From Boswellia sacra (lineage: Eukaryota; Streptophyta; Magnoliopsida; Sapindales; Burseraceae), in assembly GCA_013180625.2 (NCBI GenBank), contig SNVD02000262.1, positions 1-64,000 on the forward strand: a DNA stretch of 64,000 bases. Reading direction: 5' to 3'. This document shows, one piece after another, positions 1 to 64,000 of this stretch (position 1 is its first letter; each line of letters opens with the position of its first letter). The notes under the pieces are model-generated. The model was not told the origin of the DNA and made no database searches. It was given only the letters and a program-made list of their open reading frames with translations. The position numbers and the translations under genes are program-made.

Positions 1-429
1 GGAATAATCAAATTAAACACAAGAAAAGAAAAGAAAAGACAAGAAAAGAAAAGAAAATAGAGACACATAAAAGAAATAAAAACACAAGAGCAAATGAAAG
101 TCAAAAACAAGCAACAAAGCAAATAAGACAAATGGCAAAGAGAGATAAAACCTGATCAATTATAATAGCCTATGAGAGGAATCTCCTCGAAACACAAAAA
201 TTGATCAATACTACCTTCTTTTCTTTGTCTCTTTGTATTTATATTTCAAAAACATTGGGTTGCCTCCCAATAAGCGCTTGGTTTAACGTCCTCAGCCTGA
301 CGTTATCTATCCTCACCCATCAAGATAAGTTGGCTCGTAGAGAGGTACCTCATCGATGTCCTGCATCACTGAATTCTCATAGTAAGGCTTCAACCTGTGC
401 CCATTCACCTTGAATACTTTATCCGTTTT
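1..429 (-). other. Post-pol untranslated region of Athila-like element 1
   Basis: This stretch has no credible gene. Read on the minus strand it matches, as an inverted copy, the sequence just after pol in element 2 (about 12640-12900), including the conserved block around GGAGGCAACCCAA and the direct pair of gacgtt motifs. It is therefore the start of the 3' non-coding part of element 1. The purine-rich AAGAAAAG repeats at 15-57 are simple sequence. The element runs off the left edge, so its cargo region and 3' LTR are not visible. Confidence 0.7.
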
Positions 430-3363
430 TTAGCTCTTGATTTCCACTGCACCATGGGGAAAAACATTAGTAATAACAAAAGGTCCAACCCATCGAGATC
501 GTAATTTACCTGGACATAACTTGAGGCGAGAATGAAATAAAAGAACTTTCTGTCCCACTTCAAAATTCTTCCTGGAGATCATTTTATCATGAAATGCCTT
601 AGTTCTCTCCTTGTAAATTCTGGAATTCTCATAGGCATCATTTCTAAGTTCTTCCAATTCTTGCAGTTGAGCTTTCCTTTGTTCTCCAGCAGCATCCATC
701 TCCATGTTACAAAGCTTTACTGCCCACCATGCTTTATGTTCGAGCTCCACTGGAAGGTGGCATGGCTTACCGTAGACTAACCTGTACGGAGACATACCAA
801 TAGGTGTCTTGTAAGCAGTCTGGTATGCCCAAAGTACATCATTCAATCGTAGGCTCCAATCTTTTCGGTTCGGATTCACTGTCTTCTCGAGAATGGACTT
901 GACTTCTCGATTTGAAAAACCCCTTCCCAAAAACCCCCTTTTTTGTGAAAACCACTAACTTTTTGTTGATGATAGGCATTAGACCCCACATTGTGAGTGG
1001 ATGTTGTATTTCTTGAGCAAGGCTTCAAATGATTTGTTACAGAAGTGTGTCCCTCTGTCACTAATCATGGCTCTTGGTGTTCCAATCTCGCAAAAATGTT
1101 AGATTTCACAAAATCTACAACAACTTTAGAATCATTAGTTCTCGTAGCTCTTGCTTCCACCCATTTAGGAACATAATCCACAGCAAGTATAATGTAAACA
1201 TTACCAAAAGAATGAAGTAAAAGGACCCATGAAATCAATACCCACCCCAAACATCAAAAAATCTCAACAACAATATAGGGGTTTGTGGCATTTGATTTTT
1301 GGTACTTAAATTCCCTGTCCCCTTTACAACGATCACAGGCTTTGCAAATATATAAGTGCATCTTTGAACAATGATGGCCAGTAGAATCGCACATCAAGAA
1401 GATTTCAACCGGGCTGGTTCTTTTTGGTCCAAAGTGACCGCCACATGCATAAGAATGACAGAAGGTCAAAATTGAATTAAATTCAGATTCAGAAACACAC
1501 CTTCTTATCACTTGATCAGAACAATGCTTTCATAAGTATGGATCATCCCATATGTAATATTTGGCAATGTTTTTAATCTTGTCTCTTTGAGCTCGAGTCC
1601 AGTCATGTGGTAGCTTCTTGGTAACTAAGTAATTAACAATATCTGCATACCAAAGGGCTGCTACATGTAGAGACAGCAATTGTTCATCCGGAAAACTTTC
1701 TTGTAATGGCAGTACATCCTCGTCATGGACAATGCGACTGAGATGGTCTGCAACTAAGTTTTCACTTCCCTTCTTATCTATGATCTCCAAGTCAAATTCC
1801 TGTAAAAGGAGTATCCACCTGATAAGCCTTGGTTTTGCATCTTTCTTTGTGAGCAAGTACCTCAAAGCTGCATGATCAGAATCAACGGTTACTTTAGTAC
1901 CAATCACAATAAGCTCGAAACTTTTCTAAAGCAAATAACCGCTGCACTCTTTCCTCAGTGGTAGAATACACCCAAATTAAGATTGAGCATCATTTAAAGT
2001 CCGAGGATGCGTAAATACAATGGCATGTGGACTCTGCCTTTCTTTGAACCCAAAACGGCACCCACAGCATAATCACTACGCTCACACATGATCTCTAATG
2101 GATGATTCCAATTTGGAGGATGGATTATTGGAGCTGTGAAGTCAAGGTTTCCATTCAGTTTCTCAAATGCCTCTTTGCATTTCCTCATCAAATTCACAGC
2201 CTACATCATTCTGTCAATAATCCGCCTAGAGGAATCTATCTTCCAGAAAATCTTTGCAATGAATCGACGTAGTAAACCTGCATGACCAGAAACGAACAAT
2301 ATCCCGCACACTTGTGGGAAGGGGTAAGGAAACATATAAGATCTATCGTTGGATTTATCACTTCTATAGCCTTAAGCAGAAATACATTCCCAAAACTATA
2401 CACTGATCTACCATAAAATGACATTTCTCCCAATTCAGAACAAGGTTAGTTTCTATACATCTTTGAAGTATAAGGGTAAGGTTGTCAAGGCATTTATCAA
2501 AAGAATCACCAAAAACACTAAAGTCATCCATAAATACCTCAATAATGTTCTCAACATAATCAGAGAACATACTTACCATACACCTTTGGAAAGTGGCAGG
2601 GGCATTGCAAAGACCGAATGGCATGCGTCGATAGGCAAATGTACCGAATGGGCATGTGAATGTAGTTTTCTCTTGATCCTCAGGGGCAATGACAATCTAA
2701 TTATATCCTGAATAGCCATCAAGAAAACAATAATGAGAATGACCTGCTAATCTCTCCAGCATTTGATCAATGAATGGCAAAGGAAAGTGATCCTTGCGAG
2801 TTGCAGAATTGAGCTTGCGATAATCAATACAAACTCGCCACCCGGTTTGGATACGAGTGGGAACTAGCTCATTATTGTCATTCTTAACCACCGTAACACC
2901 AGATTTCTTTGAAACGACTTGGACTGGACTTACCCACTTGCTATCCGAAATTAGATAAATCACACCCACATCTAACAATTTCAGGATTTCTTTCTTGACA
3001 ACTTCCATCATTGGAGGATTCAACCTCCGCTGTGCTTCTCGAATGGGCTTGGATCCTTCTTCTAATAAGATACGGTGCATGCATATGGCTGGGCTAATAC
3101 CTTTGATGTCAGCAATTGTCCACCCAATGGCTGTTTTGTGATCTCGAAGCACTCGAATGAGTTTTTCTTCTTGTAATGGTGTAAGGCCCTTGGCTATTAT
3201 GACTGGCAAAGTATCCTTCTCACCCAAGAATACATACTTCAAATGTTCTGGAAGAGGCTTATGCTCCAAGGTAGGGGCTTTCATCACAGAAGGAAGAATT
3301 TTCTCATTAGATAAAGGCAATTCACTGTACGCAACATTCAACCTGTTTGGTGGTGATAGTTAA
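430..3363 (-). pseudogene. Element 1 pol: reverse transcriptase, RNase H, integrase (decayed)
   Basis: This would copy the element's RNA into DNA and integrate it. Going right to left: RT with LDGYSGYN near 2700 and the catalytic FMDD box near 2525, RNase H around 1530-2200, the integrase zinc-binding region around 1254-1511, the integrase core near 900-1250, and the integrase C-terminal part at 430-930. The reading frame is broken into at least six pieces by stops and indels, for example around 2230-2430 and 940-1060. Element 2 carries the same domains in one open frame, which makes the breaks easy to locate. No function is expected. Confidence 0.88.
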
Positions 3364-4458
3364 TAGTCGCTCCAACTTGCCACGCTTCCGTCCACTTCTT
3401 AGACCAACATGTATCAACTTTTCCTGGTTCTTTGGAAACTTTCTTCCTTATGTGTTTCACTAATGGCTACTTCCAATTCATCTTTGCAGAGTTCATTTCA
3501 AAAATTGTTGTGTCAAAAAATCATGACATCAAAACTGCAAAAACAGAATGCAAGTCACTATGATAGGGTACCCTCATTGCCTCAAAAATATTAAAACGGA
3601 TCACCTCGCCATCAAATTCCATGGTGAGAGTGCCATCATGAACATCAATCTTAGTTCGGGCAGTTTTCAAGAATGGTCTCCCCAAAAGAATCGTTGTTGG
3701 ATTGAGAGATGTCTCATCCTCCATTTCAAGAACATAAAAGTCTGCTGGAAATACCAATTGATTCACCTGCACAAGCACATCTTCCACAACTCCCTTAGGA
3801 TATGCATTAGAACGATCAGCAAGTTAAATTACAATACCAGTTTTCGCAAGAGGTCCAAGATTCAAAGAAGCATAAATAGAATATGGCATGACATTAATAG
3901 ATGCTCCTAACTCTAACATAGCTCTTTCAAACTTGGTATTACCAATGGTGCATGGAATGGTGAACGTACCTGGATCTTTGCATTTCGGGGGAATTTTTCT
4001 TTGCAATACAGCTGAAACATTTTCCCCCACACTTACCTTCTCATTTCCTTTCAACTTCCTCTTGTTGGTGCATAACTCTTTCAGAAATTTTGCATCACGA
4101 GGCACTTGCTTGATAGCATCCAGAAGTGGTATGTTTACCTCGATCTTGCGAAAAGTTTCTAGGATTTCTTTTTCTTGTTCCTCCTTCCTTGATTTTGCAA
4201 ATCTGCTAGGAAAAGGTGGAGGAGTAACATATGAAGGAATATGGGTTTTAGGATTTACCTTAGAAGATGATGTTTTATTCATGGTGGGAGTGGTGTCATC
4301 CCCTTCATCAGTTTGTGATTTCTTTGGTGGAATCTCTAATTGCTTCCCACTTCTCAAAGTTAAAGCACTAGCATTCTCTCTTGGATTGATCACCGGCTGA
4401 GAAGGTAATTTTCCTGAGCTTTGACTCTCAAATTTGCTCATGTTAGTGGCTAATTGTC
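3364..4458 (-). pseudogene. Element 1 protease region and gag-pol linker (decayed)
   Basis: This covers the retroviral-type aspartic protease and its flanks. On the minus strand the protease core is visible near 3860-3930 as LGASINVMPYS; the catalytic aspartate expected before LGAS is replaced by glutamate (ELGAS), whereas element 2 has DLGAS. The second protease motif ILLGRPFL lies near 3680-3700. A lysine- and proline-rich linker occupies about 4100-4400. Frameshifts near 3800 and 3365-3520 separate it from RT. The Asp-to-Glu change alone would probably abolish cleavage. Confidence 0.8.
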
Positions 4459-5765
4459 CTATTTGGCTTTCCAAGTTTTGGATACTTGCCCTAGTTTCCT
4501 GCTGAAATTGCATTGTGTTAGTGGCAAGTGCTTTAACAATATCCTCAAGAGACGTACCTGAATTTTGTGGAGCTGGTTGCGGTGCGGTGCTGGTTGTGGT
4601 GTTGGTGGTGGTTGTGCTTGAAATGGTTGCTGCACCCTTGGTTGATTGAAACCTGGTGGTCGATTTGGTATGGCATTTGGGACAATTGTTTGACGATTCG
4701 CATATCTTAAATTAGGGTGATCTCTCCATCCAGCATTGTAAGTATTGGAGAAAGTGTCATACCTTTGCCTTGGTTGTCCTGGAAATCCACCCATGGCATT
4801 GGCTTGTTCTGTATCTCCTTCTTGCAAAGTTGGACACATGTCAGTTGGCTGGTCCATGGCAGAACATACCCCACATGCATAAGATTGCTGCATATGTCCT
4901 ACAGCCATTTTTTTAACAAGAGAGGTTAGTTCACAAAGTTGTTGTCAATATTGAAGTACTTACCTCATTTACTCTTTTTGGTAGTTGTGGCTCAAATTGA
5001 TTGTCTGAATTTTGGGAGTTCACTGCCAGTCACTAATCAAACGTCTTGCAACTCGGTTTTTATTAAATAGTGCTACAACCACTAGCAGCATCAATGATAC
5101 TCCTTTCCATTGGGTTAAGAGACCCTCATAGAAATATTGAATTAGGAGTCCATCACTAAATTGGTGGTTTGGACAGCTAGCACATAACCTCTTAAATCTC
5201 TCCCAATATTCATGAAGTGATTCTCCATTGTGTTGTCGAATGCCACTAAAATCTATTCTAATATTTGTAACTTTCGAGGCTGGAAAGTATTTCTCCAAAA
5301 AGAGTTTACTAATCTCATTCCAAGTGGTAATTGTACCTGGTGGTAGATAGTATAGCCAATCTTTTGCCGAATCTGCTAATGAGAATGTGAAGGCTCTCAA
5401 TTTAATTTGCTCTTCAGAAACACGGGTGGCTTATACTTGAGCATACCACATGAAATTCTTTGAGGTGTTTGTTCGGATCTCTCCTGCAAAACCCCTTGAA
5501 CTGTAGGTAAGAGAGAATCAGTCCAGATGAAGTTTTCAAATCTATCTCAGGAATTGGTGCTTATTGCATAGCGGTTGTGATCAATAATTGGAGCAAACCG
5601 ACTAACTCCTTAAGAGTTCGATCGTTTTCATCGCCCATTGCTTCTGATTCAGATTTTATTAAACTGCAAGAAGATGGTAGGGAAGTATGTCGTGCAAGGT
5701 CAATTCTGGAGGTGGAGTTAAAATTGACCGATTTAGCCTTAAATTCGAGGATTGGAGAAACTCCT
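4459..5765 (-). pseudogene. Element 1 gag (decayed)
   Basis: Nucleocapsid and capsid protein of the Athila-like element. The capsid part lies at about 5020-5400 on the minus strand, with the Athila-type phrases DWLYYLPPGTITTWNE and ESLHEYWERFKRLC. A zinc knuckle, CGVCSAMDQPTDMC (Cys-Cys-His-Cys with the histidine replaced by Gln), lies near 4840-4880. The N-terminal part is at about 5400-5765. Several frameshifts and stops break it. The sister gag in element 2 keeps the zinc-knuckle histidine, so the loss is specific to this copy. Confidence 0.82.
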
Positions 5766-5887
5766 TAATTCTCTTAAGTCGTTGATCCGCTTCTCCTTCG
5801 GACATAAAAGCCTAAACACAAACAATCAGGAAATAACAATCAAGAATCAGTAGTAAAAACAGAATAACAAATTGATTAGAAAATCAA

Positions 5888-5905
5888 CCCCCGGCAACGG
5901 CGCCA
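5888..5905 (-). promoter_or_regulatory. Primer-binding site, element 1
   Basis: On the minus strand this reads TGGCGCCGTTGCCGGGGG, six bases inside the LTR end. It is the tRNA-primer complement common in Athila/Tat-type plant elements. It fixes the element's orientation (minus) and identifies the LTR at 5912-7334 as the 5' one. Confidence 0.85.
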
Positions 5906-5911
5906 AAAACT

Positions 5912-7334
5912 TGATGCGTTCGAAACTAGCAAGTATACTAGTCGCAGAAGTAATAAAGTGATGAGTGAGATATCGTTCCCACGAGGATTGATTCTAATTA
6001 AATTTGTTATTTTTCAGCAACAATAAACTAAATGTGGGGGGTTTTGTTGAATGATTAATTAAACTGAATACGAAGGCAAATAAAGAATAACACAACACAA
6101 TATTAAATGAATTGAAAATTCAATGAGAGACACTTGGTTAAGGGTTCTTTCTCTGCCACAAGATATGAATTTTTGAATTAACATAGAATTGTAATCCAAT
6201 TACAGCATTGAAGTTATCAACCGTAGATAACAACAAGCTCTGTTATCCCAATCTTTCCTTACTTTGGTGTTAAATAAAACAAGCTCTTTATTTAATCTCT
6301 ATCCATTAAACAACCTAGAACAAGCTCTCTGAGTTTAAATCAATGGAAGCATTACGATGAGAAAGATAGGTTGATCTAAGCAATAATCACACAAGTTCGG
6401 ATTATTTAACCTAGGTTGTATTTTCCAATTGCAATCTCTGATCACAATTTTGCTACTAATGATTGGAAATTCATGACAATTACGGATCAAGAGTTCTAAT
6501 CTAGCAATAGACAACAACAGATTATATTCAGTTGGCCATTCCAAATACAATCAGTAAGCAATCATAAGCATTAGATATGGGAAAATACAAGCAACTTCAA
6601 TTAGAGAATTGGATAACAATTTCTTACCCAATCAACTCAAAAAATCCATATCAAGGGCTTTGAAATCACCCTCAACCAATTCAGATTTAGTTACACATAT
6701 TCAATCAGAATAACAAACACAATACAGAGAAATTCCAGAATTGAAAAGGAAAGAAAGAACTTAGCAAATTCTTTGAAAATCTTCTTTGTAGATGAATCTT
6801 CTTGGAATTGTAGTTCCTCCTCTTTCAAAATCTTCTTTCTCCTTCAAGAACTCTAAGGGATGAGAGAAATCCAGAAATGCAGCCTCCTCCCACGTTTTCC
6901 CTCCTCAAGTTATCAAAATAAAACCCTAAAATGTGTTTAAATACTCTGCTACAGTAACCTGCTACAGTGTCCCGTATTATAATGCTACAGTGATTTGTGG
7001 AATTACGTTTCTATACTTCTCACACTGTTTTGATTACAACTTTTGGTACACTGAATGGATTTATAAACCGTAAATTTCTCCAGAAAAAAGACTTCGAGAG
7101 CTTTCCAACGGTATATAACATGTCGTCGGGTTCATTGTATATCAATACAATTAAATCCGAGAAGATCACTGACTAGAAGAGGTGAAAATGAAGGGTTTTA
7201 CTCCATTTTTGTGCAAGTTGCTCCAAAACTCCTACAAACATCAAAACCACACAAAAACATAAAAATACCAAGGAATATAGCAAAGAAACATGGACGAATT
7301 GATATAAAAGTAATACATAAATAGACACCTATCA
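5912..7334 (-). repeat. 5' LTR of element 1
   Basis: About 1423 bp bounded by TG...CA (plus-strand TGATGCG...CCTATCA). It is an inverted copy of the LTR at 17020-18429, with matching termini and matching internal blocks such as the gctacagt repeats near 6950-6990. It should contain the element promoter and polyadenylation signal; I did not pin these down. Short open frames here are chance. Confidence 0.88.
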
Positions 7335-7399
7335 TTGACCTTGCACGACATACTTCCCTCCCATCTTCTTGCAGTTCAATCAAATCTGAATCGGAAGCA

Positions 7400-9006
7400 A
7401 TGGCGATGGAAAACGATCAGACTCTTAAGGAGTTAGCGGCTCCAATTATTGATCAACAACCGCTATGCATAAGCACCAATTCTGAGATAAATTTTGAACT
7501 TAAATCTGGACTGATTCATCTCTTGCCTACATTTCATGGTTTTGCAGGAGATGATCCGAACAAACACCTCAAAGAATTTCATGTGGTATGCTCAAGTATG
7601 AAGCCAACCGGCGTTTTTGAAGAGCAAATTAAATTGAGAGCTTTCCCATTCTCATTAGCAGATTCGACAAAAGATTGGCTATACTATCTACCACCAGGTA
7701 CCATTACCACATGGAATGAGATGAGTAAACTCTTTTTGGAGAAATACTTTCCAGCCTCAAAAGTTACAAATATTAGAAAAGATATTAGTAGCATTCGACA
7801 ACACAATGGAGAATCACTTCACGAATATTGGGAGAGATTTAAAAGGTTATGTGCTAGCTGTCCAAACCATCAAATTAGTGATGGACTCCTAATTCAATAT
7901 TTCTATCAGGGTCTCTTACCAATGGAAAGGAGTATCATTGATGCTGCTAGTGGTGGAGCACTAGTTAATAAAACACCGAACGTTGCAAGACGTTTGATTA
8001 GTGACATGGCAGCGAACTCCCAACAATTCAGCAGTCAATTTGAGCCACAACTACCAAAAAGAGTAAATGAGGTAAGTACTTCAACATTGAACATCAACTT
8101 TCTGAACTTACCTCTCTTGTAAAAAAAATGGCTGTAGGACATATGCAGCAATCTTATGCATGTGGGGTATGTTCTGCCATGGATCATCCAACCGACATGT
8201 GTCCAACTTTGCAAGAAGGAGATACAGAACAAGCCAATGCCATGGGTGGATTTCCAGGACAACCAAGGCAAAGGTATGACCCTTTCTCCAATACTTACAA
8301 TGCTGGATGGAGAGATCACCCTAATTTAAGATATGCGAATCGTCAACCAATTTCCCCAAATGCCATACCAAATCGACCACCAGGTTTCAATCAACCAAGG
8401 GTGCAGCAAACATTTCAAGCACAACCACAACTAGCACCACAACCAGCTCCACAAAATTCAGGTATGTCTCTCCAGGATATTGTTAAAGCACTTGCCACTA
8501 ACACAATGCAATTTTAGCAGGAAACTAGGGCAAGTATCCAAAACCTGGAAAATCAAATGGGACAATTGGCACTAACATGAGCAAATTTGAGAGTCAAAGC
8601 TCAGGAAAATTACCTTCTCAGCCGGTGATCAATCCAAGAGAGAATGCTAGTGTCTGTAACTTTGAGAAGTGGGAAGCAATTAGAGATTCCACCAAGAAAT
8701 CACAAACTGATGAAGGGGAGACACCACTCCCACCATGAATAAAACATCATCTTCTAAGGTTAAACCTAAAACCCATATTCCTTCATATGTTACCCTCCAC
8801 TTTTCCATCAGATTTGCAAAATCAAGGAAGAGGAGGAACAAGAACAAGAAATCTTGGGAAAACTTTTCGCCAAGATCGAGGTAAACATACCATTTTGATG
8901 GTATCAAGCAAGTGCCTCGTTCTGCAAAAATTCTCAAAGGTTATGCACCAACAAGAGGAAGTGAAAGAAATGAGAAAGTAAGTGTGGGGAAAATGTTTCA
9001 GATGTA
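7400..9006 (+). pseudogene. Element 2 gag (frameshifted)
   Basis: The capsid part is open from 7400 to 8122: leader, then TFHGFAGDDPNKHLKEFH, DWLYYLPPGTITTWNE and ESLHEYWERFKRLC, the Athila-type retrotransposon gag domain. The frame shifts near 8100, and the nucleocapsid part (8128-8517) carries the zinc knuckle CGVCSAMDHPTDMC (CCHC). A TAG at about 8515 replaces the CAG found in element 1. Between 8520 and 9006 several further indels break the linker. The ATG at 7400 is the first in frame; element 1 has a homologous leader upstream. Confidence 0.85.
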
Positions 9007-9345
9007 TTGCAAAAAAAAATTCCTCCGAAATGCAAAGATCCAGGTACGTTCACCATTCCATGCACCATTGGTAATACCAAGTTTGAAAGAGCTATGTTAG
9101 ATTTAGGAGCATCTATTAATGTCATGCCATATTCTATTTATGCTTCTTGGAATCTTGGACCCCTTGCGGAAACTGGTATTGTAATTCAACTTGCTGATCG
9201 TTCTAATGCATATCCAAAGGGAGTTGTGGAAGATGTGCTTGTGCAGGTAAATCAATTGGTTTTCCAGCAGACTTCTATGTTCTGGAAATGGAGGATGAGA
9301 CATCTCCCAATCCAACACCGATTCTTTTGGGGAGGCCATTCTTGA
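9007..9345 (+). pseudogene. Element 2 aspartic protease (frameshifted from pol)
   Basis: Retroviral-type aspartic protease that would cut the gag-pol polyprotein. The core reads AMLDLGASINVMPYSIYAS with the catalytic Asp in DLGAS near 9105. The partner motif ILLGRPFL falls in the next frame at about 9320-9345, so an indel near 9260-9290 separates the protease from the long pol frame. In size and motif order it matches the family apart from that break. Confidence 0.8.
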
Positions 9346-12344
9346 AAACTGCCCGAACGAAGATTGATGTTCATGATGGCACTCTCACCATGGAGTTTGA
9401 TGGCGAGGTGATTCGTTTCAATATTTTTAAGGCAATGAGGTACCCTAGTGACTTGCATTCTGTTTTTGCAGTTGATGTTATTGATTCTTTGGCACAACAA
9501 CTTTTTGAGTTAACTCGCAAGGATGCATTGGAAGTAGCCATTAGTGAGCACATTGGGGCAGAAAATTCCAGAGAATCGAGGAAGTTGATACAAGTGTATA
9601 AAGAAGTGGAGGAAGCTGTGGCAAGCTTGGATGAGACTATAGCTATCACCACAAACAGGTATGATGTTTCGTACATTGAATTGCCTTTATCTAATGAGAA
9701 ACTTCTACCTTCCGTGATGAAAGCACCTGCCTTGGAGCTTAAGCCTCTTCCAGATCATTTGAAGCATGTATTCCTAGGTGAGAAAGATACTTTGCCAGTC
9801 ATAATAGCAAAGGGTCTTGCACCATTACAAGAAGAGAAACTCATCCGAGTGCTCCGAGATCACAAAACGGCCATTGGGTGGACAGTCGCTGACATCAAAG
9901 GTATTAGTCCAGCCGTATGCATGCACCGCATCTTGTTAGAAGAGGGATCCAAGCCCACTAGAGAAGCACAGCGGAGGTTGAATCCTCCCATGATGGAAGT
10001 TGTCAAGAAAGAAATCCTGAAATTGTTAGATGTGGGTGTGATTTATCCAATTTCGGACAGCAAGTGGGTGAGTCCAGTCCAAGTTGTTCCGAAGAAATCT
10101 GGTGTTACGGTGGTTAAGAATGACAATAATGAGCTAGTTCCCACTCGTATCCAAACCGGGTGGCGAGTTTGTATTGATTATCGAAAGCTCAATTCTGCAA
10201 CTCGCAAGGATCACTTTCCTTTGCCATTCATTGATCAAATGCTGGAGAGATTAGCAGGTCATTCTCATTATTGTTTTCTTGATGGCTATTCAGGATATAA
10301 TCAGATTGTCATTGCCCCTGAGGATCAAGAGAAAACTACATTCACATGCCCATTCGGTACATTTGCCTATCGACGCATGCCATTCGGTCTTTGCAATGCC
10401 CCTGCCACTTTCCAAAGGTGTATGGTAAGTATTTTCTCTGATTATGTTGAGAACATTATTGAGGTATTTATGGATGACTTTAGTGTTTTTGGTGATTCTT
10501 TTGATAAATGCCTTGACAACCTTACCCTTATACTTCAAAGATGTATAGAAACTAACCTTGTTCTGAATTGGGAGAAATGTCATTTTATGGTAGATCAGGG
10601 TATAGTTTTGGGACATGTTATTTCTGCTAAGGGTATAGAGGTTGATAAATCCAAGATAGATCTTATATGTTCCTTACCACCTCCCACAAGTGTGCGGGAT
10701 ATTCGTTCGTTTCTTGGTCATGCAGGTTTTTATCGTAGATTCATCAAAGATTTCTCGAAGATAGCATTGCCCCTATGCAGATTATTACAGAATGATGTGG
10801 CCTTTGAATTTGATGAGAAATGCAAAGAGGCATTTGAGAAACTGAAGGAACTCTTGACTTCGGCTCCAGTAATCCAATCTCCGAATTGGAATCATCCATT
10901 CGAGATCATGTGCGATGCAAGTGACTACGCTGTGGGTGCCGTTTTGGGTCAACGAATTGGCAAAATTCCACATGCCATTTACTATGCATCTCGGACTTTA
11001 AATGATGCTCAACTTAATTATTCTACCACTGAGAAAGAGCTGCTAGCGGTTATTTTTGCTTTAGAAAAGTTTCGATCTTATTTGATTGGTACTAAAGTAA
11101 CCGTTTATTCTGATCATGCAGCTTTGAGGTACTTGCTCACAAAGAAAGATGCTAAACCAAGGCTTATCAGGTGGATACTCCTTTTACAGGAATTTGACTT
11201 GGAAATCAAAGACAAGAAGGGAAGTGAAAACTTAGTTGCAGACCATCTCAGTCGCATTGTCCATGATAAGAATGCACTGCCATTACAAGAAAGTTTTCCA
11301 GATGAACAATTGTTGTCTCTAAATGTAGTAGCCCCTTGGTATGCAGATATTGTCAACTACTTAGTTACCAAAAAGCTACCACATGACTTGACTCGAGCTC
11401 AAAGAGACAAGATCAAGAACATTGCCAAGTATTACATATGGGATGATCCGTACTTATGGAAGCATTGTTCTGACCAAGTGATAAGAAGGTGCATTTCTGA
11501 ATCTGAATTTAATTCAATTTTAACCTTCTGTCATTCTTATGCATGTGGAGGTCATTTCGGACCAAAAAGAACAGCCCTTAAAGTTCTTGATTGTGGATTC
11601 TACTGGCCATCATTGTTCAAAGATGCATATCTGTTCTGCAAAGCTTGTGACCGTTGTCAAAGGACAGGTAATTTAAGTGCCAAAAATCAAATGCCACAAA
11701 CCCCTATACTTATTGTCGAGATTTTTGATGTGTGGGGTATTGATTTCATGGGTCCTTTTCCTTCATCTTTTGGTAATATTTACATTATACTTGCTGTGGA
11801 TTATGTTTCTAAATGGGTGGAAGCAAAAGCTACGAGAACTAATGATTCTAAAGTTGTTGTAGATTTTGTGAAATCTAACATTTTTGCGAGATTTGGAACA
11901 CCAAGAGCCATGATAAGCGATAGAGGGACACACTTCTGCAACAGATCATTTGAAGCCTTGCTCAAAAAATACAACATCACTCACAAGGTGTCTACTGCCT
12001 ATCATCCACAAACAAGTGGTCAAGTTGAAGTTTTAAATCGAGAAGTCAAGTCCATTCTCGAGAAGACAGTGAATCCGAACAGAAAAGATTGGAGCCTACG
12101 ACTTAATGATGCACTTTGGGCATACCGAACTGCTTACAAGACACCTATTGGTATGTCTCCGTACAGGTTAGTCTATGGTAAGCCATGTCACCTTCCGTTA
12201 GAGCTCGAACACAAAGCATGGTGGGCAGTAAAGCTTTGTAACATGGAGATGGATGCTGCTGGAGAACAAAGGAAGCTTCAACTGCAAGAATTGGAAGAAC
12301 TTAGAAATGATGCCATGATATTCCAGCATTTTATACAAGGATAG
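9288..12344 (+). CDS. Element 2 pol: RT, RNase H, integrase (1018-codon frame)
   Basis: Open frame with all main pol domains. Protease tail ILLGRPFL is near residue 10; RT spans about 200-470 with [25 protein letters not shown] and the catalytic FMDD box near residue 393. RNase H has [13 protein letters not shown] near 542 and the typical TEKELLAV. The integrase zinc finger has its His residues near 748-755 and CKACDRC near 785. The catalytic core shows IDFMGPF (818), DRGTHF (879) and a downstream Glu near 915. The frame ends early: a long A-rich run at 12350-12393 disrupts the integrase C-terminus. Upstream it is out of frame with the protease. Enzymatic domains look intact, but the polyprotein cannot be made as a whole from this copy. 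Confidence 0.93.
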
Positions 12345-12393
12345 AACTAAGGAAGAAAAAAAAAAAAAAAAGAAAAAAAAAAAAAAAAAAAAA
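12345..12393 (+). repeat. A-rich simple sequence interrupting the integrase C-terminus
   Basis: Two runs of A separated by a G, within a stretch that in element 1 is an ordinary integrase coding sequence. It looks like expansion of a short A-rich patch, with the flanking frame also damaged. Confidence 0.8.
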
Positions 12394-12680
12394 CATTTCA
12401 TGATAAAATGATCTCTAGGAAGAATTTTGAAGTGAGACAGAAAGTTCTTTTATTTCATTCTCGCCTCAAGTTATTTCCAGGTAAATTACGATCTCGATGG
12501 GTTGGACCTTTTGTTATTACTAATGTTTTTCCCCAATGGTGCAGTGGAAATCAAGAGCTTAAAAACGGATAAAGTATTCAAGGTGAATGGGCACAGGTTG
12601 AAGCCTTACTATGAGAATTCAGTGATGCACGACATCGATAAGGTACCTCTCTACGAGCCAACTTATCTTAATGGGTGAGG
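12394..12680 (+). pseudogene. Remnant of integrase C-terminal domain, element 2
   Basis: The sequence continues the homology to element 1's integrase end ([26 protein letters not shown] in the corresponding frame). It includes an extra base in the run near 12530-12540 and is cut off from the main pol frame by the A-rich run. It ends at the point where the two elements share the post-pol block beginning about 12660. Confidence 0.8.
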
Positions 12681-13183
12681 ACAGATAACGTCAGGCTGAG
12701 GACGTTAAACTAAGCGCTTAGTGGGAGGCAACCCAATGTTTTTGAAATATAATAAAAAGAGACAAAGAAAAGAAGGTAGTATTGATCAATTTTTGTGTTT
12801 CGAGGAGATTCCTCTCATGGGCTATTATAATTGATCAGGTTTTATCTCTCTTTGCCATTTGTCTCATTTGCTTTGTTGTGTGTTTTTGACTTTCATTTGC
12901 TCTTGTGTTTTTATTTCTTTTATGTGGAATACATCTAAAGTTTTCTTCCTTGTATCTTGGTTCTATGTTCTTGTTTTAGATATTGATGTGTGTGTGGCGG
13001 GGTGTACATGATCAGTACTATGTCTATGCGATATTTCACACCATTCGACACATTGATGGCGAATAGGAAGGCAGCATTCAAACGGGAGTTGACGCCATTG
13101 TTCGAAGGTTTGAAACGTGCATATCTGGGAGAAGAACAAACTCAATCGCATTATCGGTAATATCTCTCCTTTTCTTCTCTTCA
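12681..13183 (+). other. Post-pol spacer, element 2
   Basis: Non-coding spacer between pol and the first cargo ORF. It contains the Athila-type block GGAGGCAACCCAATG near 12727 and T-rich sequence. No splice signal or promoter could be assigned with confidence; how the cargo is expressed (subgenomic promoter, splicing or read-through) is not evident. Confidence 0.6.
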
Positions 13184-13702
13184 ATGGATGCTGATATGTT
13201 TCTATCGAACCTTCATAAATATTTCCCTTCACTTCCTCAAAATGCTGTGTTTAAAATTTATAAAGTACGGATGACTAGACTTTTGGCGTTGATGCTCCTA
13301 AATGTGCCTGCTGATATCCGATGGCTTATCGAAGCCAAAGTGAGATTGTCCGGTGAACCGGACATTAATCTCGCAAAATACATGCCTGGTCTAGGAAAGA
13401 GCTACTACGCCAAGAGGCTAAGAGCGAAAAGGTTACAAGTATGTTATAAATGTGCTAGATGGAATTGTAACCAGACTTGTCGTTCATTAGGTTTTGCGTC
13501 CAGGAATAGAGAAGATAACCTTTCATTTATTAAGAATGGTTTGAGTAATGAGTCGCTGGATAATGTTTTGTTAACTCTCGAGTCACATTCGTGTGGACTT
13601 GTTCAGCGTGAATTGCTTAATCTATGGACACAATTTCGTGATGAATTGCAGTGTTATAGTCTAGGGAATCTGACTAAAAACGACCCTGTTTGCAGTTTAT
13701 AA
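13184..13702 (+). CDS. Cargo ORF X: small basic Cys-containing protein, possibly related to viral cysteine-rich nucleic-acid-binding proteins
   Basis: 172 codons, ATG to stop, uninterrupted. Residues 1-60 are leucine-rich and probably helical (NVPADIRWLIEAKV). About residues 70-90 hold a basic patch, GLGKSYYAKRLRAKRL, followed at once by CYKCARWNCNQTC (Cys spacing 2, 4, 3). The C-terminal half has further Cys and ends SLGNLTKNDPVCSL. It is not gag, pol or a recognisable env. The order hydrophobic helix, Gly/Ser-Tyr-Ala basic stretch, Cys cluster resembles in my judgement the cysteine-rich nucleic-acid-binding proteins of carla-type plant RNA viruses, several of which affect silencing or cell proliferation; the Cys spacing after the first pair differs. 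A diverged copy sits in element 3 at 33619-34109 in the same relative position. The role is unproven. Confidence 0.7.
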   Translation: MDADMFLSNLHKYFPSLPQNAVFKIYKVRMTRLLALMLLNVPADIRWLIEAKVRLSGEPDINLAKYMPGLGKSYYAKRLRAKRLQVCYKCARWNCNQTCRSLGFASRNREDNLSFIKNGLSNESLDNVLLTLESHSCGLVQRELLNLWTQFRDELQCYSLGNLTKNDPVCSL

Positions 13703-13962
13703 GAAAACTGGATGGGAAGCAAATCCCCGACTCATAGAAGGCGTTTCAGCCGTTACTGGACGTAAAACCAAAGGAAGATGTGAGTCACAATCACAACTAC
13801 TTGTATATTTGAATGTGTGTTGTTGTCGTAGAATTTTTTTTCTTGTTTCGTTTGATCTGATTTTCAATGTTGTTTTTGTGTTCTTGTTGTTTGTTGATTT
13901 TGTTTGTTTTAATTTCAAGTTTTCTTTTTGACAAACCATATGACTACCCTATGGCATAAGTA
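13703..13962 (+). other. Spacer between cargo ORF X and hairpin array
   Basis: T-rich non-coding sequence. The segment around 13705-13770 (ending near CGTAAAACC) has a related segment in element 3 near 33525-33600 on the minus strand, so part of this spacer also belongs to the shared cargo module. No ORF is supported. Confidence 0.5.
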
Positions 13963-14160
13963 CACGTGGGAGATAAGTGTGGAGGTTTTCTCAACCTCCA
14001 CCGAAAGTGTATCTCCATTTTTAATGCTGCACGTGGGAGACAAGTGTGGGGTTTTGTCAACCCCCGCCGAAAGTGTATCTCCATTTTCCATGCTTCACGT
14101 GGGAGACAAGTGTGTAGGTTTTGTCAAACCTCGCCGAAAGCATATCTCATTTTTTCAAAT
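13963..14160 (+). repeat. Three tandem 66-67-bp hairpin-forming repeats upstream of LOG-like gene
   Basis: Repeats begin at 13963, 14030 and 14096, each opening CACGTGGGAGA. Each can fold: an inner stem GGAGGTT/AACCTCC in copy 1, GGGGTT/AACCCC in copy 2 and AGGTTT/AAACCT in copy 3, each with a short loop. An outer pairing is GGAGATA/TATCTCC in copy 1, with GGAGA/TCTCC in copy 2. Stem sequences differ but pairing is kept, which is what selection on RNA structure would give. The array ends about 190 bases before the LOG-like ATG. A shorter relative of the unit's second half appears near 14180-14215. Confidence 0.75.
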
Positions 14161-14352
14161 TTTGGGGCTATAAATCTGCATCGAGCAACTCCCACCGAAA
14201 TTATGTCCCCATGTGTCAAATTTGAGAGTTTTACATGTGTATATATCCATGCTGCATATTTTGAAATGTCATTTTATAACCTGTCTTGCACTTGAATCAC
14301 ATAATACCTAACGCACATCATTATCTTGCACAAGTTTAGAGCACTTTTAGAA

Positions 14353-15005
14353 ATGGAGAACACACCAATTCGGCGATTCCAAAATATATGCGTATTTTGT
14401 GGATCGCAATTTGGTAAAGATGGAGAGTTTACAACAACAGCTCTTGATCTTGGTAGGACATTAGCTGCGAGGGGTATTCATTTGATTTATGGAGGGGGTA
14501 GTCTTGGGTTAATGGGATGTGTGCCGACAGCTGCATCCCTGGGAGGGAGCAAAGTTCTCGGCATTATCCCTAAACCATTAGCTGTACGAGATATCGTAGG
14601 CAACACCATGGGGAAAGAGTTACAGGTTTCTAGTATGCATGAGCGTATTGCACATATGATCATTAAATCTGATGCATTTATAGCTTTGCCCGGTGGTTAT
14701 GGTACATTAGAGGAGATATTTCAAATCACCTCTTGGGCACAGCTAAACATCCATCGGAAACCCATTGGTTTGTTAAATGTCAATAATTTTTTTTGATGGT
14801 TTGTTGTCTTTTCTTGATCAAGCAGTAGAAAAAAAACTTCATCTCACAGTCAGCGAGGCAAATCCTGGTTACAGCTTCAACTGCAGGGGAGTTAATTGAC
14901 AAATTACAAGAATTCGTCTATTCGCCTAATTCAACAATGGCTCGGATAGATTGGTTTGGAGAAGGCAATAAGAGGCGTAAACTGGATTTAACGCTCCATC
15001 TATAA
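14353..15005 (+). pseudogene. LOG-like: Cargo gene: LOG-like cytokinin riboside 5'-monophosphate phosphoribohydrolase (two 1-base frameshifts)
   Basis: LOG enzymes release active free-base cytokinins from their nucleotides in one step. The frame from ATG 14353 shows ICVFCGSQFGKDGEF near the N-terminus, IYGGGSLGLMG, the Arg of MHERIAHM, and the signature PGGYGTLEE with the catalytic Glu, so the Rossmann-like LOG/lysine-decarboxylase fold seems complete. The Lys usually next to the catalytic Arg in plant LOGs is Ile here and in the element 3 copy. Two breaks occur, each in an 8-base homopolymer: T run near 14788-14795 and A run near 14829-14836. Downstream sequence continues the family pattern (DQAVEKNFIS, ARQILV) to a stop at 15003-15005. 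The breaks could be real decay or homopolymer sequencing errors. The gene follows the hairpin array and precedes the 3' untranslated tract. Confidence 0.9.
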
Positions 15006-17019
15006 TCTCTAGCTGCTGGTTTGTTTCATTTTCGTTTGCTTTCTCTTTATTGTGTTTATTTGAGTTTTTTTTTTATGTCATTTCTTTTGAGTCTTTTTCA
15101 GGTTATTTCTTTCGAGTCTTTTTCAGGTTATTTCTTTCGTCCCAGGTAATATTTTCTAATCTCGGTTTTTAGACTGGTGGCTTAAAAAGTTCAAGTTCTC
15201 TTGAAACGCATTCTGGATCTCTTCAATCCATAATGGCTAAATAAGGAGGCTAACTTCTAAACTTTTTAGACCCATTCTAACTAACTTGTTTTTGTTTGCT
15301 GACTTATTGAACTTTGTTATTTTATGAGTGAGTTTAGTTTTGCATAATTTAGAGTTGTTATGTATTTTTATCTTTATCAGTTTCGATTCAAAAAAAACAA
15401 TTGTGGAAAAACCTGAGAATGGCCAACTATAGGGTTTTCTTAACTCTTGAAACGCGTTCTCTCTAAATAAATCTGTAGTTTATTTATTTCGTGTTGTTTG
15501 AAGTGTCTTGTTTCTTATTTTGTTCTTTCATAATAAAGGTATATAGGCTGGAAACCTTAAGTCTGCGGCTACTGGTCCTAAGGATTGTTGAAATATACAA
15601 TCTTGACTCAGGTGTAACAACGCCACGTACCTCTTTTCTTGCATTTTGTGGGTCGATGATAAGATAATGATTGAATTAAGAATAACTCTTGGAAAATGAT
15701 AAATGATGCATGGATCTGTGTGCTTGAAATGTTTATTGGTTTTCGCTTTGCTTTTGATTCCTTGCGCAACATTGAGCACTGAGCTATTATCACTGAGTTA
15801 TTTGTTCACTTAGAGAAAGTTTATGTAATTTAAATGTTTCTTCAGATTTCAATGAATTCTAGAACTTGTTTGATGGTCACTCAAGGCGAAATCCTAGGCT
15901 GTGCAACATTGGGGAAATGATTTAGGCCTTCTTTGCACCGTTTGAGCCTTAATACCAACCTTGACAGAAATTGATCCCTAGTTACCCCTTTGAGCCTCTG
16001 TAAGCCTTTTTCTTTGTTAACTCACTAAAGATTTCCTAACCTCAAATGAATTTGTTCCAAACAGTTTATCCCTTACCTATGAGCATGTAGATCATTCACA
16101 ATTAAATTTTGAGCTATGTTCTGGTTTTGGGAAGTTAGAGGAGGTTGGGATGTGTCATGAGCAATGCAAGTGAGTTCTATTATGTTTGTGAACAAAAAAA
16201 AAGAAAAAAAAGAAAAAAAAGCCAATCTGTTGTTATCATCCACGTACTTACACATTGAGGACAATGTGTTGTTTAAGTGTGGGGAGGGGAAGTGTAATAA
16301 AAAAAAGAAAAAAAGAAAAAAAAAGAAAAAAAAAGAACAAAAGAAGAAGAATAAGAGATCTATACCCTTAAGTGTTCTTAAAAAGAATGAAACAACAAAG
16401 TGTGGGGGTGTAGTTTTCTTTTGTTTTCTGCAAAAAAAAAAAAAAAGATTGAGTGTTCTAAATAAGTTTGGGGGAGTAACCTGGTGAATTGAAATGAAGT
16501 TGTGTTATAGGGTTGAGCTCTATATAGTCTTGAATGATTTATGTGTTTGTGGGTGATTTGAGCCAAATTATTATCCTTTATCATACCTTCACCCAAGCCA
16601 AACGTTACAAGCTTAATAAAGTCCTACTTGATCCTTGGTGTTGTGCATGTCTACATTAGTGGAGAGTGACTTGAAAAGCAGGCCTATGGAGTTCATTTAT
16701 ACACACATCTTCAATATTAAATATGATTCATTTTTATGCATAAACTCATCCGGGTTACAAGTGATTAGGTGAGAATGGCTCTACACACACACACTTGAGG
16801 AATTGAAATGAAGCGAAACTAATCTTTGAGATAAAATTCTTGATCAAGTGCATTATTTTGAAGTTTTCCTTGGGTTATAATTAAGTACAATCTTTGAGGC
16901 CTATTTGCAAGATGAAGCATTTGTGTGTTTTAATTTTTTGTTGATTCTGTTTCGGTTTAGTTTTATTTCACATTGTCATAGTTGCTCGAGGACTAGCAAA
17001 GTCTAAGTGTGGGGGAATT
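15006..17019 (+). other. 3' untranslated region and polypurine tract, element 2
   Basis: No gene is supported over 2 kb. It contains a short tandem repeat around TTTCTTTCGAGTCTTTTTCAGG (about 15080-15140), A-rich runs at 16193-16220, 16300-16345 and 16431-16447, and recurring Athila-type motifs AGTGTGGGG/GTTTGGGGGAG (about 16277, 16399, 16469). The final AGTGTGGGGGAATT just before 17020 is the likely polypurine tract priming plus-strand DNA synthesis. Lysine-rich ORFs here are artefacts of the A runs. Confidence 0.75.
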
Positions 17020-18429
17020 TGATAAGTGTCTATTTATATATCATTTTCATATCAATTCGTCCATGTTTCTTTGCTATATTCCTTGGTATTTTTATGTTTT
17101 TGTGTGGTTTTGATGTTTGTAGGAGTTTTGGAGCAACTTGCACAAAAATGGAGTAAAACCCTTCATTTTCACCTCTGCTAGTCAACCATCTTCTCGGATT
17201 TAATTGTATTGATATACAATGAACCCGATGACATATTATATACCGTTGGAAAGCTCTCGAAGTCTATTTTCTGGAGAAATTTACGGTTTATAAATCCATT
17301 CAGTGTACCAAAAGTTGTAATCAAAACAGTGTGAGAAGTATAGAAATGTAATTCCACAAATCACTGTAGCATGTATAATACGGGACACTGTAGCAGGTTA
17401 CTGTAGCAGAGTATTTAAACACATTTTAGGGTTTTATTTTCATAACTTGAAGAGGGGAGAACGTGGAGGAGGCTGCATCTTTGGATTTCTCTCATCTCTT
17501 GGAGTTCTTGAAGGAGATTGAAGGCTTGGAAAGAGGAAGAACTACAAATCCTAAGAGATTTCATCAAATTTGCTAAGTTTTCCCTTTCCCTTCATTTTCT
17601 GGAATGTCTCCATATTGTATTATATTTGTATTCTGTCTGAATATGTGTAACTAAATCTGAATTGATTGAGGGTGATTTCAAAGCCCTTGATATGGTTTTT
17701 GTGAATTGATTGTGCAAGGAATTGTTATCCAATTCTCTAATTGAAGTTGCTTGTATTTTCCCATGTTTAATGCTTATGATTGCTTGCTGGATTGTATTTG
17801 GGTGGCCAACTGAATATAATCTGGATATTGTCTATTGCTAGACTAGAAATCTTGATCCGTAATTGTCTTGAATTTCTAATCATTAGTAGCAAAATTGTGA
17901 TCAGAGATTGCAATTGGAGAATATAACCTAAGTTAAATAATCCGAGCTTGTGTGTTTATTGCTTAGATCAACCTGTCTTTCTTTTCATAATGCATCCATT
18001 GAATTAAATTTAGAGAGCTTGTTCTAGGTTGTTTAATGGATAGAGATTAAATAAAGAGCCTTGTTTTATTTAACAACAAAGTAAGGAAAGATTGGGATAA
18101 CAGAGCTTGTTGTTATCTACGGTTGATAACTTTAATGCTGTAATTGGATGACAATTCTACGATTAATTCGCAAATCCATATCTTGTGGTAGAGAAGGATC
18201 CCTTAACCAGATTTCTCTCATTGATTTTTTACTCAAATTAACTTTCTGTTTTGTTATTCTTTATTTGCATTAATATTTCATCTAGTTAATCAATCAACAA
18301 AACCCCCCGTTTATTCTGTTTTCGCTTTCGAATAACAAATTCAATTAGAATCAATCCTCGTGGGAACGATATCTACTTATCACTTTATTAATTGTGCGAC
18401 TAGTATACTTGCTAGTTTCGAACGCATCA
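17020..18429 (+). repeat. 3' LTR of element 2
   Basis: About 1410 bp, TGATAAG...CGCATCA, an inverted match to 5912-7334 over its whole length. It is preceded by the polypurine tract. The base composition and the gctacagt repeats near 17390-17410 match the other LTR. The flank from 18430 (GACAT) would hold the target duplication, but the partner flank is not in the window. Confidence 0.88.
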
Positions 18430-20169
18430 GACATGATGTAGTCCAATCAATATCTCAACCAAAATCAAGGGAATTGCTATGAAATTGGGACTCATCTGAG
18501 GAATGATGGTCACAAGATGTGGATCTCCGAGACCATCTGGTGAGACCAATGGAAACTATGCAAGAAGGCAAAACTGAATGAGGCAAAGCCAGCCAAATGA
18601 ATTCCTATCCATCATTCTGAGCAAAGGCGTGATGGAAGATAATGTCACTCTACCACCCCTGGTAAGAATACCCATAGTGGAAATCAGGAAGTTAAAGGAG
18701 TGGGCGAGATCAAATGCTGATGGTGTTTGGATAGTAGGAAGAACGAGGCCCTCAGAACTGGATGAATGACAGCCAAGTATGGTAGATAATTACTTATATA
18801 GAGGGCAAAACTCTTGCCCATTGAAACGGAAGACATGATCATGAGAATCCCATAAGGTTTTACAGTCCTTAGGAAAAGGGACGTCAAGCTTGACATGACG
18901 AAGAAACTTCAGATGATAAAGACTAATGGATTCGAGTTGTTTCCAGTCTGCATCTTTTAAAGGCTTTAAAAGGGATTGGAGAGTCTTGGAAGAAACTTAG
19001 ACATGTTGAACTATGAGAAGAGGCATTGAAAGGGGTGAAGAAAACTAGAAGGAAAAAAGAAGGTCGATCATCAACATCAACTAAAGAAATAACAACCTGA
19101 ACCTAAAGATGCTCAACCTCCTAATCTAGACGAGCAACCTCTTGATGACTCATCTAGTCCAAGCAAAGGAATCATATAGTTAGAAAAACTGTTAGGATAG
19201 GAGCCATATATACATGAAGTATAGAGTAGCACTTTACCTAGTATTGATGAGACATTTATACTCATGAGAAGCATCTTGCATATGAAAGACTCGTGGTACC
19301 CACATTGCATTGCATAATATTGCATTTTATGACTAACAATTGACAAAATAATGATAGGAAACATAAAAAGTACATAGTCAGAAGACTTACCAGAATTGTA
19401 TACAGCCCAAAAGTGACCAAGTTTTGTAGAATCACAATATAGCATGAAATACTAGGGGTAACCGCAAAAGAAATAGAAATAGAAGCAGCACGATATACAA
19501 GTTACTTGGATAAGCAGCTTAGTCTCGATGAGATATAATGATCACCTGAAGCAACATGATATGCTAACGTCTGGATAAAGTTTTGAAGCAGTACAACATG
19601 CCAGAAGAAGGACAACCTTATAGATGAGGATTACCATAATAATAAGGATTGCTATAGTTAAAGATAGTAAAAAAAGACGACATTTGAGAATAAAGATTTG
19701 AGATGGTCAACCACGTAAGGAATGTTAGTACAGTCCAGAAGACACTCAGCTTGCAAGATTTGCAAATCGCCTAGAACAAGTCAGACTTCCTCAAATCATC
19801 TCACATGGTCTAGATGAGACACAATAGTTAGTAAGAAGAATATATTACCCTAAAGAAGATATCCATCTTGAAGAAAGAATCGCTCTTGAAAAAAGATGTT
19901 TCTCTTAAAGAAGGCATCTACTTTGAAGAAGGAATTTACCTTGAAGAAAGCATCTTCCTTGAAGAAGGTATCCACAATGAAGAAAGAATCTCCTTCGAAT
20001 AAGGTATTTACCACGAAGAAAATGTAAACCTTGAAAAGACATCTCTTTTGTTTCACCACGAAGAAGGAATTTGAATTCTACCTTACAGAAGGAATTTTGA
20101 TGAAGAAATTTGAAGTTCACCTTGAAGGAGTTGAAAAAAAAAAAGAAAAAGATTCATAATCAGATACTT
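18430..20169. other. Unassigned repeat-rich DNA
   Basis: I recognise no gene. Short ORFs (for example 18578-18769) show no known motif. From about 19840 to 20060 there is a degenerate tandem array of a roughly 24-base unit around TTGAAGAAGGCATCTACC, which yields a Phe/Leu-rich artefact frame on the minus strand. The stretch probably belongs to the internal 3' part of a Tat/Ogre-like element whose LTR-like arm begins after the purine tract at 20170. Confidence 0.45.
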
Positions 20170-21370
20170 TGAAGGGTAAGAGGAAAAGAGAGAAAAGAAA
20201 GAGAGAAAAAGAGAAAGAAGAAAGAGAAAAGAGAGAGAGAAAAAGAGAAACAAGAAAGAAAGAAGAGAGAGGAATAGAAAGAGAAAAGAGAAAAGAAAAA
20301 AAGAAAGAAGGAAAAAAGAGAAAAAAGAGAAAAGAGAAGAGAGAGAGAAGGAAAAAAGAGAAACAAGAGAAAAGAGAAGAGAGAAAAAGAAGGGAATTCC
20401 TCATCAATGTTAAGATACTTCCAACGGAATCGGTGACATGTATTCAACCACGTCAATGGTTTAGTAACTCACAAGGAAAGAAGAGCAACCTCAGTCGATA
20501 AAATCTTCGACCAGAATTCCATGGAAGAATTTCTCAAGATACTAGAAAGCAATCTGTTGAATAACGCACTAAACAAGGTAAAAATTTGAATTAATTTTTT
20601 ACATCATCAAGAAATTTTTTGAATTTTGCAGGAACTTGCAAAAACAAATGGAACAATCCCCAACAAGTCCAAGAATCCGGAACTCCCCAATAAAGAATGG
20701 CGAAGTCAAGAATGAAGAATGTCTAAATATGATCAAGAGATTTTCCCCAGTAGATTGAAAGAGATCAAGAATAGAAGCTTGGGCATGAAACCCATTGAGT
20801 AAGAAATATGAAGCAGATTAAGGAAACTTGAAAAATAGTCAGAAGGAGGGCATAAAACTTAACAAATGCAAAGATTAAAGAAGATCGAAGAAGGATGAAG
20901 AATACTTAGAAGAGGGGCATGAAACCCAATGAATGGAAAATCTAAAGAGATCAAAGGTGAATGAAGAATGCTCAGTCAAGGGCACGAAGAATAAAAAGGT
21001 CTAAAGACTGCGAAGCAATGCATGATAGAAGTTTTTCTGATAGGCATGCATTAGAAGAAAACTCTAAGTAGGTGCACTTAAAAGTGTTTTAAGCCCTTAG
21101 AATAGGCACAAGCCCTAAAAAGAGACGCACTAAAGAGTGTTGAAAACCCTAAGAAGTAGTTGCATTGAAAAGTGTTAGAAACCCTAAGAAGTAGGTACAC
21201 TGAAGAGTGTTTTATCATAGCATCATACGGATGCTTTCTCGCCATTGAATGGGTACCTTCGTGCTTAGATGGGCGTATTAGCCCTTGAATGGTATGAACA
21301 GGGCTTTTATCTCGCCAGAGCATTTGCGACCACGACACTGTGTCAAGCCTCTTTTGAGACTTAAGGGATC
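20170..21370 (+). repeat. Left arm of an inverted Tat/Ogre-like LTR pair
   Basis: Starts with a 225-base AG-only tract (20170-20395), a likely polypurine zone. It continues through blocks that recur in reverse orientation at 23170-25175: the block around GGAATCGGTGACATG (20425), AAAATTTGAATTAATTTTT (20581) and the repeated 'cactaaagagtgttgaaaacccta' type units at 21060-21210 (given here shortened). Beyond it, 21380-21550 contains GAGTCGCCGCC, a motif I associate with Ogre/Tat LTR-leader regions. It is non-coding; the Lys/Arg/Glu-rich frame at 20169-20501 is a by-product of the AG tract. Confidence 0.6.
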
Positions 21371-23169
21371 ACAAATGAGCCATGGGCATGTCTGGAGAAA
21401 GGAGTCGCCGCCCAATTATTCAATTGGGAAAGAATTGGGGCAATCTGATCCCTCGCTTCGGGACCTAAACTACCCTCATTCCTTCAGAGATGGGTTCAAA
21501 AAGTTAGGTACGAGTCTTTCAGCCTGCCCGGATGTAAAATTCGACCACCACTTAGGAAATATCAAGTAAGAATATCTCATGTCGTAGTCCACTTAAATGG
21601 TTCACTTTATGCACACAATCTTATTTTTATCTTCGTTAAACATATGAGGTGATTGTTCAATCAGTAGTAGTTGTATATCCATACAAAGAAAGAGGGAGGA
21701 GAATGGATTACATTTTCTTTCAAACATGGGGGAATGGGAAGAGGATTATATCATAAAATAATAAAATATTCCACACATTCCTATATTACATTCATTCTAA
21801 GTCATGGTCCTCTACCATTAATGTGAGTCCATGCACCATCACTTCATGGTATCGTACAATTACACTTTTCAATATATAAACATTCATACATGCATAAATC
21901 ATATAAAGTCATAAGCTAATATCATGGCTTTCTAGCCTAGATTTGATAAATTCTATCATGGTATTCTAACCATTGCATTCTAGCATTATTCGTATCAATT
22001 CATATATCATCATGGCATTTCTAGCCTAAAACATAGCATCCGTGGCATAGTTTAACCAAATTCATGGCATTCATGGCATATTCTAGGCTAATTCAAACAA
22101 TCACCAATAATAGCATTCAAGGGCAAAATGGTAATTCTACCTATTCTATGTTATTTCTTAGCATTCATCAAAGTAAGTAAGTCTTCTTAACATGATTCTA
22201 ATCATGTGCTCCTAAGCATGATTCTAATCATGTGCTCATAAGCATGATTCTAAGCATTTGCAAAGAAATTAAATTCTTAAGCATGTTTCTAAATAAGGAA
22301 AGGAAAGATGACTTATCTTCACAAGCATTTCTATTTTGCAAAACAAATTGGGTTAGCACAATTCGTAATAACGCTAATCATGCTTCTAAGTATAAAATAA
22401 AATCAAAACATGCTTTTTCTAAGCAAGACAATAAAAGCGAATGGGAGGGAAAGAAAATTCTACACTCAAGACGTACCCTTTCCGGGTTTAGAGCAATAGA
22501 ACACCTAAAAAAAATACTGGAAAAGACTTCTCAATTTCTTGAGCGTGTCTTCAAAAGGGAGAAAGAGATGATTGTATTCGACAATTGGTGAGAATTGCAA
22601 AGTGAGAGAAGGAGGGTTTTATAAGAGAGGTGTAAAGATCAAAAAGAAATTTCCTAAGCCAATTTTTGGAAATAAACCAAAGAGGGTCGGGTGGCCATCT
22701 TCAGAGAGCCGAGTGGCCATCTGATGGCTGCCCGACAGCTGGCTAACAATTGGTTAGATATCTTAGACAGTCAGGTGGCTGTCTGATGGCCGATCGACTA
22801 ATTTCCTTTCAGCCCCTTCCTTTTTTATTATCCTTTATGCAGTCCCTTTGAATCTTTGCTCCTTCGATCGCCCATAACTTTTGGAATTCAACTCTCATTT
22901 GTGATCTATAAATTTCTATGAAAACTAGACATCTATAACTTCGCAATGGTATATGATCATCATCATATTCTTCAGATTAATTTCTGTGATTTTTCAAAAT
23001 GATGTGTTAGTTTTTCAGACTCTTTACCAACTACTTTTCACCCTTTTCTTCTTAACTCTCAAGGGCATTTGGTCACCAACTACTTTTCACCCTTCTCTTC
23101 TTAACTCTCAAGGGCATTTGGTCATTCTTTTTGCTTGACATTCATCTCTACTTTATTCTCGAGCCTAAA
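21371..23169. other. Spacer between the inverted arms
   Basis: AT-rich, no supported gene. It includes a tandem repeat of a 26-base unit with CATGATTCTAATCATG (about 22191-22258), degenerate 'catggcat' repeats at 21960-22100, a region at 22680-22800 rich in 'gtggccatctgatggc' type repeats that recurs near 27700-27830, and two adjacent 49-base copies at 23026-23123 starting ACCAACTACTTTTCACCC. Confidence 0.5.
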
Positions 23170-25175
23170 AAATCCAGTGTATATAGCTTAACCCCTACTT
23201 TGGAGAGGTTTGTCACGCACAAAAGTCGATAAAGTATTCTTACTCTGTCTTTCTTTTTTCCTACTCATCATCTTTGTCTTCCTTTTTTCAAACTTTCTCA
23301 TCACTCCTTTTCATTCACGCAAAGTGTGTGTCCATTTAGGGACTAATGTGCCTATCCAAGGGGGAACTTGCCTATCTAAGGCGAGTGTACCCATTCAAGG
23401 GCTAACGTGGCTATCTAAGGCGAGTTTGCACATTTAAGGGAGGATAAGCCCATCTAAGGGCGAACATGCCTATCTAAGGGCGGATGTGCCCGTTCAGGGG
23501 CTAGAAAGCATCCTTATGATGCTATGATAAAACACTTTTCAATGCACCTACCTAGTAGGATTTCTAACAGTCTTTAGTACGCCTATTCTAAGGGCTTCAA
23601 ACACTCTTAAGTGCACCTACATCTTAGGGTTTAGTAACACTCCTCAGTGTGTCTATTCTAAGGGCTTCAAACACTCTTATTTGAGCCTACTTTTTAGGGT
23701 TTTCAACACTTTTTAATACGCCTATTCTAAGGGCTTCAAACATATTTAAGTGCACCTATTTCTTAGGGTTTTCAACACTCTTAAGTGCATTTCTTCTTAG
23801 GGCTTGTGCCTATTCTAAGGGCTTAAAACACTTTTAAGTGCGTCTATTTCTTAGGGTTTTCAACACTCTTTAGTACGCCTCTTGTTAGGACTTATGCCTA
23901 TTCTAAGGGCTAAAAACACTCCTAAGTACACATATTTCTTAGGGTTTCCTTCTAATGCATGCCCATCAGGAAAACTTCTATCATGCACTACTTCGTGGTC
24001 TTTAGACTTTTTATTCTTCGTGCCTTCAGTTGAGCACTATTCATTCATCTTTGATCTTTTCAGACTTTGCATTCATTAGGTTTCATGCCCCTCTTCTTAT
24101 TATTCTTCATGCTTTTTCGATCTTTTTCAATCTTTCCATTTATTGGGTTTCATGCTCTCTTTTTAAGTTTCTTTAATCTGCTTCAGATTTTGTACTCAAT
24201 GGTTTTCATGCCTAAGCTTTTATTCTTGATTCCTTTTAATCCACTGGGGAAAATTTCTTGATCATGTTCGGACATTCATCATTCTTAACTTCTCTTATAT
24301 TTGACATTCTTTATTAGGGAGTTTCGAATTCTTGGATTTTTTTGGGATTCTTCCATTTGTTTTTGCAAGTTCTGGCAAAATTCAAAAAATTTCTTGATGA
24401 CATAGAAATTAATTCAAATTTTTACCTTGTTTGTGCATTCTTCAATAGATTACCACCCCAAAAAAGAGCTCCATTTTTAACAGGAAGTGACTTATTCGAA
24501 AATGATAAGCAGATTGATTGATTGCTCGAAAAAGCCATATCTAGCTAAGGGAAGAAACTCTCTATATTCGTCGAACAGAAAAGATGAAGTGGCAGCTATG
24601 GGGATTCCTCCTACCACTAAAACCCAGACGTGAAGGGGATGTATCCTATCCTCTATCCTAAGCGCGATAGACGAGTACCCGCTCAAGCAAAGACTCAAGC
24701 TCAAGTGAAAGTTCAACGAATCCGAGATAGGACTATTAGTAGGGCAAAAGGTTTTCTAATCTTGAACTGAAGGCAAGGCTTCACTAGTGATGTCCTTGGG
24801 ATTCTCTTCCTTCCCTTTAAAGCTTGCAGTAGTGCTCTTGCTCTAGTCTTTCTTGCCTTGAAGGGACATGCCAACTTCTAGTATCTCAAAGAATTCTTCC
24901 ACATGATTTCAGTCGAAGATTCTATCGACTAAGGTTGTTCTTCTTTCTTTGTGAGTTGTTAAACCATTGCCATGGTAGCGTGCTTGTCACCGATTCTGTC
25001 GGAAGTGTCTTAAGGTTGAAGAGAAATTCTCCTCTTTTTCTCTTCTTTATCTTTTCTCTCTCTCTTCTTTTTCTTTCTCTTCTCTTTTCTTTTTTTTTTC
25101 TCTCTTTCCTTCTCTTTTCTCTCTCTCTCTCCTCTTTTTTCTTTCTTTCTTTTCCTTTTCTCTCTTTCCCGCTCG
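23170..25175 (-). repeat. Right arm of the inverted Tat/Ogre-like LTR pair
   Basis: Reverse-orientation counterpart of 20170-21370, longer because of internal arrays and an insertion. A 24-base-type array built on 'cctatctaaggcgag' lies at about 23334-23505. An array built on 'cctattctaagggcttcaaa' plus 'cttagggttttcaacactc' lies at about 23540-23950. A roughly 410-bp foreign block sits at 24455-24870. A TC-only tract at 25020-25165 mirrors the AG tract. Position next to the antisense PMD gene and downstream of the minus-strand Tat pol suggests it is that element's 3' LTR region; exact LTR ends were not resolved. Confidence 0.55.
24455..24870. other. Foreign insert, possibly organellar (mitochondrial) DNA
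   Basis: This block interrupts the right arm: the sequence on either side matches adjacent left-arm sequence around 20510-20560, with nothing corresponding to the block. Its composition is more balanced and its phrases (for example GCTCAAGCAAAGACTCAAGC near 24685) have the look of plant mitochondrial intergenic DNA. That origin is impression only; the insertion itself is seen by comparing the arms. Confidence 0.4.
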
Positions 25176-25361
25176 GCCCCTATTTGACTGTCGCCCGATG
25201 GTTGGTCAATAGCAACTCGGTCGTATGACCATCGACCGGCGGTTAGGGGCTTTATAGAGCCCTCCTTCATTTCTGTCTTTATTTGCACGTAACTTCTCTG
25301 TTTTTTCATCCGATTGACTTCCAATTTTTTCGTATATGTTCATCTCAACTTTTTCTTCCTA

Positions 25362-27480
25362 ATGGCAGGTCATCCAATCCATCTTGGAGAGTTTGATCCG
25401 ATCTGACAATTTACGTTGAGGGGTCTTCCAAAAGATTAGGAGGTGCTGGTCGTCTACGACGTGGCTTCTCATATAATCAACCTGGTACTTGGTCTCTTTA
25501 ACTCTTGTCTTTTCCTATTTTTTTCAAATATATTTAGGCTTGCATTCATGTAGAGACTTCAATTTCTTACTTTAGGACTATCATGAGAACAAGATGTATG
25601 GGGCATTTTTTAGAGCCCACAGCTGGTTCTTAGAGATAGAGAATGATGTAGTTAGGAAAAGGGTCATCGATATTGCTTTCTACAGGTTTATCACTTGTCT
25701 TTTGAGTGCTCAGTGGTGTACTGACCATCGGGTAACAGTTTCTTTGTGCGAGAGGTGGATGGATACGACTCATGCCTTTCATCTTCCGTTCGGTGAGATG
25801 ACTATGATGCCTTTGGATATTGCTGACTTGACCAGTCTTCTATGCGGCGATGATCGATTACTATCAATGCCTGTATTACAGACTCAATAGATCAGCATAG
25901 ATTGATCCAAGATCTTCTTGGATGTGAAGTGAAAGTCAAGAGCAAGGTTTTCATTTGATATGCTCCCTTGTAGGAATACTGGAAACGAAGGTCCAATATA
26001 ACTCCTATTGAGGTAGATCTACCAGGTACGAAGATCTTCTCCAATGCGTCGAACACAACTGCTTTGACTTTATTTCCTGCTCTCCAGGATCTTCATCGAG
26101 TGAAGTACTTTGACTCAGGTTGAGCTCCTCTCTATCAGTTGTATTTTGCCTTGGATCAGGCTTGTCGAGGCATCGTCATAATTCTTGGATTTGTTACACT
26201 TATTAAGGTAACTTCTTTCTTTTTCACACATTCGTGTTTTATCTTCATGACTTTTATTTTTGATTCCATATCATCCATGATAGATGTGGGTGTATGAGTT
26301 AGGAGTTCTACCATCTCCTCTTCTTGCTAGGGAGGATTCTTCTTTCCCTCGAATGAAGAGGTGGGATACATGTCGTGTAGCGCTCGAGAGATCTCACGAG
26401 CTAGACTTCTTTCGTGATTATATTCACACATTGACCTAGGACAAGGTAATAGTCAATATTTCATTTATGCCATATTCTTACCATACTTTTATTCTTTCGC
26501 AGATTTATTTTGAGTGTGGGGTACTGAGCAGCACTGCACTAAAGCTATAAGAATTATTGCCCCTTTCAACTTATATCGTATCCTCCTTCCTTGTGTAAAC
26601 AACACGTCGTTTGGTTCCTCTTCCGCCACCAGTTCTGATGATCAATTTAGCCGACTTGGCTATGGAGCCAGAGGTATCGGTCTACATGATCGGGTTTCAC
26701 TTGAGTATTATCGAGTTCCTGTTGATGATGACTTCTTACATCGATTGGGCCAGAGCCACCTTGTTATATACTAGGCCTGGTCGATCTGCTACTGACACTC
26801 CTTATCCTCCGGCGGTGTCAAGTCGCTCAGGTAATTCTTCGATCCGTCATGGGAAGAGATTGAGAGCCCCTTCTTCAGGTACGGGCATTTCGGCTTCTTT
26901 TTCTATAGTAGCTCAACAACCACCTCCTCCAGCTTGTTCAACTGCCCCAACTGCTCTAGCTGGTCATGTGATTGGTGATGTTCAGGCTTACCCTAGTAAT
27001 GTCGTCTACACATGGGATGACAACGGGTCGATCCACAGCCATGTGATCACCGAGGACTCGAACATGCCTATCCTTTTCATTCCATGGGACACCACATTGG
27101 TAAGTTTCTTGATTTGTTTATTTCTCAAGTTCTCTTTCATTGATCACTAATAGGAATACAATGCAATGCAAGTGCCACGATCTTTCATGGAAAGAGTTTT
27201 TGACATGCAGGCCACTTCACATGAGTATGTCTTATAGATGTCTCATCGATATCAAGTAAGGTATAATCTATGTATGTATGATTTCTATCTTAATAGTTCT
27301 TCTAACTATATGATTTTTTTGCTTAGTCAGACGGATCATCAAGAAGTCATTCATTTGCAGCGTGAGGTGGAGTGCCTTGAGGCCACCACTTTCTCCTTCG
27401 ATATTGATAATGATGGCAATAAGTCAGGACTGTCACCACCGACCTTCATCAGGACTTTTTGTGTACTTTGCTTCCATGTA
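25362..27480 (+). pseudogene. Plant mobile domain (PMD) gene with introns, antisense to the Tat pol
   Basis: PMD proteins occur in plant transposons and in host MAIN-like genes. Exon 1 starts ATGGCAGGTCATCCAATCC at 25362 but has in-frame stops. After an intron ending in TTTAG near 25576, the exon at 25577-25887 holds the domain core CERWMDTTHAFHLPFGEMT and MMPLDIADLTSLL. Further exon-like pieces follow at about 26284-26445 (starting WVYELGVLP), 26505-27100 and 27180-27480, between GT and AG bounded introns. The tail includes a Pro/Ser-rich segment and IHSHVITEDSN. It lies opposite in strand to the Tat-like pol on its right, and extra antisense ORFs between pol and 3' LTR are known in the Tat lineage. 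Stops make this copy non-functional. Confidence 0.75.
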
Positions 27481-28115
27481 TGAACTTTCATGATGTATAA
27501 TAAATTTCAAAGATTTAGTGAAACTTCTTTTATTCTGCTTCCATACATTTTGCGCATTGTACTGAATTTACATCCAAATTCATTTGAATTTGTTTCTACA
27601 TCATTAGTTATTCAATTTTGAACAACACCACAAAATCTAAAAGCCACACGCTCGAAACCATTTGTCGATATGCATTCCGATAGTTGAAGGATTGCACAAG
27701 CCCTAATAACTACTGGTCGGCCATCAGACCGTCGGATGGCTATCTAACTGCTAGTCAGCCATTCAGATCGTCAAGTGGCTGTTTGACAGTTGGGCGGCTA
27801 TCTAAAAGCCAGCTGGCTTTCATGCAACAACTAGCCGACAATCAGATAGCCGATCAGCGGTTCTATGGCCCTATTCTGCCTCGATTTATGCACTATTTAA
27901 GCGCTATCCATTCTACCTTAGTCTATTCGTTCCAAATATTCTCATTTCATTAATAAAAGTACAATCTTTGTTCTTCGAACAATATGTTCACGAAAATACA
28001 ACTTCTGTCATTAATCAGCCATTTTTTATTTTTTAATTAATTGTTTTTCCTCTCACTTTTTTTTTATATGTAATATTTCTTCAGCCTGTCTCAATGAACT
28101 CATTCTCTTCCATAT
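27481..28115. other. Non-coding spacer between PMD gene and Tat pol end
   Basis: AT-rich. A block at 27700-27860 has repeated 'ggctatctaa/ggccatcaga' units related to 22680-22800 and 25180-25245. The open frame at 27684-27953 is built from these repeats and shows no domain. The two convergent genes (PMD plus, pol minus) meet here, so it should hold both 3' ends. Confidence 0.5.
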
Positions 28116-29130
28116 CTGATAAAATGACAGCTCCATAAGACATGACCTTCATTACAATAAATGGAACCTCCCAGTTAGGTTTACAATTCCCTCTTAGATG
28201 AAACACAACTGGTCTCAGTTGTTTGAGGACCAACTCTTCTTTTTTGAACTTTCTTGCCTTTATTCTTTTGTTAAAAGTTCGAGCAACCCGTTTCTAGTAT
28301 AGCTGCATATGATACCTGGCCTTTATTCTTTTCTCATCAATCAAGACCAAGTTTTCATATCTACTACGAATCCCCTTCTCTCTAGGAACCTCTGTTTCAA
28401 TCAGAACTCTCGTTGATTTCATTTCTATCTTAATTGGTAGGACTGCTTCTGAATCATATACCAACGAGAATAGTGTCACACCGGTCGAACTTTTGGGTGT
28501 CATCCTATAACCCCACAAGACAAATAGTAACTTCTCTACCCAATCTTTATATGTCTGCACCACCTTGGCCAACATCTTCTTGATATTCTTATTAGCTGCT
28601 TCTACTGCACCCTTGGCTTGTGGCTGGTATGGAGATGACTTATGGTGTTCAATTTCGCACTTATCGAACAAAGCTCTAGTCTAGGCCTGAAAATGAGCCC
28701 TATTGTCCGTCACGACATGGTGTGGTACTCCAAATCTACATATGATGTTTTTCTCAATGAGCTTCACCATTTGCTTCACCCCTAACTTAGTATAGGACTC
28801 AGCTTCTATCCATTTGGTAAAGTAGTCGATTGCCACCACTACATACTGGTGTCCGTTAGAGGCTGACAGCCTTATTTCGCTTATAATATCGATGTCCCAC
28901 GCAGCAAAGGGCTATAGTGCAGCCATCCCTTGTAGTTTCAAGAGTAGTTGATAGATCAAGTTTCCACTGATCTGGCACTGGTGACACTTCTTCACAAATC
29001 GGACACAATCTGTCTCCATGGTTAGCCAGTAGAATCCTTACCTCATGATCTTCTTTATAAGCACTAGCCCATTCATGTGTGGCCCACATACACCACTAGG
29101 GATTTCTTCCATAAGCCTTCTTACTACATT
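28116..29130 (-). pseudogene. Tat/Ogre-like integrase (decayed)
   Basis: Minus-strand integrase of element 4. The C-terminal part at 28294-28671 shows SSPYQPQAKGAVEAANKNIK with the catalytic Glu position and WVEKLLFVLWGYRMTPKSST. The tail continues to about 28116 (NWEVPFIV, SYGAVIL). The zinc-binding and core regions at 28690-29130 are broken by stops (a TAG at about 28682 precedes the 28294-28671 frame). The frame is interrupted several times. The rest of this element's pol and gag lies right of 59226. Confidence 0.83.
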
Positions 29131-29399
29131 CTCATCCATACACCACAGTTGCATCCCTTCCGGCATTCTCCTATGCCTAATTCCCTGATGAAGTAAATTG
29201 TTGGGCTAGCTTACGTAACACAACCTTATCTTTCTCGTTGGCCTTCTCAGGCAAACTCCTATCCTCTAGATATTTCTTTAAGTTGTAAAACCATGGCTTC
29301 TCATCCACTTCGATTTCTGTTACATAAGGCTTCATGTAACAAGGACCCACGCTTATCATATCATTATTGGCCTTCCCAATAATTCTTGTGTTCTTTCCC

Positions 29400-29790
29400 A
29401 TACTGATGCCAATGAAACTAATGCGTTAACCATCTGATTCTCACTTCTAGGAAGATGGGCGAAGGTGCATTGCTTGAACCTCCTAATCAACCTTTTGAAG
29501 TGTTCAAGGTAGGGCTTTAGCTTCCCTTCTCGTAAATCCTAATCTTCATTGGCTTGAGAGATGACAAGCTTGGAATCTCCCAGCACCTCTATTTCATCAG
29601 TACTCATAGCAATTACAATTTCTAAACCAAAGGTGCAGGCTTCATACTCAGCCATATTGTTGGTGAGCCTAAACACCAACTTTTTGGCGAATGGGATGAC
29701 TTATTCAATTCGTGACACTAGAATAACTTCTATTCTAGCTTCATTACAATTAGTAGCTCCATAAAAAAACATTCATCATCCTACTACTCA
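29400..29790 (-). pseudogene. Second, archaeal-type RNase H domain of the Tat-like element (decayed)
   Basis: Minus-strand reading gives NNMAEYEACTFGLEIVIAMS followed by GDSKLVISQANE, the Glu and Asp motifs of an additional RNase H located between the usual RNase H and integrase. This dual arrangement is a hallmark of the Tat lineage and is the main reason for the lineage call. Two stops near 29760-29775 and one near 29537 break it. Confidence 0.75.
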
Positions 29791-29971
29791 TATTACCCCC
29801 GGATGTTCATCTGGGAATTCCAACTCCCATGATTCATTGTTGTCAACTAGGTTCATGGCCAAGAATTCGACCACTATTCTTCCTTTCACCACTTTCTTGG
29901 TAACATATTCAATGTCGAATTCTAATAACTGTACCAACCATCTTGCTAGCTTCCCCACCAATGCTAGTGCC
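29788..29971 (-). pseudogene. RNase H end of the Tat-like element, left of the element 3 insertion
   Basis: Reads LALVGKLARWLVQLLEFDIE toward the left. The corresponding N-terminal half lies at 59227-59640: joining the two across element 3, minus one copy of TGCC, restores continuous RNase H homology (KYLYEA on one side, LALVGKLARW on the other). This shows the target was an existing Tat pol. Confidence 0.85.
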
Positions 29972-31244
29972 TGACACATCCAAAAAAGGATTATCGACCG
30001 TAAGACCGGGGTCGATCCACGAGGAAGGGGATTTAGCGCTACAAACTATAAGGTAAGCAAATATGATATGAATAATTTAAATGAATAACAAGATGATATT
30101 AACAAATAAAAGCAAGATGATAGGTGATATAACTGATCATTCAATTGTAATCAAGAATAAGAGGTGGTTAAACCATCCATGGTAAGGAACAATTAAGTAA
30201 TAAATAATAATACTTAAAATACACAAATAAGAAAAATTGACACAATAATAATGAAAGCTAAGGTTAGGGGATCCGCCCTTGATATATCAAATAAGGATAA
30301 ACTACCCAATTATAGCTCAGCTGGAATCCACATATTAAGGAGGTTCCAATAAGAAGGTACGTCATTTAAGCCCACTTTAGTTATATGAATGAATTATATT
30401 TGTTTCACTACCAATATTTATACCATTTCTTACAAATGGGTTCAAGCATCTAATGTGTCAATCACCATATGTCTACAACAAATCATAGTTTGTAACTTTA
30501 CTTGTGTCGATAAGGAAGAACTATGCGACATCTAGAAAGGATCCAAGCATTTGATCTGCTAAGGATTGTCTACAATGGATCAAGACCTCCACTTTATAAG
30601 TGGTGTCAAGATTGATTAGAGAAATAAATATAAATCATATAAAATAAATATCAAAACATTATGATTATAAAGTACATGTCAAGGGTTAGAAAATCCTTAT
30701 TTTCATATCAAGGGTTTCACCCTTTCACCTTAGTAAGAGAGAATTAGCAAGACATTATAAAAGAAAGAAAACAAATTGCAAGAAAAAGAAGATTTATTAA
30801 TAACATAAAAACACAAGAGAGAAAAACACAATAACAAGAGATCCTAGCCAAGGCCATGATGGCTTAATGGGTCACAAGGCACCTCTATTTATAGATACAT
30901 TCAAGGGCAAAGTTGTCAAATTACAAAGGGACAATTGAAAAATATCTTGTTTACAATTTGGATCATCATGTGCACCAAATTTGACCTCCGATTTCGGCAA
31001 CGAATTATTTAGAATTTTGATCATATGTCTTCATGGAACTTGTAGATATTTCTCTTAGCTTTCTAGAACATCTTGACTACAATGCCCATTTTACCAAACC
31101 TATAATAAAGACCAAAATTAAGGTGAAGTTAATTCAAAAAATGCAAAGACTACAAATATGCTTAAGTTGAGGAATTTAAAGGCACTATTAGTGCAAAATA
31201 ATGGATTAAGCTCTTATTAATTATACACATTTAAGTTTTCATCA
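29972..31244 (-). repeat. 3' LTR of element 3
   Basis: About 1273 bp, plus-strand TGACACATCC...TTTTCATCA. It matches 57776-59226 and, inverted, 38315-39848. Relative to those it lacks roughly 240 bp (the segment present at about 58850-59060), so the copy has an internal deletion. Next to it at 31247-31256 the minus strand reads GGTTGGGGGG, the likely polypurine tract. Confidence 0.87.
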
Positions 31245-32503
31245 CACCCCCCAACCAGCTTATTGCTAGTCCCTAGCAATTAAGGCGTTATTATTTAGTA
31301 GTGATTTATAGAATTTTACATCCAAGGTGGTCATTATTGCACTCTCCTTGATTCTATCCAAATAAACAAACTCTCAAACTTTTTTTTTTTGAAACTCATG
31401 TACCCTTCAGTCAAGATATTAACAAACCTTTCTTTTTATGCTTAGTCGACACATGACTATGAGACTTATTAGAAAGAAGCCATATCGGTTCTAATATTTG
31501 TTAAGGTTACCATTCTTAGGCAGGGGACATTCATTCATCATTATTTTTATCTTTATATATATATATATATATATATTATTATTATTATTATTTTTGAACA
31601 ATACATCTTTAACCCATGTAACGAGCCTTAGGCTAATGACTCCCAGACCAGTTGGCCTTAAGGCATTAGGTGTTAAGACACCCCTACAAGCTTAATTACT
31701 CGGGTTGCCGATGCTTTAATTTTGTTTAAAAACTTGTGAATAGTGCAATGTTCAATCCCTTTAAGCTTTCTTCTTAATCCATGTACCGAGCTTTGGGCCA
31801 ATAGCTCCCAAACGAGTTGGTCTTAGGGTATTAGGTGTTGAGGCACCCCTCGGGCTTAATTGCTCGAATTAAGGAGGCTACGAGAACAAACTTATCCATA
31901 ATTGTTTTTTTTTCCTTCACTTTTTTTCTCCTTTTTTTTTTTTACTTTCCCTTTCCTTTTGTTGTTATCCTAAACAAAATAAAAAAACTCAAATATTGCA
32001 ACATTTCATTTTGCAACCCACAATCATGCATCAAGGTGTGTGTGTGTGTGAAGAAAGGTTCGTGAATACTTGTTTAATGAGTACATGAGCAAACAATTTA
32101 TTAAATGACAAAGCTGTGAGAGTTCATAGATTTGAATAATTTAAAGTGAAGTGAATTAAGACAACCTCTTTATAAAATTAAAAAATCAAAACTAAATAAT
32201 ATCAAGTTAGCTAAAATGAGTCTTCAAAAGTACAAAATCAAAACAAAATGACAAAATGGTTAGAATGGGTTTCAAGAGCTCAAAATGGCCCTCTTTACTC
32301 TACCATTCCTCACCTAGAATGATCTCAAGAGGATTTGAACTCCTTACACCGCACTCTGAATCGAATTACTAACTCGTTTTTTTTTGCAAAAAGAGAATTT
32401 AAGACACACTTATGTCTACTATCCTTCCCCCCCAACCAAATGAAACATTGTCCTCAATGTTTAAATGTAGAGAGATAATGTATAAGAGACGTCACTTAAA
32501 GCT
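31245..32503 (-). other. 3' untranslated region of element 3
   Basis: No gene supported. Two diverged direct copies of a roughly 90-base unit lie at 31611-31705 and 31779-31866 (shared phrases GGCATTAGGTGTTAAGACACCCC-type and TTAATTACTCG). There is an AT/TTA simple repeat at 31553-31592 and TG repeat at 32037-32049. The guanine-rich minus-strand motif near 32430 parallels the Athila-type tracts of element 2. Confidence 0.6.
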
Positions 32504-33224
32504 TTAATTATTCAAAAGAGACGACCTGAAAGACATGTAAAATAAAATGCTACAAATAAAATAAAAGACAAGAAAAATTACAAACAGAGATTCAGATCCA
32601 ATTTGCACTTTTTTTTGCCCCCCTGACCAATTAATTTGAATTATAGCTGGGTCAAGTTCATACTCGACTGCTTGTAATTTATCAAGTAATTCACTAGTAG
32701 TAGTGGCAGAAACAAGGATTTGTCGCACCGAATAAAGGATAAAATTCTGTTCTAAAGCTGCATCAACAAAACGTATCAAAGGATCAAAGAAATTTTTAAC
32801 ATTCAATAAACCTATAGGTTTTTTATGGAGATTCAGTTGGGCCCAAGTGGCAATTTGAAAAATTCTTTCGAGAGTACCAAAGCCACCTGGTAAAGCAATA
32901 AAGGCATCTGAATTAATAAGCATATATGCTATGCGTTCATGCGTGAAGGAGACCTGTAACTCCTTCCCAACCGTTTTTCCAATGATGCTTTCTATAGTCA
33001 AAGCTTTAGGAATAACACCTAAAACTTGACTGCCTCCTAAGTGCAGCTGTTGACACACAACCCATTAGCCCAAGGCTACCTCCCCTTTAAACCACATGAA
33101 TCTTTCTTTCAGCTAATAGCCTACCAAGATAATTTGCTACAACTACAAACTCTTCACTTTTTCCAGGTCGAGATCCACAAAATACACATATCTTTTGGAT
33201 TTGACATTTTGAAGTTTCTTCCAT
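32504..33224 (-). pseudogene. LOG-like: LOG-like cargo gene of element 3 (decayed)
   Basis: The minus-strand ATG is at 33224; the N-terminal part reads KICVFCGSRPGKSEEF, then a stop replaces Tyr in the usual IYGGGS motif near 33105, and a one-base loss near 33035 shifts frame. The rest is open from 33058 to 32504: VLGVIPKAL, THERIAYM, then PGGFGTLERIF. The final Glu of the LOG signature is Arg here, so catalysis would be lost even without the frame breaks. Over about 85 aligned residues it is roughly three-quarters identical to the element 2 copy. A hydrophobic tail of about 30 residues beyond the usual LOG end is probably run-on. Confidence 0.88.
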
Positions 33225-33618
33225 GTCTATTCAACTCTCTAACTATATGTGTGAAGTGAAGAACAAGAGATGTCATATTTATGGAGTGCAAAATTATATT
33301 CTAATGATGACATCTATATAGGTAGCTCGGCTATTTGTTGAAAAAGTTTGACAATAAAGAATAGAAATTCAGAAAAAAGACAAAAATAAGACATCATAAA
33401 TGCATGAGTTAACTGAAAGATAGAGATATTAATTAAAAAATGATAGCCATAAGGCATTAAAATTAAAAAATGATAGCACACATGCATATGTACAAGTAGT
33501 TGTGACTATGGCTCATATCTTCTTCTCGTTTTACATCCAGAAATGGGTTAAACACCTTCTATGAGTTGGGGATATGCTTCCCATCCAGTTTTCTTATAAA
33601 CTGGCAAACAGGATTGCT
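33225..33618 (-). other. Spacer between cargo ORF X and LOG, element 3
   Basis: Non-coding. It contains an inverted repeat AGATGTCAT (33268-33276) / ATGACATCT (33307-33315) about 50 bases upstream of the LOG-like ATG, a possible counterpart of the hairpin array in element 2, though sequence-unrelated. The part at about 33525-33600 resembles 13705-13770. Confidence 0.5.
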
Positions 33619-34109
33619 TTAAGTCAGATTCCCAAGACTATAACGTTCCTGCTCGTCTTGAAACTGTGTCCATAATTTAAAAATTTCACTCTGCACAATT
33701 CCACAAGAATGCATCTCAAGAGTCAATTGGATATTATTATCCAAAGACTCCTTACTCAGTCCATTCTTGATGAATTGTAGCTTATCCTCTCGATTATTAG
33801 ACAAATATCGCAAGGAGCGACAACACTGGTTACAAGTCCATCTTGCATATTTGTGACAAACTTGTAACCTTTTAGCTCTTTGCTTTTTGGCATAAAAGCT
33901 TTTTCCCAAACCTGCATGTGGGAAACAAGATCATCTGAAAACTCATAAGAAAATTGAACCTTAGCTTCAAGTAACCATCTTAAATCAGCAGGAATACCTT
34001 TACGCATCAACATCCTTAGTCTTTCTGTGCGAGCTTTGTAAATTTTAAGTAAATCATTTTGAGGAAGAGAGGAAAAATGTTTGTGCAGATTTGAGAGAAT
34101 GGTATCCAT
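33619..34109 (-). pseudogene. Cargo ORF X of element 3 (one frameshift)
   Basis: Counterpart of 13184-13702. From the minus-strand ATG at 34109: ILSNLHKHFSSLPQND, then GIPADLRWLLEAKV, matching the helix-rich N-terminus. A one-base loss at about 33915-33925 shifts to a second frame (33909 to 33619) with GKSFYAKKQRAKRLQV and CHKYARWTCNQCC; the second Cys of the first pair is Tyr. The C-terminal half (NREDKLQFIKNGLS, SLGNLT) keeps close similarity. Conservation of the basic patch and most Cys in a family with diverged pol suggests past selection. Confidence 0.8.
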
Positions 34110-34192
34110 GTGAAGAAAATGAGAGAGAAGAAAAGAAAATGAATTCAAGGTGAGCAACAGTTTTTAGGGAATTGAAAAACCGACTTTAAAAG

Positions 34193-35330
34193 TCACGAAA
34201 TACCGTATCTGCCATTTGACCAGGAAAAATCAATCCTTAAAAAGGATCGATTAGAGAATGGTTTTAACCGTTGTCCGTTAACTTTAAAAATATTACAATT
34301 CTTTGGGTTCTCAATTTCAACTGCGCTATGAGAGAAAACATTTTTAACAATGAAAGGCCCAGTCCAATGAGATCGAAGTTTACCACGAAATAAATGCAAT
34401 CTTGAATCATAGAAAATAACTTTTTGTGAAGGTTCAAAAGATTTTCTAACAATGGATTTGTCATTAAAGACCTTCATTTTTTCTTTATAGATTTTAGAAT
34501 TTTCATAAGCCTCATTCCTTATTTCTTCAAGTTCACTCAGTTGAAGTTTACGTAACTTACAAGTATCATCCAAATTTGTGTTAAATGTTTTAATGGCCTA
34601 ATAAGCATTATGCTCTATTTTCATAGGCAAGTGACAAGGTTTCCATAAACTAATCTATAAGAAGACATTCCCAATGATGTTTTGAAAGTATATTGGTAAG
34701 CCCAAAGTGCATCATTAAGTTTTAAAGACCAATCTTTACGGTTTAGGTTAACCGTCTTTTCTAAGACATGTTTTATCTCTCTATTAGCTAATTCAACTTG
34801 TCCATTTGTTTACGGGTGATAAGGTGTAGAAACTTTATGGGTTATTCCGTATTTCTTCATTAGAGTTTCAAATGGTTTGTTGCAAAATTGTGTACCCCAA
34901 TCACTAATAATGGCTCAAGGAATTCCAAATCTATACAAGATATTCTCCTTTAAGAATATAATAACTATTTTGTGATCATTGTTTCGACATGGAATTGCCT
35001 CCACCCCTCTTGAAATATAGTCTACTGCAACAAGAATGTACACAAAACCAAATAATGGTGGAAAAGATCCCATAAAATCAATACCTCAACAGTCAAAGGT
35101 TTTAACAATATGAATGAGATTCAAAGGCATCATGTTTCGTTTTGAAATCCTAATTTTTGACAATTTTTGTAAGTTTTGCAAAATGCATATGCATCTTTAA
35201 ATAAGGTGGGCCAATAAAATCTACATTGCAAGATTTTAGCAAACTATTTTCTTAGATGAAAAGTGTCCTCCATATGCTTCGGATTGACAAAAATTAATGA
35301 CACTGCTTACCTCATTGTCGGGTATTCATC
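34193..35330 (-). pseudogene. Element 3 integrase (decayed)
   Basis: The C-terminal part is at 34193-34573 (ELEEIRNEAYENSKIYKEKM, LRSHWTGPF). The core and zinc-finger regions at about 34600-35330 are readable only in pieces because of stops and indels. Homologous along its length to element 2's integrase. Confidence 0.82.
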
Positions 35331-36989
35331 TTCTAACTATTTGTTCCAGACAATATTTGAATAGATATGGGTCGTCCCAATAAAAATTTTTCGCCTCAGT
35401 CAAAAACTTCCTTTTGTCTTGAGCATTCCAATGAGGTGGCATTTCTCCTGTTGCAAGAAAATTTATAATGTTAGCAAACCAAGGTATCGCAGCAGTGGAG
35501 AATAAAAATTCATCAGGAAAAGAGTCATTGATAGGTGAAATTTCAATTAATGTCTCTATTGTTAATCTTGAAAGGCGATCTGTAGCGACATTTTTGGCTC
35601 TTTTCTTATCCTTTATTGTGATGTTGAATTCTTGGAGCAATAAGATCCACTGAATCAATGTAGGTTTTGCATCTTGTTTAGACATTAAATATCTCACTGC
35701 TGTATGATCAGTGTAAACAATTGTTGGAGAACCAATTAAATAAGATTAAAATTTATCCAATGCAAATACTACTGCAAGTAGTTCTTTTTCAGTTGTTGTG
35801 TAATTCATTTGTGCATCATTTAAAGTCCTACTTGTATAGTATATCACATAAGGTTTACCGTCTTTTCTTTGTCCTAAGATAGCACCAACGGCATAATCAC
35901 TTGTATCACCCATCAATTCAAAAGGCAAGGACCAATTAGGAGATTGCATAATTGGAGCAGTTCTTAAAAGTCCAATTAACTTATCAAAGGCATTTTGGCA
36001 ATCTTGAGTCCATTAAAAAGAAGTGTCTTTTATTAAGAGGTTACAAAGAGGTTTAGATATGGCACTAAAATTTCTTATGAACCTCCTATAAAATCCGGCA
36101 TGCCCTAAGAATGAACAGACCTCTTTGACTGTTTTTGGTGGAGGCAAATGAGAAATTAATTCTACTTTTGCTTTATCCACTTCAATTCCCTTGGAAGACA
36201 CCACATGACCTAAGACAATTTCTAAAGTAACCATATAATGACATTTTTCCAAATTCAAGAAAAGACCTTTCTCTTCACACCTTTTTAGGACTTTTTCTAA
36301 GTTTTCAAGACAATTATCAAAAGAGTTTCCAAAAACAGTTAAATCATCCATGAAAACTTCTGAACAATGCTCAATCATGTCATTGAAAATGCTTAACATG
36401 CATCTTTGAAAAGTAGCTAGAGGATTACAAAGTCCAAAAGGCATTCTTCTAAATGCAAAAGTGTCAAAGGGGCACGTGAATGTGGTCTTTTCTTGGTCTT
36501 CAAGTGCAACAGGAATTTGATAATATCCTGAGTATCCATCGAAAAAGCAGTAGTTGGAGTGCCCTGCTACTTTTTCTAAAATTTGGTCAAGGAATGGTAA
36601 GGGAAAATGGTCTTTTCTGATGACAGCATTTAATTTTCTATAATCAATGCACATCCTCCAACTAGATAAGACTCGAGTTGGTAATGCCAGATTTCTTAGG
36701 TACTATTTGTATAGGGCTTACCCACTTACTATCAGAAATAGGGTAGATAATCCCACATCAAGTAGTTTGTGAACTTTAGCCCTAATGACTCTTTCATGTG
36801 GGGATTTAATCTCCTTTGAGGTTGTTGGGATGTTTTGGCATTTTCTTCTAAATGTATTCTATGTGTACAAATCGAAGGGTTAATGCCTTTTATGTCATTT
36901 AAAGTCCAACTGATTGCATTTTTATGCCTTTTAAGCACGTGTATCAACTTACCTTGTTGCTCGCTTGTGAGGGATGAAGAAATTACCAC
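35331..36989 (-). pseudogene. Element 3 reverse transcriptase and RNase H (decayed)
   Basis: RT at 36013-36654 and 36732-36989: [30 protein letters not shown], catalytic FMDDLTVFG near 36345 and [11 protein letters not shown]. RNase H at 35326-35949: DTSDYAVGAILG and TTEKELLAV. Frame breaks at about 35745, 35990-36012 and 36655-36770. The RT is close to 70% identical to element 2's by eye, a family-level difference. Confidence 0.87.
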
Positions 36990-37733
36990 GGGATATGTTT
37001 GGTAAGGGCTTTGGTTCTAAATTGGGAGCTTCCTCTTCCTTGCATTCATTCGTTTGTCCCAATTCTTCAAATCGTGGTTTTGAGCCTTTTTCCATCACTT
37101 GTGCACAATCCAGTAAAGAACATATATCAGAAAGATTAGACTCTAATTCCATACTTGATTCTAATGAATTGACTAAACAGGTTTCCAAAGGTTTCAAATA
37201 ACTCCCTTTTTGGATGTGCTCTTCCATAATAGTTTTAATCATATTGTCCTCCTCAATTTCATCTACTTTTTTGTGTGGTTGTTTGCACATATTAAAAACG
37301 TTAAGTTCCAATTCATGTTTCCGAATGATAGCTTCATGACTCCATTCCTGCAAGTAATCAAAGCATTACAGGTAGCTAAAAATGGAAGCCTTAACTCACC
37401 TAGATTGAGTTTATGAAAAACTGAGCATGGAAGCAAATTCACACTAGCACCAAGATCAAGTAAAGCTTGTTCAATTTTATGATCTCCAATAATACATGAA
37501 ATTGTAGGACAATCTGGATCCTTGTATTTCACTGTATTATTGTTTTGAAGAATAGCACTTACTTGCTCGGCTAGAAAGGCCTTCTTTTTCATATTCAATT
37601 TCCTTTTCACAGTGCACATATCTTTCAAAAATTTTGCATAGGCAGGTACCTATTTGATCATATATAGCAAAGGAATGTTGACCTTTCCCTGTTTGAAAAT
37701 TTTAATGATTTCAAAATTGTGAGTTGGCTTCTT
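36949..37733 (-). pseudogene. Element 3 protease and linker (decayed)
   Basis: Minus-strand protease motif ALLDLGASVNLLP near 37440-37480, preceded by KYKDPDCPTISCIIGDHKIE. The frame is open 37628-37263 and shifts into a charged linker (36949-37353) before RT. Domain order matches the other two Athila-like copies. Confidence 0.82.
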
Positions 37734-38309
37734 TTATGTGACTAATGCTTGAGGAAATGGAGACACGGATGGGGATTTGGTTCCTTCTTCACTAGGTGTT
37801 GGTTTGGTAACCTCTTCTTGACCTTTATAGATCGATTCTTCTTCTTTCTCATAAGGTTTAGGAATATGTTTTTCAACAGCCTTACCATTGCGAAGGTTCA
37901 TGACTGATTTGACTTGGTCCACATAATGGCTATTTGAACTCCCCGCATTTGAGTTGGATTGATCTTTGGGGTCTTGTAATGTTTGAGATGGAAATTTTCC
38001 TTTTTCTTGGATGTTAAATGTGGATACAAATTTTGCAAGAGTGTCTGACAAATTTGCTAATGTTTGAGTAGTTTGACTATTGAAAGTCTTTTGCTTTGTA
38101 ATGAATGAACGCAATGTCTCTTCAAGGTTATTCCCAAGAGGAGAAGCATATGCATGATCATAAGAATTTTGAAAATTTTGTCATGTTTGAAAAGGGTCTA
38201 GTGAAGATTGTGCATGATTGTCATTTTTCCAACTAAATTTTGGATGATTTCTCCAACCGAGATTGTAGGTTTGTGACTATGGATTATGATTTGGCCTTTT
38301 AAAAGTGTT
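37734..38309 (-). pseudogene. Element 3 gag, C-terminal portion
   Basis: Gln/Ser/Lys-rich nucleocapsid-proximal part, partly open (38114-37734), with stops at both ends. Its upstream half (39849-40873) is separated by a solo LTR; removing that LTR and one CAAGG copy reconnects the gag sequence. Confidence 0.75.
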
Positions 38310-38314
38310 CAAGG

Positions 38315-39848
38315 TTCTGAACACTTAAATGTGTATGATTAATAACAGCTTAATATATTATTTTGCACTGATAGTGTCACTAAATTTCTCAACTTAAGCA
38401 TATTTGTAGTCTTTACATCTTTTGAATTAACTTCACCTTAATTTTCATTTTTGTTACAAGTTTGGTAAAATAGGCATAACTTTCTATTTATCTATCAGAA
38501 TGGTGCAAATCTTAATTTTTAGGAAAGCTGATTAAATTATCTACAAGATCACCTTACACAAGCATCAACAAATTCGGGCTCTTAGCTGACCAAAAATGGG
38601 CTTGAAGTGAACCCATCTGTAGTTTCAACCTAGCCTGACCATGCCTCGGTCTTTTGATCATATCTCTTGATATACATATCTAAATCGCATGAATCAAGAT
38701 GTTATAGAAAGCTAAGAGAAATATCTACAAGTTTCATGAAGACATGTGATCAAAATTCTAAATATTTTGATGCCAAAATTGGTGATCAAAGACGGTGCAC
38801 ATGATGATCTAAATTGTCAACAAGATATTTTACAATTGTCCCTTTATAGTTTGACAAGTCTGCCCCTGAATGTATCTATAAATAGAGGTGCCTTGTGACC
38901 CATCATGGCATCTTAGCCTTGGCTGGTATCTCTTGTTATTGTGTTTTTCTCTTTTGTGTTTTTATGTTATTAATAAATCTTATTTTTCTTTTATAATGTC
39001 CTGCTAAATTCTCTCTTTCTAAGGTGAAAAGGTGAAACCCTTGATATGAGAATAATGATTTTCTAACCCTTGACATCTGCTTCATAATCATAATCTTTTG
39101 ATATTTATTTTATATAATTTATATTTATTTCTCTAATCAATTTTGACACCACTCGTAAAGTGGAGGTTTTGATCAATTGTAGACAATCCTTGGCACATCA
39201 AATGCTTGGATCCTTTCTAGATGTTGTATGGTTCTTCCCTACCAACACAAGTCTAGTTAGGAACCTTAATTTGTTGTAAACATATGGTGATTGATGCTTT
39301 GGATGCTTGAACCCATTTACAAGAAGTGGTATAAATATTGGTAATGAAACAAATACAATTCATATAACTAAAATTGGGCTTAAATGACATACCTTCCAAT
39401 TGGAACCTCCTTGACGTGTGGATTCTAACTGAGTTATAATCGGGTTGCTTATCCTTATTTGAAATATCAAGGATGGATCCCTTAACCTTAGCTTTCATTA
39501 TTATTGTATTAATTCTTCTTACTTGTGTATTTTAATTATTATCGTTTATTGCTTATGAACTTGTTCTTTCATTTGCTGTGGTAGGTTTTACCACCTATTT
39601 TCATGGATGGTTTTACCACCTTTTGTTTTTGTTTTACATTTGAATGGTCGGTAGTACCGCCTACCATCTTAACTTTTATTTGGTGATATTATCTTGTTAT
39701 TTATTTAAATCAATTGTATAATATTTGCTTACCTTTTTAAATCAATTGTAGCGCTTAATCCCTTTCCTGTGGATCGACCCCAGTCTTACCGAGTTTATTA
39801 CTTCGACACTCCTATACTTGGGAGATAATCCTATTTTTAGATGTGTCA
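38315..39848 (+). mobile_element. Solo LTR, opposite orientation, flanked by CAAGG
   Basis: About 1534 bp, inverted relative to element 3's LTRs and matching them over the full length (start equivalent to TGATGAA but mutated to TTCTGAA; end AGATGTGTCA). Exact 5-bp duplications CAAGG at 38310-38314 and 39849-39853 show an independent insertion of the same family into element 3's gag, followed by LTR-LTR recombination. It also contains the undisturbed sequence CGGTAAGACTGGGG (about 39779-39792, minus strand) that serves as the empty site for the CACTA insertion. Confidence 0.92.
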
Positions 39849-40873
39849 CAAGGCATTGGCTTGTTCATGGAGACATCCCCTAAAGGTAGGTAAAGTTGGG
39901 CACTCATCAGTAGGATGGTCATTATCATTACATATGTGATAGACAATTTCTTGAATAGAATTCAATTGACCACTCTTTTTCATTTCTAAAGCGTCGACTT
40001 TTTTAGCTAGGATGCATATTTGGCTTGAAGGTCATAGTCTTCCCTAAGTTTGTGAATGCCTCTATTGGATGTCAAGGCTGGGGTTTTGCTTGGTGCCTCA
40101 TAAGTGCCAGCAGTGTCTCAATTTTGGGCTTTGTCTGCTAAGGAATCTAGGTAGTCAATTGCTTCCTCAGGGCCTTTATCTCCAAATTCTCTATTACACA
40201 TTGGCTCCTCTAGTTGCCTATCTTGAGGTGTTAATCCTTCATAGAAGTATGCAACTATTCTTCAAGTTTCAAAACCATGGTGAGGACAGGTGTTAAGTAA
40301 TTCCTTATACCTATACCAACATTGGTAAAAGGTTTCCCTTTGTTTTTGAGTGAAATTGGTGATTTGTCTTTTAAGAGAATTTGTTCTATGGGTAGGAAAT
40401 TTTTTTTTCAAAATTTGTTGTTTCATCTAATCCCATGAACTGATGGAACTTGACCTCAAATTTTGTAGTCATGTTCTAGCTTTATCTTTTAAAGAAAAAG
40501 GAAAAAGCTTTAATCTAATGGTGCTTGTGCTACAGTTTAGGTCACTGTAGGAGTTACATACCACTTCAAAGATTTTTAAGTGTGAATATAGGTTCTCCAT
40601 ATCAAGGCCATGAAAGGTGTGTAAAAGTCGAACAAAACTCGGTTTGAAACTGAAATGGATTGCATCGGGAGGAGAAACCACACAAAATGGTGCACTAGTC
40701 CTTACCAGATTCATGCAATCCCTGAGGGCTCTTGGTCGGTTTTGATCATTTTGTTGGGAACGATTATCCCGTTCATCCGTGAACCTTTCCACTTGATTGT
40801 TGGCCATGTTTTCTAAGGAAGATGATGTTTTTCTAACAAGTCTACCACTAGATGTGCGTGACAAAATTTTCAT
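39849..40873 (-). pseudogene. Element 3 gag, N-terminal and capsid portion
   Basis: From 40873 leftward: RPRALRDCMNL, FSFKPSFVRLLHTFHGLDME, VVCNSY, LKLFPFSLKDKA, the Athila gag entry sequence. The frame breaks at about 40470; downstream capsid motifs can be followed in pieces to the solo LTR. The ATG at about 40873 follows the leader and PBS directly. Confidence 0.82.
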
Positions 40874-40983
40874 GCAAATTTGAAAATGAATAGAAAAGAA
40901 AAGATGAACACATGATAAAGAAAAAATTAAGATCTAAAATGAGGAAAGAGAATACTTACGACTCTGAACGCCAAATTTTACCT

Positions 40984-41001
40984 TCCCCAACAACGGCGCC
41001 A
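40984..41001 (-). promoter_or_regulatory. Primer-binding site, element 3
   Basis: Minus strand reads TGGCGCCGTTGTTGGGGA, six bases from the LTR end at 41008. It differs from element 1's site by a few bases in the centre, consistent with a related but distinct family. Confidence 0.85.
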
Positions 41002-41007
41002 AAAACT

Positions 41008-41072
41008 TGACACATCCAAAAATGGATTATCTCCCAAGTATAGGAGTGTCGAAATAATAAACCCGGTAAGAC
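41008..41072 (-). repeat. 5' LTR of element 3, left fragment
   Basis: First 65 bp (plus-strand order) of the LTR, TGACACATCC onward, ending ...GGTAAGAC where the CACTA transposon begins. The remainder resumes at 57776. Confidence 0.9.
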
Positions 41073-41463
41073 CACTACAAGAAATTTTCTAATATTTGAC
41101 ACATTAACTTTAATATATTTGAGGGTTTTTTAAAAAAGAGTCAAAAAATGCTGATGTTATAAAAAGTCAACCCGCATTTTTTATTTATTTGACACTACTG
41201 ATATTTATTTTATTTACGTAAATGCCACTTTATATATATTCCCCGTTTCCCTCCATTTTTTTAGCTTCCCTCTTCTAATTTTTCCCTAGCCGCTTTCTTT
41301 TCCTTTTTCACTCTTCTTAGTTTTCATTGATCGATGCTTTTCCCTCCCATCACTCATCACTCTGCATTCATCGTTCTCAATAAACAAATACAACTCAATA
41401 AAATCAGATATTTTGTTACTTTTTATTTTTTGAATTTTAATTCGAGTGAGGAGAGAATCCGAT

Positions 41464-43320
41464 ATGCAACAAGGAGATTACAACATCTCTTACTATCACC
41501 AATTCCCTCACCTTCAAAACCCTAACCATAATCCCAATCCCGTTACCAATCCCAATCCGACGCCGGATCTTCGTTCAAGTTCTTACGCATCAGCACCTCC
41601 GTTTGCCACCAGTTACGCTCCCTCAGATTACTCTATTTATTCCCAAAATTACCCTCCGTATTCTCAAAATCATGATCCGCTCCCTCCCACAGCCCCTTCC
41701 TACGCAACAACTCCACTGACAACAGCTCCACCACCTGCTGCTCCACCGAGCCCTAATATACTCTCTTCCTTTAATCCAATTCCTCCGCAACAACCAGCTT
41801 AGTTCCCTCCTTACAATTCCCATGTTCCCTACCAACCGCCGTCGGCCACGTAACAACAACAACAACAACAACAACAGCCGCCGTATTACCAGCCATTCGA
41901 TCAGCATCAGACGGCCCCAGTTATGCCCCGCCCAATCCTAGTCCCAATTCATCTTACTCGTCGATGTATTCTGCGCCGTTCAGCCAAGTGGGATCGTCTG
42001 TCCCACCAGTGTATGACAGCCCGTATGAGAATTCAAATTCGATGAAATTAGATAACAGCGGTGCCTACTTCGACGATAAATACAAAGCTTTTAGCCGAAG
42101 CCGTTCTGATTAGGGCTCCGATCTTTATGGAAAGTGATCAGAGACTAATAATTACTCGCGGTACGATGTGGGTTGAGATGATTTGTATGGGGATGGTGTG
42201 TATGCTTATAATGGCAGTAAGGTAGAGCCGTATGGGGCGTGTGGCACGGCTCCATAGTCATCATCATCAACTTTGTTTGATGATTATGGACGGTCGATTA
42301 CTTTGCCATCTGGGAAAGACACACAATCATCAACGATCTCCGATTCTTCGAGTAAGATCGTGAGAGCAGTACCGAAGGTGGAGACGCAGCAGGATGTGAA
42401 GAGTGGGGTCCAGAAGTTTAGGGTGAAGTTGTTGGCTGAAAGTGGGGCCAGAGTACCATGGATGTGCTTTGCCGGGTATCCAGATTTGATTTGTGTCACA
42501 TTGGTTTGTTTTTCTTTGAGAAGGGTAACTTGATTTGATTAAGATTATTGGTTGCTAATTTTATTTTCTTATTGTCATTACGATTATTTATTTTGTTTGC
42601 TATGTTGGTTTGTCGATCACCGATATGCTTTAGTGGCAGTGGCAGTGTGAGAATTCATTGCGTTTAGCTTTAACATTGTTTTTGGTTCAAGTTATTATGA
42701 TGATATAACACTATCTAGTATAATTATAATTTCATTCAGTAATGAATATTATTCTTTGTTAATTAATTAATTATATATATATATATCTTATTGTTATTAT
42801 TATTACTATTATTATTAATTATTTTTTTTTGGGTGATAGTCATTTGAATTGTTATAATTGCAATCAAGAATACACTAGCAAAATTGTATGCTAAATGTAT
42901 ACCAGTTTCATAGGTTTGCCCAGATATGCTTCTGTAGAAATGTTTCACCAGCATTTCTTATCATTGATATATTTTCATGTTAGACTTCATCTGTTTGTAT
43001 TCGATTTTTCATAAAGCTGCTATGGCGTAGTAGTTCGACCTCAAATCATTTTATCTGTTTTGTTTCAAACTCATAATTGAATTGAATTTTCTTTCGCAGA
43101 TCGGCTTGGATGGAATTCGTATGCTTGATCCCAATACTAGTCGAACCTTAAGAATATATCCTTTGGAGAATATTACAAGATGTGAAGTAAGTTGGTTGAT
43201 TCCGTCGTTTTCAATTTCATTTTCCATGTCACACACGTCCTGTGTTAATATCAAGATGGGTGTTTTTCCATGTGTAGTTGGCTGATTCTTCAACCTTAGC
43301 ATTTTGGTCAAAAAGTTGAT
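41464..43320 (+). pseudogene. FREE1: Captured FREE1/FYVE1 fragment, lacking the FYVE domain
   Basis: FREE1 is a plant ESCRT-associated FYVE protein in multivesicular-body sorting and autophagy. The fragment starts at ATG 41464 with MQQGDYNISYYHQF, then the typical Pro/Tyr/Asn-rich N-terminal region. Stops at about 41800 and 41851, a frameshift near 41910 and stops near 42112, 42136, 42175 and 42256 break it. The region at 42273-42435 reads LFDDYGRSITLPSGKD and GVQKFRVKLLAES. After an intron the exon at 43100-43186 gives IGLDGIRMLDPNTSRTLRIY with a GT donor, and a trace of the next (SSTLAFWSKS) is near 43280-43315. The C-terminal FYVE zinc finger is absent. Introns are kept, so it was captured as genomic DNA. 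Confidence 0.88.
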
Positions 43321-44253
43321 GGTTTTGCATTTTGGTTAAAAGGGTTTCCTCAGGTAGACCTAATTCCCTTTAATTACTTGATGGTTCTGCAAGAGTTTCA
43401 GCCATAGATATGACAGGAATTTCAGGACTCTCAGAAACAAACAGAATTCTAAAAGCAAAAAACATTACGATATACACCTCATTATTCCTCTCTTACTTAG
43501 TGCATTCTCCTTTAAATGCAACAGAATCTGATTTCAGCATAATTGTTGTAGTTTAAGACTGTACTCATATTCTCTTACCAAGCATTGTGGTGTTTCTGTG
43601 TTTGCTACTGGTATCTAGAACCTGCTGTCTACTGCAATTGTTTTTATTTCAATTATATATATATATATATATTTAATTTTAGTTTTTTAATTCAAGGAAG
43701 TTTGTGTATGGTACTTATCTATCAACTGTTCTCAACTTTGATATGGGTTTTACAAATTTCGAGAAAATTTGTTTAAGATGTTTAGAGTCCTTATTTCATT
43801 GTTATGAGCTTGTTTTTCCCATGGTATTCAAAAAAATTGTAGCTGTGGATTGGTTTTTTGTTTTTCCATTGTTCTTTTAGTCTAGCCTAGATGTGACTGG
43901 GCAGGGAGATTGAAGTAACTGCATGGAATGTACCAAAGTAATAATACAAAATCCATTAAACTTATTTTGTATGTGTGCATAGCATGAGTTAAACTAATGA
44001 GGTTCCAACTGAAATGCAGATAGGCTAATTGGCCAGGTTACCAGTTCACCTAACTGACTTGTTGGGCTAGTCCTGTTACAATTATTATCTCCTTGGTTTG
44101 TTCATATTTTTATTTCTAAATTGGGTTTCTAATCATATTTATTACTGCTGCAACAAGTAGTTGACTGTAATCCATTATTATTGTTTCTGCTAAATTCTGA
44201 GCTATTATTTTTTTATTGTGTTAAATTAAGGTGTTGAGAGAGATGGATTATTG
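43321..44253. other. Non-coding DNA between FREE1 and ALG6 fragments
   Basis: AT-rich, with an AT dinucleotide run at 43655-43671. No exon is recognised; probably FREE1 intron remnants and a junction to the ALG6 capture. The junction point was not resolved. Confidence 0.5.
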
Positions 44254-44540
44254 ATGGGAATCGTGAGCAAAAGAGAAATGGGAAAGAAGAAAGAAGAGTT
44301 TGATAACGGGGATGATGGATGCTGATGGTGGTTGGTGGAGAAAGGCATCGGAGCTTCATTTTTGTGTATTGCTCTGTTTGCGTTACTAGTTCGAGTTGCT
44401 GTGTCACTCCATCCTTACTCTGGAGCTGGTAATCCTCTCAAGTATAGGGATTATGAAGCGCAGAGGCACTGGATGGAGATCACTACCAATCTTCTAGTTA
44501 TAGACTGGTACTGTAACAGTACTATCAATGATCTTAGTTA

Positions 44541-47500
44541 CACTACAACAAAAATGACATAAGGTAGCATTGGTTTGTAGCATTTTTTAACAAAAGCTAC
44601 CAAATGTAACCTTTTTTGTTGCATTTGTAATGAAATGCTACTATATAATTCTAAAAGATAACATTTTATTTTTAAATGATTTTTTTTAATAAACATAGCA
44701 TTTTGTGAATGTTACCACTGACTTCAAATTTATGGCATCTTAAGAATGCTACAAAAACTCACTAAATGCTTTTCAAAAGCTAGCGGGATTGCTTTTGATT
44801 TTCGCCCTTCAAAAAAATTTCACTTTCCCCCCACACAACCCATTTCAATTTTCAAGTGCAATATTTCTTTTTTTGTTTATTTGTTATTGCCTTTGCCTTT
44901 TGCATTTTTCTAATCCTTTGTTCTCTTCATTACACGCCAAAGAAGCAGCTCACCCATTTTCTAACCCTAGGTCACTCTTCCACTCTATCTTTCACCATTT
45001 TCATCGTCACCATCCCCAGCCAACCATCCTCTTCATTTCTTCAGCCTCCATGCCCACGTCATCATCTTCATCTTCATTCTCTCAGTCTCATGAACAAGCA
45101 AAAGAATGAGTTGCCAAGCAACAAGCAGGGATTTAATCGCTCAAGAATGGCTCTTCAGCATCTTCCCTTGGTGAATGCTTCCTATGGCTAGTCATCAAGC
45201 AGATCATCATGCTCTCTCTTTAGGGTTCTTGATTTAATTGAAATTGATTCTTATCAAATGATAGATCTATGCAGAAACTTGGTCAATTTCTTGTTTTATA
45301 TTCTTTAAAATTTTCATCTATGGCTTCATTCTCATCAATTGAAGAATCCTTAGCTTAACTTGCAGACTTTATTGGTGGAGGCTTTGGGGATGATTTTGTT
45401 AAGCATGAGGAAGGTTTTGAGGAGATGATGAAAAGAGAAGGTGAAGGGGAGTGGGAGAAGCTTTGGCGATTGGGAGAGATGATGAAAGAGAGGGTTTTCA
45501 TTCTCATCTGTCTGGATCGCATTCCTTTGCAACTAGGTAATTGTTTCTGCATGTACTTTATTAACTCCATATTTCGTGTTCTTAATTTCCTAAGAATCAT
45601 AGATTTCATGTATGATTGAGAGTTATATGGCTGGGTAGATGTTAATGTATGTGATGGATATGCTTAAACCTTAAAATGGTGAAGTCTTCTAAAATGCTAG
45701 CTTGTATTATGAAAATCTACATAAATTTTAGAGTTTTTTCTTTTTTTCTTTTTTTACCTTGAAATTTTTTTATATTAAACTAGACTTCCTAAAGCTGAGC
45801 TATAATTTTGTTTCACTTGAAAACTCAAAGTATTCAATTTTTTATGAATTTTTGAAGTCTACTATCCAAATCTAAATCTGAAATTTTCTCGTATATGTCT
45901 GTGTTTGAACAAAAAAACGATTAGTTTGACAAAGCATATTGTTAAACTGATTTTTATAACATGTTCTACACTAAAAAATATTTCAAATAGAAGTGGTTTT
46001 ACTTAAAATCGGGATCTGCATGATTTATGATGATTTTTCAAATTCTTAACTGCAGATCTAAAATTCCCTGTTCTAATAACAGGGGCTGTAAAGCAAACTG
46101 ATTTTGACTGACTTATATGTCATGAAAAATCATGATTTTCAGCAAGATGGTTCTTCAATATATGTCCTTTGATACTGGAGAGTTCCATGATTTTATAGGC
46201 TCTGTGGAAAATGTTATGATTTTTGATAATTAACTATTCAGTTTAATATCATGTTGGACAATGTTCAAGAATGTGTAAAACCAAGCTGTTTTCCAAATCT
46301 TTAAGGTCTTAGTTTGATATGATATTTTTAATTAAGCACCTTTATGTGCCTTTATTGAATTTGTATATTTTGTAAGAATTGGGACAACCATCAAATTGTT
46401 AAAAATCAACCAATGGAATGTGTACAGTATTGAATTAGTGAATTAGATTTTTGTGAGTGTTGATTTTTGTTGACATTGCTATACTGACTCTTGTCTATTA
46501 TGGAGAGAGATGATATTGTTTAATGTATTTCCCACTTATAGTTAATTACAAGGCTTAGCTTGATGGAATCCTGGTGCGTTTGACTCCACATGATCCCAAA
46601 TTCAAGCCTCCTAGTCCGCTAACTTTGCTTCTTGATGGTTTGTTTTAGGATTTCTTTTTCTTTTGATTTTTTTTAAATCCTTATTCTTCCTCTCAAATAT
46701 CAATATAAGCCAATTCCAACTTCCAAGTATGGATCCAATCTCAATTTAGCCAAGTAGATGAGTAAAGTTAAGTTAAATTAAGAATCCTAAAGAATACCCA
46801 ATGAGATTGTGGTTGCTTGAATGGGGTGTTGCTGTTAAAGGCTGTGCATGCCAGGTGCATTTGAGGCTGGGAATCGATGGTGCGACGTCCCTTGCAGGTG
46901 CAACTGAGATCGAGAAGAATTGCTAGATGATGGATGCGCATGAATCGATGGTGCGTTCAGGTGAGGCCATGAACCATGAGGGTGAGGACTGAGGCGTGAG
47001 GGTGCAATTGATTGAAACTGAAAAGAGTAAGGTGAGAGTACTCCGTGCATCTTGAAGCTTAATAGATGAAGGTGAGACAATTTTACATGTTAATTCTACA
47101 TTAATATTAATATCTCATACTAAAGTAAGACAAAACTGAAGGTTCAAAAAGAAAAAGATTGGTTGAAAAGATGAAGAGGAAGCGCACTGCCTTGATGGCG
47201 CATTGTTGCATCACTGATCGATGGCCAATATGGCTTTCCAAGCTGGCTTGAGAACTGGCAAGACAAGACAATGCTAAAGGAAACTCCTTAGCCACATAAT
47301 TAAAGCATGTTTTTCTTTTTTATTACAATTAAATTTCTTTGAAAATGCAAATTACCTTTTTTTTTTGTTTTTATTGAGGCTCTCTAATGTGTTTATTTCC
47401 ACGCTAACTTGCTTTACAAATATCTCAACTTGATGAACGAGTACTCCTTTCATTTTTTTTTAATGCTAACGTGTAATGAAAAAGTGTCATGTATCTTCAT

Positions 47501-49480
47501 TAATTTTAACGTAAAAAGTGGTACATTTGATGATGATTAATGCAGAAATAAATATCAAGATTGAGAATTTATGATTAGAAAATCAATTTATCCCACGAAA
47601 GATGAAAGAAATTAAAAATAAATGTGAAGGAAAATACAAAACTTAGGGGATTGCATTTACATACATAGAGAAGCTAGAGATCTTTTTATACAAAACTAGA
47701 CATAAATTTATAGTAATTGATCTACAAAATCCAGTAGTCAAGATGGTTGATGAATTGATAGCATTAAATGCAACATTTTAATTTTTATTCTTAATCATTA
47801 GATTTTGCAAGATAAAAGGTTATAAATTTGTGTCAAAACATACTTTATACATATGGGAAGGGATCTTTTGACAAAAACTATATATAAATTTCTAGCCATT
47901 CCAATGGTATCAATATGATGAAGCTTTTACCATAAAAGAAGAAAGGATAGTTTAACAATATAACTATAACATTACCAGTACTCTCACCTGCAGTTAATTT
48001 AAGGGTCTTTTTTTGTTGAAAAAGTTTTAATTACAATTAATAATTTGATAATTGAGTGGGCTAGGCTCAATGTATAGACTATAATTGTTGGGCACCAAAT
48101 ATGTAGTATAAATATGCAGGATTCAAATAGCTTTTTGCATTTTGGATTTGTCTACTAGCAGGCATGTGGAGCCATTTTTGGAGTTTGGAATGATGCTTCC
48201 CACTTAACTGAAATAGACTTTGGTAGGTTATATATTTCTATATTTACTTTTTCTATTACAAGCTTATCACCATATTTTTTGGTTTTCTCTTATGAAACCA
48301 ACATGTTAGGTTAACCTTGCTAGATTAATTTCAATGTGACATTGTGGGATCAAAAAGCAACCCACTAAAACTGGTGAAGCTACCACATGAATTATCATAT
48401 CAGCTACCTTTCCCACTTTTTTCATTCTTTCTTACTCTTGAAATCTGAAAATAATTTACTGCAACAGAATAAGTCAACTGCAGCAGATTATTATAAGTGG
48501 TTAGTGCACGCCGGAATATTTTATGTGGGTTTGTAGACAGTGGAGTTGACTGGTTTTTAAGTTTGTTTTATTATTAAGTTGTTTTGTATGCCGTACATAT
48601 TTATATGTCAATTATGATTTTTAAGCTCATAAAGATTATGTATGCAGATTGCCATGTTTAATGCTTTCTTGTATTTTACTTCACTTTTAAACAACTTATT
48701 TGTCCCTTTACTAAATTTTTCGTGTTGGTCAATGTTAATTTTTTTTCTTGCTTGATTTTTGTTCTCTTTTTTTTCTTTGTCAACTAATAACTTTTTTAAC
48801 TTGAATTCATGAATGCAGGGTAGGCCATCAATTTGGAGAAGATGATACTTTGTCAAAAGCGTTGGATGGAGTCCAGATCAATGATATATGTTGGTTGTGT
48901 AACCTTTTTTTTATATATAAAAGACATTTAATTGTTGATAATGTTATGAATACTGTAACTATCTTGATTATGAATGAAATATCAAGACCTTAATTTCTAT
49001 GCTGTCTTGTTTTCTTACATATGTTTGAATGATTAGAATTATTATTTGATAATAGGTGTCCATGTGAAGAAATGACAAGTAAAAATTGAAAATAGACAAA
49101 ATTAATGCTATAACAATTATTTTTTTTAGCATTTTTAACAGGCTATAAAACTAAAAAATGAAAACAATTTATTGACTTTGTAGCTTCAAATGGAAGCCAC
49201 AAAATAATGTTTTATAGCTTTTAAGAAATGCTATAATGACTAGTTTCATAGCATTCAATGGTTGCTACAAAATGATGTGTTATAGCTTTTAAGAAATGTT
49301 ATAATAACTAGTTTCGTAGCATTCAATTGTGGCCACTAAAAGAATATTTGCAGCATTCCATAAATGCAATTAATGCTTAGACTTTTAGTTGTTTGGCCTA
49401 CCATAGCATGCTAGAAAATGCTGCGATTTACCTTTAGTAGCATTGGATGAATGCTACCTTATGCCATATTTGTTGTAGTG
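44541..49480. mobile_element. Nested 4.9-kb CACTA element inside the ALG6 exon
   Basis: Left end CACTACAACAAAAATG, right end CATATTTGTTGTAGTG, with inverted repeats of about 28 bp continuing through TAAGGTAGCATT. The target duplication TTA lies at 44538-44540 and 49481-49483; removing the element and one TTA restores the ALG6 exon reading frame. Subterminal repeats based on 'tagcatt...aaatgctac' occur at 44560-44770 and 49120-49460. No transposase found. Interior described separately. Confidence 0.93.
44789..48900. other. Interior of the nested CACTA: possible captured exons of an unrecognised gene
   Basis: Exon-like pieces on the plus strand, not identified: a Ser/His-rich frame at 44789-45109, an acidic piece at about 45370-45535 (FGDDFVKHEEGFEEMMK) ending in a GT donor, a piece at 48161-48221 (ACGAIFGVWNDASHLTEIDF) before a GT, and one at 48820-48890 after an AG (VGHQFGEDDTLSKALDGVQ). 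These could be exons of one or more captured genes or chance. The remainder is AT-rich and featureless. No transposase motif was found. Confidence 0.3.
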
Positions 49481-50099
49481 TTACTGGGGTCTTGACTATC
49501 CTCCCCTCAGTGCCTACCAGAGTTACATTCATGGCCTTTTTCTTAGATTTTTTGATCCAGACTCTGTTGCCCTCTTTTCTTCTCGTGGTTATGAAACCTA
49601 TATCAGGTTCGTATCATTACACTTTTTTTATGATCACCCTTCAGTTACTGATTTTTAAATTTTCTTTCACTTTCTAATTTATGTCTGTTTTTCTTTGCAG
49701 AAAACTGCTGATGAGATGGACAGTTCTATCCTCTGATGCTCTGATATTCTTTCTTGCTATTTTTTATTTTGTTTTCGTGTACTACACTAATCACAAAAAC
49801 ATCCGAAAAAGCGATATAGGGTGGCACATTGCAATTCTTCTAATCAATCCGTGTCTAATATTAATCGACCATGGTCATTTTCAGGTATTAAAGATCTTTT
49901 GCTTAGTTGCTTGTTGCTTGTTCCTTTTTTTTACTGTTTATTCTGAATTGTCAATAAAGACCATTTCTCATTCTTTATGGTTCTCAATCAGTACAACTGC
50001 ATCAGCTTGGGCCATACTTGGGTGCTATTGCTGGTATCTTTGCTCAGAAGGATCTTGAGCCAGTTTCCTGTTCACTCTTGCTCTTAACCATAAACAGGT

Positions 50100-51687
50100 G
50101 CTTTCTCCATGTTACTCTTGCTTTGCGTCCTAGCTTTTCAGTTATCTTTCTAAGCTTTTGCACTTATCCCAAATAGTAGCAAATTTTACCTGTTATAACC
50201 ATAGGTAGTTCAAATATGCTTAAAACCCTCCAATTTGTAGACCTTTGCTGTGCCAAATTATCAGTTGGGTTTTATATAGGTTTTTTTTTAAATCTTTTTT
50301 ATTTTTATAATTTTAGTAATTGACTGATTCATGTTCATACAATATTTGTCTTCATACTATCTCTCTAGTCTATTAATTTCTTATCATGTAATTAAGGTGA
50401 TGATTCATGTGATAGGTGGATAAAATGTCTATTGAATGCCTGTGATTATGGAATTGGTTATTGGTGTCAAGCAACAGAGGTTTGATGAAATCTGCTGATC
50501 TTTATCAAAAATAGTATACATGTGGGGTCGTCTTGGGACATTTCTTAGGTTTAAATCTTATCAATAGTTTTGTATAATAAAAACTGCTCTGATGACCGAT
50601 TGAATCTGAAATCTTGGCGCACATTTGATTCGGTATTACTTTTATTCCACTTTAAATTGGTTGGGGCATTGTCTGCAACCATTGAAGTTCAGAGTATTGA
50701 ATTCTATGATGATTGGATTTCTGCATAAGAGCTTAGTTCCATTCAACCTTATATGGAAGTGCTAGCTGTTAGCCTACAGAACCATGCAAGCAGAACTGCC
50801 ATCAAATTCAAACTCACATGATATCTTTGCATGTCTATCCTTTCTTTATCCATGTTTATGTAGTTAATTTTCATATTTAATCCCTTTCATCTGCAAACTG
50901 AATACTTTGGACTATTATAAGTTGTGCCTTTCATTACAGTCAAGTGTTTTTAATATATTGCAGAAAAATGTTTGTTCATAAGGCTTTCCATGAAACTGTT
51001 GTAGTGAATTAAATCTATGACATGGTTTTGGAACTAAAGTTGAAGAAAAATGTTCTACCACTATTGAGTTGTAAAGATGAAGTAAATCAGCAATATTAGC
51101 TACTACTTTGTGTGTGAAATCCTTAGAAGCGAATAGAGAGGAAGCAACACAGAAAAGAAGTTTGGTGTGATCTTGTTTTCATCTTCACTGGAGTTGTCCA
51201 AGGGTCTCTGCAAACATAAGCTCTTCTTACAGCATATGTTTATGCAAGGTTTTTTAGCATATTGAATGAATTTTAACGTAGTTGAATTTATTTTAGTGGA
51301 AGAAGTATTTAAGCCACTTCAAGATAAGACTGATATCTCAAGTTTGTGTACAATTGTTTGGTTGCAATGCTTTATTGCATTTCTGCACATCTATAGAGCT
51401 ATGCTTGCGTACATGCTGTATTAAACAGATGTGAAACTAACTTGTAGGATGGCTGAGAAGAAACACCAAACACTTTGCTGGTTTTCTTGTATCTATTAGC
51501 TGGCAATCTCCATTTGTAATCCATTTCTCTAGCTTATCCGTAGGTGGAATTTTATATAAATAAGTAGCATGATTTTTTTAATATATAATTTTTTTGGTGT
51601 GTTTTCTGTTTATTTTACTATTTTATTAACAAGCAGTTCAGAGAGTACGTGGATGACACTTAATTGTTAGATGTTATTGTTGTGCAG
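50100..51687 (+). other. Long intron of the ALG6 fragment
   Basis: 1.6 kb between the exons ending near 50096 and starting at 51688, T-rich with no ORF or element recognised. Its presence shows the ALG6 copy came from genomic DNA rather than reverse-transcribed mRNA. Confidence 0.6.
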
Positions 51688-52504
51688 ATGAGTGCATATT
51701 ATGCACCTGCTTTTTTCAGCCATCTCTTGGGTAAATGCCTAAGACGTAAGAATCTGCTTCTAGAGGTCATAAAACTGGGCATGGTGGTCTTAGGAACGTT
51801 CGCCATTGTTTGGTGGCCGTATCTTCATTCAGCAGATGTCGTTTTTGGGGTAAACAGCATCAAAATATTCTCTTTTGTTTATTGCACAATTTGTTGGTCT
51901 GACAGAAATCTGAGTCAGTTAATAGTATAGTTCTTGTTTTTCTGGCTTAGAGATGTGAATAATGGCCTTAGCTTCTCATATTTCAGAAACTAACATTCTT
52001 ACACGGACTTAATAGTTTAAAAGCATAGTATCAGATTTAGTTATATTATGAATATCTTGCTATAAATCAGCCCAGATAGCGATCGCTTTCATCCAGTGAG
52101 GGTTCTGTGGTGTTAAGAAGAGAAAGCTTATGAATTTTATTGAACATCCCATGTTCTGGCTAGATATACTAACACTAAATCTTTGCCATATGTGCTGGGT
52201 CACAGATGATGGATAGATCATATTAATTGAATCTTGAAGTAAACACATTAATTATTTTCTTGAACATGGTAAACACATTAATGATTTCTTGAACATGGTA
52301 AAGCTTTTCCAGACATGGAATTACCCATTATTGGTAATTGTTAGAAATAATTAGAAAAAAAGAAGAAAATATTGAATCGTTGATATGGATTGTGTATTGT
52401 TAAGGATAGTTATGGTTGTACAGCTTGCTGTTTAGATTTATATTGATGGGTGAAATTTTTTCATGCATATAAACTGCAGGTTGGGATTATACTAGGTAGT
52501 TTAA

Positions 52505-53098
52505 ATGTTAGCCAAAGGAAGGAAAATTCCTGGCAGGGGAGAAGCAGTGTCGATGAACTATGCTTTTGGTCCACATGAAGATGACATAATCATAAAACAT
52601 AGGCTTCTAACCCGCACAACCACCACGAGGGGTGAACCCCAGCTGAAGAAACTTCAGAAGAAGTTCACCTCGTTTGTACTTGAGATTGAGAAGGATGAGG
52701 ATAACTACAATGATTGCGCGAAACTTTCGAAAGCCTTCTTACAGGAGTTGTCCACTTTTGAGATTCCACTTCTCAAGAGCAAAGCTGTTATTGACGCAAA
52801 CCTCAGAGAGAAAGAGAACTTCAATTAATTGAAGGAAGAGATAAATAGGCAGATCTCACAAGCTCAGGCTGACATAGAAGATCTAAAGAAGCAACTTGAA
52901 GAGAGTAAGATTGAAAGACAGCACAAAAAGGAGTGTGAGGCTATTAGAAGATTGACTGCTACGCAGCCACCAAGATCAGAGATACAAAAGATCATTACAG
53001 ACCTAGAGAAGGAGATTGCTGCCCTAGAGGCTGAAAATACAGCTGGTTCAAGGTTGTTGGAGCTTCGCAAGAAACAGTTTGCTCTTTTGTTACAAGTG
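52505..53098 (+). pseudogene. THOC7: Captured THO complex subunit 7 (THOC7) fragment with one nonsense codon
   Basis: THOC7 is a coiled-coil subunit of the nuclear THO/TREX mRNA-export complex. ATG 52505 begins [20 protein letters not shown], followed by [20 protein letters not shown] and [23 protein letters not shown] at 52826-52828 stands where a Glu codon is expected, and the same frame continues [20 protein letters not shown] through [12 protein letters not shown] to a GT at 53099. About 198 codons are present against roughly 235 in the full protein; the final exon was not found. Apart from one nonsense codon it is well kept, so capture may be recent. It sits where ALG6 central exons should be. 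Confidence 0.92.
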
Positions 53099-54236
53099 GT
53101 ATGTGATGCTTTTGCATTTTCTTTTTTTGAGCTTTTATAATTGAATTAATGCTTCAGTCTGGTTGCAAGCAGTTTTGGCTATGATAATCATACAAGTCGA
53201 TCCTTTCTCATTTAGTTGGTCGGGAAATTTAGTAGTATTGAGGAAGTTTTTAAAACTGACACACATAAGATTACAGGGTTCGGTCTGTTTCTTTGTCAAT
53301 TATTTAAAGAACCCACACCTAAGAAGAAAATTTAATGAGCTTTATTAAGCTTAATGCTTATGGCAATTATTTCCATAGCACAGATTGTGGCAAAAATCTA
53401 AACATTTGAATCTTTTATATTGTATGTTATTCCACAACTTATATTGCTTTGTACTCATTGGCATGGTAAGTTCTGATCTTTTTTGGAAATATAATGCAAT
53501 TGTTGAACAGGTGTTCCCCTACTTTTATTTTTTATTTTAACTTGTATTAAATTTTAGTATTAAGTTTGAGAGACCTTGTATTTCATTCACTGATAGTACT
53601 TTATAGCACCAGTACCTTGTCAATCCTAGAAGTTGAATCATTTATCCAAATGCTTGGGGGTTTCATCTAGATTCAGTTACACTGGTTTTAGTGTCTTCTA
53701 AATTTTACCTTTTGCAATCTTGGTGTGTTTGTTTCTACCAGGAATATGGTTGTGATAAATCTTGTGGGTATTGTCATTGTAAATTAATCTAACTGTTAGC
53801 ATTATATTTTGTTAAAGAATATTCCTTAATCTTTATTGTGATATTAGCTAGACATGGAGATATAACTACTAAAATTAGATTTTCCCATGCATATGTAAAC
53901 TCGAAGTTGTTGGAATTGGGAAAAAGTTGTCAGAACCCTCCGTCCCTGTTGTTCTGCTTTAGTGTCCTCGATGTGTTGCAATAAGGTTCCTACAAAGCCA
54001 TGATTAGTTGTTTTCTGGATAAGACATGGATGCGGCGTTAGTTCTGTTTCTTATATTGCACAACACATAATGATGATGGTATAAAATAATGGGCTTCTAA
54101 ATAGTTCTTTCTCATTCTACTTATTTTCATTTCAAGGTAAGTAAAATTTCTTTTCCTTGCTTTGTCCACTTGACTCTTGGCATTTCTCTCATGTGGAAAT
54201 TGTTTGAATCATTGCTTGCATCTATAATCTGCAGTA
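53099..54236. other. Non-coding DNA between THOC7 fragment and last ALG6 exon
   Basis: AT-rich. Includes the THOC7 intron start and the intron preceding the last ALG6 exon; the junction between the two captures lies somewhere here but I could not place it. No other feature seen. Confidence 0.5.
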
Positions 54237-54593
54237 CATGAGAAGTCTATTCTGCTGCCACTTTTGCCTGCAAGCCTACTGGCTCTAGAAGAGCCACATC
54301 CTTTCAGATGGTTAACTCATAATGCATTATTTTCTATGTTTTCGCTTCTCTGTCGGGACAAACTGGTGTTACCATACATGGCCGTCTATGCTCTATTTAC
54401 TCTTCTTTACTATGCACCTGGTGGAAGATCACATGGGATGAAAACCAAGCCTTCTGCCTCTTTTGCATCGATTATGATAGGCTTTCTTTATTTGTGCTCA
54501 TTTGTTCTTCATATTGTTTACTTAACCATGCGTCCTCCTGCAAAGTTCCCTTACCTCTTTGAAGCAGTGATAATGCTTCTTTGCTTCTTTTAG

Positions 54594-55433
54594 TTCATTT
54601 TGTTTGCCTTTCACAGTAATGCAAAGCAATGGTTGTTATCCAAGCATTTTCTTTTATCATTGAATGAGATCACTATAAATAAACTAGCTTTGGTTATTGT
54701 AAAATGAAGAAATGTGTTCAAGTTTTGCTACCAGTTATCTTTTTATGTAAAGCCTATTTAAAGAATTTGAGCTAGGAAAATGATTTTTTTTTTTTTTTGT
54801 GTATGTAGACAGAATTTATCACAATACTGCTACAAGTTTTAGGTTCTCACCTTTTCTATTTATAAAATTGTAGATGAATTACGAATGGCCGTAAAGGAGG
54901 TTTATGTGATAATGGCAGTGAATGTAGGCAATGTGAAGAGGCATTGGTTGCAATTAATTACAGTGGAGAAGTCTTTGAAGCGGTAACTCTTTAATCTGAT
55001 TAGTGGTCCTGGAAGTTTTTCTAGTTCTTGTTATACCAAAATATGATTTATCATAGTGTCATGACTTGAATCCATTGAACGTATTCATAAATGTCCGTCT
55101 GTAGTTACTACCAATGTATTGACAGATCTGATTTCTGGGGAGGAGAGTCAGAGCTACTGGTTAGTACTCATTTTTATAAAGTTAACGGCTGTGCTGGTGT
55201 TTGATATCTTGTAGACTTTTAGTGATTATCTACTTTATATGTTTGTGTTTGTATATATATTAAATTATTCTCTTTGCAAATTTATTGTTTCTATATGATT
55301 AAGCAGAAATAGAAGATCTGAAATATCAAATGTCTTGTTTTATTTTATTGTATTTTGATTTTCTCTTTAGATGTTCACGATGAAGTTAGTATTAGATATC
55401 TAACTCTAGGCATGACGGTTGCAATGTTGCTAG
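54594..55433 (+). other. Possible small exons of unrecognised origin
   Basis: After the ALG6 stop there is 3' flanking-type sequence. A short open piece at about 54893-54982 (DNGSECRQCEEALVAINYSG) before a GT looks exon-like but I do not recognise it, and a smaller one lies near 55128-55160. They may come from the same source as the next fragment or a different gene. Confidence 0.3.
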
Positions 55434-55528
55434 GTACTTGAAACAGGTGATCTTTTGACAGAAGTCACTGAAAGGGTGGACTATTTTGTGCAAGGAAAAA
55501 CGATAGCTGCTGGGAATTTGTTTGGAAG
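55434..55528 (+). pseudogene. CPSF160: Captured single exon of CPSF160 (CPSF1)
   Basis: A 95-bp exon between AG (55433) and GT (55529) reads VLETGDLLTEVTERVDYFVQ and then GKTIAAGNLFGR. I recognise this as the large subunit of the cleavage and polyadenylation specificity factor, which binds pre-mRNA 3' ends in the nucleus. Neighbouring exons were not found on either side, so this is an isolated fragment. Frame is intact within the exon. Confidence 0.72.
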
Positions 55529-56158
55529 GTCAGTATAAGCCTACCATGAACACGATAATATTGTTGTAGGAAATGTTTCATTGCTGCCAGCTTTGTGGTT
55601 GAAAAGTTTTTCAAGAATGTCTATTCATTTCGCATGGCAACTCAATATTTAATGCAATGTTTGTTTCATTTGGCTTGAAATTTGGAAAGGGATGCAGGGG
55701 GAAGGTATGCTTTTAGTTGATTTAACCTGTTAATACTTCTCAGCTCTTGCATTTTTGTAACTATTTTCCAGGATTTACTAATTATTATACACTATATGTT
55801 ATGTTATTTGCCTAGTGCTTCTTGTTAATATTTGAAGGTGTGACTCCTAAGTCTTCTGGTTCCATGCAAGTTTGACAAGAAATGTAGATGTTATTACAGT
55901 TAAAGATGAAAATTGATCAAAGAATGTTCTTGCTTTTTATAGACTGAGGGTTGAATTTTGTTTTTGTATATTTCTTTGAACAATTTCTGCTCTTAGGATG
56001 GCCTTATCCTCTTTTTTATGGTCAGCATATCCATAATCTTCTTTGTTTACTAGGGGGGAAGAAAAAGGAATCCTGTTGCTTTCGGTTAATGAAAATTACT
56101 AGGTGGGAGTTGTTGCGGTCAAGTCTATAACACAAAGAAGCGCGACGAAGGCAACGTA
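55529..56158. other. Non-coding DNA between CPSF160 exon and presequence-like exon
   Basis: T-rich intron-like sequence with no recognised exon. A junction between two captured loci is expected here. Confidence 0.5.
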
Positions 56159-56455
56159 ATGCGACCTTTGAGTCGTGGCTTCCTTTCCACCGCTTCCCAT
56201 CTCTCCTCACCTCGAAATCTTCTGTCAGTGTCACCCACCAACGCCATCACAATCAGCGTTCTTCAAACCAGAAGCCTCGGGTTTCATGCCACCGAACCCA
56301 AAATGAGAAAGAAGGAAGAAGTAGATAATCAGAAAAGTAATATACAATCAAATCCTCGCGTCAATAAGCTCCAACAACTCATTCATAACTCTTCTGGTAC
56401 TCTAAAACAGAACCCACTTGCAGTTTCTTATGAAGTTTCTGATTTTTTTTTCTGG
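56159..56455 (+). pseudogene. Captured first exon with organelle presequence-like N-terminus
   Basis: ATG 56159 opens a frame of 99 codons. The first 45 residues are rich in Arg, Ser, Leu and Ala with no acidic residue (MRPLSRGFLSTASHLSSPRN), as in mitochondrial or plastid presequences. Later comes the charged segment KMRKKEEVDNQKSN and RVNKLQQLIHNSSG. I do not recognise the family. It ends in run-on sequence, probably past a lost splice site. No following exon was found before the CACTA subterminal repeats. Confidence 0.45.
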
Positions 56456-56939
56456 TGAATCTGGTATGAATATCGGTGACTTTTGTTGTTGAAGGTGAAG
56501 ATGGATTAATTGCTTTATGTATGTTTAATTGTTTATGCATATATTTAGTGTTGAATTAGGGCATCTTGAGCTTTTTGTCTTCCATTCTAGGCTTGATGAG
56601 ATGACAAATGTAGATAATTTGATTGAGTTTTTGAGGACAGCAGCTTTGGTTATCACTTTGGGCCGAGATTTTATATATTTTTTAATGCCCTTTTGGAGTA
56701 AACCCAGAGAGAGTTTCTTGCTAACGTGTTGAACATAACCCTTTTACTTATTAATTTCATATAACGAATTTATAGTGCATAATTGGTGCTTCTGAATTCA
56801 ACACTGTTCTCTTTTCAGAAATATTTTTATAGGTGCTCATTTCATGTATGTTTAATCTAGGACAGTACAGTGGATGCATTTTTATTTTATGTAAATAAAA
56901 CATTGATTGAATGGAATGCATTTCAAGAAATACTATATA

Positions 56940-57775
56940 ATATAAATAATTTTTTTGAAAAATATTTATAAATATATATATTCATACTTGACGGTTCAAA
57001 ACAATGATAATCAAGAAATACTATTCTCAAAAACTTGACAATAATAAACCGTCAAATATGAGCTAAACGAATATGAGGTAAAAATTGTCATATTTGACAG
57101 TATCTAGACGAACAAGTATTAATAAACTGTCAAATATGAGCTAAAAATTCTGTAATATTTGATAGTAACAAATATTAATAAACAGTTAAATATGAATTTG
57201 GTCATACTTGACAGTATCCAAACGGACAAGTAATAATAAATAGTTAAATATTTGACTGTCAAATATGAGCTAAAAATATTCGTCTACAAAAAAAGAGTCA
57301 AATATGAGCCAAAAATTTTGTCATACTTGACAGTATTTAACCGGTCAAGTATTAAAAATACTACTTTACAATAATATTTGCCTGTAAAAAAAGAGTCAAA
57401 TATTATTTTACGCTCACATACTTGACGGTTAAAAGCAATCAAATATGAAAAAATTCTTCATCATATTTGACGGTTACTGTCAAATATTACTAACAATAAT
57501 TTAAATATTTTGACCGTTAATTTTGTCATATTTGATGGTTGATGTCAAATATTTCTTCCATAAACCGTCAAATAATGCTAAAAATTTGAATTTCAAACGT
57601 ATATAAACTTGACTATTTTGTAAGAGTCATATATGTTATAGTGAATATTTGACTGTTTGACCAACTGTCAACTATTATCATATTTGACGGTGACATATAT
57701 GACATGCAATAACCGTCAAATATTATCATATTTGACGGCTAAAAACAGTCAAATATTAGCTTTTTTCTTGTAGTG
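56940..57775. repeat. Right subterminal repeat array of the large CACTA
   Basis: Dozens of short copies in both orientations of a unit near GTCAAATATGAGC / CATATTTGACGGT, ending in the terminal TTTCTTGTAGTG. Such arrays are the usual binding region for the CACTA-encoded DNA-binding protein. A sparser version is at the left end (41095-41210). Confidence 0.85.
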
Positions 57776-59226
57776 GACTGGGGTCGATCCACGAGGAAGG
57801 GGATTTAGCGCTACAAAATATAAGGTAAACAAATATGATATGAATAATTCAAATGAGTAACAAGATGGTATTAATAAATAAAAGCAAGATGATAGTTGAT
57901 ATAACCGATCATTCAATTGTAATCAATAATAAGAGGTGGCTAAACCATCCATGGAAATGAAGAACAATTAAGTAATAAACAAGAATACTTAAATACACAA
58001 ATAAGAGAAATTGACACAATAATAATGAAAGCTAAGGTTAAGGGATCTGCCCTTGATATATCAAATAAGGATAAACAACCCAATTATAACTCAATTAGAA
58101 TCCACACATCAAGGAGGTTCCAATCGGAAGGTAAGTCATTTAAGCCCATTTTAGTTATCTGAATTATATTTGTTTCGTTACCAATATTTATACCCATTCT
58201 TGTAAATAGGTTCAAGCATCCAATGTGCCAATCACTATATGTCTACAACAAATCAAGATTCCTAACTGGACTTGTACTGGTAAGGAAGAACTATACGACA
58301 TCTAGAAAGGATACAAGCATTTGATGTGCCAAGGATTGTCTATAGTGGATCAAGACCTCCACTTTACGAGTGGAGTCAAGATTGATTAAAGAAATAAATA
58401 TAAATCATATAAAATAAATATCAAAAGATTACGATTATAAAGTACATGTCAAGAGTTAGAAAATCATTATTCTTATATCAAGGGTTTCACCCTTTTACCT
58501 TAGCAACAGAGAATTTAGCAAGACATTATAAAAGAAAGAAAACAAATTACAAGAAAAAAAAGATTTATTAATAACATAAAAACACAAGAGAGAAAAACAC
58601 AATAACAAGAGATCCTAGCCAAGGCTAAGATGCCTTAATATGTCACAAGGCACCTCTATTTATAGATACATTCAGGGGCACACTTGTCAAATTATAAAGG
58701 GACAACTGTAAAATATCTTGTTCACAATTTAGATCATTATGTTCACTAAATTTGACCACCAATTTCGGCATCAAATTATTTAGAATTTTGATCATATGTC
58801 TGCATGAAACTTGTAGATATTTCTCTCAGCTTTCTATAACATTTTGATTCACTTGATTTGGATACGTATATCAAGAGATATGGTCAAAATACGGAGGCAT
58901 AATCAGGCTAGGTCGAAACTACAGATGGGTTCACTTCAATCCCATTTTTGGTCTACTAAGAGCCCAAATTTGATGATTCTTGTGAAATAAGATCTTGTAG
59001 ATAATTTAATCCGCTTTTTAACAAATCAAGATTTGCATCATTCTGATTTGCAAATAGAAAGTTATGCCCATTTTACCAAACCTATAACAAAAACCAAAAT
59101 TAAGGTGAAGTTAATTCAAAAGACGCAAAGATTACAAATATGCTTAAGTTGAGGAATTTAATGACACTATCAGTGCAAAATAATGGATTAAGCTCTTATT
59201 AATCATACACATTTAAGTATTCATCA
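57776..59226 (-). repeat. 5' LTR of element 3, right fragment
   Basis: Continuation of the LTR begun at 41008. 57776-57778 is the GAC duplication; from 57779 it matches 30011 onward (TGGGGTCGATCCACGAGG) to the end TTCATCA at 59226. Together the two pieces give about 1.5 kb, like the solo LTR, and retain the segment deleted from the 3' LTR. Confidence 0.9.
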
Positions 59227-59640
59227 TGCCTCATAAAGTTACTTCATTAGGTCCTCCTTCAAAACAAACTTAATTTTGTAAGACTAAAAACAGTACCTCA
59301 ATTTCTTTGAGAGCTAGACTATGGCTAAACAGGTTTTCTCCACGTAGCTATACTTCGTCTCATATGGTAGCAGCTTTTTACTAAGATAATAGAAGGCGTG
59401 CTCTACACCCTCCTCATCCTCTTGTGCCAACATGGAACTAGTAGCCTCCTCCTCAAGACATAAGTAAAGAATTAAATTATTCCCAAGTTTTGGTAGCCTC
59501 AAAACCGGTTCTGCAAAGACTTCTTAATTCTTTCAAATGCTTCTTGGCACTGATCATTCCCTTCTAATGACTTATTCTTCTTTAAAAGCCCAAATATCGA
59601 TGCAAAAATGGTTGTCAGTTTAGCGATGAATCGACTGATA
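59227..59640 (-). pseudogene. RNase H start of the Tat-like element, right of the element 3 insertion
   Basis: Minus strand: LCLEEEATSSMLAQEDEEGV, VEHAFYYLSKKLLPYETKYS and YVEKTCLAIV, the standard Ty3/gypsy RNase H, then stops near 59320 and a piece up to the insertion. It continues at 29971. Confidence 0.83.
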
Positions 59641-60380
59641 TACTGGATATTCCCCATAAACCCTTAAACTTCTTTTTCGGTCGGTGATGACATCTCCGTA
59701 ATGGCCTTCACCTTGTCTAGATCTACGTCTATCACTTTCTTGCCAACTACAAATCCCAGCAACTTCCTCGAGGTGACTTCGAAGACACACTTTTTTGGAT
59801 TTAAATGCAGCTTGTATTTCTTTACCCTTTCTAGGAATCCGTTTAAGGCTTCAATGTGACCCTCTCGGGTCTTGGATTCACCATCATGTCATCTACATAA
59901 ACTTCTCTCTCCTTATGCATCATATCGTGAAATAGTGTTGTCGCCATTCGTTGGTAAGTACCCCCTGCATTTTTCAAATCGAAGGGCATCACTTTGTATC
60001 AATAAGTTCCCCATTCTGTAATGAAAGTTATCTTCATCTTGTCTTTATTGGCCATCATTATCTGATTATATCCAGAGAACCCATCTATAAAAGAAAACAT
60101 CATATTAGTGGCAGTGCTATCCACTAGCACATCGACATGAGGCAAAGGAAAATCATCCTTTGGTGAGGCCTTGTTCAAGTCTCGGTAGTTTGCACACATT
60201 TAGACCCTTCCATCATTCTTTGGCATTAGCACAATGTTGGCTAACCATTTCGGATAACTCACCACTTCTAGAAACTTGGCTTCAATTTGTTTAGAGACTT
60301 CCTCTTTGATTTTTTGAGGCTATCTTGGCCTCATTCTTCTTAACTTCTGCTTAACTAGTTTCACATCCGGATAAGTCAGA
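59641..60380 (-). pseudogene. Reverse transcriptase of the Tat-like element (decayed)
   Basis: Motifs on the minus strand: CANYRDLNKASPKDDFPLPH and FIDGFSGYNQIMM at 59999-60199, the catalytic VYVDDM near 59890-59905, and GFMGNI near 59655. Stops and small indels interrupt it at several points (for example about 60200 and 59885). Confidence 0.85.
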
Positions 60381-61839
60381 ATTGTATGCTCAATAATGCT
60401 TCTATCGATTCCGGGCATGTGTCATAGGACCAGGCGAAGACTTTATCATGTTTCTTTAATAATTTTTCAAATTTCTCTCTCTCTTTGGGAGTTTTATCAA
60501 GTGCAATGCACATGTTCTTAGGTTTTTCGATTGTACCAAGATTAATGTCATGAGTTTGAATGGTATGAATTTCAAATATACTAGTGAAATGCAAATTATG
60601 ATGCACAACGCCATTAGGAAAGACATCAAACAAGCAAGCAAAATTATTCTTTATTGCATTAAATTTCGAAACATAAACAATGTCCTCTTCTTCAAAGGGG
60701 TTGGGTACAAGTATATCTTCATAAGATACACTTCTAATTCCTTCCTTGATGAAAGCAACTAGGTCGATGGACGGGTCTATTGGCGGTGCTGGTTCTTGAG
60801 GCTTTTCCTCTTCGACGGTCATCTTCTCCATCTTTCTCATCAAGTCATTCCCTTTGGAGACTCCTACTTGAAGGATATCTTTGAAGATCTCGAATCTGGG
60901 CTTCAACATTCCCTTGAAAACCCATGGTTCAGTAGCTTCTACATACTTCGTATCTTGGGCTTTGATAAATTTGATGAATTTCTGTTTCTTGGGCTTATCA
61001 TCTTCTTCTTCCCCTTCAGATTCATAGCCTAACCCCCTTCTAGAGGTCTAACCTTTGAAGTCTGGAAAAGATGGTAGGTCGCGTCCATCTCTCCCAAGTC
61101 TAGTTCCTGGTATGTACCTATGGTTTTTTATTATTCCAACAATGATTAGGCTGACTTTGTTAATCATCGCTAGTTGAAACCCACCCATGTAAGGTATTTC
61201 TCTAACCTTCACACTCAAAGCAGTTGGTGCAATTATTGATGCTGCATGAATGGTTACGATCTCTCCATCCATGTTGAATCGACTTTTTTTATGCAAGGTG
61301 GAAGAAACTCCACCAAGCGGATGGAACCATGCTCGTCCCAACAAAGCAACGAACATGATTGGAATGTCAAAGACTGTGAATTCTATCATCACTTTAATCA
61401 GCCTAGTCTTCACTACAGCTTTGAAGATCCCAATAGCACTTCTCTTTGAGTCATCATAAGCCTTGATCACCATCTTACAAGGCTCAAGCTCATCTTCACT
61501 AATCTCGTACTTGTGTAACATCTTTATAAGCACAATATTAATGGTAGACCTATCGTCCACCATGATACAAGAAGATAACTTCCCACCAATCTCGATGGTG
61601 ATGAATAATGGCTTATTATGGTTTCTCCCTTCGAATGGTAAATCTTCATTCGTAAAGGTTATTTTCCCTCTTTCTCTTACCCCCTTAGGCGTTCCTCCAG
61701 TCAAGGCGGTCAGCATTTCATTAGTAGTGGCAGCCATTGATCTCTCTACCTCTACCAAGGCCTTTACCATGGCTTCTCTGTGCTTTTGGGATAATATAAG
61801 TAGATCCCAAATGCTAGCATTCACTTCAGTCTTCTTCAA
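60381..61839 (-). pseudogene. Protease and linker of the Tat-like element (decayed)
   Basis: Frame 61839-61048 carries LFITIEIGGKLSSCIMVDDR; the Asp-Ser/Thr-Gly-type active site appears as DDRS, with the Gly replaced by Arg, and the second motif is LLGRAWFHPLGG with SSTLHKK. A linker with acidic and Pro-rich sequence follows at 60376-60909 leading to RT. Frame breaks at about 61030. Confidence 0.8.
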
Positions 61840-62640
61840 CTATTTGATCACTTGGTCTTCTTCTCTCTTGGTTTCTTCTTCTTTGGAAACTTCCTTGCCC
61901 TTCTCAATTGTCTTTCAGTTGATTTCTCTTTTTCCTTCTCATGGTAAAATCTACCATTCCTCGTTACTCCTAGGACATTTTCTCAGCTGAGTCTCCTAGG
62001 TGGTGGGCCTTTTCTAGCCCATTTTCTAGCCATCCATTTGTTGGCAAACGAGTTTGATGGCGTAGGCTTCTCCTTGATGGGTGTCACTTCAACGGTTCTT
62101 CCTCTTCTTGCTCACTAAGATTCATAAGTTCAGGTTCTAAGCTTCGCTTGACCCTTTTGACTACAATGTTGGCCCATGCATCTTTCATGGTGTGAATTTT
62201 GGCTGCCAAAGGAACAGGCTCATTTTCTACCCTCTCAATGATCTCCTTAGGCTCATCTTCTTTAGGCTTCTTTGTCGAGGTCGTATTTCTAGCGATTTAT
62301 TCTAGCTTGGACTTCTCCTTTCTTTTGGCTCTCTCGGCCTTATTTGATCTACACTCCTCGAAGGAATTCATGACTTGCTCCTCAGTCAAGGCCGATCCAA
62401 TCATGTTGGTCGATAGAGAAGGCACCCTGTTGTGGTTAGGCAATTGGTTACTCTTTGTGTTGGGCTCGTATGTCTATGGGTTAGGAATCTGGCCTTTGTC
62501 AATCAAATCTCAGATCTTATCGTGAAGGTGAGTGCAATCGTCAGTCTTATGGCCAGTCACTTGATGAAATTTGAAATTCTCATGGTACCTCCAATTCCTT
62601 GATAGTGGGTTTGGAAGCTCTCTCAGTGGCAATGGTTGCA
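61840..62640 (-). pseudogene. gag-protease linker of the Tat-like element
   Basis: Charged, Lys/Glu-rich coding remnant on the minus strand, broken by stops. No distinct domain recognised; position between gag and protease defines it. Confidence 0.5.
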
Positions 62641-63543
62641 AGATCCCTTAAGCCCTCAATCTTGTAAAGACTTTGGAAATTGGCCTTCCCAAATTACTGA
62701 ATCTTCTTTGTGGAGCAACTGCTTTCACCTCTACATGCTTCATGGTAGGACCACTAGGTTGGTGGTATTGCCCTTGATTTCTTCGAGGGTAGCCATGAGT
62801 GCTTCTATTCTGTCTAAACTTCAATTCTTCTATTTGGATGCCTGAATCATACAAATCTTCAAATGTTTTGATAGGAAAACCCGCTAGTCTGTCACTGATG
62901 AAAGCGTGGGCTCCATTGTTCACCATCTGAACCTGGTCATTTTGCGTTGGCCTGGTGTTCATTTTGGCTACTTTAGCCTTCCAACGAACTAGGTATTGTG
63001 GCGGTACTATTCTATGAATTGTTAAGAAAGTTCCTTCCAATCTTCTCGAACTCTCTTTGGTAGAGCATGGTACCATGCTACCGCATCATCTTCTAAGGAT
63101 AGCATGAAGTATGTTAGTATATACTCTTTTCTCAAAGGAGTAGTGGCCACTATGGCTGCATACTGCCTTAAGTGTGTTTTGGGATTCCCCTTTCCATTGA
63201 ACTTAGGTAGGTCTGGTAGATAAAACTTTGAAGGCAACTCTTGGTCTTCCATAAGTAAGATGTGGTCCAGGTCTTTGACCCCTTTCAGCCCTTTCTTCTT
63301 TAAAAGGTATTGGACCTTTTTCATGTCTTTGGCCTATTGTTTGACCGATTCAGGTTCTTCCCTCTATTTCTGCCTTGGTTGTTTTCACCATCACCATCAC
63401 CATTACCCTCAGGTGGTGACTAATTCATGCGGTTAGGACCATTTTGGAGTGCTTCAATGAGTTGGACCACTTGCTGTTGGAACGCGGTGATGTCAGCCCT
63501 CATTTGAGCCATTTCAGCATTGTTGGTATTTGGTGTAGCCATC
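62641..63543 (-). pseudogene. gag of the Tat-like element (decayed)
   Basis: A start-like ATG lies at 63543 (MATPNTNNAEMAQMRADITA), stop at about 63420. The capsid domain at 63324-63022 reads FYLPDLPKFNGKGNPKTHLR and LSLEDDAVAWYHALPKRV, and the next frame (63076-62648) has DLYDSGIQIEELK. This capsid type belongs to the Tat/Ogre group and is clearly different from the Athila gag elsewhere in the window. Confidence 0.8.
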
Positions 63544-64000
63544 TCATCAATTAATTCTTCTTGTCTTGTCAAATGACCACCTGGTCTAAACCAAGCTATG
63601 ATGACTACAAAACAAAGGTGTTTATGCCATGCATGCATGCATGTATGCATGATATGATGCATGCTCATGCAAGGGCATAGATACGCTTTCAGCCTTCCAA
63701 CCTTATTCCTCCCACACACGTGAGGTTGAGTCTCTTTTCCTAGGATTTTAGGCTTTACTCCCAAGACATCATCATAGGATATGAAAACGCAAGATTCTCT
63801 CTCCTAATTCTAACATTCATGGTGATATTGGATTTTTCATGATTATCATAACATGGTTTTCAAAATGTCACGATAACCCTAACTCATAGCACATGTTCCC
63901 ATTTTTTGTTCTTATAGGTGACTTGACATGTGGCATTTGTTCATGGTTTCATAGGGTTTGAGTTGATGTTATTCTAATCATAAAAAATTTTCACATCCAT
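63544..64000 (-). other. Leader of the Tat-like element
   Basis: Upstream of gag on the minus strand. Contains a cluster of CATG/GCATG tetranucleotide repeats at 63625-63670. No PBS or LTR end recognised before the window edge. Confidence 0.4.

What the first reader, a model, noticed from the sequence alone, without database searches (positions are those of the whole stretch)
12681..17019. Athila-like retrotransposon carrying a two-gene cargo: a Cys-containing basic protein and a LOG cytokinin-activating enzyme
Between pol and the 3' LTR, where Athila elements usually have an env-like ORF or nothing, element 2 has ORF X (13184-13702) and a LOG-like gene (14353-15005). Neither is a retrotransposon gene. 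LOG makes active cytokinin in meristems. A retroelement able to raise cytokinin locally, with a possible silencing suppressor, could favour replication in dividing cells that lead to the germ line. I know of no described family with this pair. The function is inference; presence and order of the genes are seen.
Basis: partly seen in the sequence, partly recalled or inferred. Interest (0 to 1): 0.93.

Follow-up and report, generated by a model that had tools for sequence, protein, structure and literature searches.

The report
Retrotransposon with viral and cytokinin genes
A jumping gene in a plant genome carries two extra genes, one related to a plant-virus protein and one related to a hormone-activating enzyme, and a second, different element nearby has the same pair, which would likely help such elements escape silencing and keep host cells dividing.

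Summary
Between pol and the 3' LTR, element 2 (E2) has ORF X (13184-13702) and an intronless LOG gene (14353-15005, frame-broken). A second, diverged element in the window (E3, minus strand), with a different LTR, has the same pair in the same order; only these two genes align between their 3' regions. Between E2 and E3 the pair shows purifying selection (dN/dS 0.157; shifted frames 0.85 and 1.17). ORF X is not an anonymous basic protein: it passes Pfam's cut-off for Viral_NABP, the flexivirus cysteine-rich protein family. X+LOG gene models occur in Citrus, Gossypium and Diplodiscus. Element-type LOGs form one clade apart from the host LOGs sampled, and 68 of 81 long ones end in a basic run plus LxLxL (EAR-type), against 0 of 120 host LOGs. 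LOG domains in Gypsy elements of Citrus and poplar are already in print, so that half is not new; I found no report of the viral-type partner or the tail. Both copies here are frame-broken. Function (silencing suppression, local cytokinin, corepressor binding) is inference.

The parts
7334..8517 (+). E2 gag (5' end most likely interrupted by insertion of E1; E2's 5' LTR is not in the window)
   Evidence: ORFs 7325-8122 and 8071-8517; Retrotrans_gag 3e-21; E1 LTR abuts at 7334
9207..12344 (+). E2 pol: RT, one RNase H, integrase
13184..13702 (+). ORF X: flexivirus-type cysteine-rich nucleic-acid-binding protein, basic run then C-x2-C-x4-C-x3-C; last codons of the family in another frame here
   Evidence: PF05515 5e-9, 106 relatives
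13963..14115 (+). tandem units of about 66 bp with CACGTG (G-box) at 13963, 14030 and 14096, upstream of LOG; no CACGTG between X and LOG in E3
   Evidence: (D9, two copies)
14353..15005 (+). intronless LOG gene, frame-broken after about codon 147; PGGYGTLEE and MHER motifs present
14970..15005 (+). LOG C-terminal tail KRRKLDLTLHL and stop (basic run + LxLxL, EAR-type)
17020..18429 (+). E2 3' LTR (TG...CA), purine-rich tract just before it
34508..36998 (-). E3 pol, about 56% identical to E2 pol, decayed
33562..34109 (-). E3 ORF X homologue, frame-broken
   Evidence: its first piece alone matches no Pfam family
32578..33224 (-). E3 LOG homologue, one stop and frame breaks; catalytic Glu reads Arg; tail KKCKLDLNLCL at 32578-32616 in a shifted frame
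30000..31250 (-). E3 3' LTR (ends approximate); not matched by E2's LTR
5912..7334 (-). E1 5' LTR, 89% identical to E2's LTR; E1 PBS core at 5905

Best explanation
Between pol and the 3' LTR this Athila-like retrotransposon carries two extra genes, a relative of flexivirus cysteine-rich proteins (X) and an intronless LOG gene, and the same pair with a low dN/dS in a second, different element suggests that a lineage of such elements has kept them as a working module that would likely suppress RNA silencing and raise active cytokinin in the cell. Shown: presence, order, recurrence, one clade of element-type LOGs apart from the host LOGs sampled, low dN/dS, and a C-terminal basic run + LxLxL tail on most long element-type LOGs. 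Inferred: (1) X, with its basic run and zinc finger, acts in the nucleus or on small RNAs as its viral relatives do, blunting silencing of the element; (2) in intact family members LOG releases active cytokinin from its nucleotide, holding cells in or near division, where reverse-transcribed copies can reach the germ line; (3) the tail takes LOG into the nucleus and binds TOPLESS-type corepressors. Step-by-step odds: selected module 0.95; active LOG in intact members 0.75; X a silencing suppressor or nuclear factor 0.5; tail binds TOPLESS 0.35. The copies in this window are broken.
For: Recurrence: E2 and E3 share X and LOG, and nothing else between pol and LTR aligns; E2's LTR finds only E1's in the window; pol 56%. 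Selection: 325 codon pairs, dN/dS 0.157 in frame, 0.845 and 1.166 in shifted phases. Spread: 106 X relatives; 8 of 17 sequences read are gene models running from X into LOG; shared contig lengths. LOG: one clade, 99/94; PGGxGTxxE in 101 of 120. Tail: 68 of 81 against 0 of 120 hosts; 30 of 35 representatives under 80% identity, shuffle mean 0.5, maximum 5. Viral CRPs reported as suppressors, CVB p12 as a transcription factor inducing hyperplasia (PMC12172455, introduction read).
Against: No expression, enzyme or silencing data. Both copies are broken, and E3's catalytic Glu reads Arg. Motif counts are lower than in hosts: PGGxGTxxE 101 of 120 against 109 of 120, YGGG 108 against 120, my loose pattern for the MHER-type Arg 85 against 119. 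The first 60 LOG codons of E2/E3 show little selection on their own (pS 0.381, pN 0.245, like the shifted phases). Carla_C4 is just below cut-off for E2's X (20 against 20.9), and E3's first X piece matches no family. Foldseek matches are individually weak and the models poor (pLDDT 61 and 60). An LxLxL motif alone is not enough: in PMC7446885 none of ten other LxLxL effectors bound TPL. Host controls are the best 120 relatives of one LOG3 (LOG1/3-type), plus one LOG8 in the tree. Cargo pS (0.656) is below pol pS (0.858), so the module may have moved between elements by recombination. The tail is missing in 13 of 81 long element-type LOGs, among them members of a basal clade of seven tree rows, some of them named Xanthoceras.
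Confidence: 0.6

Rival explanations
1. X is an RNA chaperone or packaging factor for the element itself (an accessory nucleocapsid), and LOG is a metabolic passenger or acts only through nucleotide turnover; neither manipulates the host.
For: X has a zinc finger and basic run, which would suit RNA binding in particles.
Against: The finger spacing C-x2-C-x4-C-x3-C (40 of 49) is not the CCHC knuckle of gag (recalled), and the two families matched by the 27 members scanned are both viral CRP families. It leaves the conserved LOG active site and tail without a reason.
Confidence: 0.2
2. The tail on LOG is not a TOPLESS ligand but a structural strand or a localisation or stability signal; LOG works as a plain cytokinin enzyme.
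For: LxLxL alone does not predict TPL binding (PMC7446885).
Against: Leu at -5, -3 and -1 in all 30 tailed representatives with variable residues between, after a K/R run (the 30 were chosen for holding LxLxL in the last 12, its exact position was not imposed), fits the LxLxL definition of the EAR motif (PMC6283911 and PMC9956375, abstract starts in the listing).
Confidence: 0.35
3. The pair is a one-off chance insertion of host sequence in this copy.
For: Host gene pieces are known inside plant LTR elements (PMC7264820, part 1 of 3 read).
Against: Same pair in E3, in gene models of other plants, shared contig lengths, low dN/dS.
Confidence: 0.02
4. E2 and E3 share the module through later recombination between elements, so its presence in both is one capture plus exchange rather than long joint descent with pol.
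For: Cargo pS (0.656 pooled) is below pol pS (0.858); cargo blocks are X 49 and 71%, LOG 61, 74 and 43% identical, pol 56%. E2 and E3 LOG pieces pair in the tree (100/51, not a starred branch).
Against: The spacer between X and LOG does not align between E2 and E3, unlike a recent block transfer; both LOG pieces sit on long end branches (0.34 and 0.37).
Confidence: 0.3

Closest known systems
Gypsy elements with a LOG (YgdH) domain in Citrus and Populus (PMC9289625, passages and section 12 read; Steinbauerova et al. 2011, abstract recalled, not held)
   Same: Gypsy element with a LOG-type extra gene; same plant groups as some of my hits.
   Different: In the passages read, no mention of a viral CRP-type partner, of the C-terminal tail, or of selection on the pair.
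Flexivirus cysteine-rich proteins (NABP/CRP; carla-, viti-, allexi-, mandariviruses)
   Same: Pfam family; basic run and Cys finger; several reported as silencing suppressors (PMC12172455, abstract, introduction, passages).
   Different: Viral CRPs sit in RNA virus genomes; this one is in a retrotransposon and the family runs to about 182 residues with conserved stretches outside the finger.
Orchid Ty3/Gypsy elements with an AlkB-type m6A demethylase (PMC9289625)
   Same: Gypsy elements that gained an RNA-related accessory domain; AlkB domains also occur in plant RNA viruses (recalled; a viral AlkB paper is in its reference list).
   Different: Other domain, other plant family, a single gene.
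HaRxL21, downy mildew effector with C-terminal EAR motif (PMC7446885, abstract and section 11 read)
   Same: A parasite-encoded plant-cell protein with an LxLxL motif near its C-terminus.
   Different: There TPL binding is shown; here only the motif is seen, and the carrier is an enzyme gene in a retrotransposon.
Retand elements with antisense TRP28 ORFs (PMC11963269, abstract and passages)
   Same: Long pol-3'LTR region with conserved extra ORFs and tandem repeats.
   Different: Antisense, Tat lineage, unrelated proteins.

Membership tests
Athila lineage (Ty3/gypsy, non-chromovirus) | RT-RNase H-INT order with no additional RNase H (aRH marks Tat; PMC6317226, passages) | tested here: met
   E2 pol: RT 316-471, one RNase H region (562-663), INT 765-934; only about 100 residues between RH and INT
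Athila lineage (Ty3/gypsy, non-chromovirus) | PBS of the TGGCGCCGTTG type (tRNA-Asp, recalled) | tested here: inconclusive
   seen in E1 (5905) and E3 (41001); E2's own PBS is not in the window
Athila lineage (Ty3/gypsy, non-chromovirus) | place in a reference RT tree | not tested
   no reference RT set at hand
Flexivirus CRP / Viral_NABP (PF05515) | score above the curated Pfam cut-off | tested here: met
   E2's X 36.9 bits, cut-off 23; 25 of 27 members match at E<=0.01, their own scores against the cut-off not listed
Flexivirus CRP / Viral_NABP (PF05515) | NLS-like basic run and Cys zinc finger | tested here: met
   basic run in 45 of 49, C-x2-C-x4-C-x3-C in 40 of 49 full-length relatives
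Carlavirus NABP (PF01623 Carla_C4) | score above the curated Pfam cut-off | tested here: not met
   E2's X 20 bits, cut-off 20.9; best member in the family scan 5.8e-8
Flexivirus CRP / Viral_NABP (PF05515) | suppresses RNA silencing | not testable with these tools
   needs a patch assay
LOG (cytokinin riboside 5'-monophosphate phosphoribohydrolase) | LOG fold family | tested here: met
   PF03641 1.3e-27; TIGR00730 141.9 bits, cut-off 96.35
LOG (cytokinin riboside 5'-monophosphate phosphoribohydrolase) | NCBIfam equivalog NF058542 cut-off (300 bits) | tested here: not met
   95.3 bits for the 147-aa open piece; the piece is partial, and host plant LOGs were not scored for comparison
LOG (cytokinin riboside 5'-monophosphate phosphoribohydrolase) | active-site motif PGGxGTxxE and Arg of MHER | tested here: met
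   E2 PGGYGTLEE, MHER; PGGxGTxxE in 101 of 120 element-type and 109 of 120 host LOGs, loose Arg pattern 85 and 119 of 120; E3 fails (PGGFGTLER)
EAR-motif corepressor ligands | LxLxL near a terminus | tested here: met
   E2 and E3 tails; 68 of 81 relatives of 212 or more residues
EAR-motif corepressor ligands | binds TOPLESS | not testable with these tools
   motif alone is not sufficient (PMC7446885)

The most novel reading that the evidence does not exclude
A widespread eudicot retrotransposon lineage carries a virus-style host-manipulation kit: a silencing suppressor homologous to that of plant RNA viruses, plus a nuclear, corepressor-binding cytokinin enzyme made by adding an EAR tail to a captured host LOG. 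It would act as an endogenous growth-hormone parasite, and may share or even have supplied the accessory gene of flexiviruses.
Probability: 0.3. Interest if true: 0.92.

Novelty: new variant of a known kind. Interest (0 to 1): 0.75.

Why it matters
Extra genes in plant retrotransposons mostly have no assigned function. Here both partners have relatives of known activity, so the question what such genes do for the element becomes a bench question. If right, a transposon lineage uses cytokinin and a viral-type suppressor, gene exchange links RNA viruses and retrotransposons, and some annotated host LOG genes (three poplar rows named LOGL10) are transposon genes that should be taken out of hormone gene families.

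Tried and rejected
Chance insertion: rejected by E3. ORF X as gag nucleocapsid or env-like protein: the three families returned for it at E<=1 are Viral_NABP, Carla_C4 and a phage family below its cut-off, and the finger spacing differs. ORF at 13960-14295 as a third gene: no Pfam match near its cut-off; it covers the tandem repeat. Viral-contig scan for X relatives: 38 pattern matches, none confirmed. Structure of X: two AlphaFold runs of low confidence, so Foldseek matches are used only as a ranking hint. Search of the window's own assembly: not completed. Papers on a viral CRP in retrotransposons: none in the held library by 'retrotransposon + carlavirus + nucleic acid binding protein' (0 papers) or Pfam names and accessions (2 papers on glyoxalases); 'Athila + silencing suppressor' gave 7, none on this by title and abstract start. 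For the tail only one search bears on it (20 of 118 papers listed). Steinbauerova 2011 is not held; I write its abstract from recall. Three CRP papers cited in PMC12172455 are not held and are known to me here only through it. The 1389-base shared contig length joins a jgi and an ena record and may be chance. The last LOG block (53 codons) and pol are saturated at synonymous sites and gave no ratio; that block was left out of the pooled count.
Full report
What is there. The window is plant DNA (an ALG6/ALG8-type gene piece at 54228-54593) with several Ty3/gypsy elements. E1 (minus strand, from the left edge to 7334) and E2 (plus strand) are related (LTRs 89% identical; pol pS 0.27). E1's 5' LTR (5912-7334) abuts E2's gag, so E1 most likely inserted into E2, and E2's 5' LTR lies left of the window. 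E2 runs through gag, pol (9207-12344; RT, one RNase H, integrase), ORF X (13184-13702), LOG (14353-15005) and a 1410-bp LTR (17020-18429). The finding's coordinates are right.

Second copy of the pair. E3 lies on the minus strand, from a PBS core at 41001 to an LTR at about 31250-30000, with a same-family LTR of opposite orientation in its gag region (38318-39789). After its pol come X (34109-33562) and LOG (33224 to 32578), both broken. E2 and E3 are far apart: E2's LTR finds only E1's in the window by blastn, and pol is 56% identical over 736 residues. A blastn of the pol-to-LTR stretch of E2 against that of E3 gives two blocks only, 13200-13819 (73.5%) and 14378-14916 (70.9%), that is X with about 120 bases after it, and LOG.

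Selection. Comparing in-frame blocks of E2 and E3 (no gene mended or joined), X gives dN/dS 0.139 and the N-terminal 145 codons of LOG 0.169. Pooled, 325 codon pairs give 0.157 (pS 0.656, pN 0.209; bootstrap range of pN/pS 0.25-0.40); the same blocks read one or two bases out of phase give 0.845 and 1.166. The signal is uneven: in the LOG block of 85 codons the differences by codon position are 20, 7 and 47, but in the first 60 LOG codons they are 18, 13 and 20, hardly different from the shifted phases. Pol and the last LOG block (53 codons) are saturated at synonymous sites and give no ratio. For comparison, gag between E2 and E3 gives 0.36, and pol and gag between E1 and E2, which include decay after insertion, 0.59 and 0.57.

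What ORF X is. Pfam places E2's X in Viral_NABP (PF05515) at 36.9 bits against a cut-off of 23; Carla_C4 (PF01623) is just under its cut-off, 20 against 20.9; the first piece of E3's X alone matches nothing. Of 27 aligned members, 25 match each family at E<=0.01. Search of 5.8 billion proteins gave 106 relatives among 142 candidates; the 15 rows that name an organism are all plants (Populus, Xanthoceras, Citrus, Gossypium, Orobanche, Diplodiscus). The typical protein is about 182 residues; among 49 of full length, 40 have C-x2-C-x4-C-x3-C and 45 a basic run before it. Two AlphaFold models are poor (pLDDT 61 and 60). Foldseek against viral models gives no match at E<=0.001 with either. By published accounts viral CRPs are silencing suppressors and pathogenicity factors with a nuclear signal and finger, and chrysanthemum virus B p12 acts as a transcription factor that induces hyperplasia (PMC12172455; abstract, introduction and passages). 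The direction of transfer between virus and retrotransposon is open.

What the LOG is. It is intronless (homology runs through the 653 bases with frame breaks but no inserted intron), nearest in the PDB to Arabidopsis At2g37210. The best 120 of 7955 relatives (a capped list) include 31 rows from Reevesia pubescens by my count, plus Populus, Xanthoceras, Diplodiscus, Pterospermum and Parasponia; three of the five Populus rows are annotated 'LOGL10'. I take most as element genes, by inference: X and LOG clusters share the lengths of their longest contigs in five cases (8723, 4511, 2737, 2128, 1389; 40 X and 33 LOG contigs of 1380 bases or more) where jittered lengths give 0.32 on average and never five in 20000 trials; four of the five also share the source. 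Eight of the 17 X relatives that I read are gene models running from X into LOG, in Citrus, Gossypium and Diplodiscus. A tree of 97 rows (60 of the element-type LOGs, the E2 and E3 pieces, 32 of 120 host LOG1/3-type, one LOG8, two bacterial) puts all 62 element-type rows on one side of a branch, 99/94 (bootstrap not fully settled). So one capture is the simplest reading, with LOG2/5/7-type hosts not sampled. Active-site motifs are mostly kept but less strictly than in hosts: PGGxGTxxE 101 of 120 against 109 of 120, YGGG 108 against 120, a loose pattern for the Arg 85 against 119.

The tail. Element-type LOGs end in a K/R run followed by LDLxLxL. In the last 12 residues LxLxL is present in 68 of the 81 with 212 or more residues (68 of all 120; the other 39 are shorter) and in 0 of 120 host LOGs; 6 hosts have it elsewhere. 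Among 35 representatives under 80% identity, 30 have it, against a shuffle mean of 0.5 and maximum of 5; all 30 have Leu at -5, -3 and -1. It is missing in 13 of the 81, among them members of a basal clade of seven tree rows, some of them named Xanthoceras, most of which keep the basic run. E2 ends KRRKLDLTLHL and E3, in a shifted frame, KKCKLDLNLCL. LxLxL is one of the two definitions of the EAR repression motif (PMC6283911, PMC9956375; abstract starts in the listing). A downy mildew effector uses a C-terminal EAR motif to bind TOPLESS (PMC7446885, abstract), but the same paper found that ten other LxLxL effectors did not bind (section 11). So the tail is a strong lead, not a proof.

State of these copies. 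E2's LOG breaks after about codon 147 and its X ends in another frame than the family. E3's LOG has a stop and frame breaks, and at the Glu of PGGxGTxxE it reads Arg; that Glu is the residue at which the printed stretches of chains 5zbj and 5zbk differ (that 5zbk is a made mutant is my inference). Neither copy could work as it stands.

How it most likely works. I commit to a host-manipulation module: X blunts silencing of the element's RNA or acts in the nucleus; LOG makes active cytokinin where the element is transcribed and so favours dividing cells; the tail would add nuclear, corepressor-linked action. The first step rests on homology, the second on an enzyme family of known activity, the third on a motif. 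Rivals are a packaging role for X, a plain enzyme role for LOG, and exchange of the module between elements.

What is known and what is new. LOG-type (YgdH) domains in Gypsy elements of Citrus and Populus are in print (PMC9289625, section 12, citing Steinbauerova 2011; I recall that paper's abstract as naming two Athila-like elements with LOGL4 similarity). I found nothing on the viral-type partner, the conserved pair or the tail in the held library (judged from listings apart from the papers named here); most subscription papers are not in it. Hence a new variant of a known kind.

Noticed in passing
13738-13803 (E2) and 33493-33558 (E3, minus): Just past the family's X stop, in the family's X frame, both elements keep a peptide-like stretch (KAFQPLLDVKPKEDVSHNHNYL / KVFNPFLDVKREEDMSHSHNYL); a Gossypium gene model (P0082) has KAFKPFLDIKPEEDVSYNNNYY. 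Readthrough, splice signal or RNA element: unexplained.
   Followed up: partly
13963-14115: Tandem units of about 66 bp with CACGTG G-boxes at 13963, 14030 and 14096, about 260-390 bp upstream of LOG in E2; no CACGTG between X and LOG in E3.
   Followed up: partly
38318-39789, 57776-59226: Two more LTRs of E3's family: one in E3's gag region in opposite orientation, one further right.
   Followed up: no
5912-7334: E1 LTR abuts E2 gag head to head, so E1 most likely inserted into E2.
   Followed up: partly
32504-33064: E3 LOG reads PGGFGTLER: Arg at the catalytic Glu position of the LOG motif.
   Followed up: yes
P0138, P0158, P0160: Populus genes annotated as LOGL10 fall in the element-type LOG clade and carry the EAR-type tail; likely transposon genes counted as host LOG genes.
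   Followed up: partly
60376-61839, 62648-63085, 28294-28680: Further minus-strand ORFs that read by eye like pieces of other gypsy-type elements; not scanned.
   Followed up: no
20083-20501, 25010-25339: Long GA/CT-rich low-complexity tracts that make spurious ORFs.
   Followed up: no
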